NCBI GenBank assembly: GCA_027068415.1
Contig: JAMOTD010000015.1
Location: 1-64,000, forward strand
Origin: Desulfurobacteriaceae bacterium
GTDB taxonomy: Bacteria; Aquificota; Aquificia; Desulfurobacteriales; Desulfurobacteriaceae
DNA: 64,000 bases
Direction: 5' to 3'
Shown here in pieces: positions 1-64,000 of this stretch (position 1 is the first letter of the stretch; every line of letters begins with the position of its first letter). Under the pieces are notes generated by a model. It made no database searches. It saw nothing but the letters and a program-made list of their open reading frames with translations, and was not told the origin of the DNA. The position numbers and the translations under genes are program-made.

Positions 1-2
1 AT

Positions 3-251
3 AAGCTCAAGGAGATTATCCCGAGACAGCTCTTTGAGGTTGCTATTCAGGCGGCAATCGGGAACAAGATTATTGCCCGCTCAACCGTTAAGGCCCTGAG
101 GAAGGACGTTCTCGCAAAGTGCTACGGCGGTGACGTGACGAGGAAAAAGAAGCTCCTTGAGAAACAGAAAGAGGGTAAGAAGAGGATGAAGATGCTCGGG
201 AAGGTTGAGGTTCCTCAGGAGGCCTTTTTGGCAGTTCTGAAAGTGGATTAA
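3..251 (+). CDS. lepA: Elongation factor 4 (LepA), C-terminal fragment
   Basis: The open frame enters from the left edge and ends at TAA 249-251, giving 82 residues. It matches the LepA C-terminal domain: the stretch [13 protein letters not shown], then [31 protein letters not shown] and [16 protein letters not shown] are hallmark LepA_C sequence. LepA is a ribosome-bound translational GTPase that acts on stalled or mispositioned elongation complexes. The GTPase domains lie outside the window. The next gene starts 31 bases downstream on the same strand. Confidence 0.95.
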
Positions 252-282
252 GTTAAATAGTGAACCTTTTAAAGAGGTTAGA

Positions 283-816
283 GTGGAAAGGGCGGAGCGC
301 CCCCGCTATACAGTTGAGGACTACAAACTCTGGGAAGGGGATTGGGAGCTGATAGAGGGAATACCCTATGCAATGGCTCCTTCCCCCTACGGAAAGCATC
401 AGAGGATTTCTGGCCTGCTCTTCAGGCAGGTTGAGGAGCAGTTAGAGAAGTGTCCGAAAGAGTGTTTTGTCTATCAGGAAGTTGACTGGATAGTTGACGA
501 GCATACCGTAGTAAGGCCTGACCTTTTCGTTATCTGCAAAAGGGTTGACGAGTACCTTAAGGAGCCCCCTGAAGTTGTTTTTGAAATTGTCTCAAAGAGT
601 ACGGCCTTTAAAGATGAAAAGGTAAAGTTCTCCCTTTACGAGAGGGAAGGGGTTAAGTACTACGCACTCGTTTACCCGGAGCTGGGTAAGGCAAGAGTCT
701 TTAAGCTTGAAGGCGGCCGCTACCGGAAGGTTTTTGACGGCGAAGAGGGGGAAGTAGAGTTTGAAACCGAATGCCCCTTTAAAGTTAGCCTCTCAAAAGT
801 GTGGAAGAGAGCTTGA
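283..816 (+). CDS. Uma2-family (DUF820) PD-(D/E)XK-like protein
   Basis: A 177-residue protein starting at GTG 283. It has the Uma2/DUF820 layout: the YTVEDYKLWE opening, WELIEGIPYAMAPSP, HQRISGLLFRQ, then RPDLFVICKR and PEVVFEIVSKST, followed by a Lys-rich stretch and YYALVYPE. In this family the Asp after the Pro-rich turn and the Glu of the FEIVS strand form the nuclease-like active site, and both are present. The cellular substrate of such proteins is largely unknown. They are scattered in Aquificota, cyanobacteria and Deinococci. It stands alone between lepA and convergent hpf and ends at a hairpin. Confidence 0.85.
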   Translation: MERAERPRYTVEDYKLWEGDWELIEGIPYAMAPSPYGKHQRISGLLFRQVEEQLEKCPKECFVYQEVDWIVDEHTVVRPDLFVICKRVDEYLKEPPEVVFEIVSKSTAFKDEKVKFSLYEREGVKYYALVYPELGKARVFKLEGGRYRKVFDGEEGEVEFETECPFKVSLSKVWKRA

Positions 817-818
817 AA

Positions 819-835
819 GGGGGCGGAAAGCCCCC
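819..835. terminator. Hairpin between convergent Uma2 and hpf genes
   Basis: GGGGGC (819-824), loop GGAAA, GCCCCC (830-835). It lies between the plus-strand stop at 816 and the minus-strand stop at 840, so it can serve both genes. There is no long T-run on either side, so intrinsic termination is an inference from position and stem strength. Confidence 0.6.
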
Positions 836-839
836 GAGA

Positions 840-1403
840 TTACCTGCAGGAAGGCATCTGGATAAGACCGACGTTTCCGTCCTTCCTCTTATAGACCACC
901 GCGGCGTTTCCGGTCTCAACGTTGCAGAAGACTACAAACTCCCTGTTTGAGCCTAAGAGCTTTAAAACTGCATCCTCAACTGAAATCGGCTTATAGAGCT
1001 CGGGTTCAACTTCAATTATCTCTATCGGCTTCTCAACCACCTCCTCTTCAACAAGAGTAATTTGCCTTTTTGCCTTTTGGGCTTCGTGTTTTGCAGAGGT
1101 CTTTACCTTATCCTTTAACCTCCTCAGTTGCTTCTCGGCGGCGTCAACAACGTAGTCAACGGCGGTGTAGAGGTCGTCGGTCTCCTTCTTTATCCTTAAG
1201 GTGTGGTCAAAGACGTTGTAGATAACTATCTCAACGCTTGAACGGTACTTCTCTTTCTTGACTATTACGTCTGCAAATACCTCTCTTCTGTCGTCGTCCC
1301 CCAGGTACTTCTCAAGTCGCTTAAACTTCTCCTCAAGGGTGTTTTTGATTGCCCCCGTCAGGTCAATCCCGTGACCGATTAGGTTGAGCTTTAGCTGTGC
1401 CAT
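840..1403 (-). CDS. hpf: Ribosome hibernation promoting factor, long form
   Basis: A 187-residue long-form HPF. The N-terminal S30AE/RaiA domain (about residues 1-105) contains the IDLTGAIKNTLEEKFKRLEKY helix and the DLYTAVDYVVDAAEKQLRR helix. After a charged linker comes the C-terminal dimerisation domain (about 133-187, KPISVEDAVLKLLG through NVGLIQM). Long HPFs dimerise 70S ribosomes into inactive 100S particles in stationary phase. The start at 1403 has a good Shine-Dalgarno run (GGAGGAAGGG). The gene is divergent from the PP-loop ATPase across a 61-base AT-rich spacer that must hold both promoters. Confidence 0.95.
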   Translation of the reverse strand: MAQLKLNLIGHGIDLTGAIKNTLEEKFKRLEKYLGDDDRREVFADVIVKKEKYRSSVEIVIYNVFDHTLRIKKETDDLYTAVDYVVDAAEKQLRRLKDKVKTSAKHEAQKAKRQITLVEEEVVEKPIEIIEVEPELYKPISVEDAVLKLLGSNREFVVFCNVETGNAAVVYKRKDGNVGLIQMPSCR

Positions 1404-1464
1404 CCCTTCCTCCTTTTCTTTTATCTCCTACTTTTAAATTAAAGACTTTACCGAAGGAGTGTCT

Positions 1465-2457
1465 ATGGAGAAAGGTAAAAAGGCTTACCTCCTCTTTTCC
1501 GGGGGGCTTGACAGCATAATAGCGGCGAAGCTACTAAAGAAGATGGGCTTTGAGGTTGTAGGAGTTCACATAACCTCTCCTTTTTTTGAAAAAGAGCTCC
1601 AGAAGGTTAAGGAGCTTGCAGACAGGTTGGGGATTGAGCTAAAGGTTGTTGAGGCGGGAGAGGACTACCTTGAGGTGTTAAAGAGCCCCGTTTACGGCTA
1701 CGGTAAGAACGTTAACCCCTGTATAGACTGTAAGGCCTACATGCTGAAGAAGTTAAAGGAAATTGCAGGTGAAGAGGGGATAATTGCGACCGGAGAAGTT
1801 CTCGGCCAGAGGCCTATGTCCCAGAGGCTTGACGCTTTCAGAAGTATAGAAAAGTTGGCAGGGCTAAAGGGTAAAGTTTTGAGGCCCCTTTCGGGGAAGT
1901 TGTTGCCCCCTACGGTTTACGAGGAGGAGGGAATTGTTAAGAGGGAGGAGCTCCTTGACCTAAAGGGGCGCTCAAGGAAGAGGTATCCGGAACTCTTAAA
2001 GGAGCTGGGGATTAACGAGAAGGAGCTCCCCACACCTGCCGGAGGCTGCCTCTTAACCGAGCCCTCTTTTGCCGTTAAGGTGAGAGATTTAATAGAGCAT
2101 AACGAGCTCAGCTGGGAGAACGTTAAGCTCCTGAAGGTGGGAAGGCACTTCAGAATTAAAAACTGTAAGCTCATTGTCGGGAGAAACAGGGAGGAGAACA
2201 GGAGGATTTCGGAGCTCGGCAGAGAGGGGGATTTTACTCTAAGAGTTGAAGTAGCCCCTTCCCCCACCGGCCTTTTGAGGTGCACCGGTGAGCCCGACGA
2301 GGAGGTTTTAAAGGTGGCGGCCGGAATAGTTGCTCGCTACTCTGATGCTAAAAGGGAAAAGAGCGTTCCCGTTTCCCTTTACCGTGATGGTAAACTAATA
2401 AAGGTGATTGAAGTTGAGCCCCTTTTTGAGACAAAAGAGTACTCACTAACGGCTTAG
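1465..2457 (+). CDS. ThiI/MnmA-like PP-loop ATPase (sulfur-transfer candidate)
   Basis: A 330-residue protein. The frame also has a GTG at 1459, but AAGGAG at 1454-1459 overlaps it, so ATG 1465 is chosen. The PP-loop signature SGGLDS lies at residues 12-17. It is followed by a CxxC (NPCIDCKAYM), then ATGEVLGQRPMSQR and PTPAGGCLLTEP. These are features of the ThiI/MnmA-like ATPases that adenylate a uridine and insert sulfur in tRNA. The C-terminal third resembles the accessory domain seen in ThiI-like proteins of Aquificota and archaea. The exact substrate (tRNA s4U, s2U or a thiamine precursor) cannot be told from sequence alone. Confidence 0.75.
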   Translation: MEKGKKAYLLFSGGLDSIIAAKLLKKMGFEVVGVHITSPFFEKELQKVKELADRLGIELKVVEAGEDYLEVLKSPVYGYGKNVNPCIDCKAYMLKKLKEIAGEEGIIATGEVLGQRPMSQRLDAFRSIEKLAGLKGKVLRPLSGKLLPPTVYEEEGIVKREELLDLKGRSRKRYPELLKELGINEKELPTPAGGCLLTEPSFAVKVRDLIEHNELSWENVKLLKVGRHFRIKNCKLIVGRNREENRRISELGREGDFTLRVEVAPSPTGLLRCTGEPDEEVLKVAAGIVARYSDAKREKSVPVSLYRDGKLIKVIEVEPLFETKEYSLTA

Positions 2458-2466
2458 GAGGGAGAG

Positions 2467-2937
2467 ATGCCGCTCTTTAAGAAAACTCTTTACTCAACCG
2501 ACTTTTCGCCTCTGGCCGAAGTTGCCCTTGACTACGTTAAAAAGCTCAAGGAGGCCGGGGAGGAAGAGGTAGTTGTAGTTCACGTTGTTGACGACCTTTC
2601 GGTGGAGCTCCCCGACGGAACAGATCTCTTAAAGGAGGAGGATGTTTACAAAATCCTTCCCGAGGTTGACCAGGAGTACTTAATCAACCTTATAGAGAAA
2701 CTGAACGCCGTTAAGGAAATCCTTGAGGACGAAGGCCTCAAAGTAAAAATCTACCTGAAGTACGGAAACATTCCTAAACAAATCGTCTCTGTTGCCGATG
2801 AGGAGAAAGTGAGGTTGATAGTTATGGGAGCTCACGGTAAGGGGCTCTTAAGCGAAATTCTTTTGGGAAGCGTCTCTACCGATGTTATAAGGGAAGCAAA
2901 GTGTCCCGTTTTGATAGTTAAGAGAAGGGAGGAGTGA
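2467..2937 (+). CDS. Universal stress protein, UspA family (ATP-binding type)
   Basis: A 156-residue single-domain Usp. It has the usual opening KKTLYSTDFSPLAEVALDYV and the ATP-binding signature G-2x-G-9x-G(S/T) near residues 121-135 (GAHGKGLLSEILLGS), then CPVLIVKRR. Such proteins are cytosolic dimers that bind ATP or AMP and modulate stress responses. It begins 9 bases after the PP-loop ATPase and its stop overlaps the next usp gene, so the three are probably co-transcribed. Confidence 0.92.
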   Translation: MPLFKKTLYSTDFSPLAEVALDYVKKLKEAGEEEVVVVHVVDDLSVELPDGTDLLKEEDVYKILPEVDQEYLINLIEKLNAVKEILEDEGLKVKIYLKYGNIPKQIVSVADEEKVRLIVMGAHGKGLLSEILLGSVSTDVIREAKCPVLIVKRREE

Positions 2938-3422
2938 TGCTCTTTGAAAAAGTCCTCTACCCCTTTGATATGAGGAAGGCCAGCCTAAAGGTGAAACCTT
3001 ACGTTATGAAGCTAAAAGAGGCCGGCTGCAGAGAAGTTCATGTGATTTACGTAATGGTTCCCTCCGAGTGGGGTCTCCTTTCACGGGAAGAGTTTGACTG
3101 TGAGGAGAAGATTGAGGCTTTAAAAGGAACTATGGATGAAGGGTTTGTGAGCGGCCTTTTAAAGATTTTCAGGAAGATGAAGGAGGTTGCTACAGAATTT
3201 GAGGAAAACGGCGTTAAAACGAGGGTTGTTCTCGTTCCCGGCGAGCTTGACGAGACCCTTGCTTGGTACGCCGACAAGTACGGAATTAAGCTGATAGCTT
3301 TGGGGGTTACCTCAGAATCCCTCTCTTTCTTTAGGGTTGGGAAAATCCTTGACATTATTAAGGCGGTAAGTCAGCCGGTCTTGATAGTTAAGACTCCCGA
3401 GGAGGAGGACGGGGAGGTTTAA
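2937..3422 (+). CDS. Universal stress protein, divergent (no ATP signature)
   Basis: A 161-residue Usp-fold protein. The start is taken at ATG 2937, whose A is also the last base of the upstream TGA, with AGGGAGG a few bases before; an in-frame GTG sits at 2934. The N-terminal strand FEKVLYPFDMRKAS and C-terminal QPVLIVKTPEE match the family. The glycine-rich ATP signature is replaced by LGVTSESLSFFRVGK, so nucleotide binding is doubtful. It is tandem with an ATP-type Usp, which suggests a heteromeric or regulatory partner. That role is inferred. Confidence 0.85.
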   Translation: MLFEKVLYPFDMRKASLKVKPYVMKLKEAGCREVHVIYVMVPSEWGLLSREEFDCEEKIEALKGTMDEGFVSGLLKIFRKMKEVATEFEENGVKTRVVLVPGELDETLAWYADKYGIKLIALGVTSESLSFFRVGKILDIIKAVSQPVLIVKTPEEEDGEV

Positions 3423-3430
3423 CCCTCCCC
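3411..3430. terminator. Bidirectional hairpin at convergent usp/bioA stops
   Basis: GGGGAGG (3411-3417), loop TTTAAC, CCTCCCC (3424-3430), followed by TAATTT. The hairpin contains the plus-strand stop codon and touches the minus-strand one, so one structure can end both transcripts. Confidence 0.65.
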
Positions 3431-4779
3431 TAATTTCCAAGAACCTCAACTATTGCTTCCCTGTAGGTTTTTACCATAAAGTCAATCTCCTCTTCAGTTA
3501 TTGCAAGTGGAGGCATAATTACGAGGACGGGGCCTAAGGGTCTTGTGAAAACTCCCTTCTCAATAATTCTCCTTGAGATCCTCCTTCCTACGTCGTCCCT
3601 CCAGGAGAAACCCTCTTTGGTCTTCTTATCTTTAACGAGCTCAATCCCCACCATAAAGCCCTTTCCTCTGATGTCTCCTACGTGCTTAAGGGGTGAGAGC
3701 TCCTCCTCCAGCCTCCTCCACAGGTACTCTATCTTCGGCCTTAGCCCTTCGGGCCAGCCCTTCTGTTTAAAGAGCTCTATGTTCCTTAGGGCTACCGCAC
3801 ACCCCAGCTGATTTCCGGTAAAAGTGTGGCCGTGGAAGAAGGTCTTTCCGCTTCCGTAATCTCCCCCCCAGAAGGCTCTATAAACCTCATCTGTTGCAAG
3901 GGTTATAGCCAAGGGCATGTAGCCGGCCGTTAACCCCTTGGAGATTGCCATAATGTCGGGAACCACCCCTTCGTGCTGGCAGGCAAACCACTTTCCGGTT
4001 TTCCCGAAGCCCGTAGCGACCTCGTCAAGGATTAGGAGGACGCCGTACCTGTCGCAGAGCTCCCTAACTCCCTTTAAGAAACCTTCCGGGTGGGCTATTA
4101 TCCCGGCCGCCGCCTGAACGAGAGGCTCCATAACAACGGCGGCGACCTCTTGGCCCCTTTCCCTTAAAATATCTTCAAGTTTTGAAAGGGAGTAGTCCCT
4201 GCACTCCTCGGCCGTTCCGTTAAACCTGTAAGGGTGGGGGGCGGGGATTTTGAAGGTCTCAAACATAAGCTCCTTGAACATTGAGTGGAAGAGCTCTATC
4301 CCTCCGATACTTACCGAACCTATTGTATCCCCGTGGTAGGCCTCTTCAAGCTTTATAAACTTTGTTCTCCTTTTCTCTCCTTTTAACTGCCAGTACTGGT
4401 AGGCCATTTTAAGAGCCACTTCCATGGCCGTTGAGCCGTTGTCCGAGTAAAAGACGTGATTTAAACCTTCCGGGGTAATATCTACTACTTCCTTTGCAAG
4501 GAGAATTGATGGCTCGTTTGCAAGCCCCAAAAGTGTTGAGTGGGCGATTTTGTTTACCTGCTCAATTAGGGCCTCGTTGAGCTCTTTTACGCTGTGGCCG
4601 TGGACGTTGCACCAGATTGAGCCTACGGCGTCTAAGTATCTATTCCCGTCAATGTCTATGAGCCAGCACCCCTCACCCTTTTCAATGACTATCGGCTCGT
4701 GCTTAACGTACTCGGCCATCTGGGTAAAGGGGTGCCAGACGTACCTTTTGTCCCATTCTTTAAGGAGCTCCTTCCTCAC
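3430..4779 (-). CDS. bioA: Adenosylmethionine-8-amino-7-oxononanoate aminotransferase
   Basis: A 449-residue class-III PLP aminotransferase of biotin synthesis, converting KAPA to DAPA with S-adenosylmethionine as amino donor. Family marks are YVWHPFTQMAEY near the N-terminus, AYHGDT, LILDEVATGFGKTG and the PLP-lysine segment AISKGLTAGYMPLA, then FFHGHTFTGNQLGCAVA. The longest frame begins at GTG 4788. A second GTG at 4779 is preferred because AGAGGTG (4794-4788) sits at the right distance and the codon overlaps the TGA of the upstream OmpA frame. That upstream gene is broken. bioB is encoded 26 kb away. Confidence 0.95.
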   Translation of the reverse strand: MRKELLKEWDKRYVWHPFTQMAEYVKHEPIVIEKGEGCWLIDIDGNRYLDAVGSIWCNVHGHSVKELNEALIEQVNKIAHSTLLGLANEPSILLAKEVVDITPEGLNHVFYSDNGSTAMEVALKMAYQYWQLKGEKRRTKFIKLEEAYHGDTIGSVSIGGIELFHSMFKELMFETFKIPAPHPYRFNGTAEECRDYSLSKLEDILRERGQEVAAVVMEPLVQAAAGIIAHPEGFLKGVRELCDRYGVLLILDEVATGFGKTGKWFACQHEGVVPDIMAISKGLTAGYMPLAITLATDEVYRAFWGGDYGSGKTFFHGHTFTGNQLGCAVALRNIELFKQKGWPEGLRPKIEYLWRRLEEELSPLKHVGDIRGKGFMVGIELVKDKKTKEGFSWRDDVGRRISRRIIEKGVFTRPLGPVLVIMPPLAITEEEIDFMVKTYREAIVEVLGN

Positions 4780-6203
4780 TTTTGACACCTCTTTATGAGC
4801 TTAATTTCAACCTTCCTTTTCTCCTCTGTAGTGTTGGGGTACTTGGGCCTGCTCTCTCCGTAGCCGACCACTTCAATTCTGTCTGCCGGAACGACTCTGC
4901 TGAGCCCGTATTGTCGGTGTGGCCTTCAACAATTACCTTCCCGTAGGGAGTATTCTCAACCTATCCGACCACCTCGTCAAGGACTTTTATGGCCTCGGGT
5001 TTTAAGGCGTAGCTGTTAAAGTCAAAGAGGATTCCCGAGCTTAAAGTTAAGTTTACCTGATAATTGCCTTCCTCAACCTGAACCGGAGCAAAGTCTCTGA
5101 TGTCAAAGGGGACTTTACGGCCATTTTTAAGGTGGGATAGAACGAGGGCAACCTCATACCTCGGCCCCTGGAAGTACCGGACTTCAACGGTGTGGATTCC
5201 TTTGCTCGGCCTTACGGTTGCGCTTTTCTCAGTCGGCAGGTGGATTCCGTCGTTGTCTATTACGGTTTTCCCGTCAATAATTAACTTTGCCCCGTCGTCG
5301 CTTAAGAGGTAGAAGGTAAACTCCCTATCTCTGGGAATGTAGATTTTCCCCTTGTAGTCAATTGCGAACCACTCAAACCTGTCGGTTATTCCGGGGAAGC
5401 CCTCTCTGAAGCTCCTCGGAGTTACGTTTAGAATAGGAGTGTAGATTTTCCCGACCGGCTTAAGCTTTGAGAAGTCGGGAAGGCGGTTTGTCCCTTTGGG
5501 AAGGAAGTAGATGTCCCCCTCAAAGACGAAGGGAGTCCTCTTTGAAGTTCCGAAGGAGACGCTCTCTCGGCCTGAGGGCTTCGTTTTTTGGTAGAGCTCC
5601 TCAACCTCTTTTTCCGTCAGAGGCCTGGCGTCGTTGAAGCACCAGTTGGAGTGGCCGATAAAGTTCCTTGCCCTGACTGCATTCTTTACGCCGTTGCCTT
5701 CCTTCTTTGCCGCGAGTTTTCCGTCAACGAAGAGCTCCATCAGCCCCTTTTCGTTTCCCTCGTTCTTAATTACTCCGCAGTAAAACCTGAACTTACCTTC
5801 CTTGATTGCCGGGTAGGTTAACCTTCCCCTGCTCCTATTAAGGTTTCCGTCTTCGTTTATCCACGATTACCGGGTAGCCTCCCTCCTCTCCGCTTACTCC
5901 TCCGAGGTCAACAATCCTCTCAAAGAAGCGGGGCTCGGTGAACTTTGCCCATGCACAGATTGTAATTCCCTTCTCCCACATTCCTCCAACTGTCGGGAAC
6001 GAGATGTAGTCTCCTCCCCTTTGGCCGCAGCAGTTATCCTTTTTGACTATAAAGAACTTGGGGTTTTCGGATGAGACAGGAACCTTACCTTGTCTCCCTC
6101 TTCTGGAGCTCTTCAAGTTACTCCAGTTAAAGGGAAATTCTTCAAAAGAGCTTCCCGAATATCGGAGTGAGAGGAAAACTGGAATTGCCGTTAGTTTTTT
6201 CAT
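4776..6203 (-). pseudogene. Broken LamG-PA14-OmpA surface protein
   Basis: Fragments read 5' to 3' on the minus strand. The start is at 6203 (MKKLTAIPVFLSL, signal-like), then a LamG/concanavalin-like domain (ITICAWAKFTEPRFFERIV). A frameshift near 5855 moves into the frame WINEDGNLNRSRG...MELFVDGKLAAKK. A PA14 domain follows (about 5440-5130, with YLLSDDGAKLIIDGKTVID and GIHTVEVRYFQGP). The OmpA-like domain starts with ILFDFNSYALKPEAIKVLDE and is interrupted by TAG at 4961-4963. It continues as GKVIVEGHTDNTGS, loses roughly 20 codons and its frame near 4890, and resumes as ADRIEVVGYGESRPKYPNT to TGA at 4776-4778. Three independent lesions argue for real decay. The intact protein would have displayed a sugar- or ligand-binding module anchored to peptidoglycan. 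Confidence 0.88.
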
Positions 6204-6247
6204 TTTTATCCCTAATCGGTTTCGTCCAATTAATTATATTTCGTTGG

Positions 6248-6748
6248 TTATTTCGGAAGTCTTCTTTTTCCTTTAAGGAATTGGCATACCTTGTTTAGGT
6301 TTAGCTTAAGGGTTGAGATTCCCCGAACTCTCCTTTTACTTCCCGTAATAAGAAATTTTCGGAGGGTTATCTCCTGAAGAGAGGAGAGGTTGAGTAGGAG
6401 TTCCTCGCTTTTTATCTCTCCTCCGCAAATTTCTCCTTCAAAGTCTTTAAGGATAACTCGGTTTCCTATTAGAGCTCCTCCCTTTGAGGTACCCCGGAGT
6501 TCTCCTTCTTTAAATTTCAATTTAAGACTTACGTTTTTAAGTTTGGAGTTCCCCGATAGTAAATTGGTGGGAGAAAATTTGAGGTTTATAACGGTTCCAT
6601 TCTTCTCAAGGAGGATTGAGTTAACTCTTTTTCCGCTTCTTTCGGGGTGAAATTCAAAAGTTTCCTTCTCCCCTTTATAAGTCAGCAAAAAGAGTAGGAG
6701 GTTGATAAAGAGGAGCCCGAGGGCTCCTCCGATTAGAGCTCTCCTCAT
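6248..6748 (-). CDS. Hypothetical membrane-anchored periplasmic protein
   Basis: A 166-residue protein with one N-terminal membrane segment (about residues 4-23, ALIGGALGLLFINLLLFLL). A basic, beta-rich region follows with repeated alternating patterns (VSLKLKFKEGELRG, VILKDFEGEICGGE). It superficially resembles LptC/AsmA-like beta proteins but no family can be named. Its ATG overlaps the stop of the large lipoprotein gene upstream (ATGA), so the two are translationally coupled. It is the last intact gene before the OmpA pseudogene. Confidence 0.6.
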   Translation of the reverse strand: MRRALIGGALGLLFINLLLFLLTYKGEKETFEFHPERSGKRVNSILLEKNGTVINLKFSPTNLLSGNSKLKNVSLKLKFKEGELRGTSKGGALIGNRVILKDFEGEICGGEIKSEELLLNLSSLQEITLRKFLITGSKRRVRGISTLKLNLNKVCQFLKGKRRLPK

Positions 6749-8826
6749 TTTCTCGGGTAGACCACGTGGTAGTCGCTGTACTCGGGTTCAATGTAGAATC
6801 CCTGGAGCGAGTAGTAAGTCTTTCCGTTGTACTGGAAGGGCTCTCCCAGCTTGTTCTTAACGTCGGAGTAGATGCTCTCAAGGAATTTGTAGAGGTTTGA
6901 GTCGGCAGTAATCCAGATGTCCCTTTCGTACTCTATACACTCCTCGTGCCATTCACCATCGGGGTCGGTATATCCTGCCCAGGATGTGCAGAAGTTGACC
7001 TCTATCGCGTTTGCGCTATCAACGTCCTCTTTAAACTGCTCTCCGGTTAGAGGAGAGTTGAAGAGTACTGAGAGGTTCACCCAGTGGTCGTTTACGGGAG
7101 TTGACGGGTCGGATGGGTCCTTGGGAAGTCTGATGTCTACTGCTCCCGAGCCGCTGTTTGCCACGGTTTTAAAGTTCTCTATGAAGGTTTCAAGGTTCTC
7201 CTCCGTCCACAGCTCGTCGTTAATAAGGTAGCCGTCAGAGGTGGGTTTTATAAAGGCGTAAGTTAGGCCGTCGGCTGAAGGCTTCGTCTTTATAACTTCA
7301 CTTCCCGCCTCGTAGAGGACTTCTGCGCTCTTTTTAAAGTCTTCGTAGGACTTGTTAAGGTATTTATCTTCTGTCAGTTTTAGCTTTGAGGCAAGTTCAA
7401 GAACCGACGGGTATTTCTTTCCGAGGTCGCTCTGATAGGTATTCCAGTCGTAGGCCAGGAGGTACTCAAGGTTTGACTTTGCGTAGAGAAGGAGAGCTTT
7501 GAGAGCTTTTAGGGAAGTTTCATCAAGGGTCTTGGCCTCAGTTCCCAAGTTTGAGGGAATTTCTACCTTACAGGGCTCCTTGACCTTATCAAGCTCCTCT
7601 AAAGCCTTCTCAATTTGTGGTAGGAGCTCCTTTGAGCCCTCTTCAAGTGCCTTAAGCTGAACCTGATTTCCGTTCTCAACTACTTTGAAGAAGGGAGAAT
7701 CCTCAGGTGAGATGATGGATAGGCCTGCGGGAACCATAAGGTTGTCCTTAACTGCTTTACCGAGGACTGCAACTGCCAAGGCAACCCTTTCGCTGTCGGT
7801 CAGCTCCTTTTTGGTTGATAGGTAGGAGTAGACAAGGTCAAACTTACCCTTTTCAAGTTTTTCGTTTATCTCTTCCTGGCTCATCTGGGGAACGAGTGCC
7901 GGAGCGTCGGTTATCCATACTGTCAGCTCCTCTTCCTCTCCGTTGAGCTTTATTGTAAAGGTTATCAGGTTAATGTCTGAAACTTGGAAAATTTTTCCGT
8001 CTTCGTCTTCAACTATTAGTTTTCCGTCTTCAATCCTTACCTCTTCCCAGGTGTCGTCGTTATAGTCGGGGTTTGAGCAGTCGGCTAACTTAAACTGGTT
8101 GGGCTCGTCGGAGTTAACTTCAAGGGTACATTCAACCGTTTCTCCCGTTTTGGAGGAAAGAATGGAGACCTTCTTGCCGTCGGCGGCGCTGAGGAATGTT
8201 GCCATCTTCCAAAGGAGTATTTTCTCAGTATCTGGCGCCGCGCAGGGATTAGAGTCGTAAGTGACTAAAACCTCTTCGCTGTCAGCAGGTTTCTCAACGG
8301 CGACAGAGTGCTCTTTGCCGCCCTTTTTGACCTTTATTTCAACCTCTTTGCCTTTCTTTAAGAGCTCTTCAATACTTTCGGATAGAGGAGTTTCAACCTC
8401 AACTCCCGAAAGGTCAACAACGGTGTTTTCGCCCTCGGGGTCTCCTCCCAGGGCGTGGATTATGTTTGCAATTGCCTGGGCAACTTGAAGATTGCCCTCT
8501 GCCAGCAGGAGTGGGTTGATTCTTACCGTGTCGGAGGAGCTTCCTACATCTCCCAGTACGAGGCCGCCTACTTTAACCTCAAGTTCAACCGGAAGGGAGT
8601 TTACTCTCAGGTGTGCAACTCCTTTGTCGTCTGTTATTGCGCAGTTGCTTGTTCCTTTTACGCAGACGAGAGCTCCCTTTACCAAGCTTGACTCAACTGT
8701 TGCAGTTATCTCTTTAGTTTTAGGTGTTGAGGTATTTGAAGTTGAGCTTGTGCTGAGCTCTCCTCCACCTCCTCCGCAACTTGCCAGTATGAGGGCCGCA
8801 GTTAAAACTCCCAGCTTTTTCTTCAT
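6745..8826 (-). CDS. Large predicted lipoprotein of unknown function
   Basis: A 693-residue protein. The start is placed at ATG 8826, just after GGAGGGAAAG; the longer frame to 8862 lacks a signal. The N-terminus MKKKLGVLTAALILASC is a clear lipoprotein signal with lipobox LASC, followed by Gly5 and a Ser/Thr linker. Residues about 40-100 (VKGALVCVKGTSNCAITDDKGVAHLRV) resemble a small carboxypeptidase-regulatory/Ig-like repeat. The rest is acidic, partly helical, with paired Cys, ending in a Tyr-rich tail. No enzymatic motif was recognised. It is divergent from a decayed lipoprotein gene and probably an outer-membrane or periplasmic surface component. Confidence 0.75.
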   Translation of the reverse strand: MKKKLGVLTAALILASCGGGGGELSTSSTSNTSTPKTKEITATVESSLVKGALVCVKGTSNCAITDDKGVAHLRVNSLPVELEVKVGGLVLGDVGSSSDTVRINPLLLAEGNLQVAQAIANIIHALGGDPEGENTVVDLSGVEVETPLSESIEELLKKGKEVEIKVKKGGKEHSVAVEKPADSEEVLVTYDSNPCAAPDTEKILLWKMATFLSAADGKKVSILSSKTGETVECTLEVNSDEPNQFKLADCSNPDYNDDTWEEVRIEDGKLIVEDEDGKIFQVSDINLITFTIKLNGEEEELTVWITDAPALVPQMSQEEINEKLEKGKFDLVYSYLSTKKELTDSERVALAVAVLGKAVKDNLMVPAGLSIISPEDSPFFKVVENGNQVQLKALEEGSKELLPQIEKALEELDKVKEPCKVEIPSNLGTEAKTLDETSLKALKALLLYAKSNLEYLLAYDWNTYQSDLGKKYPSVLELASKLKLTEDKYLNKSYEDFKKSAEVLYEAGSEVIKTKPSADGLTYAFIKPTSDGYLINDELWTEENLETFIENFKTVANSGSGAVDIRLPKDPSDPSTPVNDHWVNLSVLFNSPLTGEQFKEDVDSANAIEVNFCTSWAGYTDPDGEWHEECIEYERDIWITADSNLYKFLESIYSDVKNKLGEPFQYNGKTYYSLQGFYIEPEYSDYHVVYPRK

Positions 8827-8847
8827 TCTTTCCCTCCTATTTATTGA

Positions 8848-10378
8848 TTGTTGAATTTCCATTTTACCAACTCAACGGAATTAACTCTATTTTTAATCTC
8901 CGGCTACGGAGGGAGGAGCTCCTCCTACCTGTCGGGAAGTACCGGTACAGGCGGGGGCTCTTCAGGAGCGACCACCTCTTACCACCTGCCCTACTTGGGA
9001 AGTGTTGAGTTTGTTGACTGTAAGTCCCCGACCTCTCCCGTAAGGCTCGTTGAGGGTGACGTTGACGATGCCGAGCTCTTTTCAATGAGCTCCTCTATTG
9101 ACTTGGCCGGCGGTACCTACTTCGACCTACCTCGTCTATATACTGAACACGGTAAGGTTTACCGCTTGAGCGTTATTAAGGGGAGTTCCCTGCCCAGGCC
9201 CGAAGAGGTGAGCGGGATTGATGACGCCTGTTCCTTCAAGGACAGCGAGCACGACATGGACACCGAGAGAGCCTATATAGTAGTTGAAACTGCAGGAGCA
9301 GACGGAGATTGCGCTACTACCGGCGGCAACGGTAAAGCTCTCATTGACTTTTAAAACCTTAAAGCTCAAAATCTGGGCTCAAAAAGGTTTGTAACCTTCC
9401 CGACAGCAACTACAGGATTACCCACGCCCTCTTTATTGACACTGCAAGCCTCATTCTTGAGATCTGTAAACTTCCTGAACTCAGCAACTGCCGGACAATT
9501 CCCCTGCCGAGGGTTGTTCAGAATCCTTCCGGCTACCTTCTTACTGGAGTTTCAGTTTACAGGCACTCTAAGAGTAAGTTTGAACACTTCTACTGTCTGG
9601 ACTTTGGCTCCGGAGGGGAGCTCTATCAGTGGGACGGCAGCCGGATGAGTCTCCTTACCGGCGGAGACTGCAGCGGCTGGAAGGAGATGAGCGCCGACGA
9701 GGAGAAGGTTTTCGGAACTGACGGGAGCAAGATTTACTCTTACAGTAATGGCTCTCTCAACGAGATTGTTTCGGATGTGGGAGATGTTTGGAGTATAGGT
9801 ATTCTCGGAAATTACTTGATTTACCTCTCATCGTCTTCTACTTTGACAGGTGGTCTTTCTTTTTCCCTCGGCTACTACGATGTCCGGGATGGTACTCTCG
9901 GAAGTATTGACGATGGAGTAGTTTCGCTCTATTTGACTGCCGATAAAAAGCTTTTCTACACTAAGTCTGACGGCACCTCTCCGACTGCTTGCTACTGGCC
10001 GGCTTCCGGGAGCTCCCTCTCTCCCGTCTGTTTTACCAACTCCTACTGGGCTGGCTTTACCAGTTTACCAGTAAGCCTTCGGGCTCCGTTGACAGTATGA
10101 TTAAAGGACTCCTTCTCGTCAAAAAGGCTACTGAAGAGGATACTCTCTACTTTGTGGAACCGGAAAACTTAGAGAATGAAAGCGCTTGGAGGTTTTTGGA
10201 GTTTGACAAGGACTTTATTTTGGGCTTTTACGGAGTGGGCAATTGTCTGCTCGGTCAAGGGGCTAACAGTCAATCGGGCAACGAGGATGTTTTTTTCGTT
10301 GATACCGATAGGGAGAACTCTCCCTTAAACGTTACAGATACACCGTCGGAAGATGAAGAGGTCGGCTTTATGGAGTAA
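8848..10378 (+). pseudogene. Decayed beta-propeller-like lipoprotein
   Basis: The frame starting near 8848 contains LTLFLISGYGG, which looks like a lipobox (ISGC) with Cys changed to Tyr, followed by a Gly/Ser-rich linker. It runs to TAA 9352-9354 (after GNGKALIDF) and continues in frame as NLKAQNLGSKRFV. A 1-base loss near 9391 shifts to NLPDSNYRITHALFID, and that frame holds to 10100 with repeats such as GGELYQWDGSRMSLLTGG and VFGTDGSKIYSYSNG typical of propeller blades. At 10056-10071 an 8-bp tandem duplication shifts the frame again. The tail KPSGSVDSMIKGLLLVKK to VGFME ends at TAA 10376-10378. The original start codon may be lost. Confidence 0.82.
10056..10071 (+). repeat. 8-bp tandem duplication causing a frameshift
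   Basis: TTTACCAG occurs twice in tandem (10056-10063, 10064-10071). Removing one copy restores the reading YWAGFTSKPSGSVDSM across the break, so this duplication is the direct cause of the last frameshift in the pseudogene. Confidence 0.9.
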
Positions 10379-10380
10379 AA

Positions 10381-10401
10381 GGGGAGGGAGCTCCCCCTCC
10401 C
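10381..10401. terminator. GC-rich inverted repeat between pseudogene and korC
   Basis: GGGGAGGG, AGCT, then CCCCCTCCC lies in the 27 bases between the plus-strand pseudogene stop and the minus-strand korC stop. The stem is imperfect at one position. Its location between convergent genes suggests a shared terminator. Confidence 0.5.
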
Positions 10402-10405
10402 TCTA

Positions 10406-11032
10406 TTAGGCCTTTTGGAGCGCCTCCTTGCCGATTTTTACCCCTTCCATAAAGGCGTTCCTGTTGAGGTCAATAAATCGGGCGGGAACGCTCTTCTCAA
10501 TAGCCTTGAGGAAGGACTCCTCAGAAATGAGGGGCTTTCCCTCAAACTGGAGGGTGGTTGCAACCTGAAAGACTCCGAGGGCAACGATGTTCATAACCTG
10601 CCTTCGTCCGAGGACTTCGGCGGCAGTCCTTGCTATCGGGGCGGAAACCACCCTGTACATGTTGCAGTTAAGGTCGCACTGAACGAGGTCCTCGTCAACT
10701 ATTACGAGAGCTCCCGGCTTAACGTTAACTAAGACGTCCGCGTCTGCCTCGCTGCACTCGGGGTCAAGGCGAACGGGCTTACCCTTAATCATGTCATCGT
10801 AAGCTTCCTGTGACTGAATAATTACCGCATCAAGCTCGGTGGTTTTGGGGAAGTCTATGGGTTTATCTGAGATAACAACGTCTCCGAGCGAAACTCCGCT
10901 CCTCATTGCAGCACCGTAGGTTGCAGTCTGGGTAGCCCAGAGACCCTCCTCAGCTGCAGCGGTTGCGAGGACAACCGCCGCCAAGATTGAACCCTGTCCG
11001 GCAGAGCCTATAACCCTAACTTCATACCTCAT
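10406..11032 (-). CDS. korC: 2-oxoglutarate:ferredoxin oxidoreductase, gamma subunit
   Basis: A 208-residue gamma subunit of the 2-oxoacid:acceptor oxidoreductase family. It opens with VRVIGSAGQGSILAAVVLA and has TATYGAAMRSGVSLGDVVIS, the conserved CoA/subunit-interface region, and a C-terminal MNIVALGVF segment. It is the last gene of the operon sucC-sucD-korD-korA-korB-korC and overlaps korB by 4 bases. With SucCD next to it, the substrate is most likely 2-oxoglutarate. In the reductive TCA direction the complex carboxylates succinyl-CoA using reduced ferredoxin. Confidence 0.9.
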   Translation of the reverse strand: MRYEVRVIGSAGQGSILAAVVLATAAAEEGLWATQTATYGAAMRSGVSLGDVVISDKPIDFPKTTELDAVIIQSQEAYDDMIKGKPVRLDPECSEADADVLVNVKPGALVIVDEDLVQCDLNCNMYRVVSAPIARTAAEVLGRRQVMNIVALGVFQVATTLQFEGKPLISEESFLKAIEKSVPARFIDLNRNAFMEGVKIGKEALQKA

Positions 11033-11886
11033 TTTTCACCTCCGGAAAGCTCTTTAACCTTTTGCCAGTAGAGCTCGGTATACTCGGGACGGCTGTCGTC
11101 GTGGTAGAGAACGCCCCTGGGTATCTTTCCGGCCCTCTTCTCCTCGGGGAGCTTCTCCCAGGCCTTAACGGGAATCGTGTTCTCCTTAAACCAGAAGTAC
11201 ATCTCCTCAATGCTCATCCTGTTCTTCCTACCGTAGACGATTGTACAAGGTGAAAGAACTTCAATTAGGGAGAAGCCCTTGTGCTTGATTCCGTCCATAA
11301 TTAACTTCTTGAGCTCCATTGCGTGGTAGGCGGTTCCCCTTGCAACGTAAGTTGCTCCGGCGGCTATGGCCAACTTCGCAACGTCAAACTGGGGCTCGTA
11401 GTTTCCGTAGGGAGTTGTTGTAGCGTAAGAGCCTGTCGGGGTCGTAGGTGAAACCTGTCCGCCCGTCATTCCGTAAATCCAGTTGTTTATGAGAACTACC
11501 GTAATGTCAATGTTCCTTCTTGCTGCGTGGATAAAGTGGTTTCCGCCGATCGCAAGGGCGTCGCCGTCTCCAGTGAAGACGATTGTCGTAAGTTCCGGCC
11601 TTGCGAGCTTAAGGCCTGTTGCGAAGGTCGGAGCTCTACCGTGGGTGGTGTGAAGAGTGAAGCCGTCAAAGTATCCGGGAGTCCTTGAGGAGCACCCGAT
11701 ACCTGAAACCATTGCAACCTTGTCGTTGGGAATTCCCAGCTCGTCAAGGGCCATACAGGTAGCCCTGAAGGCCTGACCGATTCCGCAGCCCGGACACCAG
11801 ATTGTGGGCATCTTGTTGAGGCGGAGGTATTTAAAGTAAGGCTTTTTCTCTACAATTTTCTCCATGGGAATGTTAGGAGTACTCAT
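11029..11886 (-). CDS. korB: 2-oxoglutarate:ferredoxin oxidoreductase, beta subunit
   Basis: A 285-residue thiamine-diphosphate subunit. The CPGCG motif (Cys31, Cys34) begins the catalytic domain, GIGCSSR and HTTHGRAPTFATG follow, and the TPP/Mg2+ motif is GDGDALAIGGNHFIHAAR ending in NN. IYGMTGGQVSPTTP is typical of 2-oxoglutarate and related oxidoreductases. It starts at 11886, sharing one base with the korA stop, and overlaps korC. The C-terminal region has a Cys (LSPCTIVYG) expected to help ligate the Fe-S cluster of this subunit. Confidence 0.93.
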   Translation of the reverse strand: MSTPNIPMEKIVEKKPYFKYLRLNKMPTIWCPGCGIGQAFRATCMALDELGIPNDKVAMVSGIGCSSRTPGYFDGFTLHTTHGRAPTFATGLKLARPELTTIVFTGDGDALAIGGNHFIHAARRNIDITVVLINNWIYGMTGGQVSPTTPTGSYATTTPYGNYEPQFDVAKLAIAAGATYVARGTAYHAMELKKLIMDGIKHKGFSLIEVLSPCTIVYGRKNRMSIEEMYFWFKENTIPVKAWEKLPEEKRAGKIPRGVLYHDDSRPEYTELYWQKVKELSGGEK

Positions 11887-13037
11887 TACTTACCTCCTTT
11901 GGCGATTTCCTCTATCTTTGCAAGGATTTCGTGAGGGTAGATAATCTTCCCGTTGGCCCTGTTGAGCCTGTAAACGGGAGCTTCTCCCCTTGCGCACCTT
12001 TCAACCTCAAAGACGTACTGTCCCATGTTGAGCTCGGGAACGAGGATTGCCTTTACGCTCTTTGCAAGTTTATTGAGGGTCTCTTCCGGTGAAGGCCAGA
12101 TTGTGATTACCCTTAAAAGGCCCGCCTTGATTCCCTTCTCCCTTGCAAGGTCAACTGCAGTCTTTGCAGCCCTTGCGGTTGTTCCGAAAGTAACAATTGC
12201 AATTTCGGCGTCGTCAAGCTTGTACTCCTCGTTCTTCTCAAGCTCGGGCTGTCTGTTCTTGACCTTCCTAATCAATCTGTCAATTAACTCTTGACACATC
12301 TCCGGGTCGGTTGTGGGGAAGCCGGTGTAGTCGTGGTGGAGACCGGTAGCGTGGCCGCGATATCCGGGAGTTCCGTAGGGAGCTATTGCGGGAACGTCGT
12401 CCTCTCCGGGTTTGTAGGGAAGGTACTCCTCGGGCGGAACGTCGGGCATTTTTCTATTCCAGATTTCTACCTTGTCGGGGGTAAACTGAGCCATGTCAAC
12501 AGTTTCCCTCATGTGGCCGAGGACTTCGTCAAGGAGGAGTACTACGGGAGTCCTGAGCCTCTCAGCCCAGTTGAAGGCCCTTATTGTCTCCTCCATAATC
12601 TCCTGAACGTTCCCCGGATAGAAAACGGGAATGAGCTTGTCTCCGTGCGTTCCCCAGAGAGACTGCATGATTTCCTGCTGACCCGGTTGGGTCGGAAGAC
12701 CGGTTGAGGGACCGCCCCTTTGAACGTTTACGATGACGCAGGGAGCCTCAACCATGAAGGCGTAGCCGAGGTTCTCCTGCTTTAATGAAAAGCCGGGGCC
12801 TGAGGTTGCCGTCATTGACTTGAGGCCTGCAAAAGAACCTCCAACTACCGCTCCCATTGCGGCGATTTCGTCCTCCATCTGGATAAAAACTCCTCCGTGC
12901 TTAGGTAGGAGCTCCGCCATCTTCTCAGCAATCTCAGAAGAGGGTGTAATCGGGTAGCCTGCGTAGAACCTGCAGCCTGCAATTATTGCGGCCTCTGCAC
13001 AGGCGTGGTTTCCGTACTTTAACTCTAACTTTGCCAT
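11886..13037 (-). CDS. korA: 2-oxoglutarate:ferredoxin oxidoreductase, alpha subunit
   Basis: A 383-residue alpha subunit. The track frame extends to 13112, but ATG 13037 follows GGAGGAAGG and begins the conserved MAKLELKYGNHACAEAA, so that start is used. The domain I signature GCRFYAGYPITPSSEIAE, the MEDEIAAMGAVVGGSFAG segment and TSGPGFSLKQENLG match KorA. RGGPSTGLPTQPGQ is the conserved loop next to the active site. The C-terminal domain (about 285-380) begins AEIAIVTFGTTARAA. It works with KorB, KorC and the KorD ferredoxin in one complex. Confidence 0.94.
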   Translation of the reverse strand: MAKLELKYGNHACAEAAIIAGCRFYAGYPITPSSEIAEKMAELLPKHGGVFIQMEDEIAAMGAVVGGSFAGLKSMTATSGPGFSLKQENLGYAFMVEAPCVIVNVQRGGPSTGLPTQPGQQEIMQSLWGTHGDKLIPVFYPGNVQEIMEETIRAFNWAERLRTPVVLLLDEVLGHMRETVDMAQFTPDKVEIWNRKMPDVPPEEYLPYKPGEDDVPAIAPYGTPGYRGHATGLHHDYTGFPTTDPEMCQELIDRLIRKVKNRQPELEKNEEYKLDDAEIAIVTFGTTARAAKTAVDLAREKGIKAGLLRVITIWPSPEETLNKLAKSVKAILVPELNMGQYVFEVERCARGEAPVYRLNRANGKIIYPHEILAKIEEIAKGGK

Positions 13038-13048
13038 ATCCTTCCTCC

Positions 13049-13276
13049 CTATGCGCTTACTATTTCTTCGTACTCCTCGGGTGTAAAGACGTAGATGCAG
13101 AAGTCGGGGCAAATCATCTCACACTGCTTGCACCCTATACACTTTTCGGGGTGGGCAACGGTCATAATTGCCTTAACCTTGTCAAGCTTGAGAACCTGTG
13201 TAGGACAGACTGCAGCACAGATGTTGCACCCTTTACACCACTCTTCCTTAACTACAACTATTCCCTTTGCCGCCAT
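13049..13276 (-). CDS. korD: 2-oxoglutarate:ferredoxin oxidoreductase, delta (2[4Fe-4S]) subunit
   Basis: A 75-residue bacterial-type ferredoxin with two CxxCxxCxxxCP motifs (CKGCNICAAVCP and CIGCKQCEMICP), each ligating a [4Fe-4S] cluster. It passes electrons between the TPP-bound intermediate and external ferredoxin. It lies between sucD and korA with 20- and 11-base gaps, each carrying a strong ribosome-binding site. Confidence 0.94.
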   Translation of the reverse strand: MAAKGIVVVKEEWCKGCNICAAVCPTQVLKLDKVKAIMTVAHPEKCIGCKQCEMICPDFCIYVFTPEEYEEIVSA

Positions 13277-13296
13277 CTTTTCCTCCTTACTTTTCT

Positions 13297-14199
13297 TTAA
13301 AGAAGCCCCCTCTCTTTAAGGGCTTTCTCAACCATCTCTCCGATTTCTGCGGGAGTGTTGCACACGTATGCTCCCGCAGCTTTTAGGGCCTCCATCTTGC
13401 TCTTTGCGTCTCCTTTACCGCCGGAGATGATTGCTCCTGCATGTCCCATCCTCCTTCCCGGAGGTGCCGTAACTCCGGCGATGTAGGCAACTACGGGTTT
13501 GTCAACGCACTCTTTAATGTACTCTGCCGCCTCTTCCTCCATTGTTCCGCCAATCTCTCCTATGAGGACGATTGCGTCGGTTTCGGGGTCACAGTTAAAC
13601 ATCTCAACCGCTTCCCTGTGGGTTGTTCCGGGAACGGGGTCTCCGCCGATTCCGATTACGGTTGACTGGCCGATTCCCCTGCTTGTAAGCTGGTAGGCAG
13701 CCTCGTAGGTAAGGGTTCCGGAGCGGGAGACGATTCCAACTCTACCTTTCTTGAAGATGTGGCCGGGCATTATTCCCATTTTGCACTCTTCGGGGGTAAT
13801 CACTCCCGGGCAGTTGGGACCGACGTAACGGACTCCAGTGCCCTCAAGGGCCCTTTTAACCTTAACCATATCGTTTACCGGAATTCCCTCGGTAATACAG
13901 ACAATTAGCTTAATTCCGGCGTCTGCCGCCTCCATAATTGCGTCTGCAGCAAAGGCGGGGGGAACGAAGATTAGGGAAGCGTCTGCTCCGGTCTCCTTTA
14001 CCGCCTCCTCAACCGTGTTAAAGACGGGTACTTTGTACTTGCCCTCGTCGTCTGTCCATGTCATTCCACCCTTACCGGGAGTAACCCCTGCAACTATTTG
14101 AGTTCCGTAATCAAGACACTGCTTTGCGTGGAAGGAGCCCTCCTTACCTGTTAAACCCTGAACTACAACTTTGGTGTTCTTGTTTATAAGAATGCTCAT
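13297..14199 (-). CDS. sucD: Succinyl-CoA synthetase, alpha subunit
   Basis: A 300-residue CoA-binding subunit, close to the usual 290-300. The N-terminal [20 protein letters not shown] is the CoA-binding Rossmann fold. The active-site phosphohistidine lies in [23 protein letters not shown] and [16 protein letters not shown] are family signatures. With SucC it interconverts succinate plus ATP and CoA with succinyl-CoA, the substrate of the adjacent KorABCD. Size argues against the related citryl-CoA synthetase, whose subunits are longer. Confidence 0.95.
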
Positions 14200-14217
14200 T
14201 TTTCCCTCCCTTATCCT

Positions 14218-15387
14218 TTAGAGTTCACCTTTAGCAGCTTTTACGGCCTTCTGGGCGCCGTCTGCCATGTCCTTGGCGGGAATTATGTTGAGGCCGCTCT
14301 CCTCAAGCATCTTCCTTCCGAGCTCAACGTTCGTTCCCTCTAAGCGGACGATTAAGGGCCTGTCAAGCTCAACCTGCTTTGCTGCCTCAATAATTCCTCC
14401 GGCAATCCTGTCGCACCTGACTATTCCGCCGAAGATGTTTACGAAGATTGCCTTAACTTTGGGGTCTGAGAGAAGAAGCTTAAAGGCGGCCGCAACCCTC
14501 TCTACCGTTGCCGTTCCGCCGACGTCAAGGAAGTTTGCAGGCTCGCCGCCGAAGAACTTGATTGTGTCCATTGTTGCCATTGCAAGGCCTGCACCGTTAA
14601 CCATGCAACCAATGTTGCCGTCAAGGCGAACGTAGTTTAGGTCCCACTTCTTGGCCTCAAGCTCCAACGGGTCAATTTGGGTTGTATCTTCAAGCTCCTG
14701 AATGTCGGGGTGGCGGTAGAGGGCGTTGTCGTCAAAGTCAATTTTTGCGTCAAGGCAGATGAAGTTGTCTTCCTTAGTTTTTACCAGCGGGTTAATTTCT
14801 ATGAGTGAAGCGTCAAGCTCAAAGTACATCTTTGAGAGGGTCATGAGGATTTTTACGAACTGGCTGATTAGCTTCCTGTCGGTTAGGCCGATTTTAAAAG
14901 CAATCTTCCTTGCCTGGTAGGGAAGAAGGCCAATTGCGGGGTCTACGTGCTCCTTTATTATGAGCTCCGGGTTTGTTTTCGCGATTTCTTCAATCTCCAT
15001 TCCGCCTGCGGCGGAGACCATAAAGACCGGTCTTGAGACTTCCCTGTCAAGGGTTAAGCCTACGTAAAACTCCTTGTCTATGTTTACTCCTTCTTCAATA
15101 AGAACGCAGTTGATTGGAAGTCCTTCGGGATTCTGATAGGTTCTGAGGCGGCTGCCTATCATCTCAGCAGCGATTTTCCCGGCCTCTTCGGGGCTCTTTG
15201 CAAGCTTTACTCCGCCTGCCTTACCCCTTCCTCCTGCGTGGACTTGGGCCTTCACTACAACTACTGGGGTTCCCAGCTCCTTTGCGGCACACTCTGCCTC
15301 GTGGGCGTTGTGGGCGACGATTCCTCTGGGAACAGGTAGCCCGTACTTTTTGAAGATTTCTTTGGCTTGGTACTCGTGTATTTTCAT
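14218..15387 (-). CDS. sucC: Succinyl-CoA synthetase, beta subunit
   Basis: A 389-residue ATP-grasp subunit. The N-terminus [22 protein letters not shown] is the classic SucC opening. [17 protein letters not shown] binds nucleotide, EINPLV and [11 protein letters not shown] belong to the ATP-grasp and ligase domains, and [11 protein letters not shown] is the conserved C-terminal signature. It is the first gene of the operon. The 45 bases upstream are AT-rich, so a promoter could lie there or in the end of the HD-GYP gene; no clear hexamers were assigned. Confidence 0.95.
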
Positions 15388-15432
15388 TACTTGCCTCCCG
15401 CCTTTGAGTTGGTAAACATTTTAACAAAATTT

Positions 15433-17574
15433 TTACAGAATTTTTACATTTACATTGGCAGGAGGCCTTCCCTCAAACTCTATTTCGGTTAGCTCCTTTT
15501 TGAGTTTTTCAACTTCTTTTATCTCCCCTATCGTCAGAACTCTGAGGTTGACGGAGAGCTCCCCTTCAATCTCCTTAATCCTCTTTGCCGCCTCCTCAAG
15601 GTTTTTCCTTGATGTGAAAATAAGGAAGTTATCGCCCGAGTACCTTACGGTTATTACGTTGGGGATTCTCCTATGGATTTCGGCTGTGACTTTTTTGAGG
15701 AGCTCGTCTCCTCTTTCCCAACCTTCTTTTATGTTTATTTCTCTGAGTTTTACTATGTCTACAACTATTCCTGCCAGCTTCCTGAACCTCTCTTTGGCAA
15801 TCGTATAGGCAAGCTCAAGGGCGTTCCTGTTGAAGACTCCCGTGAGGGGGTCTCTCAGGAAGTAGTCAAGCCTCCTCTCCTCAATTTCCCTGATTATCTC
15901 GTCTTCAAGGTACTCCTCCTCCGGCTTGGGAGGTTCCTCGTTTAAGAGTATGTGAAGGGCGTTCTCCACAACTTTGGGGTCGTAAGCTTTACCTGATAAT
16001 CTCTTAATCTCCTTAACCGCTTCCCTCTTCTCTCTGGCCTTCCTGTAAATTCTCTCGCTCGTCATAGCGTCAAAGGAGTCTGCAACTGCAATGATTCTTG
16101 CCGAAAGGGGAATTTCTTCTCCTTTAAGGCCTTCGGGGTAACCACTTCCGTCCCACCTTTCGTGGTGGTACTTGATTCCGTCAAGGGCACCCTCAAGGAA
16201 GTCAAGGTTTTTAAGGAGCTCGTAGCTTAAAATCGGGTGGAGCTTGATTATCTCGTACTCCCTTTCTGTTAACCTGCCCGGCTTTAAGAGAATGCTGTCG
16301 GGAATTCCGATTTTCCCTATGTCGTGCAGGAGCGCGGCCGTATAGATTTTGTTAACCTCCTCTTCCGAAAGTCCCATCTCTTGGGCAATTCTTTTAGAGA
16401 AGTAGGCCACTCTTTCGGAGTGTCCTCTGGTATAAGAGTCTCTTATTTCTATGCCTCTTATTAAACTCTTTAATACTTTATCAAAGAGCTCCTTTTCCCT
16501 CTTTAGTTGTTTTTCAAGGTTGTTTATTAGGTGTTTTATCTCAACGGCTACGGCAATTGATTTTGCAACGTTTTTTATAAACTTTTTGTTCTCTTCCTTG
16601 AGGGGTTTATCTTTCTTTCTGAAGAAGATTACGTATCCGAGGATTTCTGAAAATACTGTTAGGGGCATTCCGTATATGTACTCAATCCCCAGCTTTCGCT
16701 CTTCCTTTGATAGAAGGGATTTTTTATTGGTTTCAATCTCTCTCTCAATTTCAAGAATGTAGGGCTCAATTCCCTCAAGCTGATTTATCTCTCTGGTGAG
16801 CTCTTTTTCGTCTTTTTGGGTTATCAGGTTTATCTTTATTGTGTTTTCTTGGGGGGAGCTCTTTATCCCTATAATTACTCCGTCGGTCTCGCTTATTTTT
16901 AAAACCCTCCTCATGAGCTCTATGAACTCACCGTTGAAACCCTTCCCCACCGTTAAGAGCTGGATAAACTGGGAGATTATCTCAGCCCTTTCGTCCCTCT
17001 CCTTTATGCTGTCTATCATCATGTTTATGCTTTCCCTGATTCTGCCGAACTCGTCTTTCCCGTAAATGGGGATTTTCTTGAGGATTCCCCTGTAGATTTT
17101 GTCAACGTCTCTCCTTATTTTGTGGAGGGGCTCAAGGTAGAGGAGTCTTATGGCTATCAGGTAAATTGCAAGGAAAGCCGCCGTTAAAAGGGTTATTGTT
17201 GTTGCCACGCTCCTTGCAAGCCTTGAGGCCTTCTCCTCTATCAGCTCTTTATCAAGGTGGATTACGACCGGGAGCCTTCCGTCTGGGAAGAGGAGCTCTT
17301 TTTTTATCTCGTAAGGGGAGTTTACCGGGAGCTCTCTGAGCTCTACCTTCTCAATATAGGGAGCCCTTTCAAGGATTTTCTCTATCTCTTCTGCCCTGCT
17401 TTTGCTTCCTACGGCTACTGCACTTACCTCAACGTAATTAAGGGCATTTTCTATACTGTACTCAAGGAAGAACTTCTTTGAAAACCAGTAGGTAAGGAAG
17501 TATCCCCCTATCCCTATAGAGAGGGTAATCCCGAAGGCAAGAATGGAGAGAACCCAGTACTTATCAATCCTCAT
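15433..17574 (-). CDS. HAMP/HD-GYP c-di-GMP phosphodiesterase with degenerate GGDEF tail
   Basis: A 713-residue membrane sensor. Transmembrane segments are at about residues 7-30 and 122-147, enclosing a roughly 90-residue periplasmic domain. HAMP covers about 148-200, and a GAF-like region about 200-345. The HD-GYP domain has HDIGKIG at 417-423, HHERWDGSGYPEG at 470-482 and VADSFDAMTSERIYR. A C-terminal GGDEF-like domain (about 570-700, RDPLTGVFNRNAL) has SGDNF at 646-650 in place of GG(D/E)EF, so cyclase activity is unlikely and a GTP-sensing or structural role is inferred. The order HD-GYP then GGDEF is less common. Its start overlaps the upstream lipoprotein gene by 11 bases. Confidence 0.9.
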   Translation of the reverse strand: MRIDKYWVLSILAFGITLSIGIGGYFLTYWFSKKFFLEYSIENALNYVEVSAVAVGSKSRAEEIEKILERAPYIEKVELRELPVNSPYEIKKELLFPDGRLPVVIHLDKELIEEKASRLARSVATTITLLTAAFLAIYLIAIRLLYLEPLHKIRRDVDKIYRGILKKIPIYGKDEFGRIRESINMMIDSIKERDERAEIISQFIQLLTVGKGFNGEFIELMRRVLKISETDGVIIGIKSSPQENTIKINLITQKDEKELTREINQLEGIEPYILEIEREIETNKKSLLSKEERKLGIEYIYGMPLTVFSEILGYVIFFRKKDKPLKEENKKFIKNVAKSIAVAVEIKHLINNLEKQLKREKELFDKVLKSLIRGIEIRDSYTRGHSERVAYFSKRIAQEMGLSEEEVNKIYTAALLHDIGKIGIPDSILLKPGRLTEREYEIIKLHPILSYELLKNLDFLEGALDGIKYHHERWDGSGYPEGLKGEEIPLSARIIAVADSFDAMTSERIYRKAREKREAVKEIKRLSGKAYDPKVVENALHILLNEEPPKPEEEYLEDEIIREIEERRLDYFLRDPLTGVFNRNALELAYTIAKERFRKLAGIVVDIVKLREINIKEGWERGDELLKKVTAEIHRRIPNVITVRYSGDNFLIFTSRKNLEEAAKRIKEIEGELSVNLRVLTIGEIKEVEKLKKELTEIEFEGRPPANVNVKIL

Positions 17575-18088
17575 TACTGCCTTGACACTTAAGGAATTTT
17601 ATCCCCTTCAGCCTATCTTTTCCCGTTAAGTAGTAGAGCACTGCCGGGTCTTTCAGCAGGTCAACTCCGTAGTTCCAGCCCTTTAGGAGCTCCACCAGCT
17701 CCTTTGGCCTTTTGAGGAGCCTCTCCTTAACGATTATCACGAACCTTTCCCTCTTTATCGGCTTAATTTTTCGCCTTTTTATTGCAACGGTGCAGATTTC
17801 CTTCCACTTTCTTGAAAGATTTTCAACTTTTTTTCCCGTCTTCCTATCGGTTATTACAACCGTGTACTTGCTGAAGTTCAGAAGTCTTATGAGCTCCTCA
17901 GTGTCCTTTGTACTGTCGGTTCTTACCTCAATCTTCCTCTTTGAAAAGTAGCCGAAAAACTGGCTTGCCTTGATGGGAAGGAGAACCTCTTTGTCGGAAG
18001 AGATAACGTAAATCCTCTCCCCTGTGTGGCATCCCGTCAGGAGAGAGAAAAGGAGCAACAGGGCGATTAAAAGTGATTCTCGGTTCAT
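17564..18088 (-). CDS. Small lipoprotein, possible periplasmic ligand-binding partner
   Basis: A 174-residue protein with signal and lipobox (LLIALLLLFSLLTGC, Cys at residue 20). The mature part has Rossmann-like alternation (ERIYVISSDKEVLLPI, YTVVITDRKTG, ERFVIIVKERLL) and ends in a short Cys-containing tail. It resembles a truncated periplasmic substrate-binding protein such as the phosphonate type, but no family is certain. It overlaps the HD-GYP sensor gene by 11 bases, so it may bind a ligand for that sensor's periplasmic domain. This is inferred from coupling alone. Confidence 0.6.
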   Translation of the reverse strand: MNRESLLIALLLLFSLLTGCHTGERIYVISSDKEVLLPIKASQFFGYFSKRKIEVRTDSTKDTEELIRLLNFSKYTVVITDRKTGKKVENLSRKWKEICTVAIKRRKIKPIKRERFVIIVKERLLKRPKELVELLKGWNYGVDLLKDPAVLYYLTGKDRLKGIKFLKCQGSNED

Positions 18089-18109
18089 AACGTGATTATT
18101 CTATTACAT

Positions 18110-19339
18110 TCACTCAAGACACTTTGCCAAGAGGTCGCTTATGTGGAGGGACTTAACTCTTGAGTCAATTCTTTCAAGGCCCTCGGCTATGTTCATCACG
18201 CAGCCCGGGCACTCGGTTAAGACCGCGTCTGCTCCGGTTTTGTCGGTATTCCTTGCCTTTTTAAGCTGAATCTCCCTTGAAATCTGGGGGTGGGAGAGTT
18301 TAAAGGAGCCTCCCATTCCACAGCAGTTGTCGGCCTCCTCCATCGGGACGAACTCAACCTTCTGCAGGACTTTTAAAACGTCAACGGGATAGCTTCTGGG
18401 GATTTTCTGCCCCCTTACTATGTGGCAAGGGTGGTGCCACGTAACCTTTAGCTTTTCGGGGTACTTCCACTTTCCGATTTCTTCAAGGTTTTCAAAGAGA
18501 ACTTCTATTAACTCTTTAACCGGGAAGGGGAGCTCCGAGTACTCCTTCTTTAAGACGTGGCCGCATGTTGCACAGGCCGTTATGCAGAAGTCAACCTCAG
18601 TGTTCGCAAATCCCCTTAAGTTCTTCTCCTTCATCTTTGAGAAGGTTTCAAGGTCGCCGGCGAAGAAGGCGGGAGCTCCGCAGCAGTACTGCTCCCTCGG
18701 AACGAAAACCGTATATCCTAAGGCGTTCAGCACTTTCACTGTATTTTCGGCCGTTTCGGTGTAGAAGTTGTTGAACATGCAGCCGGTAAAGAAGAGGACT
18801 TTCCCCTTCTCCTCCCCCTTTGCTGGGAAGATTTTGTCCTTGCTGTTAAAAGGCTTTGGCTTTATTTGGGGAATCAGCACCTTCCCCAGTTTCGGCAGTT
18901 TAACAGGCAGGAGCCTGTTTCCGGGGCTTTTTGAGTTTTTTGTGAAGAGCTTTGTTAGGGGAGCCGTTAGCTTCCCGACAGTTTCAAGGAGCTCCCTGTT
19001 TGAGAAGAGCTTTATTGCGGCCTTCTTCTCGGGACTTAAGCCCACCTCCTTTGCCGCAAAGGCCCTTGCAGAAATTATTATCCTCTCGTAGTCAACCATT
19101 ACGGGGCAGATTTCTGCACACCTGAGGCAGGTTGTACAGAGGTTGAAAAAGCCGGCAATCTCCTTATTAAGCTTAACCTTACCTTTGTTTACCATGTCGG
19201 CAAGGAAAATCTTTCCCCTTGCTACCGAGGGCTCCTCGTGGGTTACGTTAAAGACGGGGCAGACCTGTCTGCAGGAGCCGCAACGGACGCACTTTTCAAG
19301 GAGTTCGTCTGTTATCCCTAAGATTTTCTTCTCTTCCAT
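18110..19339 (-). CDS. CCG-domain iron-sulfur oxidoreductase (GlcF/TfrB type)
   Basis: A 409-residue protein. Two N-terminal [4Fe-4S] motifs (CVRCGSCRQVCP near residue 16, CTTCLRCAEICP near 68) are followed by a linker and two CCG cysteine-rich domains (YCCGAPAFFAGD near 216, NCCGMGGSFKL near 336). This is the layout of glycolate oxidase GlcF, GlpC and thiol:fumarate reductase TfrB. These subunits transfer electrons between a flavoprotein and a quinone or thiol. No flavoprotein partner lies next to it, so its electron donor is unknown. In an rTCA organism a fumarate-reductase role is one possibility. Confidence 0.85.
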   Translation of the reverse strand: MEEKKILGITDELLEKCVRCGSCRQVCPVFNVTHEEPSVARGKIFLADMVNKGKVKLNKEIAGFFNLCTTCLRCAEICPVMVDYERIIISARAFAAKEVGLSPEKKAAIKLFSNRELLETVGKLTAPLTKLFTKNSKSPGNRLLPVKLPKLGKVLIPQIKPKPFNSKDKIFPAKGEEKGKVLFFTGCMFNNFYTETAENTVKVLNALGYTVFVPREQYCCGAPAFFAGDLETFSKMKEKNLRGFANTEVDFCITACATCGHVLKKEYSELPFPVKELIEVLFENLEEIGKWKYPEKLKVTWHHPCHIVRGQKIPRSYPVDVLKVLQKVEFVPMEEADNCCGMGGSFKLSHPQISREIQLKKARNTDKTGADAVLTECPGCVMNIAEGLERIDSRVKSLHISDLLAKCLE

Positions 19340-19417
19340 AAATGCTGCTCCCGATGGGGTGAGAGTTTAACCTATGGCCTTCTTGAGTAAATGGCAAGAA
19401 TTTGCATTTGGAAAGAG

Positions 19418-20164
19418 TTAGAAAAGAACCTCTCCGGCCGGGAAAATCGGCCCCTCAACGCAGCATCTCTTATAGCCCTCTGTGGTCTTTACCGTACACC
19501 CGAGGCACGCTCCCACTCCGCAGGCCATACGCCTGTCAAGTGAGAGGTAGCACTCGGCTCCTAACCTCTCTGCTTCCTCTTTTACTGCTTTGAGCATAGG
19601 GGTGGGGCCGCAGGCGACCCACGTGTAATCCTTGAAGAGGTGGAGTTCCTTTGTAACAAAGCCCTTTTCTCCGTAGGAGCCGTCTTCCGTGTAGACCTTA
19701 CACTCAAGTTCGTATTTCTCAATAAACTCAAGGGCTGAAAGGGTTTTACTGCTCCTCTCCCCGTAGAGGAGGATTACCTCTTTTCCTTTTCTTTTAAACT
19801 CCTTCGCCGCTAAGAAGAGCCCTCCGATGCCGATTCCTCCGGCTATGAAGAGGTACTTCTCTCTGCTATCGGTAATCCAGTTCCCTAAGGGCATCAGTAT
19901 TTCAATTTCGCTTCCGGCCTTGACTCTTGATAGGAGCTCCGTTCCCCTTCCGAAGATTCTGTAGATAAAGGAGACTCTATTCCCCTCAGCGTCAAAGATT
20001 CCTAAGGGTCTTCTGAGGAGCGGGTCAAACTGGAGGGATGGGCGAACCTGAACCATTGCAAACTGGCCGGGCTTTATCCTCTCAACCGTCTCCCTATCGG
20101 CCTCAACAGTTAGGAGGTAATCCCTACCCTTAAGGTGTCTGTTGACGATTACCTTAAAGCCCAT
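19418..20164 (-). CDS. pyrK: Dihydroorotate dehydrogenase electron-transfer subunit
   Basis: A 248-residue FAD/[2Fe-2S] subunit. The N-terminal FAD-binding barrel includes PGQFAMVQVRP and LLRRPLGIFD. The NAD-binding half has FIAGGIGIGGLFLAAKE and VACGPTPMLKAV. The C-terminal CGVGACLGCTVKT followed by CCVEGP binds the [2Fe-2S] cluster. PyrK passes electrons from dihydroorotate dehydrogenase B (PyrD) to NAD+. pyrD is not in the window. It starts one base after the rpoZ stop. Confidence 0.93.
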   Translation of the reverse strand: MGFKVIVNRHLKGRDYLLTVEADRETVERIKPGQFAMVQVRPSLQFDPLLRRPLGIFDAEGNRVSFIYRIFGRGTELLSRVKAGSEIEILMPLGNWITDSREKYLFIAGGIGIGGLFLAAKEFKRKGKEVILLYGERSSKTLSALEFIEKYELECKVYTEDGSYGEKGFVTKELHLFKDYTWVACGPTPMLKAVKEEAERLGAECYLSLDRRMACGVGACLGCTVKTTEGYKRCCVEGPIFPAGEVLF

Positions 20165-20374
20165 TTACTTCTCTCTCTTGGGACAGATTTTCCCCTCCAT
20201 AATCTCAAGGAGGGCAATTACGGTCTTCTTGTGCTCCTCTCCCTTCTCGTCCTTTCCGAAGGTGTAGGGGTCAATTGTGTAGAGGTGTCTTGCCCTCTTT
20301 GCCGCAACGTGGACGGTTTCGTAGTAGTTCCCTACCTTTTTAACTATCGGCTCTAAGGGTATCCTCTTTGCCAT
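20165..20374 (-). CDS. rpoZ: RNA polymerase omega subunit
   Basis: A 69-residue omega subunit. KVGNYYETVHVAAKRARHL is the conserved helix that clamps the beta-prime C-terminus. It follows gmk as in many bacteria and overlaps it by 35 bases, an unusually long overlap in which the gmk C-terminal tail is read in another frame. Confidence 0.9.
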   Translation of the reverse strand: MAKRIPLEPIVKKVGNYYETVHVAAKRARHLYTIDPYTFGKDEKGEEHKKTVIALLEIMEGKICPKREK

Positions 20375-21020
20375 TATTCCCTCCTTTCAGCAGTTCAATC
20401 AGCTTCCGGTCTTTTATGTAGGCTTCTAAGCTCTCTAAGAAGCGGTTCGTCCTGCACTTTTCAGCAGTAATGATAGACTTTAGTTTACCGTAGGCAACCT
20501 CAAGAACGTCGTTTACCACTATGTAGTCGTAGAACCGCGCCCTCTTTATTTCTTCCCTTGCAACCTTTAACCTTTTTTCAATAACCTCTTCCGGGTCGGT
20601 TCCCCTCTTCCTTAACCTCCTCTCAAGCTCCCCGAGTGAGGGAGGAAGGATAAAAATCAGAACTGCGTCGGGGAAGTTCTTCTTAACCTGAAGAGCTCCC
20701 TGAGTGTCTATGTCAAGGAGAACGTCTCTCCCTTCGTTTAAGGCCTTTAAAACCTGACTCTTGCTCGTTCCGTAGAGGTTTCCGTAAACCTCGGCCCACT
20801 CAAGGAAGTCTCCCTCCTCAACTCTCCTTAGGAACTCCTCCCTGCTTACGAACCAGTAGTCCTTACCGTTTACCTCTCCCGGCCGGGGCTTTCTGGTCGT
20901 GAAGGAGACTGAGAACTCCATATCGGGAAAGTCCTTTAGGAGCATGTGGCACAGGGTTGTCTTTCCCGTTCCGGACGGAGCCGAGATTACGATTAAGAGC
21001 CCTTTCTCCTTACTCAACAT
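20340..21020 (-). CDS. gmk: Guanylate kinase
   Basis: A 226-residue GMP kinase. The P-loop is SAPSGTGKTTL near residue 13, with FSVSFTTRKPRPGEVNGKDY for GMP binding and LLDIDTQGALQVK. It converts GMP and ATP to GDP and ADP. It is about 20 residues longer than E. coli Gmk. The extra tail lies in the segment overlapping rpoZ. It overlaps yicC upstream by 11 bases. Confidence 0.95.
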   Translation of the reverse strand: MLSKEKGLLIVISAPSGTGKTTLCHMLLKDFPDMEFSVSFTTRKPRPGEVNGKDYWFVSREEFLRRVEEGDFLEWAEVYGNLYGTSKSQVLKALNEGRDVLLDIDTQGALQVKKNFPDAVLIFILPPSLGELERRLRKRGTDPEEVIEKRLKVAREEIKRARFYDYIVVNDVLEVAYGKLKSIITAEKCRTNRFLESLEAYIKDRKLIELLKGGNNGKEDTLRADS

Positions 21021-21888
21021 TCTGAACCTGCTCCTTCATCTTTGCTATTTCGGACTTGATTTTTATCACGGGCTCGGTGACGTCAATCTCCTTGACCTTG
21101 TTCCCGAGTGTGTTTATCTCCCTGTGCATCTCCTGGCACAGGAAGTCAAGGGTCTTCCCTACCGGCTCCTCTGCACCAAGGAGCTCCCTGAACCTCCTTA
21201 TGTGAGCCTTTAGCCTTGAAATCTCCTCAGAGACGTCCTGCCTCTCTGCGAGGAAGGCAACCTCAAGCTCAACCCTCTTTGTAAAGTCCCGACCGAGCTC
21301 CTGCTCTTCAACGAGCTTTTTAACGTTCTCCTTCAGCCTCTTAAAGAGCTTCTCCTTGATTTCGGGGAGCTCCCCCTCTATTTGGGCGAGAGTTTCCTCA
21401 ATTACCCTCAACCTCTCCTCAAGGAATGCCTTTATCTTCTCTCCCTCCCTTCTCCTTGCCCTGTCAAGCTCTTTCAGAGCTCCCCTTAAAGCTTTAAAGA
21501 ACGTTTCCTTAAAGGGCTCGGGGCTCAGCTCCTCCTTCACAACAACGTCGGGGAAGGAGAGGATTTCCCTTAAACCTACCGAAATCTGGCTGCCCGAGAG
21601 GGCAGAGAGCTTCTTCGCAACCTCTATGAGCTTAAGTGCTTCCCCGTAGTTAATCTCAAGGGGAACCTGAAATCCCGGGGCAAACCGGTAGCTGACGTTT
21701 AGCTCAACCTCTCCCCTCTTTATAAACTGCTCTACCTCTGAGTTAACCTCATTTATGAGGGGGTTAAATAGCCTCGGGAGGTTGAACCTTACCCTTAAGG
21801 CCTTTCCGTTAACGCTTTTAACTTCAACGACTACCCTTAACTTCTCGTCCTCGGCTACTGCCCTTCCGAAGCCCGTCATACTCTTCAC
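21010..21888 (-). CDS. YicC-family endoribonuclease
   Basis: A 292-residue YicC protein. The N-terminus MKSMTGFGRAVAEDEKLRVVVEVKSVN is the diagnostic YicC_N opening. The C-terminal DUF1732 domain ends in GKTLDFLCQEMHREINTLGNKV and VIKIKSEIAKMKEQVQNVE. Family members are reported as metal-dependent endoribonucleases. The gene order surA-like, yicC, gmk, rpoZ is the common bacterial arrangement with tight overlaps. Confidence 0.93.
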   Translation of the reverse strand: MKSMTGFGRAVAEDEKLRVVVEVKSVNGKALRVRFNLPRLFNPLINEVNSEVEQFIKRGEVELNVSYRFAPGFQVPLEINYGEALKLIEVAKKLSALSGSQISVGLREILSFPDVVVKEELSPEPFKETFFKALRGALKELDRARRREGEKIKAFLEERLRVIEETLAQIEGELPEIKEKLFKRLKENVKKLVEEQELGRDFTKRVELEVAFLAERQDVSEEISRLKAHIRRFRELLGAEEPVGKTLDFLCQEMHREINTLGNKVKEIDVTEPVIKIKSEIAKMKEQVQNVE

Positions 21889-23201
21889 TGGCTACTCCTA
21901 AAGAGAGATGGGTTTATTTTGACTGTGGCTTTCTGCCTTAAGAGGTTTAAAAGGTTCTTGTAGTCTGTATCCCTTTTAACGTTTAAAACAAACTCCTTTA
22001 ACCTTTTGAGTTTCTCGGGCTCTACCTTTTCTACCTTAGGTTGGCTTACGGGAATTAGGACTGCGTACCCGCCGCTGACGGGGAGGACGACCTTTTGACC
22101 CACCTTAGCCCTGAAGGCCTCTTCAGGGTTTGCCGTCGGCAGGATGTTTAACTTCTTAACGAGCTGTGCAACGTCAACCTCTCCCGTCCCCTCCTTCGGC
22201 TCTCCCTTAAACTCCTCTGCGGCCTTTTTTGCCGTCTCAAGGGCTTTCTGCTCTTTAAGGAGTTTTTCTATCTCTCCCTTAACTTCCTCTAAGCTCCTGT
22301 ACTTACTCTCCTTTGACTTAAACGCAAGGAGGAGCTCCTTATCCTCGGTGCGGAATACGAAGTTCTTTTCCTTAACCTTTTCAATAAGCTCTTTATCCTT
22401 TAAGGGTTTCGGGTTCATCTTTAGAAGCCGGTTGAACTTGCCCTCCTTTGCAAGTTTGTAGGCCTCCTCTGCCCTCTTCTCCCCTTCGGGCGTTTTGGGG
22501 AAGCTCAGCAGGAAGAAGGACTCCTTTCCCTCTTTCTTAAAGAGCTCCCTGTTCTTTCTGTAAAACTCCTCAACCTCTTCCTGTGAAACCTGAGGGTTAA
22601 ACTCCTTTGAAAGGAAGAGCTTGTACTTAAAGTTCCGTTTGCCGAAGACTTTTCTATAGAGCTCTCTAAGCTCAAACTGACTGACTGACGGAGCTCTGTT
22701 AACTGCCGCAAGAACTTTCTGAACGAGTAGGTCCTCCCTGACGGTATCCTCAAAAGCCTGAGGGGTAAGGTGCCTTGCCTCAAGGAACCTTTTGTAGAGC
22801 TCCACCGAGAACTTGCCGTTTTCCTGAAAGGCCGGAATCTCCTCAATGTACTTTGCAACCGCCCAGTCGCTTACCCTTAAACCTTCCTCCTTTGCAAGCT
22901 GGAGGAGGAGCTTCCTCGTAATGAGCCTGTTTAGGGCTATCTTCTTTACGTCGTCTTCCTTTACAAACTTTCTGAAGTTCTCTCCGAACTGCTGTTTCAG
23001 CGTAAAAACGGTGTTCTGGTACTCCCTGTTAAACTCGGCTACTGATATCCCCTCACCGTTAACGGTTGCGACCTCGCTGCCAGAAGGCCCCGAGACTGAG
23101 CCCTTCCCCCAGACCAAGAAAATTGTCCCTACAAATGAGGCGGCGACAATCCACAGGGGGAGGCTGAAGGCCCTCAGGTTTTTTCTGATTTTTGAGAGCA
23201 T
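21885..23201 (-). CDS. SurA_N/PpiD-like periplasmic chaperone, parvulin domain not recognised
   Basis: A 438-residue protein with one N-terminal anchor (about residues 13-32, SLPLWIVAASFVGTIFLVW). A SurA_N-type chaperone module follows (VATVNGEGISVAEFNREYQN, then RKLLLQLAKEEGLRVSD and LTPQAFEDTVREDLLVQKVL). In PpiD and SurA a parvulin domain with a HILV-type strand would come next. Here residues about 215-330 are Lys/Glu-rich with no parvulin signature. It probably folds outer-membrane proteins as a pure chaperone, inferred from domain content. It overlaps yicC by 4 bases. Confidence 0.8.
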   Translation of the reverse strand: MLSKIRKNLRAFSLPLWIVAASFVGTIFLVWGKGSVSGPSGSEVATVNGEGISVAEFNREYQNTVFTLKQQFGENFRKFVKEDDVKKIALNRLITRKLLLQLAKEEGLRVSDWAVAKYIEEIPAFQENGKFSVELYKRFLEARHLTPQAFEDTVREDLLVQKVLAAVNRAPSVSQFELRELYRKVFGKRNFKYKLFLSKEFNPQVSQEEVEEFYRKNRELFKKEGKESFFLLSFPKTPEGEKRAEEAYKLAKEGKFNRLLKMNPKPLKDKELIEKVKEKNFVFRTEDKELLLAFKSKESKYRSLEEVKGEIEKLLKEQKALETAKKAAEEFKGEPKEGTGEVDVAQLVKKLNILPTANPEEAFRAKVGQKVVLPVSGGYAVLIPVSQPKVEKVEPEKLKRLKEFVLNVKRDTDYKNLLNLLRQKATVKINPSLFRSSQ

Positions 23202-23212
23202 TGCTCCTCCGG

Positions 23213-23240
23213 TTGAAAATCGGTTGGCCAGATTTATACT
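23213..23240 (+). promoter_or_regulatory. Sigma70-type promoter for the TPR gene
   Basis: TTGAAA (23213-23218), 16-base spacer, TATACT (23235-23240), 35 bases before the GTG start at 23275, which has AGGGAG in front of it. It lies in the 73-base divergent spacer with the SurA-like gene. Confidence 0.6.
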
Positions 23241-23274
23241 TAAAATCAGGAATTATCTCAAGGGAGTCCTTTAA

Positions 23275-24519
23275 GTGAAGAAAGGTTTTCAGGAGAGAAG
23301 AGAGAACGTTAAGGAGATTCTCCAGAGAGCAGAGAAGTTAATAGAGGCCAAGAGTTTTAAAAAGGCAATTGAGGAGCTTGAGAAGGTTAAGTTTAGGGAC
23401 GTTGACTACTACCTCCTTTTAGCTCAGGCCTACGAGGGCTTGGGGCACCACGAGAAGGCCGAAAGCTACTTTGAGGAGGCCCGGTTCCTTGATACCGAAA
23501 TCCGCTCAAGGGAGCTCCTTCAGAGGGGAATTACCCTTGCCTCAATGAGGAACTTCAGGGCTGCAGAAAAAGAGCTCCTTGAGAGCTTAAAGCTCAACCC
23601 CTTTGAGAAAGAGGCCTACATAGAGCTCTACCGCCTCTACAGGGAGACCAGCAACCACAAGAAGATGGTAAAGACCCTTGAGGAACTCATAACCTTAGAG
23701 CCCTATATGTCTTTCCCTTACCTTGAACTTGCAAAACACTACTTCTTGAGGAGGCGCTTCAGCAAGGCCGCAGAGGTTCTGAAAGAAGCCTCCGAGAGGA
23801 TTGAGAGCCCCGAAATCCACTTTGAGCTGGGTAAGGTTTACGCAGAGTGGGGCAAGACTGAGGAGGCCAAGGAGGAGCTCCGTAAGGCCTGCCGCCTTGA
23901 CTTTAAGAACATTGAGTACAGGCAGAAACTTGCCGAAGTTCTCGTAAACGCTGAGGAGTACGACGAAGCCCTTGAGGTCGTTTTGGGGACTTTGGAACTT
24001 TACCCCGAGGCGGTTTACGTCCTTCAGAGTGCCGGAGCTCTCTACGATATGGTGGGAAACGAGGAGCTTGCAGAGTACTACTACCGCAGGGCAATCTCCG
24101 TCTCGGAAGGTTTTATGAAGGAGGATGCTCAGAAGCTACTTGCCGAGTTCTTCATTGAGAAGGGAAGGTACGACCAGGCGGAAGAGATTTTGTGGGAGCT
24201 CCTTTCCACCTCCGACAACATCTGGGTTCTCATGGACGTTTTCTCAGAGCTTGCCCTTATCCTCCTTGAGCAGGAGAGGTTTTCCGACATAGTAAAGGCG
24301 GGTAAGGAGCTCCTTAAGAGCCCCGAAATCACCGACGAGGAGTTTAGTGAGGTAGGGGAAATCGTTGCGGACGCCCTCTTTGAAGAGGGGAAGCTTGACG
24401 AGGCACGGGAGCTCTACAACCAGGTTCTTGAGGTCTCAACCGACCAGAAGCTAATAAAGAGGGTTGAGGAAAAGCTGGGTGAAATTAAGGAGATAAAGGA
24501 GCTTGAGGAGCTCCTCTAA
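23275..24519 (+). CDS. Tetratricopeptide-repeat protein
   Basis: A 414-residue cytosolic protein made almost wholly of TPR helices. Clear repeats include YYLLLAQAYEGLGHHEKAES, ELGKVYAEWGKTEEAKEE, LQSAGALYDMVGNEELAE and LAEFFIEKGRYDQAEEI. There is no signal peptide. The start is GTG 23275 with AGGGAG 8-13 bases upstream. TPR proteins are scaffolds and the partner is unknown. Its stop overlaps the convergent hflX stop by 4 bases within the palindrome GAGGAGCTCCTC. Confidence 0.88.
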   Translation: MKKGFQERRENVKEILQRAEKLIEAKSFKKAIEELEKVKFRDVDYYLLLAQAYEGLGHHEKAESYFEEARFLDTEIRSRELLQRGITLASMRNFRAAEKELLESLKLNPFEKEAYIELYRLYRETSNHKKMVKTLEELITLEPYMSFPYLELAKHYFLRRRFSKAAEVLKEASERIESPEIHFELGKVYAEWGKTEEAKEELRKACRLDFKNIEYRQKLAEVLVNAEEYDEALEVVLGTLELYPEAVYVLQSAGALYDMVGNEELAEYYYRRAISVSEGFMKEDAQKLLAEFFIEKGRYDQAEEILWELLSTSDNIWVLMDVFSELALILLEQERFSDIVKAGKELLKSPEITDEEFSEVGEIVADALFEEGKLDEARELYNQVLEVSTDQKLIKRVEEKLGEIKEIKELEELL

Positions 24520-25592
24520 ACCCTTTTCTTAATCTCCTCCTTGAGCTCCTCAAGTCCCCACCCCTTCGTTGCCGATACGAAAACCACCTTCTCGCCTTCG
24601 GGTATCAGGCCGGCAATTCTGTCGTAGAGCTCCTGCGCCTTCTCGGGGCTGTCTATAACCTTATCCACTTTGTTGGCCACAAAGATTTTGGGCTTATCCC
24701 AGCTCCTTAACTTCTTGAGGGTCTCCTCAACGGCCTTGAGCTCCTCCTCAATTTTGTCTGAGGAGATGTCAAAGACTATTAAGAGGAGGTCTGCCTCCTT
24801 AACCTCGCTCAAAGTTGCCCTGAAGGAGGCCACGAGCTCGTGGGGGAGGTTCCTTATGAAGCCAACGGTGTCTGAAACGAGGACCTGCCTTCCGTCAAGG
24901 TAGAGGGAGCCGGTTTTTACGTCAAGGGTTGCAAAGGGCATGTCCTTTACGAAAACGTCTTTCCTCGTTAAAGCCTTTACCAGAGTTGATTTACCTACGT
25001 TGGTATAGCCGACAACGGCAACCGTCTTAAAGCCCCTCTTCCTCCTTGAGCCCCTCATTAACTCCTGCCTCTTTAAGACCTCGTTGAGCTCCTTCCTGAG
25101 CTTGTGGATTCTCCTCCTTATCGCCCTTGCCTCAACCTCGGTCTTTGTCTCTCCCGGCCCCCTCGTTCCTACTCCTCCTCCGAGCCTTGAGAGCTCCTTA
25201 CCCATTCCCCTCAGGTGAGAGAGCTCGTAGTAGCTCCTTGCAAGCTCAACCTGTAGCTTTGCCTCTTTAGTCCTTGCCCTCCTTGCGAAAATCTCAAGGA
25301 TTACCTCTGTCCTGTCTATAACCGGTAGGCCCGTGAGCTCCTCAATGTTCCTCTTCTGAGAGGCTGTTAGCGGGTGGTAGGCAACAAGGAGGGTTGCGTT
25401 TGAGAGGTCTGCCTCCTGAAGTTTCCCCTTCCCAATGTAGGTTGACGGTGAAAAGCTCCTCCTCTTCTGGACGATTTCACCTACAACCTCGCCGCCGAGA
25501 GCCTCAACGAGCCCCTTTAACTCCTCAAGGTCAACCTCTTCCTTCGGCCTCTTTACCGCTATTAAGACCGCCCTTTCCTTCTCAAGCTCCAT
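24516..25592 (-). CDS. hflX: GTPase HflX
   Basis: A 358-residue ribosome-associated GTPase. The N-terminal HflX domain has SPSTYIGKGKL and the Arg-rich segment RTKEAKLQVELARSYYELSHLRG. GLY-rich GGVGTRGPGETKTE precedes the coiled coil. The G domain has VGYTNVGKSTLV (G1), DTVGFIRNLPHEL (G3) and NKVDKV (G4). HflX splits stalled or hibernating 70S ribosomes, which fits the long-form HPF encoded earlier in the window. It is divergent from ybaB across 66 bases. Confidence 0.95.
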   Translation of the reverse strand: MELEKERAVLIAVKRPKEEVDLEELKGLVEALGGEVVGEIVQKRRSFSPSTYIGKGKLQEADLSNATLLVAYHPLTASQKRNIEELTGLPVIDRTEVILEIFARRARTKEAKLQVELARSYYELSHLRGMGKELSRLGGGVGTRGPGETKTEVEARAIRRRIHKLRKELNEVLKRQELMRGSRRKRGFKTVAVVGYTNVGKSTLVKALTRKDVFVKDMPFATLDVKTGSLYLDGRQVLVSDTVGFIRNLPHELVASFRATLSEVKEADLLLIVFDISSDKIEEELKAVEETLKKLRSWDKPKIFVANKVDKVIDSPEKAQELYDRIAGLIPEGEKVVFVSATKGWGLEELKEEIKKRV

Positions 25593-25602
25593 CTCTCCCC
25601 CG

Positions 25603-25631
25603 TTGTGAACTTTTTACAATTTGTTTACAAT
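25603..25631 (+). promoter_or_regulatory. Sigma70-type promoter for ybaB-recR-por operon
   Basis: TTGTGA (25603-25608), 17-base spacer, TACAAT (25626-25631), 28 bases before the ybaB ATG, which has GGAGG upstream. A direct repeat TTTACAATT (25613-25621 and 25624-25632, 11 bases apart) overlaps the spacer and -10 and could be an operator. Confidence 0.6.
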
Positions 25632-25658
25632 TAGAATACCCTTTAAACTGGAGGTAGT

Positions 25659-25985
25659 ATGTTCAGAGGTGGAAATATAAACCAGCTTATGAAAATGGCT
25701 AAACAGCTTCAGCAACAGGCCGTTAAGCTTAAGGAAGAGATTGAGAACAGGGAGTTTACAGGAACTGCCGGCGGCGGAGCCGTTAAGGTAGTTGCAAAGG
25801 GCTCGGGGGAAATCGTCTCCGTTGAAATAGCCCCGGAGCTCCTCAATCCCGAAGAAAGGGAGATGCTTCAAGACCTCATAGTAGTTGCGGCAAATCAGGC
25901 CTTGAAAGAGGGAAGGGAGACCCTTGCAAGGGAGATGGAGAGGCTAACCGGCGGCCTTGGAATAGACCTCGGGGGGCTGTTTTGA
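25659..25985 (+). CDS. YbaB/EbfC nucleoid-associated protein
   Basis: A 108-residue YbaB. The N-terminal helix contains INQLMKMAKQLQQQAVKLKEEI, then FTGTAGGGAVKVVAKGSGEIVSVEIAPELL and a C-terminal helix with VVAANQALKEGRETL. YbaB dimers bind DNA with little specificity. It stands immediately before recR with overlapping stop and start, as in most bacteria. Confidence 0.94.
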   Translation: MFRGGNINQLMKMAKQLQQQAVKLKEEIENREFTGTAGGGAVKVVAKGSGEIVSVEIAPELLNPEEREMLQDLIVVAANQALKEGRETLAREMERLTGGLGIDLGGLF

Positions 25986-26587
25986 TATACCCTGAGAACC
26001 TGGAGCTCCTCATTGAGTTCCTCTCTGAAGTTCCGGGAATAAGCGAGAGGGCGGCAGAGAGGGCAGTTCTCCTCCTCTCAAGGCTTCCGGAGGAGAAGAA
26101 GAGGGTGGTGATAAACGCCCTGAGGGAGCTTGAAGAGCTCGCTCCCTGTCCTGAGTGTGGTCTGCCCTCTTCAGGGGGGCTCTGCCGTATATGTAGCGAT
26201 GCCGAAAGGGATAGGAAAACAATCTGCGTAGTTGAGCAGCCCAGAGACGCCCTCTCAATTGAGAAGCTCGGAGAGTATAAAGGCCTCTACCACGTTCTCG
26301 GGGGGGTAATTTCCCCTCTGGAGGACATCTCCCCCGAAGACCTTAACATCGAGAAGCTCTTTTCAAGAATCAGGGAAGGGGGAGTTGAGAGCGTAATAAT
26401 AGCCCTCAACCCGACAGTTGAGGGGGAGGCTACCGCAAAGTTCCTCCTTGACAGGCTCGTGAAGATGGGAGTTAAGGTTTACAGAATTGGCTACGGAATC
26501 CCCTACGGAGGGACGATTGACGCTTCAGACGAGCTGACCCTCAGGAAAGCCTTTGAGGATAAGAAACTCATAGCTGGAGGAGAGTAA
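25982..26587 (+). CDS. recR: Recombination protein RecR
   Basis: A 201-residue RecR. The order is a helix-hairpin-helix (about 10-30), a four-Cys zinc finger (CPECG...CRIC near residue 55-72), a Toprim domain with VVEQPRDALSIEK, and a C-terminal GIPYGGTIDASDELTLRKAF. With RecF/RecO it loads RecA at gaps. The start is TTG 25982, overlapping the ybaB TGA; the SD is weak (GGGGGG), so translation probably depends on coupling. Confidence 0.95.
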   Translation: MIYPENLELLIEFLSEVPGISERAAERAVLLLSRLPEEKKRVVINALRELEELAPCPECGLPSSGGLCRICSDAERDRKTICVVEQPRDALSIEKLGEYKGLYHVLGGVISPLEDISPEDLNIEKLFSRIREGGVESVIIALNPTVEGEATAKFLLDRLVKMGVKVYRIGYGIPYGGTIDASDELTLRKAFEDKKLIAGGE

Positions 26588-27153
26588 TGATAGAGATTAG
26601 ATGGCACGCCCGCGGTGGTCAGGGTGCCGTTACGGCATCAAAAATTCTGGCCTCTTCAGTTATCAGGGAGGGCAAGTACGCCCAGAGCAACCCCGATTAC
26701 GGGGCTGAGAGGAGTGGAGCTCCATTGAGAACCTACAACAGAGTTTCCGAGGAGCCCATTACCCTCCACTGTATGGTTATCAACCCCGACATAGTTGTAG
26801 TAGTTGACCCGACCCTCCTTAAGACCGTTCCCTTCCTTGAGGGAACCGACGAGAACGCCGTTTTGGTAATCAACACCGATAAATCTCCCGCAGAAATCAG
26901 GCAGAAGTACAACATCAAGGGAAGGAAAATCTACACCGTTGACGCAACCAAAATCGCCATGGAGGAGCTCAAAAGACCCCTCATGAACGTCCCCATGCTC
27001 GGAGCTCTGGTCAGGGTCTTGGGGAACGTCGTTGACGTTAAGACCGTTGAGGAAGACCTCAAGAAAACTTTCGGGAAGAAACTCTCCGAAAATGCCCTCA
27101 AAGCAAACATAAGGGCACTATACAGAGCTTATGAGGAGGTACAGTCAGAATGA
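26587..27153 (+). CDS. porC: Pyruvate:ferredoxin oxidoreductase, gamma subunit
   Basis: A 188-residue gamma subunit. MIEIRWHARGGQGAVTASKILA and YAQSNPDYGAERSGAPLRTYNR are the PorC signatures, with NVPMLGALVRV near the C-terminus. It overlaps recR by one base and porD by 4. The order gamma-delta-alpha-beta is the ancestral four-subunit POR layout of thermophiles and archaea. In an autotroph the complex makes pyruvate from acetyl-CoA and CO2. Confidence 0.93.
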   Translation: MIEIRWHARGGQGAVTASKILASSVIREGKYAQSNPDYGAERSGAPLRTYNRVSEEPITLHCMVINPDIVVVVDPTLLKTVPFLEGTDENAVLVINTDKSPAEIRQKYNIKGRKIYTVDATKIAMEELKRPLMNVPMLGALVRVLGNVVDVKTVEEDLKKTFGKKLSENALKANIRALYRAYEEVQSE

Positions 27154-27446
27154 TTGGGAAGAGCTGGAAAGAGATGCCTATAGGAGCGGTAATACCCGAG
27201 CCGGGCTCAAGTGAGAAGTACAACACCGGCGAGTGGAGGGCCTGGAGGCCCGTATTTGAGGAGAGCAAGTGCGTTAACTGTATGCTCTGCTGGGTCTTCT
27301 GCCCCGACTCCTGCATCTTAGTTAAAGAGGAGAAGATGGTCGGGATTGACTACGACCACTGTAAAGGTTGCGGCATCTGTGCCCACGAGTGCCCCACAAA
27401 AGCCCTTGAGATGAAACCCGAATACCTGTTCCGTGAGGAGGACTAA
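27150..27446 (+). CDS. porD: Pyruvate:ferredoxin oxidoreductase, delta (ferredoxin) subunit
   Basis: A 98-residue 2[4Fe-4S] ferredoxin subunit. The motifs are CVNCMLCWVFCPDSC near residue 42 and CKGCGICAHECP near 70. The N-terminal PGSSEKYNTGEWRAWRPVF is typical of PorD. It hands electrons between PorB and external ferredoxin. Confidence 0.94.
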   Translation: MIGKSWKEMPIGAVIPEPGSSEKYNTGEWRAWRPVFEESKCVNCMLCWVFCPDSCILVKEEKMVGIDYDHCKGCGICAHECPTKALEMKPEYLFREED

Positions 27447-27448
27447 CT

Positions 27449-28657
27449 ATGAGGCCCGAGCTTATAAAAGAGGTGACCTACGTTCCCTACTCAGGAAACA
27501 TGGCGGCAGCAGAGGCCATGAGGCAGATTAACCCCGACGTTGTAGCCGCCTACCCGATTACTCCCCAAACGGAGCTTATGCAGTTCTTTGCAGACTTTGT
27601 TGCAAACGGCCTTGTTGATACTGAGTACATTCCCGTTGAGAGTGAGCACTCTGCAATGTCGGCCTGCGTCGGAGCGGCTGCTGCAGGTAGCAGGGCAATG
27701 ACCGCAACTGCCGGTCCCGGACTTGCCTACATGTGGGAGGTTCTCGGAATCGCCTCCGGAATGAGGCTTCCCATAGTTATGACCGTCGTAAACAGGGCAC
27801 TCTCGGCTCCCATTAACATTCACGGCGACCAGTCCGACATGATGGGAGCAAGGGACCAGGGCTGGATTATGCTCTTTTCAGAAAACGCCGAGGAGCAGTA
27901 CGACAACCTCGTTCAGGCCTTTAAAATTGCTGAAGATGAAAGAACCCGCCTTCCGGTAATGGTAGGAATGGACGGCTTCGTTATCTCCCACGCAATTGAG
28001 AGGGTTAGGCTTTTACCTGACAAGGCCGTTGAAGAGTTCGTCGGAGAGCCTAAGGTAATGTACCCCCTCCTTGACGTTGACAACCCGGTAACCCACGGCC
28101 CCGTTGCCATGACCGACTCCTACATGGAGTTTAAGCGTCAGCAGAGAGAGGCCATGATGGAGGCCTACAAGGTTATAAGGGAGGTAGGCCAGCAGTTTGA
28201 GGAGGCCTTCGGTAAGAAGTACGAGCACGTTGAGACCTACATGATAGACGACGCCGACTACGTTCTAATTATCATCGGCTCAACTGCCGGAACTGCCAAG
28301 TACGTAATCAACAAGCTGAGAAAGGAGAAAGGGATAAAGGTAGGCCTTATTAAAATCAGGACTTACCGTCCCTTCCCCTACTACGACGTGATGGATGCCC
28401 TTGAGGCTTCAAACGCAAAAGCCGTTGGAGTCTTTGACAGGGCAGAGACCTTTGGAGCTGTAGGAGGCCCACTCTACAGCGACATTGCAACTGCTATGTA
28501 TCTGAGGGGTAAGACCTATCCGATGGTCAGCTTCATCTACGGCCTCGGCGGAAGGGATACAAACGTCCACCACATTGAGGAGGCCGTTGATAAGGTAATG
28601 GCAAAAGCTGCCGGAAAAGAGGTTCCCCTCATTAACTACCTTAACCTTAACGAGTAA
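27449..28657 (+). CDS. porA: Pyruvate:ferredoxin oxidoreductase, alpha subunit
   Basis: A 402-residue alpha subunit. The key segments are NPDVVAAYPITPQTELMQ, VESEHSAMSACVGAAAAGSR, TATAGPGLAYMWE and the INIHGDQSDMMGARDQG loop found in pyruvate-specific enzymes. The C-terminal domain holds IIGSTAGTAKYV and GAVGGPLYSDI. It starts 2 bases after porD. The substrate call (pyruvate) comes from the PorA-type loop and from the four-subunit order. Confidence 0.94.
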   Translation: MRPELIKEVTYVPYSGNMAAAEAMRQINPDVVAAYPITPQTELMQFFADFVANGLVDTEYIPVESEHSAMSACVGAAAAGSRAMTATAGPGLAYMWEVLGIASGMRLPIVMTVVNRALSAPINIHGDQSDMMGARDQGWIMLFSENAEEQYDNLVQAFKIAEDERTRLPVMVGMDGFVISHAIERVRLLPDKAVEEFVGEPKVMYPLLDVDNPVTHGPVAMTDSYMEFKRQQREAMMEAYKVIREVGQQFEEAFGKKYEHVETYMIDDADYVLIIIGSTAGTAKYVINKLRKEKGIKVGLIKIRTYRPFPYYDVMDALEASNAKAVGVFDRAETFGAVGGPLYSDIATAMYLRGKTYPMVSFIYGLGGRDTNVHHIEEAVDKVMAKAAGKEVPLINYLNLNE

Positions 28658-28668
28658 TGGAGGAAGAG

Positions 28669-29652
28669 ATGGCTCAACAAGTTAAACCTTCAGAGATAAA
28701 GGTTCCCCCCTTAAAGAAGCTTACTAACTACCCCGAAAAGCTCGCTCCCGGCCACAGGCTCTGTGCAGGGTGCGGAGCTTCAATAATTATCAGGCAGATG
28801 TACATGGTTGCAAGTGCCCTGGGCTACGAGCTTATCTGGGCAAACGCAACCGGCTGCGTTGAGGTCTGTACGACCGTTTACCCTTATACATCCTGGAAGT
28901 CTCCTTGGATTCACAACGCCTTTGAGAACGCTGCGGCGACGATTTCCGGCGTTGAGGCTGCTTATAAAGCTTTAAAGAGGAAGGGTAAGCTCCCCACCGA
29001 TAAGAAGGTTAAGTTCGTAGCCCTCGGAGGCGATGGGGGAACTTATGATATCGGTTTTCAGTCTTTTTCCGGAGCCCTTGAGAGGGGACACGACTTTATC
29101 TACGTCTGCTACGACAACGAAGCCTACATGAATACCGGTATTCAGCGCTCCTCTGCTACTCCCAAGTACGCAAACACGACAACCCAACCGGTAGGTTCTG
29201 AGAGCCTCGGTAAGCCCCAGCACAAGAAGTGGCTTCCTGAGGTTGCAGCAGCCCACGAAATCCCCTACGTTGCTCAGGTTTCCCCCTCTCACTGGAAAGA
29301 CCTCATGGAGAAGTTCAAGAAGGCCCTCTTAACCGAAGGTCCCTCTTTCATAAACGCCTTTACCGTTTGTCCGAGGGGCTGGAGGACTAAAGAGGAAGAG
29401 GGTATGAAGGTTGCAAGGCTTGCCGTTGAGACCAACTACTGGCCCCTCTTTGAGGTTGAGAACGGTAAGTGGAGAATCACCCACAGGCCCAAGAACCCCA
29501 AGCCTTTAGAGGAGTACTTGAAGATTCAGGGTAGATTTAAACATTTGTTTAAACCTGAAAATCAGGATAAAATTAAAGAGCTGCAGGAGGAGGTTAACAG
29601 ACGCTGGGAGTGGCTCAACAAAATGGAAGAACTAACTAACAGGGAAGAGTAA
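28669..29652 (+). CDS. porB: Pyruvate:ferredoxin oxidoreductase, beta subunit
   Basis: A 327-residue TPP subunit. ATG 28669 is chosen because GGAGGAAG (28659-28666) precedes it; an in-frame ATG at 28657 overlaps the porA stop. CAGCG (near residue 34) and GCVEVC provide cluster ligands. The TPP motif is GGDGGTYDIGFQSFSGAL through YDNEAYMNTG, and RSSATPKYANTTT is typical PorB. A further Cys in FTVCPRGW near the C-terminus completes the [4Fe-4S] site. Confidence 0.95.
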   Translation: MAQQVKPSEIKVPPLKKLTNYPEKLAPGHRLCAGCGASIIIRQMYMVASALGYELIWANATGCVEVCTTVYPYTSWKSPWIHNAFENAAATISGVEAAYKALKRKGKLPTDKKVKFVALGGDGGTYDIGFQSFSGALERGHDFIYVCYDNEAYMNTGIQRSSATPKYANTTTQPVGSESLGKPQHKKWLPEVAAAHEIPYVAQVSPSHWKDLMEKFKKALLTEGPSFINAFTVCPRGWRTKEEEGMKVARLAVETNYWPLFEVENGKWRITHRPKNPKPLEEYLKIQGRFKHLFKPENQDKIKELQEEVNRRWEWLNKMEELTNREE

Positions 29653-30125
29653 TGTTAAGCTTGAGGCCTGAAGAGGATAGGAAGTTAAGGGATTTACTTA
29701 CGAGGCTTAACGAGGAGAGTAAGTCAAAGATTGTTCTCCTTATTGATAAGTCGGGACAACTTATAAGCCGGAGCGAGTCTCCGGCTTTCTCTTCTGACGA
29801 CGTTACCTTTGCCTCTTTGACTGCGGGCAACATCGCCGCTTCTGAAGCCCTCTCTAAGCTCCTCGGTGATAAGAGTTTAAGCCACATGTTCACCGAGACC
29901 GAGGAAGAGGGCATTTACATGATTTTGATTGCCGGCAAGTACATTTTGGTCTCAATCTTTGACAAGAGGCTTTCTAACCTCGGTATTGTTAGGGTTAAGA
30001 TTAAGAAGTACTATAGAGAAATTGAGGAAATTCTTAAGGCTGTTGAAGAGCGGGTTGAGGAAGAGAGCTCCATCCCGACCGAAATTGACGTAGAGGACAT
30101 AGACCTTGATACCCTCTTTGAGTAG
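29652..30125 (+). CDS. mglB: Roadblock/LC7-domain protein (MglB-like)
   Basis: A 157-residue protein with one Roadblock/LC7 domain: SKIVLLIDKSGQLISRS, FASLTAGNIAASEALSKLLG and GIYMILIAGKYILVSIFD. Its acidic C-terminal tail runs to DIDLDTLFE. Its ATG overlaps the porB stop. It directly precedes an MglA GTPase, as in Myxococcus and Thermus, where MglB is the GAP that places MglA at one cell pole and sets motility direction. Here the pair is in a metabolic operon. Confidence 0.9.
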   Translation: MLSLRPEEDRKLRDLLTRLNEESKSKIVLLIDKSGQLISRSESPAFSSDDVTFASLTAGNIAASEALSKLLGDKSLSHMFTETEEEGIYMILIAGKYILVSIFDKRLSNLGIVRVKIKKYYREIEEILKAVEERVEEESSIPTEIDVEDIDLDTLFE

Positions 30126-30133
30126 GAGCTTTA

Positions 30134-30715
30134 ATGCCGTTCATAAACTTTGCGACTAAAGAGATTAACTGTAAGATTGTCTACTACGGGCCGGGGCTTT
30201 CGGGTAAGACCACCAACATCAAGTGGATTTACGACCACATTAAACCCGAAAACCGGGGCGAGATGATAACCCTCGCCACCGAGACCGAGAGAACCCTCTT
30301 CTTTGACTTCGTTCCCATTGAAGTCTCAAACGTAAGGGGATTTAAAGTAAGGTTCCACCTCTACACAACTCCCGGCCAGATTATCTATCAGGCCAGCAGG
30401 AAGCTGATTTTAAAGGGGGTTGACGGGATAGTCTTCGTTGCCGACTCTCAGGAGGAGAGGCACGATGCTAACCTTGATACTTTAGACGACATGATTGAAA
30501 ACCTTAAGGACTATGAGATTGACATTGAGGAGATTCCCCTCGTTTTCCAGTACAACAAAAGAGACCTTCCAAACATTTTGCCCGTAGAGAAGTTGAGGGC
30601 CGACCTTAACAGGTGGGACAGGCCCGACTTTGAAGCTATTGCCACCAAGGGTGTAGGAGTTCTTGAGACCTTTAAAGAGATAACGAAGCAGGTTCTTAAA
30701 AAGTTGAAAAAGTGA
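30134..30715 (+). CDS. mglA: MglA-like small Ras-family GTPase
   Basis: A 193-residue small GTPase. The P-loop is GPGLSGKTT (residues 20-28 approx), the switch II segment is TTPGQIIYQASRKLILKGVDG and the G4 motif is NKRDLP. FINFATKEINCKIVYYGPG is the diagnostic MglA opening. In Myxococcus MglA-GTP sets the leading pole for type IV pili and gliding. It sits 8 bases after mglB and overlaps bioB by 4. Probable role: polarity of pili or flagella, inferred. Confidence 0.93.
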   Translation: MPFINFATKEINCKIVYYGPGLSGKTTNIKWIYDHIKPENRGEMITLATETERTLFFDFVPIEVSNVRGFKVRFHLYTTPGQIIYQASRKLILKGVDGIVFVADSQEERHDANLDTLDDMIENLKDYEIDIEEIPLVFQYNKRDLPNILPVEKLRADLNRWDRPDFEAIATKGVGVLETFKEITKQVLKKLKK

Positions 30716-31637
30716 GAGAGAGACTCCTTGAAATTCTTAAAAGCCCTCCCGATAGGTTCTATAAACTCATTTCCGACTCCTTTGACTTAAGGCAGAGGTA
30801 TTTCGGCCTTAGAGTTGAGACCTGCGCAATTTTAAACGCAAAGAGCGGTAAGTGCCCTTCCGACTGTAAGTTCTGTGCCCAGTCTGTAAAGTTTAAAGTT
30901 CCGATTAAGACCTACCCTCTCCTCCCCGAGGGAGAGCTCTACAAAAGGGCAAAAGAGGTCTTTGAGTTAGGAATAGACAGGTTCAGCTTCGTAATAAGCG
31001 GGATTTCCCCTACGAAAGAGGATTTAAAGAGAATAGGCAGGGTTATTGAGAAGTTAAAGGGTGAGAACGCCGGCTTTAAGCTCTGTGCTTCCCTCGGGCA
31101 GCTGGGAAAGGAGGAGCTAAAGTTTCTAAAGGAGTGCGGACTTGACCGCTACCACCACAACCTTGAAACTTCAAGGGAGTTCTACCCGAAAATTTCTACT
31201 GCTCAGAGGTGGGAGGACAGGTTCAAGACCGTTCTAAGGGCTAAGGAAGTAGGCCTTTCAACCTGCTGCGGGGGGATTTTCGGCCTCGGGGAGAGCGACG
31301 AGGACGTTATCTCCCTGATAGAGAGCCTGAGGGAGCTCGGGGTTGACTCGGTTCCGGTAAACTTCCTCCACCCGATTAAGGGAACACCCCTTGAAGGAGC
31401 AAATTACTTAACACCGCTAAAGTGCTTAAAGATTCTTGTAGCCCTGAGGTTTGCCCTTCCTCAAACTCAGATTAGGGTTTGCGGGGGGAGGGAGTACAAC
31501 TTGAGGGAGCTCCAGCCCTTAGCCCTCTTAACGGTTGATTCCCTCATGGTCGGAAACTACCTGACTACAAAGGGAAGGGGACTTAGAGACGACGCCCAGA
31601 TGATTAGGGATATGGGATTTGGGAGCTCTCTGAGACC

Positions 31638-31641
<4 letters not shown>
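30712..31641 (+). CDS. bioB: Biotin synthase
   Basis: A 309-residue radical SAM enzyme that inserts sulfur into dethiobiotin. The radical SAM motif CPSDCKFCAQS lies near residue 48-58. KLCASLGQLG, YHHNLETSREFYPKI and GIFGLGES are BioB signatures, and the Arg near IRVCGGRE supports the auxiliary [2Fe-2S] cluster. The GTG start overlaps the mglA stop. The other biotin gene in the window, bioA, is not linked. Confidence 0.95.
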
Positions 31642-32464
<823 letters not shown>

Positions 32465-32472
32465 TCTGTAAG

Positions 32473-32550
32473 TGGTCGGGGCAGCCCGATTTGAACGGGC
32501 GACCTCGTGCTCCCAAGGCACGCGCTCTGACCAGGCTGAGCTATGCCCCG
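32473..32550 (-). tRNA. tRNA-Pro (anticodon TGG)
   Basis: A 78-base cloverleaf with encoded CCA. The acceptor is CGGGGCA (32550-32544) pairing with TGCCCCG, the anticodon loop is CTTGGGA (anticodon TGG) in a CGTGC/GCACG stem, and the T-loop is GTTCAAATC. It is first of a two-tRNA transcript. Confidence 0.96.
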
Positions 32551-32564
32551 AACCTGCGCTCAAA

Positions 32565-32593
32565 AATTTAAGGCAGTGGTGAGACTTTGGCAA
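32565..32593 (-). promoter_or_regulatory. Sigma70-type promoter for tRNA-Pro/tRNA-Arg
   Basis: On the minus strand TTGCCA (32593-32588), 17-base spacer, TAAATT (32570-32565), 15 bases before the first tRNA-Pro base. It overlaps the leader of the divergent PilZ gene. Confidence 0.65.
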
Positions 32594-32608
32594 GTGCGGA
32601 GGTGGAGA

Positions 32609-33274
32609 TTGAACGTAAAGGAGAGAATAGTTAACTGGCTCCGGGAGCTAAAGGAAAAGGGAGTTCCCACAGAGGTTGTCGGTTTCTATCAGGAGCTCCC
32701 AATCAGGGTTAAGAGTAAAGTTCTTGACTTTGACGATGAGTTCGTTCAGTGGGAGTCTGAGCCCAAGCTCTGTTTAGCGGCCGCAGAGGGGGGAAAGCTC
32801 TTCTTTAACTTCTTTGACCCCTCTTATCAGGAGAACAGGCTCTTGGGTGCAGACGTTACTTACTACGGGAGCTCCTTCGTTGAGACCACCTTTCCCCTTC
32901 CCTCCTCCGACCCCCGCTTCAGGAGGCAGAGCGTTCGGGTTATCACCTCAAATAGCCTTCCCGTAAAGCTCTTCCTCGTAGGTGAGGAGGGAGAGAAGAG
33001 GGAGCTCACGGTTAGGGACGTTTCGGAAGGGGGGGTCGGAGCCATAGGGGAGGATGGGCTTTTAAAGGTCGGTCAGCCTGTAAAGGTTGAGCTGGTTCTT
33101 CCCGATGGGGCCCTCTGTTTGAGGGGAGAGGTTGCCTCTGTTGAGCCCTACGAGGATAAAGAGAAATTTGGGATAAGGCTTTTTGTTAAAGAAAAGGAGA
33201 GGAAGCTTCTGAGGAATTACGTTATGGCAAGGCAGAGGGAGATTTTAAGTAAGATAAGGGAAATAGTGGGGTAG
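32609..33274 (+). CDS. PilZ-domain c-di-GMP receptor (YcgR-like)
   Basis: A 221-residue protein. The longest frame starts inside tRNA-Pro, so TTG 32609 with GGAGGTG (32598-32604) is preferred. The N-terminal YcgR-like half contains GFYQELPIRVKSKVLDFDDEFVQWESEP. The PilZ half has the c-di-GMP motif RFRRQSVRV and the partner motif DVSEGGVGAIG, both intact. YcgR proteins brake flagella when c-di-GMP is high. Five bases later a flagellar hook-associated cluster begins, consistent with that role, and an HD-GYP protein is also encoded in the window. Confidence 0.88.
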   Translation: MNVKERIVNWLRELKEKGVPTEVVGFYQELPIRVKSKVLDFDDEFVQWESEPKLCLAAAEGGKLFFNFFDPSYQENRLLGADVTYYGSSFVETTFPLPSSDPRFRRQSVRVITSNSLPVKLFLVGEEGEKRELTVRDVSEGGVGAIGEDGLLKVGQPVKVELVLPDGALCLRGEVASVEPYEDKEKFGIRLFVKEKERKLLRNYVMARQREILSKIREIVG

Positions 33275-33278
33275 GGAG

Positions 33279-33602
33279 ATGGTTGAAGAGACCTTAAAAA
33301 AGCTGAAAGAGCTCTGCCAGAGAGAGAGGGAGCTCCTAATCAAGTTTCCCCTCGGTGAGCCCGAAGAGTTTTTATCCCTTCAGGAGGAGAAGAGGGAGCT
33401 CCTACTTAAACTCTCCTCCCTTGAGGCCGAGGAGCTTGAGCCCTTTAAGGAGCTTATAGAGGAGATAAGGGAGATTCAGGAGCTCTCAAAGCCCCTTCTC
33501 CTTTCAAACTTTTTCTTTATTGAAGAGGTTTTAGGGGAGCTGGCGCCGAGGGAGACCTACGGCCCTTCAGAGGGAAAGTCCCTCTTTAATGGAAAGGCTT
33601 AA
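33279..33602 (+). CDS. FlgN-like flagellar chaperone
   Basis: A 107-residue, highly helical, Glu/Leu-rich protein with a coiled-coil N-terminal half (LKKLKELCQRERELLIKF). FlgN proteins chaperone FlgK and FlgL, are about 100-150 residues, poorly conserved, and lie directly before flgK, which is the case here. Sequence alone would not identify it; position does. It follows the PilZ gene by 4 bases. Confidence 0.65.
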   Translation: MVEETLKKLKELCQRERELLIKFPLGEPEEFLSLQEEKRELLLKLSSLEAEELEPFKELIEEIREIQELSKPLLLSNFFFIEEVLGELAPRETYGPSEGKSLFNGKA

Positions 33603-33652
33603 ACTTTTGCTTCTCTTACCGATAATTCCTTAAAAACGGGGTAGAGGTGGCC

Positions 33653-34999
33653 ATGTCCCTCTTCGGAGCTCTCTCAATAGCTGGTCAGGCACTTCTTTCA
33701 AACAGGATTGCGATAAACTCAACCACAAAGAACATAAACAACGCCTACACCGAAGGCTACTCAAGGGAAGAGCCCGTATTTGCCGACCTTCCCGGTGCGG
33801 GGGTCTCTGTTGAGGAGCTAAGGAGAGTTTTCAGCTCTGCTCTCTTTAAGCAGTACATCTCTGCAAACCAGGAGAAGGAGGCCTACTCTCAGGAGTACTC
33901 AATCCTCTCTCAGGTTGAGTCGGTCTTTAACGATGCTACTGGAAGCGGTTTTGGTGATGCGATAAACGCTTTCTTCTCGGCCCTCCACGATGTAGCCCTC
34001 AACCCCGACGACATTGCCGCAAGGGAGAGCTTCCTCGGGGCTGCCCAGACTCTCGTGGGGAGGATAAGGCAGAGCTACAGCTCCCTTGAAGAGATAGAGA
34101 ATACCTACTACAGCCAGCTTGATGATAGCGTTGGTAGGTTAAATCAACTTCTAAAGGAGCTTGCAGACGTAAACCGCTCACTCCACCTTTCCGTGAGCTC
34201 CCCTACCTACAACCAGTACCTTAACCAGAGGGATAAGCTCATTGAGGAAATAAGCTCTCTGATTGAGACCAAACTTACCTTTGATAAAGAAGGAAGGGTT
34301 AACCTTTACACCGCGAAGGGTTTTGCCCTTGTTTTGGGGGATAGGGCTTTTAGCCTTTCGGTTGACAGGAGCGATGAGGGGGTAGAGCTGAGGGTAAACG
34401 GAACGGATGTCTCATCCTCCCTCAAGAGGGGAGCTCTCGGAGGAATCCTATCGGGACTGAGTGCCGTCAGTGAGTGGAAGGAGAGGTTAAACCTCTTTGC
34501 CTCTACCTTTGCTCAAAAGTTAAATGAACAGCACCGGGCCGGCTACGACCTCTACGGTAAGGTCGGAGGGGAGCTCTTTACCTCCGATAACGGCCGGCCC
34601 GTTGACGCCTCAAACGTAGTTTTAGCCTTTACAGACCCTAAAAGGCTTGCCGCGGCCTCCTCTCCCGACAACCTCAACGCCGATAACGGGAACGTTAAGG
34701 AGTTGATTGAGCTGGGAGAGGAGAAGTTTAACGAGCTTGGGGATATGAGCTTCGGTGAGTACTATGCAAGCGAGATTGTGGGGGCTTTGGGCTCAAGGGT
34801 TGCAAGCGTTAAGAACCTCTACGATAACAGCTCTTTAAGGTTTGATGCCGTTAAGGAAAAGGTGAAAGAGCTCTCGGGCGTGAACGTTGACGAGGAGATG
34901 ATTAAGCTTACCCAGTTTCAGAGGGCCTACGAGGCCGCCGCGAGGGTTATAACCGTCTCCGACGAGCTCCTTGAAACGATTCTTAACATGGTGAGGTAA
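33653..34999 (+). CDS. flgK: Flagellar hook-associated protein 1
   Basis: A 448-residue HAP1. ATG 33653 is preferred over the in-frame GTG 33647, since AGAGGTGG precedes it. The N-terminal rod motif LFGALSIAGQALLSNRIAINSTTKNINNA and the C-terminal GVNVDEEMIKLTQFQRAYEAAARVI are the paired helices of axial flagellar proteins. It joins hook and filament. It is short compared with the 550 residues of enterobacteria, as in other thermophiles. Confidence 0.94.
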   Translation: MSLFGALSIAGQALLSNRIAINSTTKNINNAYTEGYSREEPVFADLPGAGVSVEELRRVFSSALFKQYISANQEKEAYSQEYSILSQVESVFNDATGSGFGDAINAFFSALHDVALNPDDIAARESFLGAAQTLVGRIRQSYSSLEEIENTYYSQLDDSVGRLNQLLKELADVNRSLHLSVSSPTYNQYLNQRDKLIEEISSLIETKLTFDKEGRVNLYTAKGFALVLGDRAFSLSVDRSDEGVELRVNGTDVSSSLKRGALGGILSGLSAVSEWKERLNLFASTFAQKLNEQHRAGYDLYGKVGGELFTSDNGRPVDASNVVLAFTDPKRLAAASSPDNLNADNGNVKELIELGEEKFNELGDMSFGEYYASEIVGALGSRVASVKNLYDNSSLRFDAVKEKVKELSGVNVDEEMIKLTQFQRAYEAAARVITVSDELLETILNMVR

Positions 35000-35001
35000 G
35001 C

Positions 35002-35940
35002 ATGAGGGTCTCAAGCGACCTTATCTTTGACATTCTGGTTAAGTACGACAGGCTGAGGAGCTCCCAGCTTGCGAGGAAGACGCAGGAGCTCTCTTCAGGT
35101 AAGTCGGTTCTTGCCCCCTCCGACAGCCCCGTTGACTTTGCCCGCTCTTTAAGGCTGAAGCGTTTTTCAGAAGGTCTTGAAAGGTTAAACAAGAACATTG
35201 ATGTAGTTAAGAGCTACCTTGACTCGGCTGAGAGCTCCCTCAGCTCCGCAGTTGCTACCCTTCAGGGAGTAAGGGTCAAGTTTATTCAGCTCCTCAATAC
35301 TGGCGTTATAGCCTCAGAAGAAGCAAAAACCCTCTCGGACTACTTTAGGAGCATCAGGGACTACATAATCCAGCTGGGAAACGAGAAGGTAGGAGACTCC
35401 TACCTCTTCGGGGGAGTTAAGACCCAGACCCCGCCCTTTACCTCCGACGGAACATACCGGGGCTCAACTCAGGAGACAACAGTTCCCGTTGCCCCGGGAG
35501 TTGAGTCAAACACAAACTTTAACGGCCAGAACTACTTTGCAGTTAATAAATCTTCGGGTAAAGCCCTTGTAGTTGAGGTTCTTGACAGGGTTATTGAAAT
35601 TGTTGAGTCGGGGGACGTCTCAAGGCTTGAGAGTGATGAGATTACCGTTGACCTCGGAGACGGCGAGAAGAGTATGAAGCTCCTTGACGCCTTTGACGCG
35701 GCCCTTTCAAAGATGATGGAGTACCGCTCAATACTGGGAAGCAAGCAGAAAGTCGTTGACGACTTGAAAGTTCAGAACGAATCAATGGTTTTAAAGCTAA
35801 AAGAGCTTGACTCTAAGCTTACCGATGCCGACTATCCCGAGGCAATAGCCGAGTATGAAAAGGCAAAGACGGCCTATCAGGCCCTCCTTGCGGCAATCTC
35901 AAACATTCAGAGCATCTCTCTTCTTAACTACTTAAAGTAA
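35002..35940 (+). CDS. flgL: Flagellar hook-associated protein 3
   Basis: A 312-residue HAP3. It opens with RVSSDLIFDILVKYDRLRSSQLARKTQELSSGK, a flagellin-like N-terminal helix, and contains DSYLFGGVKTQTPPF, typical of FlgL. The C-terminal helix has YEKAKTAYQALLAAISNIQSISLLNYLK. It begins 2 bases after flgK and forms the hook-filament junction with it. Confidence 0.94.
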   Translation: MRVSSDLIFDILVKYDRLRSSQLARKTQELSSGKSVLAPSDSPVDFARSLRLKRFSEGLERLNKNIDVVKSYLDSAESSLSSAVATLQGVRVKFIQLLNTGVIASEEAKTLSDYFRSIRDYIIQLGNEKVGDSYLFGGVKTQTPPFTSDGTYRGSTQETTVPVAPGVESNTNFNGQNYFAVNKSSGKALVVEVLDRVIEIVESGDVSRLESDEITVDLGDGEKSMKLLDAFDAALSKMMEYRSILGSKQKVVDDLKVQNESMVLKLKELDSKLTDADYPEAIAEYEKAKTAYQALLAAISNIQSISLLNYLK

Positions 35941-35952
35941 TAAAATTGGTTT

Positions 35953-36735
35953 ATGGCCCTCTTTAGCTGCTACGTTGACGTTGAGAGGTTTCTCGGGGAG
36001 CCCGTAAAGGAGCTGGCTCGTTTTCTCGTTTGCCTGAGGAGGAGGGAGAGGCTTCCGGTAATAGTTACTATTGCCCGATTCTTTCAGAGCGTAGAGCACC
36101 TTGAGCACTTCTACCGCTTTAGGAGGGAGAAAAGGGAGGAGTTCCTCGCATCCCTTCCCCTTTCCGAAGCCGAGAGGAAAATCCTCTGGTCTCTCCTTAA
36201 GAACTTCTTCCTGAGGCACTCTGAGAACTCCTCAGGTAAGCCGATTCCCCAAAACGACCTTATAGCCCTGAGGAAGGGAAGGCTCTTTGAGGAGCTGGTT
36301 TACCACTTGGGGCCGGTTAAGAGGGAGAAGGTTGAGCTTACTTCAATGCACTGCCAGCCCATGGTTAACAGGAAGAGGGTTGAGATAAGGTGCAAGGGGA
36401 GGAGCCTTTCAAACAAGAACCTTGACGTTGTCTTCTGGGGAAGGGATTACGTTGAGGGGTACGAGTGTAAGGGAAACGTTCAGTTCTTCCTTGAGCTCGG
36501 CCTGAGGGGAGGCGAGAAGGGGAGGAAGGTAAGGGAGAAGGTAATGTACCTGAACCAGCTCGCCCGGTTTTTAAAGTTTGTCTTTAAGGAGGTTCACATC
36601 TACCTTGCCAGTTTTGCCCCTGACGTTGATTTAGATAGGTGTAGGGAGCTCTCCCTCCGCTACGTATCCGAGTGCGGAAGGAGGGAGCTCCACTTTGAGC
36701 TCATTACAATTGAGGACTTCGTAAACTACTTGTAG
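35953..36735 (+). CDS. Unrecognised protein with PD-(D/E)XK-like nuclease motif
   Basis: A 260-residue cytosolic, basic protein without a known family. Residues 158-173 show LDVVFWGRDYVEGYECK, that is Asp158, Glu171, Cys172, Lys173, spaced like the D-x(n)-E-x-K active site of PD-(D/E)XK nucleases. Before it lies the helix GRLFEELVYHLG, whose Glu could be the motif-I residue. After it, a Lys/Arg-rich helix (KGRKVREKVMYLNQLARFLKF). It follows flgL by 12 bases on the same strand, so it may be co-transcribed with flagellar genes. Nuclease activity is inferred from the motif only. Confidence 0.6.
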   Translation: MALFSCYVDVERFLGEPVKELARFLVCLRRRERLPVIVTIARFFQSVEHLEHFYRFRREKREEFLASLPLSEAERKILWSLLKNFFLRHSENSSGKPIPQNDLIALRKGRLFEELVYHLGPVKREKVELTSMHCQPMVNRKRVEIRCKGRSLSNKNLDVVFWGRDYVEGYECKGNVQFFLELGLRGGEKGRKVREKVMYLNQLARFLKFVFKEVHIYLASFAPDVDLDRCRELSLRYVSECGRRELHFELITIEDFVNYL

Positions 36736-36965
36736 AGAACCTTTGCACAGTTTCCGCAGGTGTTGAGCCCCACAGACTTTAAGGCCGCAAAGAGGCTTGC
36801 AACCTGACAGAGCTCAATTCCGCTTAAGGTATCTGCATCAACGTGGACGATTTGGACTACCTCCATTCCCTCCCTGCTTACCTGATTGCAGATTGACTTC
36901 TCGGCTCCTACCTCAAAGATGTGAATCTCTTTGGTTTTGGGGTTAATCATCACTTCGTAGCTCAT
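36726..36965 (-). CDS. Small CxxC protein of unknown function
   Basis: A 79-residue protein with no signal or membrane segment. It has an N-terminal beta region (YEVMINPKTKEIHIFEVG), an isolated Cys (SICNQVS) and a C-terminal CGNCAKVLYK that could bind a metal or be redox-active. It is convergent with the PD-(D/E)XK-like gene, overlapping it by 10 bases, and follows the OFOR beta gene by 32 bases in the same direction. It may be the last gene of that operon. No family recognised. Confidence 0.6.
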   Translation of the reverse strand: MSYEVMINPKTKEIHIFEVGAEKSICNQVSREGMEVVQIVHVDADTLSGIELCQVASLFAALKSVGLNTCGNCAKVLYK

Positions 36966-36997
36966 CTCTCCCTCCTTCTTGTCGGTTTCCCCTAAAA

Positions 36998-37786
36998 CTA
37001 TACCCTCTCCTCGTAGGTTAGTTTTTCTGTTTTATAGAAAATCCCTATGGGGATTCTGACTTCCTCGTCCTCCCTGTTGTAGTCCCACTCCCTCGCCTTT
37101 TCCATTGCCCTTTCAAAGTCCGTAAAGTCGTGGCCTTCCTCCTCTAATTTGTAGCAGTGTTTCCTGTAGAAGGAGAAGGTGTTGAAGAATGAAACGCAGG
37201 GCTGAAGGACGTCAATAAACGAAAAGCCTTTATGCTTTATAGCCTCCTTTAAAAGCCACTTTAGGTGAGGAACGTCTCCGGCAAAGCCCCTTGCAACGAA
37301 GGTAGCCCCGGCAGAGAGCATCAGAGCTATCGGGTTCATCGGCTCTTCCGGAGGCCCTTCTGGGGTTGACTTTCCTTTAAAGTGGGATGGAGAGGTGGGA
37401 GTAAACTGACCTGTTGTAAGGCTGTAAGCCCTGTTGTCGTGGACTACTGCCGTTATGTCGGCGTTCCTCTTTGCAGCAAAAATCAGGTGGGAAATTCCCT
37501 CTGCGTAGATGTCCCCGTCTCCCACGAAACCTACGCAGACGAGTCTGTTGTTTATCAGCTTCATTCCTTGAAGGTTGCTCAGTGCCCTTCCGTGGATTGA
37601 GTAGAAGCTGTTAAGGTTCAGGTAGTCAACGATTTTACCGTGGCAACCGATTCCCGAGGCAATCACGAAGTTCTCTAAGGGAATTTCAGCCGAGAGCTCC
37701 TTAACCGCCTCCTCAAAAGCCTTTAAAATGCCGAAGTTTCCGCACCCGGGACACCAGGTATTCTCTGCGTACGTCTTAAGCTCCAT
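36998..37786 (-). CDS. Two-subunit-type 2-oxoacid:ferredoxin oxidoreductase, beta subunit
   Basis: A 262-residue TPP subunit. The start is ATG 37786 behind GGAGGGAGAG, overlapping the alpha stop by 11 bases. CPGCGNFG near residue 13, then SGIGCHGK, FYSIHGRALSNLQGMK, VGDGDIYAEGISHLIFAAKRN and HDNRAYSLTTGQFTPTSP. This is the KorB/short-beta class that pairs with a fused gamma-alpha subunit and needs no separate delta ferredoxin. The conserved Cys in VLQPCVSF should complete the [4Fe-4S] site. The substrate is unknown; 2-oxoglutarate, branched 2-oxoacids or pyruvate are possible. Confidence 0.88.
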   Translation of the reverse strand: MELKTYAENTWCPGCGNFGILKAFEEAVKELSAEIPLENFVIASGIGCHGKIVDYLNLNSFYSIHGRALSNLQGMKLINNRLVCVGFVGDGDIYAEGISHLIFAAKRNADITAVVHDNRAYSLTTGQFTPTSPSHFKGKSTPEGPPEEPMNPIALMLSAGATFVARGFAGDVPHLKWLLKEAIKHKGFSFIDVLQPCVSFFNTFSFYRKHCYKLEEEGHDFTDFERAMEKAREWDYNREDEEVRIPIGIFYKTEKLTYEERV

Positions 37787-39398
37787 CTCTCCCTCCAAGA
37801 AAAGCCTTTAGCTCCTCCTTAAAAATCGGCCTCGTGTCGTACTTCCTGAAGTTTTTGTCTGCTTTTATGCCGTAGAGTTTAAGGAGCCTTTCAAACTGGC
37901 CGCTTACAGAGAGCTCCACAACTACAGTCTCCTCTGCCCCTTTAATTTCATCCTTTAACCTCTCTAAGGGGAAGGGCTCAAGGTAGTTGGGCTTGACCGC
38001 TTTAAATCCGAGCTCCTCCCCTACTTCGCAGCAGACTCCCCAGTTCTCTCCCCACGTTATTAAAACTCTTTTGGAGTTTAAATCTCCTCCTACACTTACT
38101 GCTTCTTTATCGTCTCTTACGAACTCCTCAATCGCCCTTCTCTTCCTTTCCCTCTTTTCCTTCATAAGGTTAATCTTCAGAGGCTCTTCTGTCGTTATCC
38201 CCAGCTCGTCGTGCTCGTAGCTGTTTACCTTTACGACCGCCCCCTTTGTTCCGGGAAAGGCAAGGGGCGAAATTCCGTTTTCCGTTATTTTGTAGCGCCT
38301 GTACTCTCCCTCTCCGCTCCAGAGCTCCGGCTCCTCAATAACCTTTTCCCTCTCTATCTCCTGAGTGAAGAAGCTCTCTGCAACGTTTTTGCTTGAAAGG
38401 AGTATTACCGGCGTCTGGAACTTCCAGGCAAGGTTCATAGCCTTCCTTGAGAAGAGGTAGCACTCTCTCGCATCTGACGGAGCGAGGACTATTCTCGGAA
38501 AGTCTCCGTGGCCTGCAAAGAGGACAAAGAGGAGGTCTGCCTGCTCGGTATAGGTGGGAACGCCCGTTGAGGGAGCTCCCCTCTGGGCCTCATAGATAAC
38601 TACCGGGGTTTCGCTCATTCCCGCAAGGCTTAAAGTTTCGGTCATCAGGGCAAAGCCTCCTCCTGAGGTTCCCGTCATTGCCCTTCCCCCGGCGTAGGCC
38701 GCCCCCAAGACCATGTTTATTACGCCTATCTCATTTTCGGGTTGGATAACCTTAATTCCCAGCTTCCTTTTGTGGGATGCCAAAAAGTGGAGAACCGGCG
38801 AGGCGGGGGTCATCGGGTAGGCTATATAGATGTTCAGACCTCCGTCAACGGCACCTAAGGCAATCCCTTCGCTTCCGGAAATGTAATCTCCTTTTATTCC
38901 TTCAACCTCAACTATTTCCTCAACCTCTCTGCCCAGCCGGTAGGCCTCAAGGAAGATTTTCTCGTTCTCCTCGTAGTCCGGGAGCTCCCTCAGAACCGCC
39001 AGACCCTGCTCCTCCTCAATCCTGAAAGCTTTCAGGAGAGCTCCGAGAATTGCCGAGCTCCTCTTTACTCCCTTTGCCATTTTCCTGAAGGGGAGTTTGA
39101 TGTCGCCCGGGAGCTCTGAGTCAACAATCCAGGTTGCTCCCTCCTTTGCGTTCTCCTTGTGGAGGCTGAGGCTTCTTGAGTCAAGGGCTACGATGTAGTC
39201 AACCTTTTTTACCGGAGCTCCCACCGGCTCGTTTGAGAACCTGACTATTGAGAAGTTGTGGCCTCCCTTAATCAGGGATGGGTAGTCGTGGTAGGTGAAG
39301 ACGCTATAGCCGAGGTTTACTAAGACTTTTGCAAGGAGGTTGGCCGCCTCCTTTATCCCCTCTCCGGCCTCCCCTCCTATTAAAACGGCGCGCTCCAT
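37776..39398 (-). CDS. Two-subunit-type 2-oxoacid:ferredoxin oxidoreductase, fused gamma-alpha subunit
   Basis: A 540-residue fusion. The open frame runs to 39671 inside the upstream gene, but ATG 39398 behind AAGGAGGGAGAG begins the conserved gamma domain MERAVLIGGEAGEGIKEAANLL, so it is used. The gamma part is residues 1-180 (DYPSLIKGGHNFSIVRFS). Alpha begins near 195 with SGSEGIALGAVDGGLNIYIAYPMTPASP, then QPENEIGVINMVLGAAYAGGRAMTGTSGGGF and EAQRGAPSTGVPT. The C-terminal domain has VLITWGENWGVCCEVGEELG. This KorA-type subunit pairs with the beta gene downstream. An ADP-forming acyl-CoA synthetase gene lies 47 bases upstream. Confidence 0.9.
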   Translation of the reverse strand: MERAVLIGGEAGEGIKEAANLLAKVLVNLGYSVFTYHDYPSLIKGGHNFSIVRFSNEPVGAPVKKVDYIVALDSRSLSLHKENAKEGATWIVDSELPGDIKLPFRKMAKGVKRSSAILGALLKAFRIEEEQGLAVLRELPDYEENEKIFLEAYRLGREVEEIVEVEGIKGDYISGSEGIALGAVDGGLNIYIAYPMTPASPVLHFLASHKRKLGIKVIQPENEIGVINMVLGAAYAGGRAMTGTSGGGFALMTETLSLAGMSETPVVIYEAQRGAPSTGVPTYTEQADLLFVLFAGHGDFPRIVLAPSDARECYLFSRKAMNLAWKFQTPVILLSSKNVAESFFTQEIEREKVIEEPELWSGEGEYRRYKITENGISPLAFPGTKGAVVKVNSYEHDELGITTEEPLKINLMKEKRERKRRAIEEFVRDDKEAVSVGGDLNSKRVLITWGENWGVCCEVGEELGFKAVKPNYLEPFPLERLKDEIKGAEETVVVELSVSGQFERLLKLYGIKADKNFRKYDTRPIFKEELKAFLGGRDGA

Positions 39399-39445
39399 CT
39401 CTCCCTCCTTATAGGTTCTATCTATTAGTTTAACAAAAGGGTTCT

Positions 39446-41407
39446 TTATTGAACCGCCTTTGAGATGGAGCGAACCGCCCTCATCGGCTCTCCGTAAACA
39501 GGGAGTTCCTCCCTCTTTAAAATCTCCTCTCCCAGCTTTACGGAGTGGCCTCCCATCAGGCAGGCAACAACCGGCCTCTTTGAGAGCTCCCTGAACCTTA
39601 CGATTTCGTGGGCAATCTGGGGAACGTCGGTCATTGACTGGGGAGTGACGATAACGAGGGAAAAGTCCCACCCTCCGTACCCCGATAGGACGTTAAAGGC
39701 CTTCCTGTACCTTTCAGAAGTTGCATCTCCGATAAGGTCTATCGGGTTTATCCTGCTCCAGTTGGGCGGGAGGAAAGCCGAGAGCTCCTCTTTAACCGGC
39801 TCAATTTCCGCAAGCTCAAGGCCGAAGGTCTCTGCGTAGTCTGAGGCCAGAGTTCCGGGCCCTCCTGCGTTTGTTACTATTAAAAGTCTTCTGCCCCTTA
39901 ACCTGCCGTAGCTCCTTAAAAGCCGGCAGAGGTCGAAGGCCTCCTCAAGGGAGTCGGCAACGATTCCCCCCTTACACTCAACGCAGTCTCTAAAGAGCTT
40001 GTAGTCTCCGGCCAGCGAGCCGGTGTGGGAGGATGCTGCTCTCTTTCCGGCACTGCTCCTTCCCGCCTTTATAAAGACGGCGGGCTTTCTCTTTAAGAAC
40101 TCTAAGAGCTCCGCCCCCAGCTGAGTTCCCTCAACGTAGGCAAGAATTACCTTAGTCTCCCCTCTCCTTGTTGCAAGTTCAAGGGCTTCTGCCAGCTCAA
40201 TGTCGGCCTGATTTCCGAGGCTCACTATCTCAGAAAAGCCGATTTTCTCCTCGTTTGCCCTGTCAATAACGGCCGTTATGAGAGCTCCGCTCTGGGAGAG
40301 GAAGGAAATTTCCCCTTCGGGAGGTGAGACCGCCGAAAAGGAGGCGTTAAGCCCCAGAGATGGAACTATAAAGCCGAGAGTGTTGGGGCCTAAAATCCTC
40401 ATTCCGTAATTTTTTGCCCTTTTTACGAGCTCCCTCTCAAGCTCCTCCCTTCCAGCCTCCTTGAACCCGGCTGTTATAACCACCGCCAGCTTTACCCCCT
40501 TTTTCCCGCACTCCTCAATAACTTTGAGGGTTATCTCGGGAGGAACGGCTATGAGGGCACAGTCAAGGGTTTCGGGTATGTCAAGGACCGAAGGGTAGCA
40601 CTTTAAACCGAGGACTTCCCCGTACTTTGGGTTTACCGGGAAGACTTTACCCCTGAACCTTTCAAGGTTTCTGATTAGGGCGTAGCCCACCTTTGCCGGG
40701 TTATTTGAGGCTCCGATTACCGCAACCGAGCCGGGTCTAAAGAGTTCCAAGGGGAGCTCCCTGAATTCTCTCCTCTCGGGAGGAGGTGATGTAAAACCCT
40801 TACCGTCTGCCGGGGCAACTCTTTCGGTAGAGATGAAGAGGGGATTAAGGTCAAGCTCCTCAATCTCCGGGTGCTTCCTGCACAGCTCCTTTACCTTCTC
40901 AAGGAAGTCAAGGAAGAGGTTTAAATTTCCCTTAAACCCCCTGAACCCCTCAATTAACTTAAAGAGCTTTGTCTCTTTCAGCTTTTTAAGGCTCTCTTCT
41001 TTATCTGCCGAAAGGGGAATGAAGACTGCATCCTTAAAGAGCTCAACCAGTATTCCTCCGCTTCCTGCCCCTACTGTGTGGAGGAACGAAGGGTCTCTCT
41101 TTACCCCGATAAAGGCCTCTATTCCCTTTTGCTCCTCAACTACTATGAACTCCTCAACCTCGGGGAACTTCTCTGAGAGCTCCTTCAGCTTCCCCTTCAG
41201 CTCCTCTTTAGACGAGACCCTTACAACCCCTCCCCTGTCGCTCTTGTGGTAGATTTCCTCAGAGACGATTTTTAGGTAGGCGGGGAAACTCTCCCACGCT
41301 GGCTCCTCTCCCCTCTTAACTACTTTGTGGCGGGGAGTAGGAGCTCCCACCTCCTTTAAGAGAGAGTAAACCTGCGGCTCTGTAAGGGGTCTTCTCTCTA
41401 AATCCAC
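39446..41407 (-). CDS. ADP-forming acyl-CoA synthetase (acetate-CoA ligase type), beta-alpha fusion
   Basis: A 653-residue fusion. Residues 1-200 are an ATP-grasp domain (YHKSDRGGVVRVSSKEEL, ELDLNPLFIS). Residues 220-325 are a CoA-binding Rossmann domain (RPGSVAVIGASNNPAKVGYAL). The ligase parts follow, with ILGPNTLGFIVP, FLSQSGALITAVIDRANE and the phosphohistidine His461 in SSHTGSLAGD. The enzyme reversibly turns acyl-CoA, ADP and phosphate into acid, ATP and CoA. It overlaps corA by 10 bases and precedes the OFOR genes, which suggests the pair makes acyl-CoA from 2-oxoacids and conserves it as ATP, or runs in reverse. Confidence 0.9.
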   Translation of the reverse strand: MDLERRPLTEPQVYSLLKEVGAPTPRHKVVKRGEEPAWESFPAYLKIVSEEIYHKSDRGGVVRVSSKEELKGKLKELSEKFPEVEEFIVVEEQKGIEAFIGVKRDPSFLHTVGAGSGGILVELFKDAVFIPLSADKEESLKKLKETKLFKLIEGFRGFKGNLNLFLDFLEKVKELCRKHPEIEELDLNPLFISTERVAPADGKGFTSPPPERREFRELPLELFRPGSVAVIGASNNPAKVGYALIRNLERFRGKVFPVNPKYGEVLGLKCYPSVLDIPETLDCALIAVPPEITLKVIEECGKKGVKLAVVITAGFKEAGREELERELVKRAKNYGMRILGPNTLGFIVPSLGLNASFSAVSPPEGEISFLSQSGALITAVIDRANEEKIGFSEIVSLGNQADIELAEALELATRRGETKVILAYVEGTQLGAELLEFLKRKPAVFIKAGRSSAGKRAASSHTGSLAGDYKLFRDCVECKGGIVADSLEEAFDLCRLLRSYGRLRGRRLLIVTNAGGPGTLASDYAETFGLELAEIEPVKEELSAFLPPNWSRINPIDLIGDATSERYRKAFNVLSGYGGWDFSLVIVTPQSMTDVPQIAHEIVRFRELSKRPVVACLMGGHSVKLGEEILKREELPVYGEPMRAVRSISKAVQ

Positions 41408-42357
41408 CTTTTCCTCTTAAAGTAGTAAATAAGCCCGAGGCTTATCAGGAGCATAAAGAGGGAAATCAGGACTATTCCGTAGGCCTTCTGGGCAAAGGGA
41501 AGGTTCTCAACGTTCATTCCGTAGAATGAGGAGATGAACATAAGGGGCTCAAGGACTGCAACGAAGATTGTTAAGGTTTTCATAATTTCGTTTAGCTTAA
41601 ACGAGACCAAAGACGAGAAGACATTTAAAACGTTCTGGATAAACTCGTGGAGGGTTTCGGCTCTGTCGTAGAGAATGCTGATTTCGTCAAGGAGGTCCCT
41701 AAAGTAGTGGATGTTTTCGGGGCTTGAAAACTTGGCACAGTAGGACATTCCGAGCTTAAAGGAGTCCCTCAGCTGTTTTAGAGCTCTCCTCAAAGTTAAA
41801 ATCTCGTAGGAGAGGTCGGAAATATCCTCAAGGAGCTCCGGGTTCTGCTCCTTAAAAACCTTTGCCTCAATGTCGTCTGCCTGCTCCTCTAAGACGTTCG
41901 TAACCTGCTTGAACTTCTCGGTTATTATTGAGGAGATTATCCAGAGAACCTTTTCGGTTCCCTCCTTAAAGGGCTCCTCCTCTAATCCCAGTTCTTTCCT
42001 TGCAACCTCAAAGAGCCTTCGGCTCCCTACCGTTATTATGAAGTCTTTGCCCCAGAAGACGCAGAGCTTTTTCTGTCTGCTTATTCCTCCGTCGTAGTAG
42101 ACAAAGAGAAAAAAGAGGTAATTATCAAAGTTCTCTACCTTTGAGCGCTCTTCGGTTTTGCAGTCCTCTATTGAGAGCTCGTTTACCTTAAACTCCTTCG
42201 TTAAGAGCTCCTCGGCCTGCTCGTCAATTCTCCTCAGGTGTATCCAGAGGGGTCTTTTCCTTACTAAGCCTGGGTTGTCAAGGAGGGCCGAGATTGGGGA
42301 GGTAATTGTCGTTATCGTCTCCCCCGAGGGAACAACGAGCCAGGCCACATTCTCCAT
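41398..42357 (-). CDS. corA: CorA-family divalent cation transporter
   Basis: A 319-residue CorA. The cytosolic alpha/beta domain and long helices fill residues 1-250. The two C-terminal membrane segments flank the signature YGMNVENLPF (GMN), with TIFVAVLEPLMFISSF before and YGIVLISLFMLLISLGLIYYF after. It forms a pentamer importing Mg2+, Co2+ or Ni2+. It overlaps the DUF2148 stop upstream and the acyl-CoA synthetase start downstream, so it is fixed within this metabolic operon. Confidence 0.93.
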   Translation of the reverse strand: MENVAWLVVPSGETITTITSPISALLDNPGLVRKRPLWIHLRRIDEQAEELLTKEFKVNELSIEDCKTEERSKVENFDNYLFFLFVYYDGGISRQKKLCVFWGKDFIITVGSRRLFEVARKELGLEEEPFKEGTEKVLWIISSIITEKFKQVTNVLEEQADDIEAKVFKEQNPELLEDISDLSYEILTLRRALKQLRDSFKLGMSYCAKFSSPENIHYFRDLLDEISILYDRAETLHEFIQNVLNVFSSLVSFKLNEIMKTLTIFVAVLEPLMFISSFYGMNVENLPFAQKAYGIVLISLFMLLISLGLIYYFKRKRWI

Positions 42358-42878
42358 TACATCTTCCTGTCAAAGAAGATGTTTTTACCGCTTACAGAGA
42401 GGGGGATTCCGTAGCCCAGTTTAACCTCTTTCGGGACGAGGCCTCCGGCTATTGCTGCCTTTCCGAACGAGAACATAACTCTGTTGTCTATGTTGTTCTG
42501 GCTTGCAACTTTCACTGCCGAACCTATTGCAATCCCGAGGTCTCCGACTGCGTAAGCACAGTAGGCGCCGGCCTTTAAAGACTTTTCACAGTCCTCAAAG
42601 CCGCAGAAACCGCAGAAGGGAACGCCTCTGGGCTTAACCTCGGTTCCTATAAAGACGACCAGAAGAGAATCTCTCACGTTCTTTGCGTCCCTTATAAAGA
42701 AGGGGATTTCCTTCTCCCTTCCGATTTTCTCCATGAGTTCCGCTACTCTCTCTTTCTCTTTGCCTTCAAAGATTTTCGTGTAGAGGAGGTTTACCCCCTT
42801 TCCCTTGGGAGCAGTTATTGCGCTGCAGCACATAAGCTCCGCAACAGTCCTTACCGCCCCGTAGTACTCAAACTCCAT
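42357..42878 (-). CDS. DUF2148 ferredoxin-domain protein
   Basis: A 173-residue protein. The start is ATG 42878 behind GGAGGAG; an in-frame GTG at 42881 is only one base from the SD. The DUF2148 pattern shows at AELMCCSAITAPKGKGVN, then a cluster of Cys (VPFCGFCGFEDCEKS) and GAYCAYAVGDLGIAIGSAV. The Cys arrangement suggests an Fe-S site. The family is common in anaerobes and has no assigned function. It sits between the DUF1858 gene (overlapping its stop) and corA. Confidence 0.85.
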   Translation of the reverse strand: MEFEYYGAVRTVAELMCCSAITAPKGKGVNLLYTKIFEGKEKERVAELMEKIGREKEIPFFIRDAKNVRDSLLVVFIGTEVKPRGVPFCGFCGFEDCEKSLKAGAYCAYAVGDLGIAIGSAVKVASQNNIDNRVMFSFGKAAIAGGLVPKEVKLGYGIPLSVSGKNIFFDRKM

Positions 42879-43078
42879 CACTCCTCCAGGGCTTTTTCAA
42901 GCTCTTTAATTGCCTTTTCCGGCTTTAGCCTGTGGGCCTTAAAGACCTCCTCAAGGGTTTCGTCTTTAAAACCTTCGCAGTAGATACACTCCTCAATAAG
43001 CTGGTAGAGCTTTTCCTTTAGCTGGGGGAACTTTTCAAGGCACTCCCTTAGGGTCATTTGGAGGGTGGGTTTTTCCAC
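42878..43078 (-). CDS. DUF1858-like small protein
   Basis: A 66-residue helical protein. MTLRECLEKFPQLKEKLYQLIEECIYCEGFKDETLEEVFKAHRL matches the DUF1858/ScdA-N pattern (segments: CLEKFP, CIYCEGF, ETLEEVFKAHRL). Such domains accompany hybrid-cluster proteins and Fe-S repair proteins. Here it is free-standing and first in the operon, with TGA overlapping the DUF2148 start. Metal or nitric-oxide sensing is a guess. Confidence 0.7.
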   Translation of the reverse strand: MEKPTLQMTLRECLEKFPQLKEKLYQLIEECIYCEGFKDETLEEVFKAHRLKPEKAIKELEKALEE

Positions 43079-43135
43079 TTTAACTGCTCCTTTCGGTTTT
43101 ACGGTAAGGATATTTTACTTCACGGTGAGGTTTGA

Positions 43136-43152
43136 GGGCGGCAGAGCCGCCC
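43136..43152. terminator. Hairpin after the DUF1931 gene
   Basis: GGGCGGC (43136-43142), loop AGA, GCCGCCC (43146-43152), 10 bases past the minus-strand stop at 43162. It is a strong stem without a T-run, and lies before the next operon's first gene at 43078. Confidence 0.55.
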
Positions 43153-43161
43153 TGCAGGGTT

Positions 43162-43611
43162 TTACATCGTAAGGTCAAGGATTCTTCCGGCCCTCTCAAT
43201 GTCTTCGCTTGAGGGCTTTCTGACTCCCGGGTCAACCTCCTTCATAATCCTTGCAAGGATGTAAAGGAGGGTTCCCACGATTTCGGGGAGCTTGTTCTCA
43301 AGCTCAGCCTCAAGGGGGTACTTGAGGGGAGGTTTTGTTGCAAGGAAGTCAAGGATGTCCTGTAGGGGGAGCTCCTCCTCAAGGGCCTTAAACTTCTGAA
43401 TTGACTCAAGGAAGCCCTTTGTAAGGGGAATGTCGCACTCCCAGATAACCTCCCTGCCGTTGTACTTGGCGTTTCTCTCCCCTATGAGGAGAAGATCGTA
43501 GAGCTTCTTCTCTACAATGTCTGTAATCTCCTTTGCCTTGTTCTTGTCAATGTCAAGGCCGGCCGCTTTCCTCATAAGGGCTTCCAGCTTGGCAAGTCCT
43601 ACTACTGCCAT
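43162..43611 (-). CDS. DUF1931 histone-fold protein
   Basis: A 149-residue DUF1931 protein. MAVVGLAKLEALMRKAAGLDIDKNKAKEITDIVEKKLYDLL forms the first helix-strand-helix unit, seen as LAKLEALMRKAAGLDI and KAKEITDIVEKKLYDLL. The second half (ADAC-free, VGTLLYILARIMKEVDPG and SEDIERAGRILD) forms a second. The Aquifex homologue Aq_328 has a histone fold with two units in one chain. DNA binding is plausible, not shown here. It is monocistronic with its own promoter (43645-43673) and terminator, which is compatible with high expression. Confidence 0.9.
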   Translation of the reverse strand: MAVVGLAKLEALMRKAAGLDIDKNKAKEITDIVEKKLYDLLLIGERNAKYNGREVIWECDIPLTKGFLESIQKFKALEEELPLQDILDFLATKPPLKYPLEAELENKLPEIVGTLLYILARIMKEVDPGVRKPSSEDIERAGRILDLTM

Positions 43612-43644
43612 CTTCTCCCTCCTTCCGGGTATTTTTCTGCCTGA

Positions 43645-43673
43645 AATTTAAGTTTTCCAAAGCCCTCTATCAA
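43645..43673 (-). promoter_or_regulatory. Sigma70-type promoter for the DUF1931 gene
   Basis: On the minus strand TTGATA (43673-43668), 17-base spacer, TAAATT (43650-43645), 33 bases before the ATG at 43611. It overlaps the divergent purL promoter, so the two may compete. Confidence 0.65.
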
Positions 43674-43682
43674 CGCTATAAT
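43654..43682 (+). promoter_or_regulatory. Sigma70-type promoter for purL
   Basis: TTTCCA (43654-43659), 17-base spacer, perfect TATAAT (43677-43682), 43 bases before the purL ATG, which is preceded by AGGGAGAAG. It is interlaced with the divergent DUF1931 promoter. Confidence 0.6.
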
Positions 43683-43725
43683 TTACTTTGCTTTCTTTAG
43701 TTAGACCTCAATTAAGGGAGAAGCA

Positions 43726-45948
43726 ATGGACAGAAAGGTTATAGAGAGCCATGTAACCTGGGAGGAGTACCAGAGGATTAAGGAGCTCCTGGGGAGGGAG
43801 CCAAACCTCGTTGAGCTTGGAATCTTCTCTGCAATGTGGTCTGAGCACTGCTCCTACAAGTCCTCCCGCCCCCACCTTAAGAAGTTCCCCACCGAAGCTC
43901 CCTGGGTGGTTCAGGGGCCGGGAGAGAACGCCGGGATAATAATGGTTGACGAGGAGAAGGAAATCTGTGCCGCCTTTAAAGTTGAGTCCCACAACCACCC
44001 CTCCTACATTGAGCCCTTCCACGGGGCTGCAACTGGGGTCGGCGGAATCTTAAGGGACGTCTTTACGATGGGAGCCCGCCCGGTTGCCTGTATGGACTCT
44101 TTAAGGTTCGGGGAGCTCCACGACCCCAAAATGCGCTATGTTGCCAAGGGGGTAGTCTCCGGAATAAGCCACTACGGAAACTGCGTTGGCGTTCCGACAG
44201 TTGGGGGAGAGGTTTACTTTGACCCCTGCTACCAGACAAATCCCTTAGTAAACGCCTTTGCCCTCGGGATAGTTAAGAAGGACAAGATTTTCTACGCCCG
44301 CGCCGCCGGAGTAGGAAACCCGGTTATCTACGTCGGAGCCAAGACCGGAAGGGACGGAATTCACGGGGCCACAATGGCCTCTGAGGAGTTTTCCTCTGAG
44401 GAGGAGGTTGAGAAGAAGGTAAACGTTCAAGTAGGCGACCCCTTTATGGAGAAGCTCCTAATAGAGGCCTGTCTTGAGGCGATGGAGAAGGAGGGAATAG
44501 TCGCAATTCAGGATATGGGAGCCGCCGGCTTAACCTCCTCCTCGGTTGAGATGGCTTCAAGGGGAGGGGTCGGAGTAGAGCTCTGGCTTGACAGGGTTCC
44601 CACCCGCGAGGAGGGAATGACCCCCTACGAGATAATGCTTTCAGAGTCTCAGGAGAGGATGCTCGTAGTCTGCGAGAGGGGTAAAGAGAAAGAGATAATG
44701 GAAGTTTTCCGCAAGTGGGACTTGGACGCCGTTGTTATCGGAGAGGTTATTGAGGAGCCGGTTTTAAGGCTCTACTGGCACGGTGACAAGGTTGCAGAGC
44801 TCCCCATTAAAGCTCTAACCGACGAAGCTCCCGTTTACTACCGTCCCTTTAAAGTCCCCAAGTACATCTTAGAGAACGCTTCTTACGACCAAAGTGAAAT
44901 CCCCGAGCCTGAGGATTACAACGAAATTGTTAGGGAGCTCCTATCCTCTCCCACGATTGCCAGCAAGCGCTGGATTTGGGAGCAGTACGACCACATGGTT
45001 CAGATAAATACGGTTATCTACCCCGGAGGGGATGCCGCCCTCTTAAGGGTTAAAGAGAGTAAAAAGGGGATAGCAATAAGCTCAGACTGCAACTCCCGCT
45101 ACTGCTACCTCAACCCCTACGAGGGAGGCAAGATTGCCGTTGCAGAGGCCGCAAGGAACGTTGCCTGTACCGGTGCCGTTCCCAGAGCAATAACCGACTG
45201 CCTCAACTTTGCAAGCCCCGAAGACCCGGAAATTATGTGGCAGTTTGTAAAGGCAACCGACGGAATGGCCGATGCCTGTAAAGTCCTTGAAACTCCGGTA
45301 GTGAGCGGAAACGTCAGCTTCTACAACGAGACGAAGACCGAGGAGGGTAAGAGGGCGATTTACCCCACCCCTACCGTAGTCTGCGTCGGCGTTATTGACG
45401 ACATAGAGAAAAGGATGACTGCAGAGTTTAAGGAGGAAGGTGATTACATAATTCTCCTCGGCGAGAATATCGGAAACATTTCGGGCTCTGAGTACCAGAA
45501 GCTCAGAACAGGCCGGGTTAAGGGAAGGGGGCAGAGTATAGACCTCAGGTTTGAGAAGACCTTACAGGAGGCCCTGATTGAGGCAATTTCAAAGGGTCTG
45601 GTAAAGCATGCCCACGATATAAGCGAGGGAGGTCTGGCGGTAAACCTCTTTGAGTCGGCCTTCCCGAGGGAGCTGGGCTTTACCGTTGAGCTTGACGATG
45701 ATTTAAGGAGCGACTTCCTCCTCTTTGGAGAGGAGCCCAGCAGAATTGTTATTTCGGCTTCCCCCGAGAAGGTAGAGGAGATTTTGGACTTCTTTAATAA
45801 GAAGACCGTTCCTGCAAAGGTAATAGGAAGGGTAGGCGGAGAGAGAGGAGTTATAAAACATAGGGGCAGAGAGCTTGTTAACTTGAGCGTGAAAGAGGCT
45901 AAAGAGCTCTACAAAACGGCATTGGAGAAGAAGCTTATAGGTGAGTGA
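43726..45948 (+). CDS. purL: Phosphoribosylformylglycinamidine synthase II
   Basis: A 740-residue small-type PurL that needs separate PurS and PurQ. It converts FGAR, ATP and glutamine-derived ammonia to FGAM in purine synthesis. Signatures include [61 protein letters not shown] and the second-half [10 protein letters not shown] and [10 protein letters not shown]. purS and purQ are not adjacent. Its stop overlaps the histidine kinase start by 8 bases. Confidence 0.96.
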
Positions 45949-47134
45949 GAGCTCCTTTATTTCAGACAGGTTTTACCTTATCTACAGGGTAGGGAGGCTG
46001 GCCTTCTCGGTCGGCCTCCTCGTCCTTCTCCTTTCAATCTCCTCAATCTCAAAGGTCTTCTTTGACAAGTTCTCGTTGGCCGTTCTCGGCATTTACTCGG
46101 TTGTAAGCCTCTTTATCTTCCTCTTCTCAAAGCGGCCGCACCTGTTTGAGTTCCTCCTTGACGAGCTCTTCCTCTTCCTGCTGGTTTTAAAGGGGGCCTT
46201 CTCCTACACCTTCTTCTCAATTTTCCTCTTCTTTCCTGTCTTCTTCTCGGAGCTCTTTTTGGGAGGGTATTACGGGTACCTTAGCGCTCTGGTCGGGATT
46301 TTCCTCCAGTTCCTCTACTTTATCGTTGTTTACGGAGGCTTCGGCTTCTCCTCCCTTATTCAGTTCGTCCTCAACGGCAGTGCCCTGGTTTTAATGATGC
46401 TCGCCTCAAAGAAGCTAAAGCACAGGTTTGAATCCCAGGAGAGGTACATAAGGGCCCTTGAGAAGGAGAGGGAGGATGCGGAGCTCTACAAGAGGCTCTA
46501 CGAAATCAGTGCCGACCTTGCCCACGAGCTCAAAAACCCGCTGGCCTCAATCAAGGGGGCTGTGGAACTCATGCTTGAGGGAAAGAGGAGCGACAGGCTC
46601 CTTAAGATTGTAAAGAGGGAGAGTGAGAGACTTGACTCAATAATTAAGGACTTCCTCAACCTTGCCCGCCCCTTTTCCGAGACGAAAGTTCCCGTTTCCC
46701 TTACGAGCGTTGTTAAGGACATTCTCTCCTCGGTAGACCCTTACGGCAAGAGGATTGAGCTGGTGGGGGGAGAAGAGGAGCTCTTCGTCCTTGCAGACCC
46801 CCGGGCTATACGCTCGGCCGTTGACAACCTTGTGAGGAACGCCCTTCAGTGGTCAAGGGACAGGGTCAGGATAACTCTTATGGCCGACGGCGATTGGGCG
46901 AGCCTATTCGTTGAGGACGACGGCCCCGGCGTTCCTGAAGAGGAGAGAAGCCGCATCTTTGAGCCCTTCTTCTCAAAGAGGAGCGACGGCTCGGGGCTGG
47001 GGCTTGCAATAGTTAAGAAGTTTGTCCTTGACATGGGGGGCTTTGTTATAGTTGATAGGAGCTCTTTAGGAGGAGCTAAATTTATTATGAAACTGCCCCT
47101 TTACAGGGAGGAAGATGAGAGTTTTAGTACTTGA
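45941..47134 (+). CDS. Sensor histidine kinase (NtrB-like)
   Basis: A 397-residue membrane kinase. About four to five transmembrane helices fill residues 15-150. A short coiled coil leads to the H-box [17 protein letters not shown]-box ([11 protein letters not shown]), G1 ([12 protein letters not shown]) and G2 ([12 protein letters not shown]) follow. No periplasmic sensor domain is evident, so the sensed signal is probably intramembrane or internal. The GTG start overlaps purL, and its 3' end overlaps the response regulator by 20 bases, tying the two together. Confidence 0.92.
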
Positions 47135-48455
47135 AGACGAAGCCTCTTTGAGGGACATTTTGGCCTTAATCCTTGAGGATTTCGGCTACGAAGTTGAGGA
47201 GGCCGGGAGTTTAAAGGAGGCCAGAGAGAAGTTAAACGAGGAAGAGTTTGACCTTGCTCTCGTTGACCTTCGCCTTCCCGACGGCTCCGGAATGGAGCTT
47301 GTAAGGGAGATTAAGAGGAGGAGCCCCGAAACGGAAGTAATAATAATTACCGCCTACGCCTCAACGGAGACGGTAAAGGAGGCCTTTGAGCTCGGAGTTT
47401 ATGACTACGTTGAAAAACCTTTCAACATAAATGACCTGAAGCTCCTGATTAGGAACGTTTCGGACAAAATTTCCCTTAAGAAGAGGTACTCGTCGGAGGA
47501 GATTCCCGGTTTTATCGGTAAGAGTAAGGCCGTTGAAAAGTTAAAGGAGAACATCAAAAAGGTTGCTCCTTATGACGTCAACGTTTTGATTTTGGGGGAG
47601 AGCGGAACGGGTAAGGAAGTTGTTGCAAAGGCTATTCACCAGCTCAGCGGCAGGAAAAATAAGCCCTTCGTCGCTATAAACTGTGCAGCCCTCCCGCCCG
47701 AGCTCCTTGAGAGCGAGCTCTTCGGCTACAAGAAGGGCGCCTTTACCGGTGCAGTTGCGGATAAGAAAGGTTTAATTGAGAAGGCCGACGGAGGAACCCT
47801 CTTTTTAGATGAAATCGGGGATATGCCCCTGCCTTTACAGGCAAAGCTCCTTAGGTTTCTTGAGACGAAGCGCTTTATTCCTCTGGGCTCAACCGCCGAG
47901 AAGGAAGTTGACGTAAGGGTTATTGCTGCCACAAACAAGAACTTGAAGGAGGAGATTAAGAAGGGCAACTTCAGAGAAGATCTCTACTACAGGCTGGCAA
48001 CTATTGTTATTGAAATTCCTCCCCTGAGGGAGAGGAGAGAAGACATACCCCTTCTGGTTGAGTACTTTGCAAGGGAGTTTGCAAATAAGTACGGTAAAGA
48101 GATTAAGAGGATTTCTTCGGGGTTTATAAACTACCTGATGGAGCTCCCCCTTGAGGGAAACGTCAGGGAGCTGAGGAACATAGTTGAAAGGGAGGTAATC
48201 CTCCTTGAAGACGGAATTTTGGGTGCGGGCTACAGCGGAAAGGGGAAACTGCCCGTAAAAGAGATTGTAATTCCCGATGAGGGAGTTAACCTGAAGGAGA
48301 TTTTAAACCGGGTTGAGAGGGAGTACATCCTTGCCGCCCTTGAAAAGACCGGCGGGGTTAAGACGAAGGCCGCCCAGCTCCTCGGTTTAACTCTGAGGGA
48401 GTTCAGGTATAGGCTGAGTAAACACCTCCCCGAGAAAGGGGAGGCGGAAAGTTAG
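47115..48455 (+). CDS. NtrC-family sigma54-dependent response regulator
   Basis: A 446-residue regulator. The receiver domain (1-118) has ED near residue 8, the phospho-Asp in LALVDLRLPDGSG and Lys in VEKP. The AAA+ domain (about 140-380) has GESGTGKEVVAK (Walker A), GAFTGA for sigma54 contact and LFLDEIGDMP (Walker B). A Fis-type helix-turn-helix (KTGGVKTKAAQLLGLTLREFRYRLSKH region) ends it. It implies sigma54 promoters in this genome; none was convincing in this window. It is encoded with its kinase. Confidence 0.95.
   Translation: MRVLVLEDEASLRDILALILEDFGYEVEEAGSLKEAREKLNEEEFDLALVDLRLPDGSGMELVREIKRRSPETEVIIITAYASTETVKEAFELGVYDYVEKPFNINDLKLLIRNVSDKISLKKRYSSEEIPGFIGKSKAVEKLKENIKKVAPYDVNVLILGESGTGKEVVAKAIHQLSGRKNKPFVAINCAALPPELLESELFGYKKGAFTGAVADKKGLIEKADGGTLFLDEIGDMPLPLQAKLLRFLETKRFIPLGSTAEKEVDVRVIAATNKNLKEEIKKGNFREDLYYRLATIVIEIPPLRERREDIPLLVEYFAREFANKYGKEIKRISSGFINYLMELPLEGNVRELRNIVEREVILLEDGILGAGYSGKGKLPVKEIVIPDEGVNLKEILNRVEREYILAALEKTGGVKTKAAQLLGLTLREFRYRLSKHLPEKGEAES
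48425..48444. terminator. Hairpin in the 3' end of the response-regulator gene
   Basis: CCTCCCC (48425-48431), loop GAGAAA, GGGGAGG (48438-48444), eight bases before the stop codon and 14 before the convergent tig stop. Placing the stem inside the coding end saves space between convergent genes. It is followed by a pyrimidine-rich stretch. Confidence 0.55.
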
Positions 48456-48458
48456 CTA

Positions 48459-49757
48459 TTACTCTTTCTTCTCCTCTTCCTGAGTTTCCTCTATCTCTGC
48501 AAGCTCAATGAGTCTATCAAGGGCCTTTTGCCTCCTGATGTCCTCCTTAATCATCGGCAGAAGTCCCCTCTCCTCCAAGGACTGCCTTGCCTTAACGTAG
48601 TCCCCTCCGAAGAGGTTGTCTGCAAGTTTTTGAATCTCCTCTTCAAGCTCCTCGTCGCTTACCTCAATTCCCTCAAGCTCTGCAACCTTCTCAAGGAGGA
48701 GCTTCACTTTAACTGTCTTCTCAGCGGTAGGCCTTACCATCTCAATTACCGCTTGAGGAGATAGCTGCTGAACGTTTACTCCCATCTGGGCAAGGCGCGC
48801 CAGCTGGTTCTCGGCCTGTGCCCTAACCTCAAGCTCAAGCATTGAGGGGGGAACGGGAACTTCAACTTTCTTAAGGAGTTCCTCAATAATCTGGTCTTCA
48901 ATCTCCTCCTGTTCCCTCGTCTTCTCGGCAACCTCAAGGTCTTCCCTGATTTTCTTCTTCATCTCCTCTACGCTTTCAAAGCCGAGCTTCTTGGCAAACT
49001 CGTCGTTTACCTCGGGGAGCTCCCTCTCCTTAACCGCCTTAACCTTAAACTTCACCTTAACCTTCTTGCCGGCTACCTCTCCGTAAACCTCCTTATCCTC
49101 GCCGGCTGTAAACTCAACCTCTCCTTCCTCTCCGGCCTTCTTCCCGATTACCTCCTTCTCAACCTCGGGCCAGAGCTGTTTCTGTCCTAAAACTACCGAA
49201 ACGGAGCCCCTGTGAACTCCTTCATCTCCCTCAACTTGGGTCTCGTACTCAACCTCAACGAGGTCGCCCTCTTTTGCTTCCCTGTCAACCTCCTTCCACT
49301 GGGCAAGCTGGTTCCTCAGGCCTTCAACCACCTTCTCAACGTCCTCGTCGCCTATTTCTCTGGTGGTCTTCTTAACCTTAATTCCGGTGTAGTCTTCCTT
49401 TGTAATGTTTACCTCGGGCTTAACCTCAAGGACAAGTGAGACTTCAAAGGTGTTGTTCTTGAGGTCAAGGTTGATATCCTCAACGGCCGGGTCTGTAAGG
49501 AGCTTCAGTCCCTCTTTCTCAATAACCTCTGCCAGCTTTCTGGGGACGAAAGTCCTTAGAAGGGCGTCCCTGATTTCCTCCTGGTAGTACTTCTTTATTA
49601 TGTGGACGGGTGCTTTGCCGGGTCTGAAGCCCGGAACCTTGGCGTTTTTGCCGATTTCCCTTGCAATCAGGTCAACTTCTTTCTTGAGCTCCTCGGGCTC
49701 TGCAACGATTTTGAGGCCGTAGATTACGTCTCCTCTCTTCTCAAGCTCGTATTTCAT
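48459..49757 (-). CDS. tig: Trigger factor
   Basis: A 432-residue ribosome-bound chaperone. The ribosome-docking signature KVPGFRPGKAP is near residue 40. A PPIase (FKBP-like) domain spans about 150-245 (EAKEGDLVEVEYETQVEGDE to KVKFKVKAVKERELPEVND). The helical C-terminal arms follow, ending in a Glu-rich tail. It shields nascent chains. Its start overlaps the argG stop by 4 bases, so both lie in one transcript. Confidence 0.95.
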   Translation of the reverse strand: MKYELEKRGDVIYGLKIVAEPEELKKEVDLIAREIGKNAKVPGFRPGKAPVHIIKKYYQEEIRDALLRTFVPRKLAEVIEKEGLKLLTDPAVEDINLDLKNNTFEVSLVLEVKPEVNITKEDYTGIKVKKTTREIGDEDVEKVVEGLRNQLAQWKEVDREAKEGDLVEVEYETQVEGDEGVHRGSVSVVLGQKQLWPEVEKEVIGKKAGEEGEVEFTAGEDKEVYGEVAGKKVKVKFKVKAVKERELPEVNDEFAKKLGFESVEEMKKKIREDLEVAEKTREQEEIEDQIIEELLKKVEVPVPPSMLELEVRAQAENQLARLAQMGVNVQQLSPQAVIEMVRPTAEKTVKVKLLLEKVAELEGIEVSDEELEEEIQKLADNLFGGDYVKARQSLEERGLLPMIKEDIRRQKALDRLIELAEIEETQEEEKKE

Positions 49758-50968
49758 CTGTCTCCTCCTTTAGCCTTTCTTACTCTTCCCATTACCTTTA
49801 GAGGTAAGCTCCACACTTTTGTAAAGGCGGCTCCTGCTTTATGGTCAAAGGCATCTTTGGGGCTGTAAGTTGCGAGGTCTTCAATGTAGAGGGAGTTTGG
49901 AGACTTCCTTCCAACAACCTGAGCATTGCCCTTAAAGAGCTTAAACCTTACGGTTCCGCTGACGAGCGGTGCAATCTGAGCATTGAAGGCGTCTAAGGCC
50001 TCCCTTAATGGTGTAAACCAGAGGGCTTCGTAAACGACCTCGGCGTAGGGGTGTTTAACGTGGCTCTGCTTGTAGTGGTAGGTGAACCTGTCAAGGACTA
50101 AGCTCTCAAGCTCGTCGTAGGCCCTTATTAAGAGAAGTGCCGCCGGGGCCTCGTAAACCTCCCTTGACTTAATTCCTACGAGCCTGTTCTCAACCATGTC
50201 AATGCGGCCGTAGCCGTGTTTCCCGGCAATCTCGTTTAAGTCCCAGATTAACTTCCAGAGCTCGCTGTACCTCTTATCGTTAATTGCTACCGGAGTTCCG
50301 TTTTCAAACTCTATTTCAACGTACTCAGGCTCGTCGGGAGCTCTCTCCGGGCTTACGGTTATTACAAAGGCGTCCTCGGGGGGCTCGGTGTAGGGGTCCT
50401 CAAGGGGGCCGGCCTCAATTGCAACTCCCCACAGGTTCCTGTCGTAGGAGTAGGGCTTTTCCTTTGTGGCGACTACCGGAATTCCGTGCTTCTTTGCGTA
50501 CTCAATCTCCTCTTCCCTTGACTTAAACTCCCACTCCCTTACCGGGGCTAAAACCTCAATGTCGGGGTCAAGGGCCCAGACCGACGCCTCAAACCTTACC
50601 TGGTCGTTCCCTTTACCCGTTGAGCCGTGGGCAACAAAGTCTGCACCGACCCTGTGGGCAACTTCAACCAGCTTTTTGGCTATTAAGGGCCTTGAGAGTG
50701 CCGAAATGAGAGGGTACTTGCCCTCGTAGAGAGCTCCCGCCCTCATCAGCGGCATACAGTACTCCCTTGCGAACTCCTCCTTGATGTCGTCAACTATTGC
50801 CTCAACTGCACCTGAAGCCTTGGCTTTTGCCGGAATTTCGTCAAGCTCCTCTCCCTGACCCACGTCGGCAGTGTAGGTTATAACTTCAAAACCCCTGTCT
50901 GCCAGCCACCTTACTATTACGGAGGTGTCAAGTCCGCCGGAGTAGGCAAGAACTACTCTCTTTCCCAC
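49754..50968 (-). CDS. argG: Argininosuccinate synthase
   Basis: A 404-residue enzyme joining citrulline and aspartate with ATP in arginine synthesis. The N-terminal PP-loop-like motif is VVLAYSGGLDTSVIVRWL. HGSTGKGNDQVRFE, EYCMPLMRAGALYEGKYPL and NRLVGIKSREVYEAP are the family signatures. It is first of argG-tig on the minus strand. Confidence 0.96.
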   Translation of the reverse strand: MGKRVVLAYSGGLDTSVIVRWLADRGFEVITYTADVGQGEELDEIPAKAKASGAVEAIVDDIKEEFAREYCMPLMRAGALYEGKYPLISALSRPLIAKKLVEVAHRVGADFVAHGSTGKGNDQVRFEASVWALDPDIEVLAPVREWEFKSREEEIEYAKKHGIPVVATKEKPYSYDRNLWGVAIEAGPLEDPYTEPPEDAFVITVSPERAPDEPEYVEIEFENGTPVAINDKRYSELWKLIWDLNEIAGKHGYGRIDMVENRLVGIKSREVYEAPAALLLIRAYDELESLVLDRFTYHYKQSHVKHPYAEVVYEALWFTPLREALDAFNAQIAPLVSGTVRFKLFKGNAQVVGRKSPNSLYIEDLATYSPKDAFDHKAGAAFTKVWSLPLKVMGRVRKAKGGDR

Positions 50969-51035
50969 AATCTCCTCCTTGCCTTTTTAACTTGCGGAAT
51001 TTTAGGAAAAATTCCGCCGATATACAACGCTTTTG

Positions 51036-51064
51036 TTGACACTGCCCCTTCGGAGGGCTATATT
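51036..51064 (+). promoter_or_regulatory. Consensus sigma70 promoter for tRNA(CAT)-tilS
   Basis: Perfect TTGACA (51036-51041), 17-base spacer, TATATT (51059-51064), 13 bases before the first tRNA base at 51078. This is the best promoter match seen in the window. Confidence 0.8.
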
Positions 51065-51077
51065 TCTCCCTGCAAGT

Positions 51078-51154
51078 GGCGACGTGGCTCAGGTGGTTAG
51101 AGCGGGCGGCTCATACCCGCCAGGTCGGTGGTTCGACTCCACCCGTCGCCACCA
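51078..51154 (+). tRNA. tRNA with CAT anticodon (tRNA-Met, possibly Ile2)
   Basis: A 77-base cloverleaf with encoded CCA. The acceptor is GGCGACG/CGTCGCC, the anticodon loop CTCATAC in a GGCGG/CCGCC stem, and the T-loop GGTTCGACTCC. The paired 1-72 position and the lack of three G-C pairs next to the loop exclude the initiator. Elongator tRNA-Met is most likely by likeness to known Met tRNAs, but CAT is also the anticodon of tRNA-Ile2, the TilS substrate, and tilS is 22 bases downstream. A run of eight T follows the CCA. Confidence 0.92.
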
Positions 51155-51175
51155 ATTTTTTTTATTCCCTCCCCG

Positions 51176-52522
51176 ATGATAAAGGAAAAAGTCCTTCAAA
51201 CTATCCGCAAGTTTAATCTCATCCCCGAGAGCTCAAAGGTTATCGTTGCCCTTTCGGGAGGTCCCGACTCTGTTGCCCTCCTCAATGTCCTCCTTGAGCT
51301 TAAAGATGAGCTCAAAATTTCCCTTGAAGCCCTTCACGTTAACCACATGTTGAGGGGTGAGGAGTCTGAGAGGGACGAGGAGTTTGTAAGGGAGCTCTGC
51401 AGCCGCCTAAAAGTTCCCCTTACGGTTAAGAGGGTAAACGTTCCCGCCGTTTCCAGGGGGAAGAACGTTGAGGCCGTAGCAAGGGAGCTCCGCTACGGCG
51501 TCTTCAGGGAGGTTTTAAGGGAGAGAAAGGCCGACCTCGTGGCCTTGGGGCATACCGCTTCAGACCTTGTTGAGACGGTTCTTTTAAACCTTACAAAGGG
51601 AGCGGGATTGAAGGGTTTAAGGGGCTTTTTGCCCAAGAGGGAGGTTTTCGTTAGACCCCTCTTTGAGGTTAAGAGGAGCGAGGTTGAGGAGTACTTAAAG
51701 GAAAAGGGAATACCCTTTGTCGTTGACAGCTCAAACCTGAAGACCGACTACGAGCGGAACCTTATCAGGCTGAAGGTGGTTCCCCACCTGAGGGAGATTA
51801 ACCCCTCCCTTGAAGAGGCCTTTTTAAGGAGCTCTGAGATTTTAAGGGAGCTTGAGGATTTCCTCTCCTCTCAGGTTGAGGAACTCCTAAGAAAATACCT
51901 CAGAGGCGGCATTTTTAGAGCCCCGATTAAAGAACTACAGGAAATTCACCCCTTCCTCCTTTCACAGCTTCTCCTTGAGGCCTACAGGAGGGTTTCGGGT
52001 AAGAGCCTCTCCCACAGGAAGATTAGGGAGATAGTTTCCCTTTTAAATAGAAAAGGCTTTAAGAGCTTTAAGCCCGACGAGGGCTACGCCGTTTACAGGG
52101 AGCAGGACTACCTGATAATTGCACCTGAGAGGGAGAGGATAGAGTTCTCATTTGAGGTAAGGGAGCTCCCGTCTCGGGTTGAGACCCCTTCGGGGAGTTT
52201 AACTTTTAAACTTAACGAAGGTCTGCCGATTGCCCCCCTTTCCCTCTTTAGGAGAGCCGGTATAATTGTCAGGAGCCGAAAGCCGGGAGACAGGCTCTCC
52301 TTTAAGGGTTTTTCAAAGAGCCTCAAAAAGTTCCTCATTGAGAAGAGGGTTCCTGCTACGGTAAGGTGGGAGCTCCCCGTTGTTGAGTCCGAAGGCGAAA
52401 TCCTCTACATTCCCGGCCTTTATAGGAGATATCCTGCGATAGATGGCGATTTTGTCGGGGTTGAGTTTGAGCAAAGAGCTGAAGGTTCTGATAGGAAAGG
52501 AAAAAATAGAGAGGAGAGTTAA
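51176..52522 (+). CDS. tilS: tRNA(Ile)-lysidine synthetase
   Basis: A 448-residue TilS. The frame opens inside the tRNA, so ATG 51176 is used; it begins MIKEKVLQTIRKFNLIP and reaches the PP-loop SGGPDSVALLNVLL at residue 25, the normal distance. ALHVNHMLRGEESERDE, ARELRYGVFRE and LGHTASDLVETVLLNLTKGAG are family marks. A C-terminal TilS_C domain contains RSRKPGDRLSFKGF and KKFLIEKRVPATVR. It converts C34 of tRNA-Ile2 to lysidine. No Shine-Dalgarno sequence precedes the start (CCCTCCCCG). Confidence 0.94.
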   Translation: MIKEKVLQTIRKFNLIPESSKVIVALSGGPDSVALLNVLLELKDELKISLEALHVNHMLRGEESERDEEFVRELCSRLKVPLTVKRVNVPAVSRGKNVEAVARELRYGVFREVLRERKADLVALGHTASDLVETVLLNLTKGAGLKGLRGFLPKREVFVRPLFEVKRSEVEEYLKEKGIPFVVDSSNLKTDYERNLIRLKVVPHLREINPSLEEAFLRSSEILRELEDFLSSQVEELLRKYLRGGIFRAPIKELQEIHPFLLSQLLLEAYRRVSGKSLSHRKIREIVSLLNRKGFKSFKPDEGYAVYREQDYLIIAPERERIEFSFEVRELPSRVETPSGSLTFKLNEGLPIAPLSLFRRAGIIVRSRKPGDRLSFKGFSKSLKKFLIEKRVPATVRWELPVVESEGEILYIPGLYRRYPAIDGDFVGVEFEQRAEGSDRKGKNREES

Positions 52523-52976
52523 GGAGCTTGCCGGAGAAATTAAGAGCTCCTTTCCCCCTCCCTTTACGGTTATCTCACTCCTTAAGGGAGCGTTTGTCTT
52601 CACCTCCGACCTTGTCAGAAATTTGGAGGGAGTTGAAGTTGACTTTATGAGGCTCAAGAGCTATCGGGGGAAGAGGAGGGGAGAGACCGCTATAACTTTG
52701 GAGCCCGAGCTCCCCGTTGCCGGCAGGAAAATCCTTCTGGTTGACGACATCTTTGATACGGGTGAGAGCTTAGAGTTTGCGGTAAGGTGGCTCAGGGAGA
52801 GGGGAGCTGAGGAGGTTAGAACGTGCGTTCTCCTTGATAAAGAGGTTGAGAAGGGGACGTCTTTAAAGCCCGACTTTGTTGGGTTTAAAGTCCCCGACTA
52901 CTTTGTCGTCGGTTATGGATTAGATTTAGATGAGAAATTCAGAGAGCTCCCCTATGTAGCCTATTTAAAGGAGTAG
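52443..52976 (+). CDS. hpt: Hypoxanthine phosphoribosyltransferase
   Basis: A 177-residue (or slightly shorter) purine salvage enzyme making IMP or GMP from base and PRPP. FTVISLLKGAFVFTSDLVR, KSYRGKRRGE and the PRPP loop LLVDDIFDTGESL are the signature segments. The ATG at 52443 gives an 80-base overlap with tilS. TTG codons at 52461 and 52467 would give more usual N-termini (KELKVLIGKEKI). The hpt-ftsH order after tilS is widespread in bacteria. Confidence 0.92.
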   Translation: MAILSGLSLSKELKVLIGKEKIERRVKELAGEIKSSFPPPFTVISLLKGAFVFTSDLVRNLEGVEVDFMRLKSYRGKRRGETAITLEPELPVAGRKILLVDDIFDTGESLEFAVRWLRERGAEEVRTCVLLDKEVEKGTSLKPDFVGFKVPDYFVVGYGLDLDEKFRELPYVAYLKE

Positions 52977-52981
52977 AGGAG

Positions 52982-54877
52982 ATGGACAAAGTGAAAGAGG
53001 TTTTTAAGAGTTTAGCCCTCTGGCTGGGAATAGCCCTGATGATTATTCTGGCCTTTAACTTCTTCAACTCAAATCAGATGAGGACTCCCGTTGAGCCCTT
53101 CTCCGTTTTCGTTCAGCAGGTTGAGAAGGGAGAAGTAAAGAAGGTATTGATTCAGGGGCAGAAAGTTGTAGGCCTTACTAAGGACGGCAAAAGCTTTGAG
53201 ACCTACTTTCCTCCCGGCTACAACGACGTAATTAAGAAGCTGACAGAGAAGAACGTTGAGATTGAGGTTAAGCCTGAGGAGGGGAGTCCTTGGTACATAA
53301 CGGTTCTGGTCTCTTGGCTCCCGATGATTTTCCTCATTCTCTTGTGGCTGAGCATGATGAGGCAGATGAGTGCAGGAAGTAGCAAAGCCCTCTCGTTTGC
53401 AAAGAGCAGGGCAAAAATCTTCATAGACAACAAGCCCAAGGTGACCTTTAAGGACGTTGCCGGAATAGACGAGGTTAAGGAGGAGGTTGCCGAAATCGTT
53501 GACTTCCTCAAGAACCCCAAAAAGTACCAGCAGCTCGGCGGAAGAATTCCGAAGGGAGTCCTTCTGGCCGGAGCTCCCGGAACCGGTAAGACCCTCCTTG
53601 CAAAGGCAATTGCCGGAGAGGCCAACGTTCCCTTCCTCTCTGTCAGCGGTTCTGAATTCGTTGAGATGTTTGTGGGTGTTGGAGCTTCAAGGGTTCGCGA
53701 CCTCTTTGAGCAGGCAAAGAAGCACGCCCCCTGTATAGTCTTCATTGACGAGATAGACGCAGTCGGAAGGAAGAGGGGAGCGGGAATCAGCGGCGGCCAC
53801 GATGAGAGGGAGCAGACCCTTAACCAGCTCCTCGTGGAGATGGACGGCTTTGAGAGTAGCGACGGGATAATCGTAATTGCCGCAACAAACCGCCCTGACA
53901 TCTTAGACCCTGCCCTCTTAAGGCCAGGAAGGTTTGACAGGCAAATCTTCGTTCCCCTCCCCGACGTTAAAGGAAGGCTTGAGATTTTAAAAATCCACAC
54001 CCGAAACAAGCCCTTGGCCGAAGACGTTGACCTTGAGGTAATTGCCCGCTCAACTCCCGGATTTAGCGGTGCAGACCTTGCAAACATAGTTAACGAGGCG
54101 GCCTTAATCGCCGCACGCAAGAACCACGGGAAAATCACGATGGAGGACTTTGAGGAGGCGAAAGACAAAGTCACAATGGGAATTGAGCGCAAGAGTATGG
54201 TTCTTTCCGAGCAGGAGAAGATTACAACCGCCTACCACGAGGCCGGCCACGCTTTGGTGGCAAAACTCCTTCCCAACGCCGATAAAGTCCACAAGGTTAC
54301 GATTATTCCCCGCGGTAAGGCCCTCGGCATAACCCAGCAGCTTCCCGAAGAGGACCGCTACACCTATACGAAAGAGTACCTCCTTGATAGGCTCGCAGTT
54401 CTCTTTGGGGGAAGGGTTGCTGAGGAGCTCGCCCTCGGGACGATTTCAACAGGAGCCGGAAATGATATAGAGAGGGCTACCGAGCTTGCCCGCAGGATGG
54501 TTGCTGAGTGGGGAATGAGCGAGAAAATAGGCCCCGTTGCGGTTAAAATAAGGGAGCAGTTCGGCGAGCCCGTTGAACTGGTAAGTGAGGAGCTCCGCCG
54601 CCTGATAGACAAGGAGGTTAAGAGAATTCTCAACGAAACTTACGCAAGGACAAAGGAGCTCCTTTCTCAGAACATGGATAAGCTTGAAAATCTCGCAAAG
54701 GCGCTTTTAGAGAGAGAGACCCTGACCGGAGAGGAGATAGATAAGGCAATAAACGGGGAGCTCTCAGGAAGTGACAACGAGCCCCCAGCCTCGGGGAGCT
54801 CCAAAGGGGGGAGCGAGAAGAGAGAGGGGAAAAAGGAGATAGGGGGCTTCGGACTCAATCCCCAGCTGGAGGCTTAG
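52982..54877 (+). CDS. ftsH: ATP-dependent zinc metalloprotease FtsH
   Basis: A 631-residue membrane protease. Two transmembrane helices (about 10-28 and 104-122) flank a periplasmic domain. The AAA+ module has [31 protein letters not shown] and the second-region-of-homology Arg (RPGRFDRQI). The zinc site is [11 protein letters not shown] with the third ligand Asp in the [10 protein letters not shown] region context. The tail after about 600 is Ser/Gly/Lys-rich and unstructured. It degrades membrane and regulatory proteins. It starts 5 bases after hpt. Confidence 0.96.
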
Positions 54878-54880
54878 AGG

Positions 54881-55444
54881 TTGGCTTTTGACAAAGAAAG
54901 GATAGAGAAGGCCGTAAGGGAAATCCTAATAGCAATCGGCGAGGACCCCGACAGGGAGGGGTTAAGGGATACTCCCAAGAGAGTTGCCAAAATGTATGAA
55001 GAGGTTCTCTCGGGATATAACGACAGCCCGGAGAACCACCTCGTCCTCTTTACTGAGAAGTACGACGAGATGATAATTGTTAAGGACATTCCGATTTACT
55101 CAATGTGCGAGCACCACATGCTCCCCTTCTTCGGAAAGGCCCACGTTGCCTACATTCCCGGAGACAGCAAAGTAACGGGCCTTTCTAAACTTGCAAGGAT
55201 TGTTGACGTTTACGCCAAGAGGCTTCAGCTTCAAGAGAGAATGACCGAGCAGATTGCAGATGCGATAATGGAGAAGCTGAAGGCTAAGGGAGTTATGGTA
55301 GTAGTGGAGGCGCAACACCTTTGTATGATAATGAGGGGAGTCAAAAAGCCGGGCTCTTACACCGTTACCAGTGCGGTTAAGGGAGTAATGAGAAAGGAGC
55401 CCACCAGAATGGAAGCCCTCTTTCTCATAAAGGGAAGGCAATGA
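54881..55444 (+). CDS. folE: GTP cyclohydrolase I
   Basis: A 187-residue FolE making dihydroneopterin triphosphate from GTP, the first step of folate synthesis. Zinc ligands are in [15 protein letters not shown] and in [28 protein letters not shown] and [23 protein letters not shown] are signatures. The start is TTG 54881, 3 bases after the ftsH stop; it overlaps the next gene by 4 bases. Confidence 0.96.
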
Positions 55445-56256
55445 GGAGGCTTATTGCTCTTACTCTTCTCTTTCCCCTCTTGACCTCCTGCGCTTCCCTG
55501 TGGGGGAGCAAGAAGGAGAAGAAGAGGGCACCCCAGCCTCCGCCTGTTGAGGAGGTTAAGAAGCCCTCGCCCAAAGAGAAGGCAGAGGGCTACTACCAGA
55601 TTGGGGTGGCCTACCTTCAGATGGGGGAGATTCCCCTTGCCCTAAACTACCTTATGAAAGCCAAAAAGTTAAACCCCGAAGACCCGAAAATCTACAACGC
55701 CATAGGTCTTGCTTTTATAAGGAGGGGAGACTACGGAAGGGCCGAGGAGTACCTGAAGAAGGCCCTCTCCTTAAAGCCCGACTTCTCGGAGGCCTGGCTC
55801 AACCTCGGAATTCTTAACGAGGAGAGGGGCAACCTTAAGAAGGCCAAGGAGTGCTACCTGAAAGCCCTTGAAAACCCCCTCTACCTTACTCCCGAGGCCG
55901 CCTACTACAGGCTTGCCCTCATTGAGCTTAAGGAGGGCAGCAGGGAGCAAGCAAAGAGATACCTCATAATGGCAATCAGGAACAACCAGGACTTTGCCCC
56001 TGCTTACATTGAGCTTGCAAAACTCATTGAGGAGGATGGAAAAGTAGGCCAGGCAAAGGACATCTACTTCAGGCTAATCTACCTCTACCCTAACCTTCAG
56101 GAGCCCTACTGCAGGCTCGGGGAGCTCTTCCTCTCTGAGGGGGACACCTTAAACGGAGTTAAGTACCTGAGGAAGTGCATTCAGATAAAGCCGACCAGCG
56201 AGCTTGCCGCAAAGGCCAGAAGGAGGCTTGAGGAAATTGAAAGACAAGCTCCTTAA
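55441..56256 (+). CDS. TPR lipoprotein, PilW/PilF-like
   Basis: A 271-residue lipoprotein. The signal and lipobox are [14 protein letters not shown] (Cys at residue 17), then a Pro/Lys-rich linker. About six TPR units fill the rest: [60 protein letters not shown] and so on. PilW/PilF outer-membrane lipoproteins of this build are pilotins that assemble the type IV pilus secretin. The link to pili is by family likeness; no pil genes are adjacent. Confidence 0.8.
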
Positions 56257-56977
56257 CTTTTTAATCGTTCTTTTTTCTCTGATTATCCTCGTCTCTTTGG
56301 CAGTTATCTTTATCTTCTACAATCCTTCTGTGGTTACCGAGCACTTCAAAAAGGGCCCCGAAAAAGAGAGAGTTGAAGCTCAGGGAACTCCCGAGACGGG
56401 CGGGATTTCTCCTCCCGAGATTGAGACTCAGGTAAGTCGGGAGGGAGCTCCGCCGGAAGTTGAGGAAAGAGTTAAGGAGCTCAGGAGCGTTCTGACCAAC
56501 TACCTCGTTTACCTTAAGGGAGGCCTTGAGAGGAGGCCGGCACTGGTTTTTAAAGTTGAACCTAAGGATGAGGGCGTTAAACTCTATCTTTTAACCTACT
56601 ACCCTATGGAGTGGCCCTTTGTCAAGGTTGAGCTCGGAGGCTACGGTAATTTCTTTCCTGAAAGGGTCTACCTCTGTAATCAGGGGCTCATAATTGTTGA
56701 GGTTCCTGTTAGGGGACTCTTCCCTCCGGAGGTTTCAAGGGGAAGGGTGGAGGATTACGGAGCTCTCCTTACCTTCTCTGGCGGAAGGCCTCTGACTCTG
56801 CCTTTTGAGTCGGGTAAGTGCGACAGGAACGGCTTCGTCTTTGACCTTGCGGGAGAGTTTGCCGGCGTGTGTTTCGGCGGAGAGTTTATAGATGCCGGAG
56901 AGCTCTACAATCAGGTCCCCCGAACCTGTAAAATTATCTACCAGAAGGAGGGGAGCGATGGCGATTTACAGAGCTAA
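56237..56977 (+). CDS. Hypothetical single-pass membrane protein
   Basis: A 246-residue protein. The longest frame begins at 56204, well inside the TPR gene. TTG 56237, with AGGAGG at 56221-56226, is preferred. One N-terminal helix ([23 protein letters not shown]) is followed by a Pro/Glu-rich linker and a beta-rich domain with paired Cys (VYLCNQG, GKCDRNG, GVCFGG, RTCKIIY), suggesting disulfides in the periplasm. No family recognised. It overlaps the TPR lipoprotein by 20 bases and the DUF2892 gene by 20. Confidence 0.65.
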   Translation: MKDKLLNFLIVLFSLIILVSLAVIFIFYNPSVVTEHFKKGPEKERVEAQGTPETGGISPPEIETQVSREGAPPEVEERVKELRSVLTNYLVYLKGGLERRPALVFKVEPKDEGVKLYLLTYYPMEWPFVKVELGGYGNFFPERVYLCNQGLIIVEVPVRGLFPPEVSRGRVEDYGALLTFSGGRPLTLPFESGKCDRNGFVFDLAGEFAGVCFGGEFIDAGELYNQVPRTCKIIYQKEGSDGDLQS

Positions 56978-57215
56978 AACCGACAGCTGGTACGTTGAAA
57001 GGATAACCTCTTTCCTTGCAGGCTTTTTCGTATTTGCAAGTGTGGTTCTCGGCCTCATAACCGGGAATAAGTACTTCTTCTACTTTACTGCCTTTGTAGG
57101 CTTTATGCTGATGTTCTACGCAGTTACCGGGCTTTGCCCCTCATCTATTCTGATTCACAAGCTCGGGGTTCCTTCACTTCTTGAGAAGTACTGTGAAAAA
57201 GAGAAACAGCAGTAA
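56958..57215 (+). CDS. DUF2892 inner-membrane protein
   Basis: An 85-residue protein. ATG 56958 behind GGAGGGGAG is preferred over the longer 107-residue reading. WYVERITSFLAGFFVFASVVLGLITG and YFFYFTAFVGFMLMFYAVTGLCPSSILIHKLG form two membrane helices with the TGLCP motif of DUF2892, the membrane domain also found fused to rhodanese in YgaP. The motif Cys may accept sulfur. Confidence 0.85.
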   Translation: MAIYRAKTDSWYVERITSFLAGFFVFASVVLGLITGNKYFFYFTAFVGFMLMFYAVTGLCPSSILIHKLGVPSLLEKYCEKEKQQ

Positions 57216-57218
57216 CCC

Positions 57219-57249
57219 TTGACTGTTAAGCCACAACTTCCAATATTAC
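57219..57249 (+). promoter_or_regulatory. Likely sigma70 promoter for tRNA-Thr
   Basis: TTGACT (57219-57224) and TATTAC (57244-57249, spacer 19) or AATATT (57242-57247, spacer 17), about 10 bases before the tRNA. It begins just after the DUF2892 stop. Confidence 0.55.
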
Positions 57250-57258
57250 CTGTGGTAG

Positions 57259-57334
57259 GCTGGCGTAGCTCAGTCGGCAGAGCGGGGCACTCGTAATGCC
57301 CAGGTCGGGGGTTCAAGTCCCCCCGCCAGCACCA
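57259..57334 (+). tRNA. tRNA-Thr (anticodon CGT)
   Basis: A 76-base cloverleaf with encoded CCA. The acceptor is GCTGGCG/CGCCAGC, the anticodon loop CTCGTAA in a GGGCA/TGCCC stem, and the T-loop GGTTCAAGTCC. It reads ACG. The next coding sequence begins 16 bases after it. Confidence 0.96.
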
Positions 57335-57349
57335 CCTTAAGGGAGGAGG

Positions 57350-58117
57350 ATGAACCACCTTGCCCTTCTTCTTGACTACTCCTTTCAGGCCGTTGTAAAA
57401 AACTGGAGAGCTCTTTTACTCTATGCCCTTTTTCTTGTTATCCTGACTCTCCTTTACGTCGTTCACCCGATTTCGGTTATAGCCAACTTCCTCCTTCAGC
57501 TTATGACGACTCAGGTAATGGTTTACTACGGCTCTCCTCTTTTGAAGGAGGTTTCAAAGGAGGAGCTCTACTCCTTCCTTGAGAGCTCTACGGTTAAAAA
57601 GGTCTTTACCGAGAGGTTTGAGGTCTCGGCCGGAATTTTCCTTGCCTCCTTTTTGACGAATCTGATTTTTGCCCTCGTTATCGTTGTTGTCGTTTTCCTG
57701 TCGGGAGTTCCCTTTGTTGAATGTATCTCAAGCCCCGAAACTGCCTCTATTCTCTTAAAGTTCTTTGCCCTATTTCTCTTTATTCTTTTGATCGTCTCCT
57801 GGTACGTTTACGTCTATCCGCTGGCGCTGGGCTACGCTATGGGAAAGGAGGGCTTCGGAGAGGCCTTCTTGGAGTTCTTCAAAATCTTCACCCCCTCCCT
57901 CTGGAAGAGAACTCTCTCCTTTAAGTACTTTATCTTTATAACCGTTACGGGCATACTGGGGGCAGTTTTTCTCCTTGTCGGAGTTCTCCTCCTTATTACG
58001 GTAGTCTTCTTTCCCTTCGGGGCGGCTTTCCTCTACTTCTCAAACATCTTCTTCGGAGGGGCGGCCGCAAGGAGCTACTTTATAACATCTATAGACGAAT
58101 CACAGAGTCAGAGTTAA
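57350..58117 (+). CDS. Hypothetical multi-pass membrane protein
   Basis: A 255-residue hydrophobic protein with about five or six membrane helices (for example ALLLYALFLVILTLLYVV, NLIFALVIVVVVFLSG, LLKFFALFLFILLIVSWYVY, GILGAVFLLVGVLLLITVVF). ATG 57350 follows GGGAGGAGG. The composition resembles DUF975/DUF4013-type membrane proteins but no family is claimed. Its 3' end overlaps the convergent yedF by 29 bases. Confidence 0.7.
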   Translation: MNHLALLLDYSFQAVVKNWRALLLYALFLVILTLLYVVHPISVIANFLLQLMTTQVMVYYGSPLLKEVSKEELYSFLESSTVKKVFTERFEVSAGIFLASFLTNLIFALVIVVVVFLSGVPFVECISSPETASILLKFFALFLFILLIVSWYVYVYPLALGYAMGKEGFGEAFLEFFKIFTPSLWKRTLSFKYFIFITVTGILGAVFLLVGVLLLITVVFFPFGAAFLYFSNIFFGGAAARSYFITSIDESQSQS

Positions 58118-58691
58118 CCAAGGCCTGAACTACGTCGTAGGCGTTTGAGGCTACTCCTACCTCAAGCTCGTCAAGGAGTTTAAAGTAGTCAAGGCACGTT
58201 CCGCAGCAGATAATCTCTACTCCCTTCTCTGAGAGCTCCTTAAGAGCGCCGAGGATTTCCGGGTCTGCCCCCTTGCAGGCCAGTTTTACTGCCGTATTTA
58301 TGAGGATGATTCTTTTAGGCATGGGGTCTGCGTTTAGAAAAGTTTTTATGAAGCCCTTAATCAGGATTTTCCCAAGCTCCTCGTCCTCTCCAACGAAACT
58401 TGAGGCTATGAGGACTGCCGCCTCCTTGCCCGTCTTCTCTTCTGAAGGGCTCTTTTCTCCTTCCCTCTTTACTTCTCCTTTTCCCTTAACGATGTAAATG
58501 TGGAACTCTCCGTCTCTCTCTTCAACTCTTACCTTACACCCCATCTTCTGGGCAAACCTCTTTACGTTTTCCTTAGAGGCCTTATTGTCAACTATTACGA
58601 CTATTTCTCCACTCTCAATGCTCTCAAGGGCTTCTTTCGTCTTTAAAACGGGAACCGGGCAGGCAAGTCCCCTGCAGTTAACCTCTTTCAT
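58089..58691 (-). CDS. yedF: YedF-type sulfurtransferase-like selenium metabolism protein
   Basis: A 200-residue protein. ATG 58691 behind GGAGGTCGGAG is used rather than the longer frame to 58727. Residues 1-70 are a TusA domain with the active Cys in NCRGLACPVPVLKTKEAL. After a Lys/Glu linker comes a DsrE-like domain (VLIASSFVGEDEELGKILIKGFIKTF, IILINTAVKLACKG, EIICCGTCLDYFKLLDEL). This TusA-DsrE fusion is the YedF family linked to selenium or sulfur relay. Selenocysteine genes are not in the window. It is convergent with the membrane protein gene. Confidence 0.9.
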   Translation of the reverse strand: MKEVNCRGLACPVPVLKTKEALESIESGEIVVIVDNKASKENVKRFAQKMGCKVRVEERDGEFHIYIVKGKGEVKREGEKSPSEEKTGKEAAVLIASSFVGEDEELGKILIKGFIKTFLNADPMPKRIILINTAVKLACKGADPEILGALKELSEKGVEIICCGTCLDYFKLLDELEVGVASNAYDVVQALVNSDSVIRL

Positions 58692-58992
58692 CTCCGACCT
58701 CCTTTTTGAACTTCTCAAGTCTTTCAAGGGTTAGTCCGATTTCTGCTACGGCGTTTTCTCCCTTGAGTACCTTTAGCTCGGGTATTAGTAAGAGCTCACA
58801 GGGGAGGCAGAAGTCATCCTCCTTTAAGTGTCTCTCCCACAGCTCATCCACCCTCTTTAGCTCTTTCTCTTTTATAACTCCGAGGCTTTCTGTCTCCTCT
58901 TTTCGGTCTTTGAGGTAGAGGAAGAGCTCCCCTTCCCACCTGGCAACCACTACCGTATACCTACTGCTCTCTAATCTCCTTAGAACCTTCAA
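58678..58992 (-). CDS. Small CLPC-motif protein upstream of yedF
   Basis: A 104-residue protein with no signal. YTVVVARWEGELFLYLKDRK forms an N-terminal sheet, then a charged helix and DDFCLPCELLLIPELK, a CxxC that could be redox-active or carry sulfur. The TTG start at 58992 lies inside lptE and lacks a good SD; a GTG further in (near 58947) is possible. It overlaps yedF by 14 bases, so a role with YedF in sulfur or selenium transfer is an inference. Family not recognised. Confidence 0.55.
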   Translation of the reverse strand: MKVLRRLESSRYTVVVARWEGELFLYLKDRKEETESLGVIKEKELKRVDELWERHLKEDDFCLPCELLLIPELKVLKGENAVAEIGLTLERLEKFKKEVGDERG

Positions 58993-59479
58993 CGAGCAAC
59001 CTCTCTCCTACTTCTCTGAAAATCTGCCTTCCGATTCTCTCTATGCACTCCTTCCTCTTCTCCTCAATCTCGGAGGCCGTTCCGTAGGTATCGTAGAAGT
59101 CGTACCTTTCTATGGTGAAGGTATGAACAGCCTTTTTGAAGCCGTACTTAATAAGTTTTATTTCAGCTCTTATTTTCATCATGTACTGCCTTGCAACGTC
59201 CCTCTCGTCGTAGCCCACCGCCGTAGTTGAGATTGAGAGAACCGTAGGCTTAACTATTAGGGTCTTATCGGGAACCGGCTTTAGGTCAACTTTAAAGCGG
59301 GGGTCTGAATAGAAAACTTCGTCTGCAACCCTTGAGAAGATAACGTCAAGCTCCTCCTCGCTCGTCCTGTTTGTTACCGGCTCAAGGTAAACGTGCTCAA
59401 TCCTCTGGGGCTTCTGGAGTTGCTCCGTCGTCGCACAACCACCCAGGAAAAGGAGTATGAAGAGGAAGAGAGCTCTCAA
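58961..59479 (-). CDS. lptE: LptE-like LPS-assembly lipoprotein
   Basis: A 172-residue lipoprotein. The signal and lipobox are ALFLFILLFLGGC (Cys at residue 15). The mature part has VYLEPVTNRTSEEELDVIFSRVADEVFYSDPRFKVD, typical LptE (segments: EPVTNRTSEEELD, ADEVFYSDPRF), and IVKPTVLSISTTAVGYDERD. LptE plugs LptD in the outer membrane to insert LPS. It follows leuS by 3 bases, the same leuS-lptE order as in enterobacteria. Confidence 0.87.
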   Translation of the reverse strand: MRALFLFILLFLGGCATTEQLQKPQRIEHVYLEPVTNRTSEEELDVIFSRVADEVFYSDPRFKVDLKPVPDKTLIVKPTVLSISTTAVGYDERDVARQYMMKIRAEIKLIKYGFKKAVHTFTIERYDFYDTYGTASEIEEKRKECIERIGRQIFREVGERLLVEGSKEIREQ

Positions 59480-59482
59480 CTT

Positions 59483-62227
59483 TTACCTCACAACAAGGTT
59501 AACTATTCTTCCGGGCCTGTAGATAAACTTAACGATTTCCTTGCCCTCTACGGCCTTTTGGACTTTTGGCTCCCTTAGGGCAATCTCCCTAACATCCTCC
59601 TCGGTTGCGCCTGCGGGAACTGAGATTACCGCCCTTACTTTCCCGTTAACTTGAACGGGTATTTCAACCTCCTCCTTCTTTAGGGCTTCCTCGTCAACCT
59701 CAGGCCAGGGAGTTTTTGTCAGGAGCTCCCCGTGACCGGTTAACTCCCACAGCTCCTCTGCAGTATGGGGAGCAAAGGGGTAGAGCATTACTATCAGCTT
59801 CTCTACTGCCTCTTTTAGGGCTCCTCTATCCCCTTCTGTTTTTGGCTTAAAGGAGGTTATCTGGTTGAAGAGCTCCATTATTGCGGCAATTGCGGTGTTG
59901 AACTTGAACCTCTCGCTGAGCTCCTCTCCCACCTTTTTGAGGGTCTGGTGGGTCTTTCTCCTGAGCTCTTTACCCTCTTTGGAGAGTTCCCCTGAGTGCT
60001 CTCCCTTCAGGCTCTCAAGGTTTTCTGTGGCAAACTGGAAGACCCTCCTTAAAAACCTATAGGCTCCCTCAATTCCCTCGGTCTTCCACTCAAACTCCGC
60101 CTCGGGAGGAGCCGCAAAGAGAACGTAGAGCCTGGTTGCGTCCGCACCGTACTTCTCAACCATCTCACTGGGGTTGACTATGTTGAGCTTGCTCTTACTC
60201 ATCTTTGAGACTTCACCGAACTTCTCTTCATAGGGCTTTAAGACCTCTTCGGGAGCTCCCTCAATAAACTTCCTTACCTCCTCTGTTGAGATAAGGAGAA
60301 TTGCGTTATCACCTACGGTTATGTGGTGTTTCCTCATTAGGGAGCCGATAGTCTCCTCTTCCTTAACCTCTTTCCCTGTAAGGGCTTTGATGAGCTCACC
60401 TACCGTGCTCTCTTCAGTTAGCCCGAGGGCTTTAAGCAAGTTCTTAACGCTAATCCACCTCTTGTTTACCATCCCCTGAGTTAAGAGGTTCTGGAAGGGC
60501 TCTCCCCTCTTAAAGAACTCCCTCTGGTGGCCGTCTTCGGGCTCTTTAAAGAGCCCCAAGTCCCTCAAGACCTTTGTGAAGAACCTTGAGTATAGGAGGT
60601 GGAGGACTGCGTGCTCAATTCCTCCGATGTACTGGTCAACCACCATGTAGTAGGAGGCCTCTTCGGGTTTAAAGGGTAGGCTCTCTTCCTTCGGCGAGCA
60701 GTATCGGAGGAAGTACCATGAGGAGTCAAAGAAAGTGTCCATTGTGTCGGTATCCCTCTCGGCTTCACCTCCGCATTTGGGGCACTTAACGTTTACAAAT
60801 TCGGGAACCCTTGCAAGGGGTGAGCGTCCCTCTCCCGTTAGGGGAGCGTTTTCGGGGAGCTTAACCGGGAGCTCCTCTTCGGGAACCGGAACTATCCCGC
60901 ACTTGGGGCAGTGGATTACCGGAATGGGAGTTCCCCAGTAGCGCTGCCTTGAGATGTTCCAGTCCCTCAGCCTGTACTGGACGCTCTTTCTTCCCTTACC
61001 CAACCTCTCAAGCTCTTTCGTGATTTCTTCTTTTGCCTTTTCACTTTTTAGACCGGTGAACTTTCCGCTGTTTACCAGAACTCCCGGCTGGGTGTAGGCC
61101 TCCTCCATCTCCTCGGCCTTCAGCTCCTCCCCTTCGGGGGTTATCACTTCTTTAACCGGCAGGCCGTACTTCTTTGCAAACTCAAAATCCCGCTGGTCGT
61201 GGGCGGGAACGGACATTACGGCTCCCGTTCCGTAGTCCATTAAAACGAAGTTTGCGGTGTAGACGGGAATCCTCTCACCGGTTAAGGGGTGGACGGCGTA
61301 AACTCCGGTGAAGACCCCCTCTTTGGGGAGCTCCCCCGTGCTTCTCTTCCTCTTCTCAGTTCTCCTCATCTTCTCAACGAAGGCCTTTACCTCTTCTTCC
61401 TGAGGAGTTCCCTCTGCCAGCTTGAGGGTTAAGGGGTGCTCTGGGGCGAGTACCACGTAGGTTACCCCGAAGAGGGTGTCAGGTCGGGTCGTGAAAACCC
61501 TTATTTTCTCGCCCTTCTCCGGTACTTCAAACTCAACCTCTGCTCCTACGCTCTTTCCTATCCAGTTCTTCTGCATCGTTATGACTGGCTCGGGCCAGTG
61601 GCCTTTGAGGAGCTCAAGGTCTTTTAGGAGCTCCTCCGCGTAGTCGGTAATCTTTAAAAACCAGCTGTCTATCTCCCTCGTTTCAACAATAGTGCCGCAC
61701 CTCCAGCACCTTCCCTCGTCGTCAACCTGCTCGTTTGCGAGAACTGTCTGACACGAGGGACACCAGTTAACCGGAGCTTTTGAGCGGTAGGCGATTCCCT
61801 TCTCAAGCATCTTTAAGAAAATCCACTGGTTCCACCTGTAGTAGTCGGGCTGGCAGGTGGCAATCTCCCTATTCCAGTCGTAGGAGAAGCCGAGTTTTTT
61901 GAGCTCCTCCTTCATGTTTGCGATGTTTGAGAGGGTCCACTCCCTCGGGTGGACTCCGCTCTTAATTGCGGCGTTCTCTGCAGGAAGGCCGAAAGCGTCC
62001 CAACCCATCGGGTGAAGTACGTTGTAGCCGGCCATTCTCTTAAACCTTGCTATAACGTCCCCTATTGAGTAGTTCCTTACGTGTCCCATGTGAATCTTTC
62101 CAGAAGGGTAGGGGAACATCTCAAGGACGTAGTACTTTTTCCTACCGTCGGGTTTACTCTCAAAGACCTTCTCCTCTTCCCACCTCTTCTGCCACTTCTC
62201 CTCTATCTCTTTAGGCGAAAATTTCAT
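59483..62227 (-). CDS. leuS: Leucyl-tRNA synthetase
   Basis: A 914-residue class I synthetase in one chain. The HIGH motif is HMGH in [19 protein letters not shown] near residue 45. The CP1 editing domain (about 225-420) includes [20 protein letters not shown] and the [18 protein letters not shown] pocket. A zinc-ribbon-like CPKCG pair is present. KMSKS appears as [12 protein letters not shown] near 670, followed by the anticodon-binding domain. Aquifex splits LeuRS into two genes; here it is intact. An AT-rich 76-base spacer with TATAAT separates it from the divergent thioredoxin gene. Confidence 0.97.
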
Positions 62228-62303
62228 CTCTCTTCTCCTCCGTAGCCCTTGTACTTCAGACGGATAATATAATTAGGCTCAATTTTAGCCGGGAGGTTTT
62301 CCC

Positions 62304-62732
62304 ATGTCCATTCCCGAGCCCCTTTTAAAGGTTGCGGCAGTCTTCTTTGACGTCATCTTTGTTTTGATTGTCTTCTCTTTTCTCTTTATTTTCGGCCTCA
62401 GGCTTTACTGGAGGTGGAAGGCAAGGAGGCTCAGCGGTAAGCCCCTTCCCGAAAGCCTTCTCACTCCGAAGTTAAAGAAGGGTAAGGGCTTAATCTACTT
62501 CTACGCCCCCAACTGCCGTCCCTGTCAGATGGTTGAGCCGGTTTACAGAAAGCTCTCCAAGGAGCTTAAGGGAGTTCACTTTGTAAAGGTAAACGTTGCC
62601 GAAAACCCTCAGGCTGCAAGGGAAATCGGAATTCTCGCAACCCCTTCAATGGTTGTAGTTGAGAGTGGTAGGATTAAGGAGGTACTGCTCGGCCCAGTAA
62701 GTGAGGGTACTTTAAGGGAGAAGCTGAAGTGA
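62304..62732 (+). CDS. Membrane-anchored thioredoxin-like protein
   Basis: A 142-residue protein. One N-terminal helix (residues 8-33, VAAVFFDVIFVLIVFSFLFIFGL) is followed by a basic stretch and a thioredoxin domain with active site NCRPCQMVEP (CRPC) near residue 73 and the cis-Pro in ILATPSMVVVESG. With basic WRWKARR just after the helix, the positive-inside rule puts the thioredoxin domain in the cytosol, an inference. ATG 62304 follows GGGAGG. It overlaps the nuclease gene by 4 bases. Confidence 0.85.
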   Translation: MSIPEPLLKVAAVFFDVIFVLIVFSFLFIFGLRLYWRWKARRLSGKPLPESLLTPKLKKGKGLIYFYAPNCRPCQMVEPVYRKLSKELKGVHFVKVNVAENPQAAREIGILATPSMVVVESGRIKEVLLGPVSEGTLREKLK

Positions 62733-64000
62733 GGATAACCTTTAACGGAGCGGCCGGCGTTGTAACCGGCAGCTGCCACCTCTTTGAGGCGGGAGGGGTT
62801 AAGTTCCTCCTTGACTGCGGACTCTTTCAGGGAAGCGAGGAGCTTGAGGAGTTAAACCCCAAGTTTACCTTTGAGCCTTCGGAGATTGACTTCGTAATCC
62901 TCTCCCACGGCCACCTTGACCACTGCGGAAGGCTTCCTTACTTAATTAAAAGGGGATTCAGGGGGAAGATTTACGCAACTGCCGGAACCATTGACATATC
63001 AAGGCTAATCCTTATGGACGCCGCCCAAGTTCAGGAGGAGAACCTTAAAACCGAGAACAGGCGGCGGCTGAGGGAGGGTAAAAAGCCTAAAGAACTCCTC
63101 TACACCATAGATGACGTTTTTGACACCTTCGGCCACTTTAAGGCCTGCGACTTTAAGAGGTGGTATCAGGTGGGAGGAGTTAAGTTCCGGTTCCACGATG
63201 CGGGCCACATCCTCTGCTCGGAGTTTGTTGAGCTTGTGGTTGAGGGGAGAAGGGTGGTTTTCAGCGGGGATATCGGAAACAGCGGGAAACCCTTAATCAG
63301 AGACCCGGAGCTCCCTCCCAAGGCCGACCTTGTTTTAATAGAGACGACCTACGGAAACAGGAAGCACAAGAGCTTTAAAGAGTCGGTTGAGGAGTTTAAG
63401 GAGGCCGTCCTCTCAACCTTTAAGAGGGGCGGGGTCGTTTTAATCCCTACCTTCGCCCTTGAGAGGGCTCAGGATATCCTCTACATACTTAAGGAGATGT
63501 ACGAGAGGGGGGAGCTCCCTCCCTGCAAGGTTTTCCTTGACTCCCCCCTTGCAATCTCAATTACGAAGACCTTTAACCGCCACCCAGAGTGCCTTGAGGA
63601 GAGGGTTCTTGAGGAGCTAAGGAGGAGGGGAGACCTCTTTTCCTTTCCCTACCTCCGGTTTACTCGGAGCGTTGAGGAGTCAAAGAAGATTAACGACTAC
63701 AGGGGAAGGGCGATAATAATTGCCGGAAACGGCATGTGTACGGGCGGAAGAATCCTCCACCACATAAAGCACAGGATTTGGGATGAGAGGAACTCAATAA
63801 TCTTTGTGGGCTATCAGGCCGAGGGGACTTTGGGAAGGAAGATTGTTGAGGGGACAAGGAAGGTAAAGGTCTTTAACGAGATTGTTAAGGTAAACGCTAA
63901 AGTCTATACGATTAACGGCTTCTCCTCCCACGCCGATAAGCCCCAGCTCCTTTCGTGGCTCAAGGAGGCGGTCGGCCACAACACAAAAGTGGTTCTCGTT
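62729..64000 (+). CDS. Metallo-beta-lactamase/beta-CASP ribonuclease, partial
   Basis: The first 424 codons of a beta-CASP nuclease running off the right edge. GTG 62729 overlaps the thioredoxin TGA. VRITFNGAAGVVTGSCHLFEAGG begins the MBL fold (segments: VTGSCHL, FLLDCGLFQG). Metal ligands lie in SHGHLDHCGRLPYL, HDAGHILCSEF and FSGDIGN. The beta-CASP insert contains IPTFALERAQDILY and the later motifs SSHAD near the end of the window. Relatives (Thermus TTHA0252, CPSF-like) cleave RNA. The pairing with a thioredoxin may be incidental. Confidence 0.92.
   Translation, partial: MRITFNGAAGVVTGSCHLFEAGGVKFLLDCGLFQGSEELEELNPKFTFEPSEIDFVILSHGHLDHCGRLPYLIKRGFRGKIYATAGTIDISRLILMDAAQVQEENLKTENRRRLREGKKPKELLYTIDDVFDTFGHFKACDFKRWYQVGGVKFRFHDAGHILCSEFVELVVEGRRVVFSGDIGNSGKPLIRDPELPPKADLVLIETTYGNRKHKSFKESVEEFKEAVLSTFKRGGVVLIPTFALERAQDILYILKEMYERGELPPCKVFLDSPLAISITKTFNRHPECLEERVLEELRRRGDLFSFPYLRFTRSVEESKKINDYRGRAIIIAGNGMCTGGRILHHIKHRIWDERNSIIFVGYQAEGTLGRKIVEGTRKVKVFNEIVKVNAKVYTINGFSSHADKPQLLSWLKEAVGHNTKVVLV

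Follow-up and report, generated by a model that had tools for sequence, protein, structure and literature searches.

An ADP-forming acyl-CoA synthetase (ACD) and a 2-oxoacid:ferredoxin oxidoreductase (OFOR) probably form a functional unit in the Desulfurobacteriaceae, as judged from the adjacency of their genes across genomic contexts. The three-gene cassette that encodes them lies at 36998-41407 of the window (the whole 64,000-nucleotide stretch analyzed here), whose host is a vent bacterium growing on H2 and CO2. On balance, we propose that it specifies a single, ATP-linked metabolic module for a neutral short-chain 2-oxoacid. Probably it is a small module that yields ATP or recycles acids, and the published metabolic maps of the group do not include it.

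In the proposed module, OFOR (gamma-alpha plus beta subunits, TPP, and a single [4Fe-4S] cluster) would interconvert a 2-oxoacid with acyl-CoA, CO2, and reduced ferredoxin. ACD would then interconvert acyl-CoA, ADP, and Pi with the free acid, CoA, and ATP via two phosphohistidines, His461 followed by His54. The net reaction would be 2-oxoacid + ADP + Pi + oxidized ferredoxin <-> carboxylic acid + CO2 + ATP + reduced ferredoxin. The chemistry assigned to each step derives from membership in the ACD and OFOR families; that the two reactions are coupled is quite likely given the linkage of the genes.

Organization of the cassette and its ACD

All three genes are encoded on the minus strand. ACD comes first (39446-41407; 653 aa; Pfam ATP-grasp_5, CoA_binding_2, Succ_CoA_lig, and Ligase_CoA_2), followed by the OFOR gamma-alpha subunit (37776-39398; 540 aa; Pfam POR and POR_N, TIGR03710) and the beta subunit (36998-37786; 262 aa; Pfam TPP_enzyme_C and PFO_beta_C, TIGR02177 above cut-off). 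Pfam and TIGR profiles bear out the open reading frames, domains, and gene order described in an earlier, sequence-only reading of this DNA. The tight spacing that it reported holds for the alpha-beta join, where the genes overlap by 11 nt, but not for the ACD-OFOR join, where the gamma-alpha start lies 47 nt beyond the ACD stop codon, in a gap that holds a separate Shine-Dalgarno sequence. A terminator-like hairpin in this gap (39440-39455) is weak and was discounted, as such sites occur at chance level (13 found versus 12.7 expected).

The ACD start overlaps the stop of an upstream gene for a CorA-type Mg/Co transporter (41398-42357, minus strand; Pfam CorA). The same gene string continues upstream with a DUF2148 ferredoxin-domain protein (42357-42881, minus strand; Pfam DUF2148), and a 66-aa DUF1858-like protein stands at the head of the overlapping string (42878-43078, minus strand; weak Pfam DUF1858 match of 27.7 bits, below cut-off). 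Synteny of the DUF2148 gene is confined to the genus, and the DUF1858-like gene is conserved in the window's genus. CorA adjoins the cassette in genomes G133, G134, and G135 and does not do so in other genera. Directly downstream of the OFOR beta gene, a 79-aa open reading frame (36726-36965, minus strand) has no Pfam match and, among the loci searched, a counterpart only in G133 (94% identity).

Within ACD, the beta-alpha fusion recognized at first reading is evident from ATP-grasp_5 at residues 4-201, followed by CoA-binding and Succ_CoA_lig domains. The CoA-binding, flavodoxin-like, ligase, and ATP-grasp subdomains that mark the ACD superfamily all lie in this one polypeptide. Members of the superfamily use a swinging-loop phosphohistidine and a second histidine, a phosphate carrier, in the ATP-grasp domain (PMC11494057). 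Here the catalytic histidines are His461, correctly placed in SSHTGS by the earlier reading, and His54 (HKSD); both are invariant in 14 aligned family members. The acyl pocket is of the common Leu-Phe-Ala-Gly-Gln type and was rejected as a predictor of substrate.

Relative to known profiles, ACD scores 484.9 bits against TIGR02717 (the acetate equivalog), below the cut-off of 567, and is colinear with NF045494. Archaeoglobaceae beta-alpha ACDs (NF045494 type) and the Nmar 3-hydroxypropionate-CoA ligase share its beta-alpha order and are colinear over nearly the whole protein, but the sampled Archaeoglobaceae proteins fall in other clades and carry other pocket residues. The family ACDs form one clade in an alpha-domain tree (support 100), and their nearest neighbor within this limited sample is a separate-subunit Nanoarchaeota alpha protein (95/91). 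One fusion event shared with Archaeoglobaceae is unsupported, since the sampled fusions sit in those other clades (deep branches are weak). Fusion in the beta-alpha order may have occurred repeatedly, as far as weak deep branches and limited sampling indicate.

Conservation and linkage of ACD and OFOR

Among 24 Desulfurobacteriales genomes, 12 encode both enzymes, two encode ACD only, 10 encode neither, and none encodes OFOR without ACD (Fisher p ~7e-5 for co-occurrence, a value inflated by shared ancestry). The ACD and OFOR genes adjoin on one strand, the Thermococcales-type arrangement, in 10 of the 12 cassette genomes and in about five unrelated flanking contexts. In the window's genus the flanks are CorA/DUF2148; genus g2 has PorB-bioB and tilS-ftsH; G115 has an ABC-transporter operon (lptB-like, by eye); G122 has a gene of iron-sulfur type (by eye); and G130 has KorABC-SucCD. 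That the cassette stays intact while its surroundings change is the strongest evidence that both enzymes act together. ACD and OFOR distances also correlate (r = 0.82 for gamma-alpha and 0.91 for beta), which partly reflects shared species history.

Alternatively, the enzymes could have unrelated substrates and be neighbors by shared regulation or by chance. Each is indeed found without the other in relatives: genomes G125 and G126 carry a related ACD (48-51% identical) and no OFOR, and ACD is not detectable in the Aquificaceae genomes with OFOR. Strict dependence of one enzyme on the other can therefore be discounted. Furthermore, the two genes lie on different contigs in G135, and 1.8 kb of inserted DNA carrying a GGDEF gene separates them in G134. 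Against this, adjacency has outlasted relocation to several contexts and OFOR never occurs alone in the Desulfurobacteriales genomes, and we regard unrelated substrates for the two neighbors as very improbable.

Outside the family, the pairing is rare. A single genome scan recovered 562 related OFOR stretches, and the best 80 were kept for an 86-sequence tree. Among these best 80 of 562, ACD stands directly beside OFOR only on a Nanoarchaeota contig (L129), and a Lokiarchaeota contig carries ACD near OFOR on the opposite strand. Given this rarity and the lack of a detectable ACD in Aquificaceae, the pairing characterizes the Desulfurobacteriaceae and not the OFOR subfamily as a whole.

The OFOR subfamily and its substrate

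The gamma-alpha protein, in which a POR gamma domain is fused ahead of the POR_N alpha domain, scores 508.9 bits against TIGR03710 (cut-off 482.75) and carries YPMTP at residues 194-198, the carboxylate Arg273, Thr278, and Tyr394. The beta subunit features cluster cysteines 12, 15, 48, and 197, at positions invariant in the family, and a GDGD...DN TPP motif. By sequence, the closest solved structure of the alpha chain is 6n2n, the Magnetococcus OGOR; beta homologues among solved structures are 5b48, 5b46, and 6n2n.

Phylogeny had been named as a check in the earlier reading. In the 86-sequence tree, from which H. thermophilus KorAB was left out, the Desulfurobacteriaceae OFORs group beside Aquificaceae MAGs (support 100), so a recent archaeal transfer is unsupported. 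The enclosing subfamily spans sulfate reducers, CPR bacteria, DPANN, Thermoproteota, Bathyarchaeota, and Asgard archaea among the best 80 of 562 stretches. It splits from MmOGOR and the StOFORs with an SH-aLRT of 98 (the MmOGOR branch is long and its exact place unsure), and no grouping with Hydrogenobacter/Magnetococcus-type 2-oxoglutarate synthases was recovered. Based on this topology, we assign the cassette OFOR to an uncharacterized, widespread subfamily that is separate from the 2-oxoglutarate enzymes.

The OFOR substrate pocket is formed between alpha, beta, and a second alpha. StOFOR1 and StOFOR2 of Sulfolobus tokodaii (5b46 and 5b48) resemble the cassette enzyme in their gamma-alpha plus beta architecture and in four of five pocket residues, with Ser41, Thr278, Lys51(beta), and Leu123(beta) the same here. 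They have Asp468, Lys125(beta), YPITP, and TSGPGF where the cassette enzyme has Tyr, Thr, YPMTP, and TSGGGF, respectively, and they form a separate clade. YPMTP and TSGGGF occur in all subfamily members examined; the Asp468 position is Tyr in most of them and in every Desulfurobacteriaceae family member, and the Lys125(beta) position is Thr in nearly all. StOFOR has broad specificity, and the D468A variant of StOFOR1 (likewise K49I) loses 2-oxoglutarate activity and keeps pyruvate activity (PMC5020499). The retained Ser, Thr, Lys, and Leu, together with the Asp-to-Tyr change, point to a neutral short-chain substrate; the argument is weak because Hydrogenobacter KorAB is 2-oxoglutarate-specific even though it, too, lacks the Asp and has Leu there (PMC5020499). 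The most likely substrate is a 2-oxoacid that is neutral and short-chain, be it pyruvate, 2-oxobutyrate, or a branched one, in preference to 2-oxoglutarate, and we consider it fairly probable that 2-oxoglutarate is not used.

Gene content bears on the same question. Both KorABCD and PorABCD were recognized in the earlier reading, and NCBIfam matches place both in the window: KorABCD with SucCD, dedicated 2-oxoglutarate and succinyl-CoA enzymes, at 10406-15387 on the minus strand (PRK08659, PRK09628, SucC, and SucD; the KorD reading frame is at 13049-13276), and PorCDAB, a dedicated pyruvate synthase, at 26587-29652 on the plus strand (PorC, PorD, PorA, and PorB). The presence of this dedicated pyruvate synthase counts against our main reading. 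The cassette OFOR, first taken for a third such enzyme, is actually a fourth, as the same genome also encodes IorA (G000:C9). Since KorABCD and SucCD already fill the 2-oxoglutarate role, such a role is less likely for the cassette.

Hydrogenobacter keeps more than one 2-oxoglutarate enzyme, and on this model the cassette could supply a second 2-oxoglutarate or pyruvate enzyme for the rTCA cycle, with ACD assisting as a synthetase of succinyl-CoA or acetyl-CoA in certain redox or oxygen states. The two-subunit architecture, as in Hydrogenobacter KorAB (PMC5020499), the match of alpha to the 2-oxoglutarate enzyme 6n2n, and the G130 cassette beside KorABC-SucCD would fit. Magnetococcus marinus OGOR and Hydrogenobacter KorAB do share the domain fusion, but they are 2-oxoglutarate enzymes, and MmOGOR, which has Arg in place of Lys49(beta) and Leu in place of Asp468, stands well apart in the tree. 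That separation, the Tyr at the residue StOFOR needs for 2-oxoglutarate, and the intact SucCD and Kor make a second rTCA enzyme improbable.

Direction of the proposed module and comparison with known systems

We return to the proposed ATP-linked module for a neutral short-chain 2-oxoacid and the direction in which it would run. Besides SucCD, ACD is the sole acyl-CoA-to-ATP enzyme found, given that no credible phosphotransacetylase was detected and AcsA is already there. PF01515 matches reach only ~19-26 bits (cut-off 24) in frames of 332-343 aa, are probably PlsX-type proteins judging from length and score, and lie at noise level, so a phosphotransacetylase route was set aside. Because an ADP-forming enzyme conserves energy and acetate activation is provided otherwise, the ATP-yielding direction is modestly favored, with roughly even chances of being correct. 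The module would then serve ATP-yielding overflow or maintenance under limiting H2 or electron acceptor; an energy valve for reduced ferredoxin, as first suggested, is possible. Known Desulfurobacteriaceae grow lithoautotrophically, which counts against this reading as regards a source of surplus 2-oxoacid.

The core of the earlier proposal, an archaeal-type pair that converts 2-oxoacids to acyl-CoA and then to acid plus ATP, is upheld by linkage, co-inheritance, and catalytic residues, but the acetate and amino-acid roles attached to it fare less well. AMP-forming AcsA scores above its family threshold in 21 of the 24 Desulfurobacteriales genomes and in every cassette genome but one, and T. 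ammonificans incorporates external acetate only passively (PMC12743299); both findings weaken acetate assimilation, and the first led us to reject it as the main role. The sole support for amino-acid fermentation is an M29 aminopeptidase upstream of OFOR in G135, too little for peptide fermentation. Glycogen was also considered as a 2-oxoacid source. Glycogen synthase occurs in eight of the 12 cassette genomes; of the remaining 12 genomes, only G114 gives a match, and this one is fragmentary. The window's genome (99.98% complete) lacks the enzyme, and the glycogen operon is decayed in G134, its closest relative, so glycogen fermentation was rejected as a current source. A family search found no alpha-glucan phosphorylases in the order. 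An ancestral link between glycogen and the cassette is possible.

ACD and OFOR are both reversible. The cassette could therefore work in anabolic salvage, with ACD spending ATP to activate a short or branched acid that neighboring fermenters release, OFOR carboxylating the acyl-CoA with reduced ferredoxin as reductant, and the resulting 2-oxoacid transaminated to an amino acid. This is a serious rival in H2-rich cells, as H2-driven cells should be rich in low-potential ferredoxin. Anabolic OFORs in methanogens (Tersteegen 1997, as cited in PMC13285125), the additional IorA, and the passive uptake of external acetate by T. ammonificans (PMC12743299) also count in its favor. However, AcsA already activates acetate, the cassette flanks examined show no recurrent acid transporter or aminotransferase gene, and ADP-forming enzymes provide a weaker activation pull than AMP-forming ones. 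Overall, we regard salvage as possible, if unlikely. Equally tentative is the broader view of the cassette as a relocatable, archaeal-style carboxylation/substrate-level-phosphorylation module that would give H2-dependent rTCA autotrophs a hidden mixotrophy or fermentation. Were it true, 2-oxoacids would supply these cells with ATP, or organic acids scavenged from vent fermenters would serve as acceptors for additional CO2 fixation.

The Desulfurobacteriaceae serve as models of ancestral metabolism based on H2 and CO2. An active cassette would give some of its members a substrate-level route to ATP, or one more step of CO2 fixation, that is missing from flux and energy models. An OFOR subfamily widespread in CPR bacteria, DPANN, Asgard archaea, and sulfate reducers would also gain its first function. 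T. ammonificans grows on H2 and CO2 using an rTCA cycle with ATP citrate lyase (PMC12743299), and the main text of its metabolic reconstruction mentions neither acetate, nor a 2-oxoacid oxidoreductase by that name, nor an ADP-forming enzyme (PMC5441870). The reported lack of the ADP-forming synthetase in D. thermolithotrophum HR11 (PMC12724263) is in line with the patchy occurrence seen in the present genome set.

Finally, the cassette is an ordinary-to-interesting metabolic finding rather than a new kind of system, as ACD-OFOR operons are already known in Pyrococcus (PMC3942289) and related clusters in Firmicutes (PMC13285125). In P. furiosus, the ACS2 alpha gene (PF0532) lies in an operon with IOR (PMC3942289), and this system of Thermococcales peptide fermentation likewise encodes ACD with OFOR for the same net chemistry. 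It differs in its IOR-type OFOR, separate-subunit alpha2beta2 ACD, and peptide-fermenting host, whereas the cassette pairs a gamma-alpha/beta OFOR with a fused beta-alpha ACD, and its host lineage is lithoautotrophic. Similarly, Firmicutes HpdDEFG-type aryl-pyruvate oxidoreductase clusters include an ATP-yielding acyl-CoA converter, either an acyl kinase or an ADP-forming ligase (PMC13285125), but their enzymes are four-subunit or IOR-type, belong to a different OFOR cluster, and serve a fermenting host. Four aspects are new relative to these systems: the subfamily to which the OFOR belongs, the occurrence of a beta-alpha ACD in this clade, a host lineage of autotrophs, and the conserved behavior of the cassette.

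Relatives and neighbors in Desulfurobacteriales

Two genomes of genus g4, G125 and G126, each encode a related beta-alpha fused ACD at 48-51% identity (G125:C1:40723-42657 and G126:C1:216735-218666); each ACD is surrounded by unrelated genes, and neither genome has a gamma-alpha OFOR. In the window, a 79-aa ORF with four cysteines (36726-36965) lies directly 3' of OFOR beta. Its counterpart in G133, a T. ammonificans-like genome of the window's genus, is 94% identical; no other counterpart was recovered from the remaining loci searched, and a family search returned no match.

A storage pathway in the window's genus

A glycogen-type operon comprised of several GH57-like proteins (assigned by eye), a GT5 synthase, a GalT-like protein, and a ROK-like kinase is intact in G133 (L199, G133:C2:940000-957000) and truncated in congeneric G134 (L200, G134:C1:735000-751000), and the window's genome lacks its GT5 synthase. 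This storage pathway is undergoing loss inside one genus.

Gene order around the OFOR subfamily

Across several CPR contigs (Paceibacterota/Nealsonbacteria; L094, L103, L117, L136, and L143), a gene order named by eye recurs: leucyl-tRNA synthetase-like and/or GlmS-like genes, the OFOR genes, and then a YvcK-like gene. Aquificales MAGs (L077:2779-13360 and L078) feature a HypA/HypE/HypF-like string followed by the OFOR, on whose 3' side lie a gene for a Fer4_22 protein (4Fe-4S dicluster) and one resembling reverse gyrase; all of these neighbors except Fer4_22 were assigned by eye. Finally, in MAG CSMAG_1200 (L083:170-11822), an OFOR of this subfamily resides within a gene string that, by eye, resembles a sulfhydrogenase (NiFe hydrogenase), which suggests H2-linked ferredoxin chemistry.
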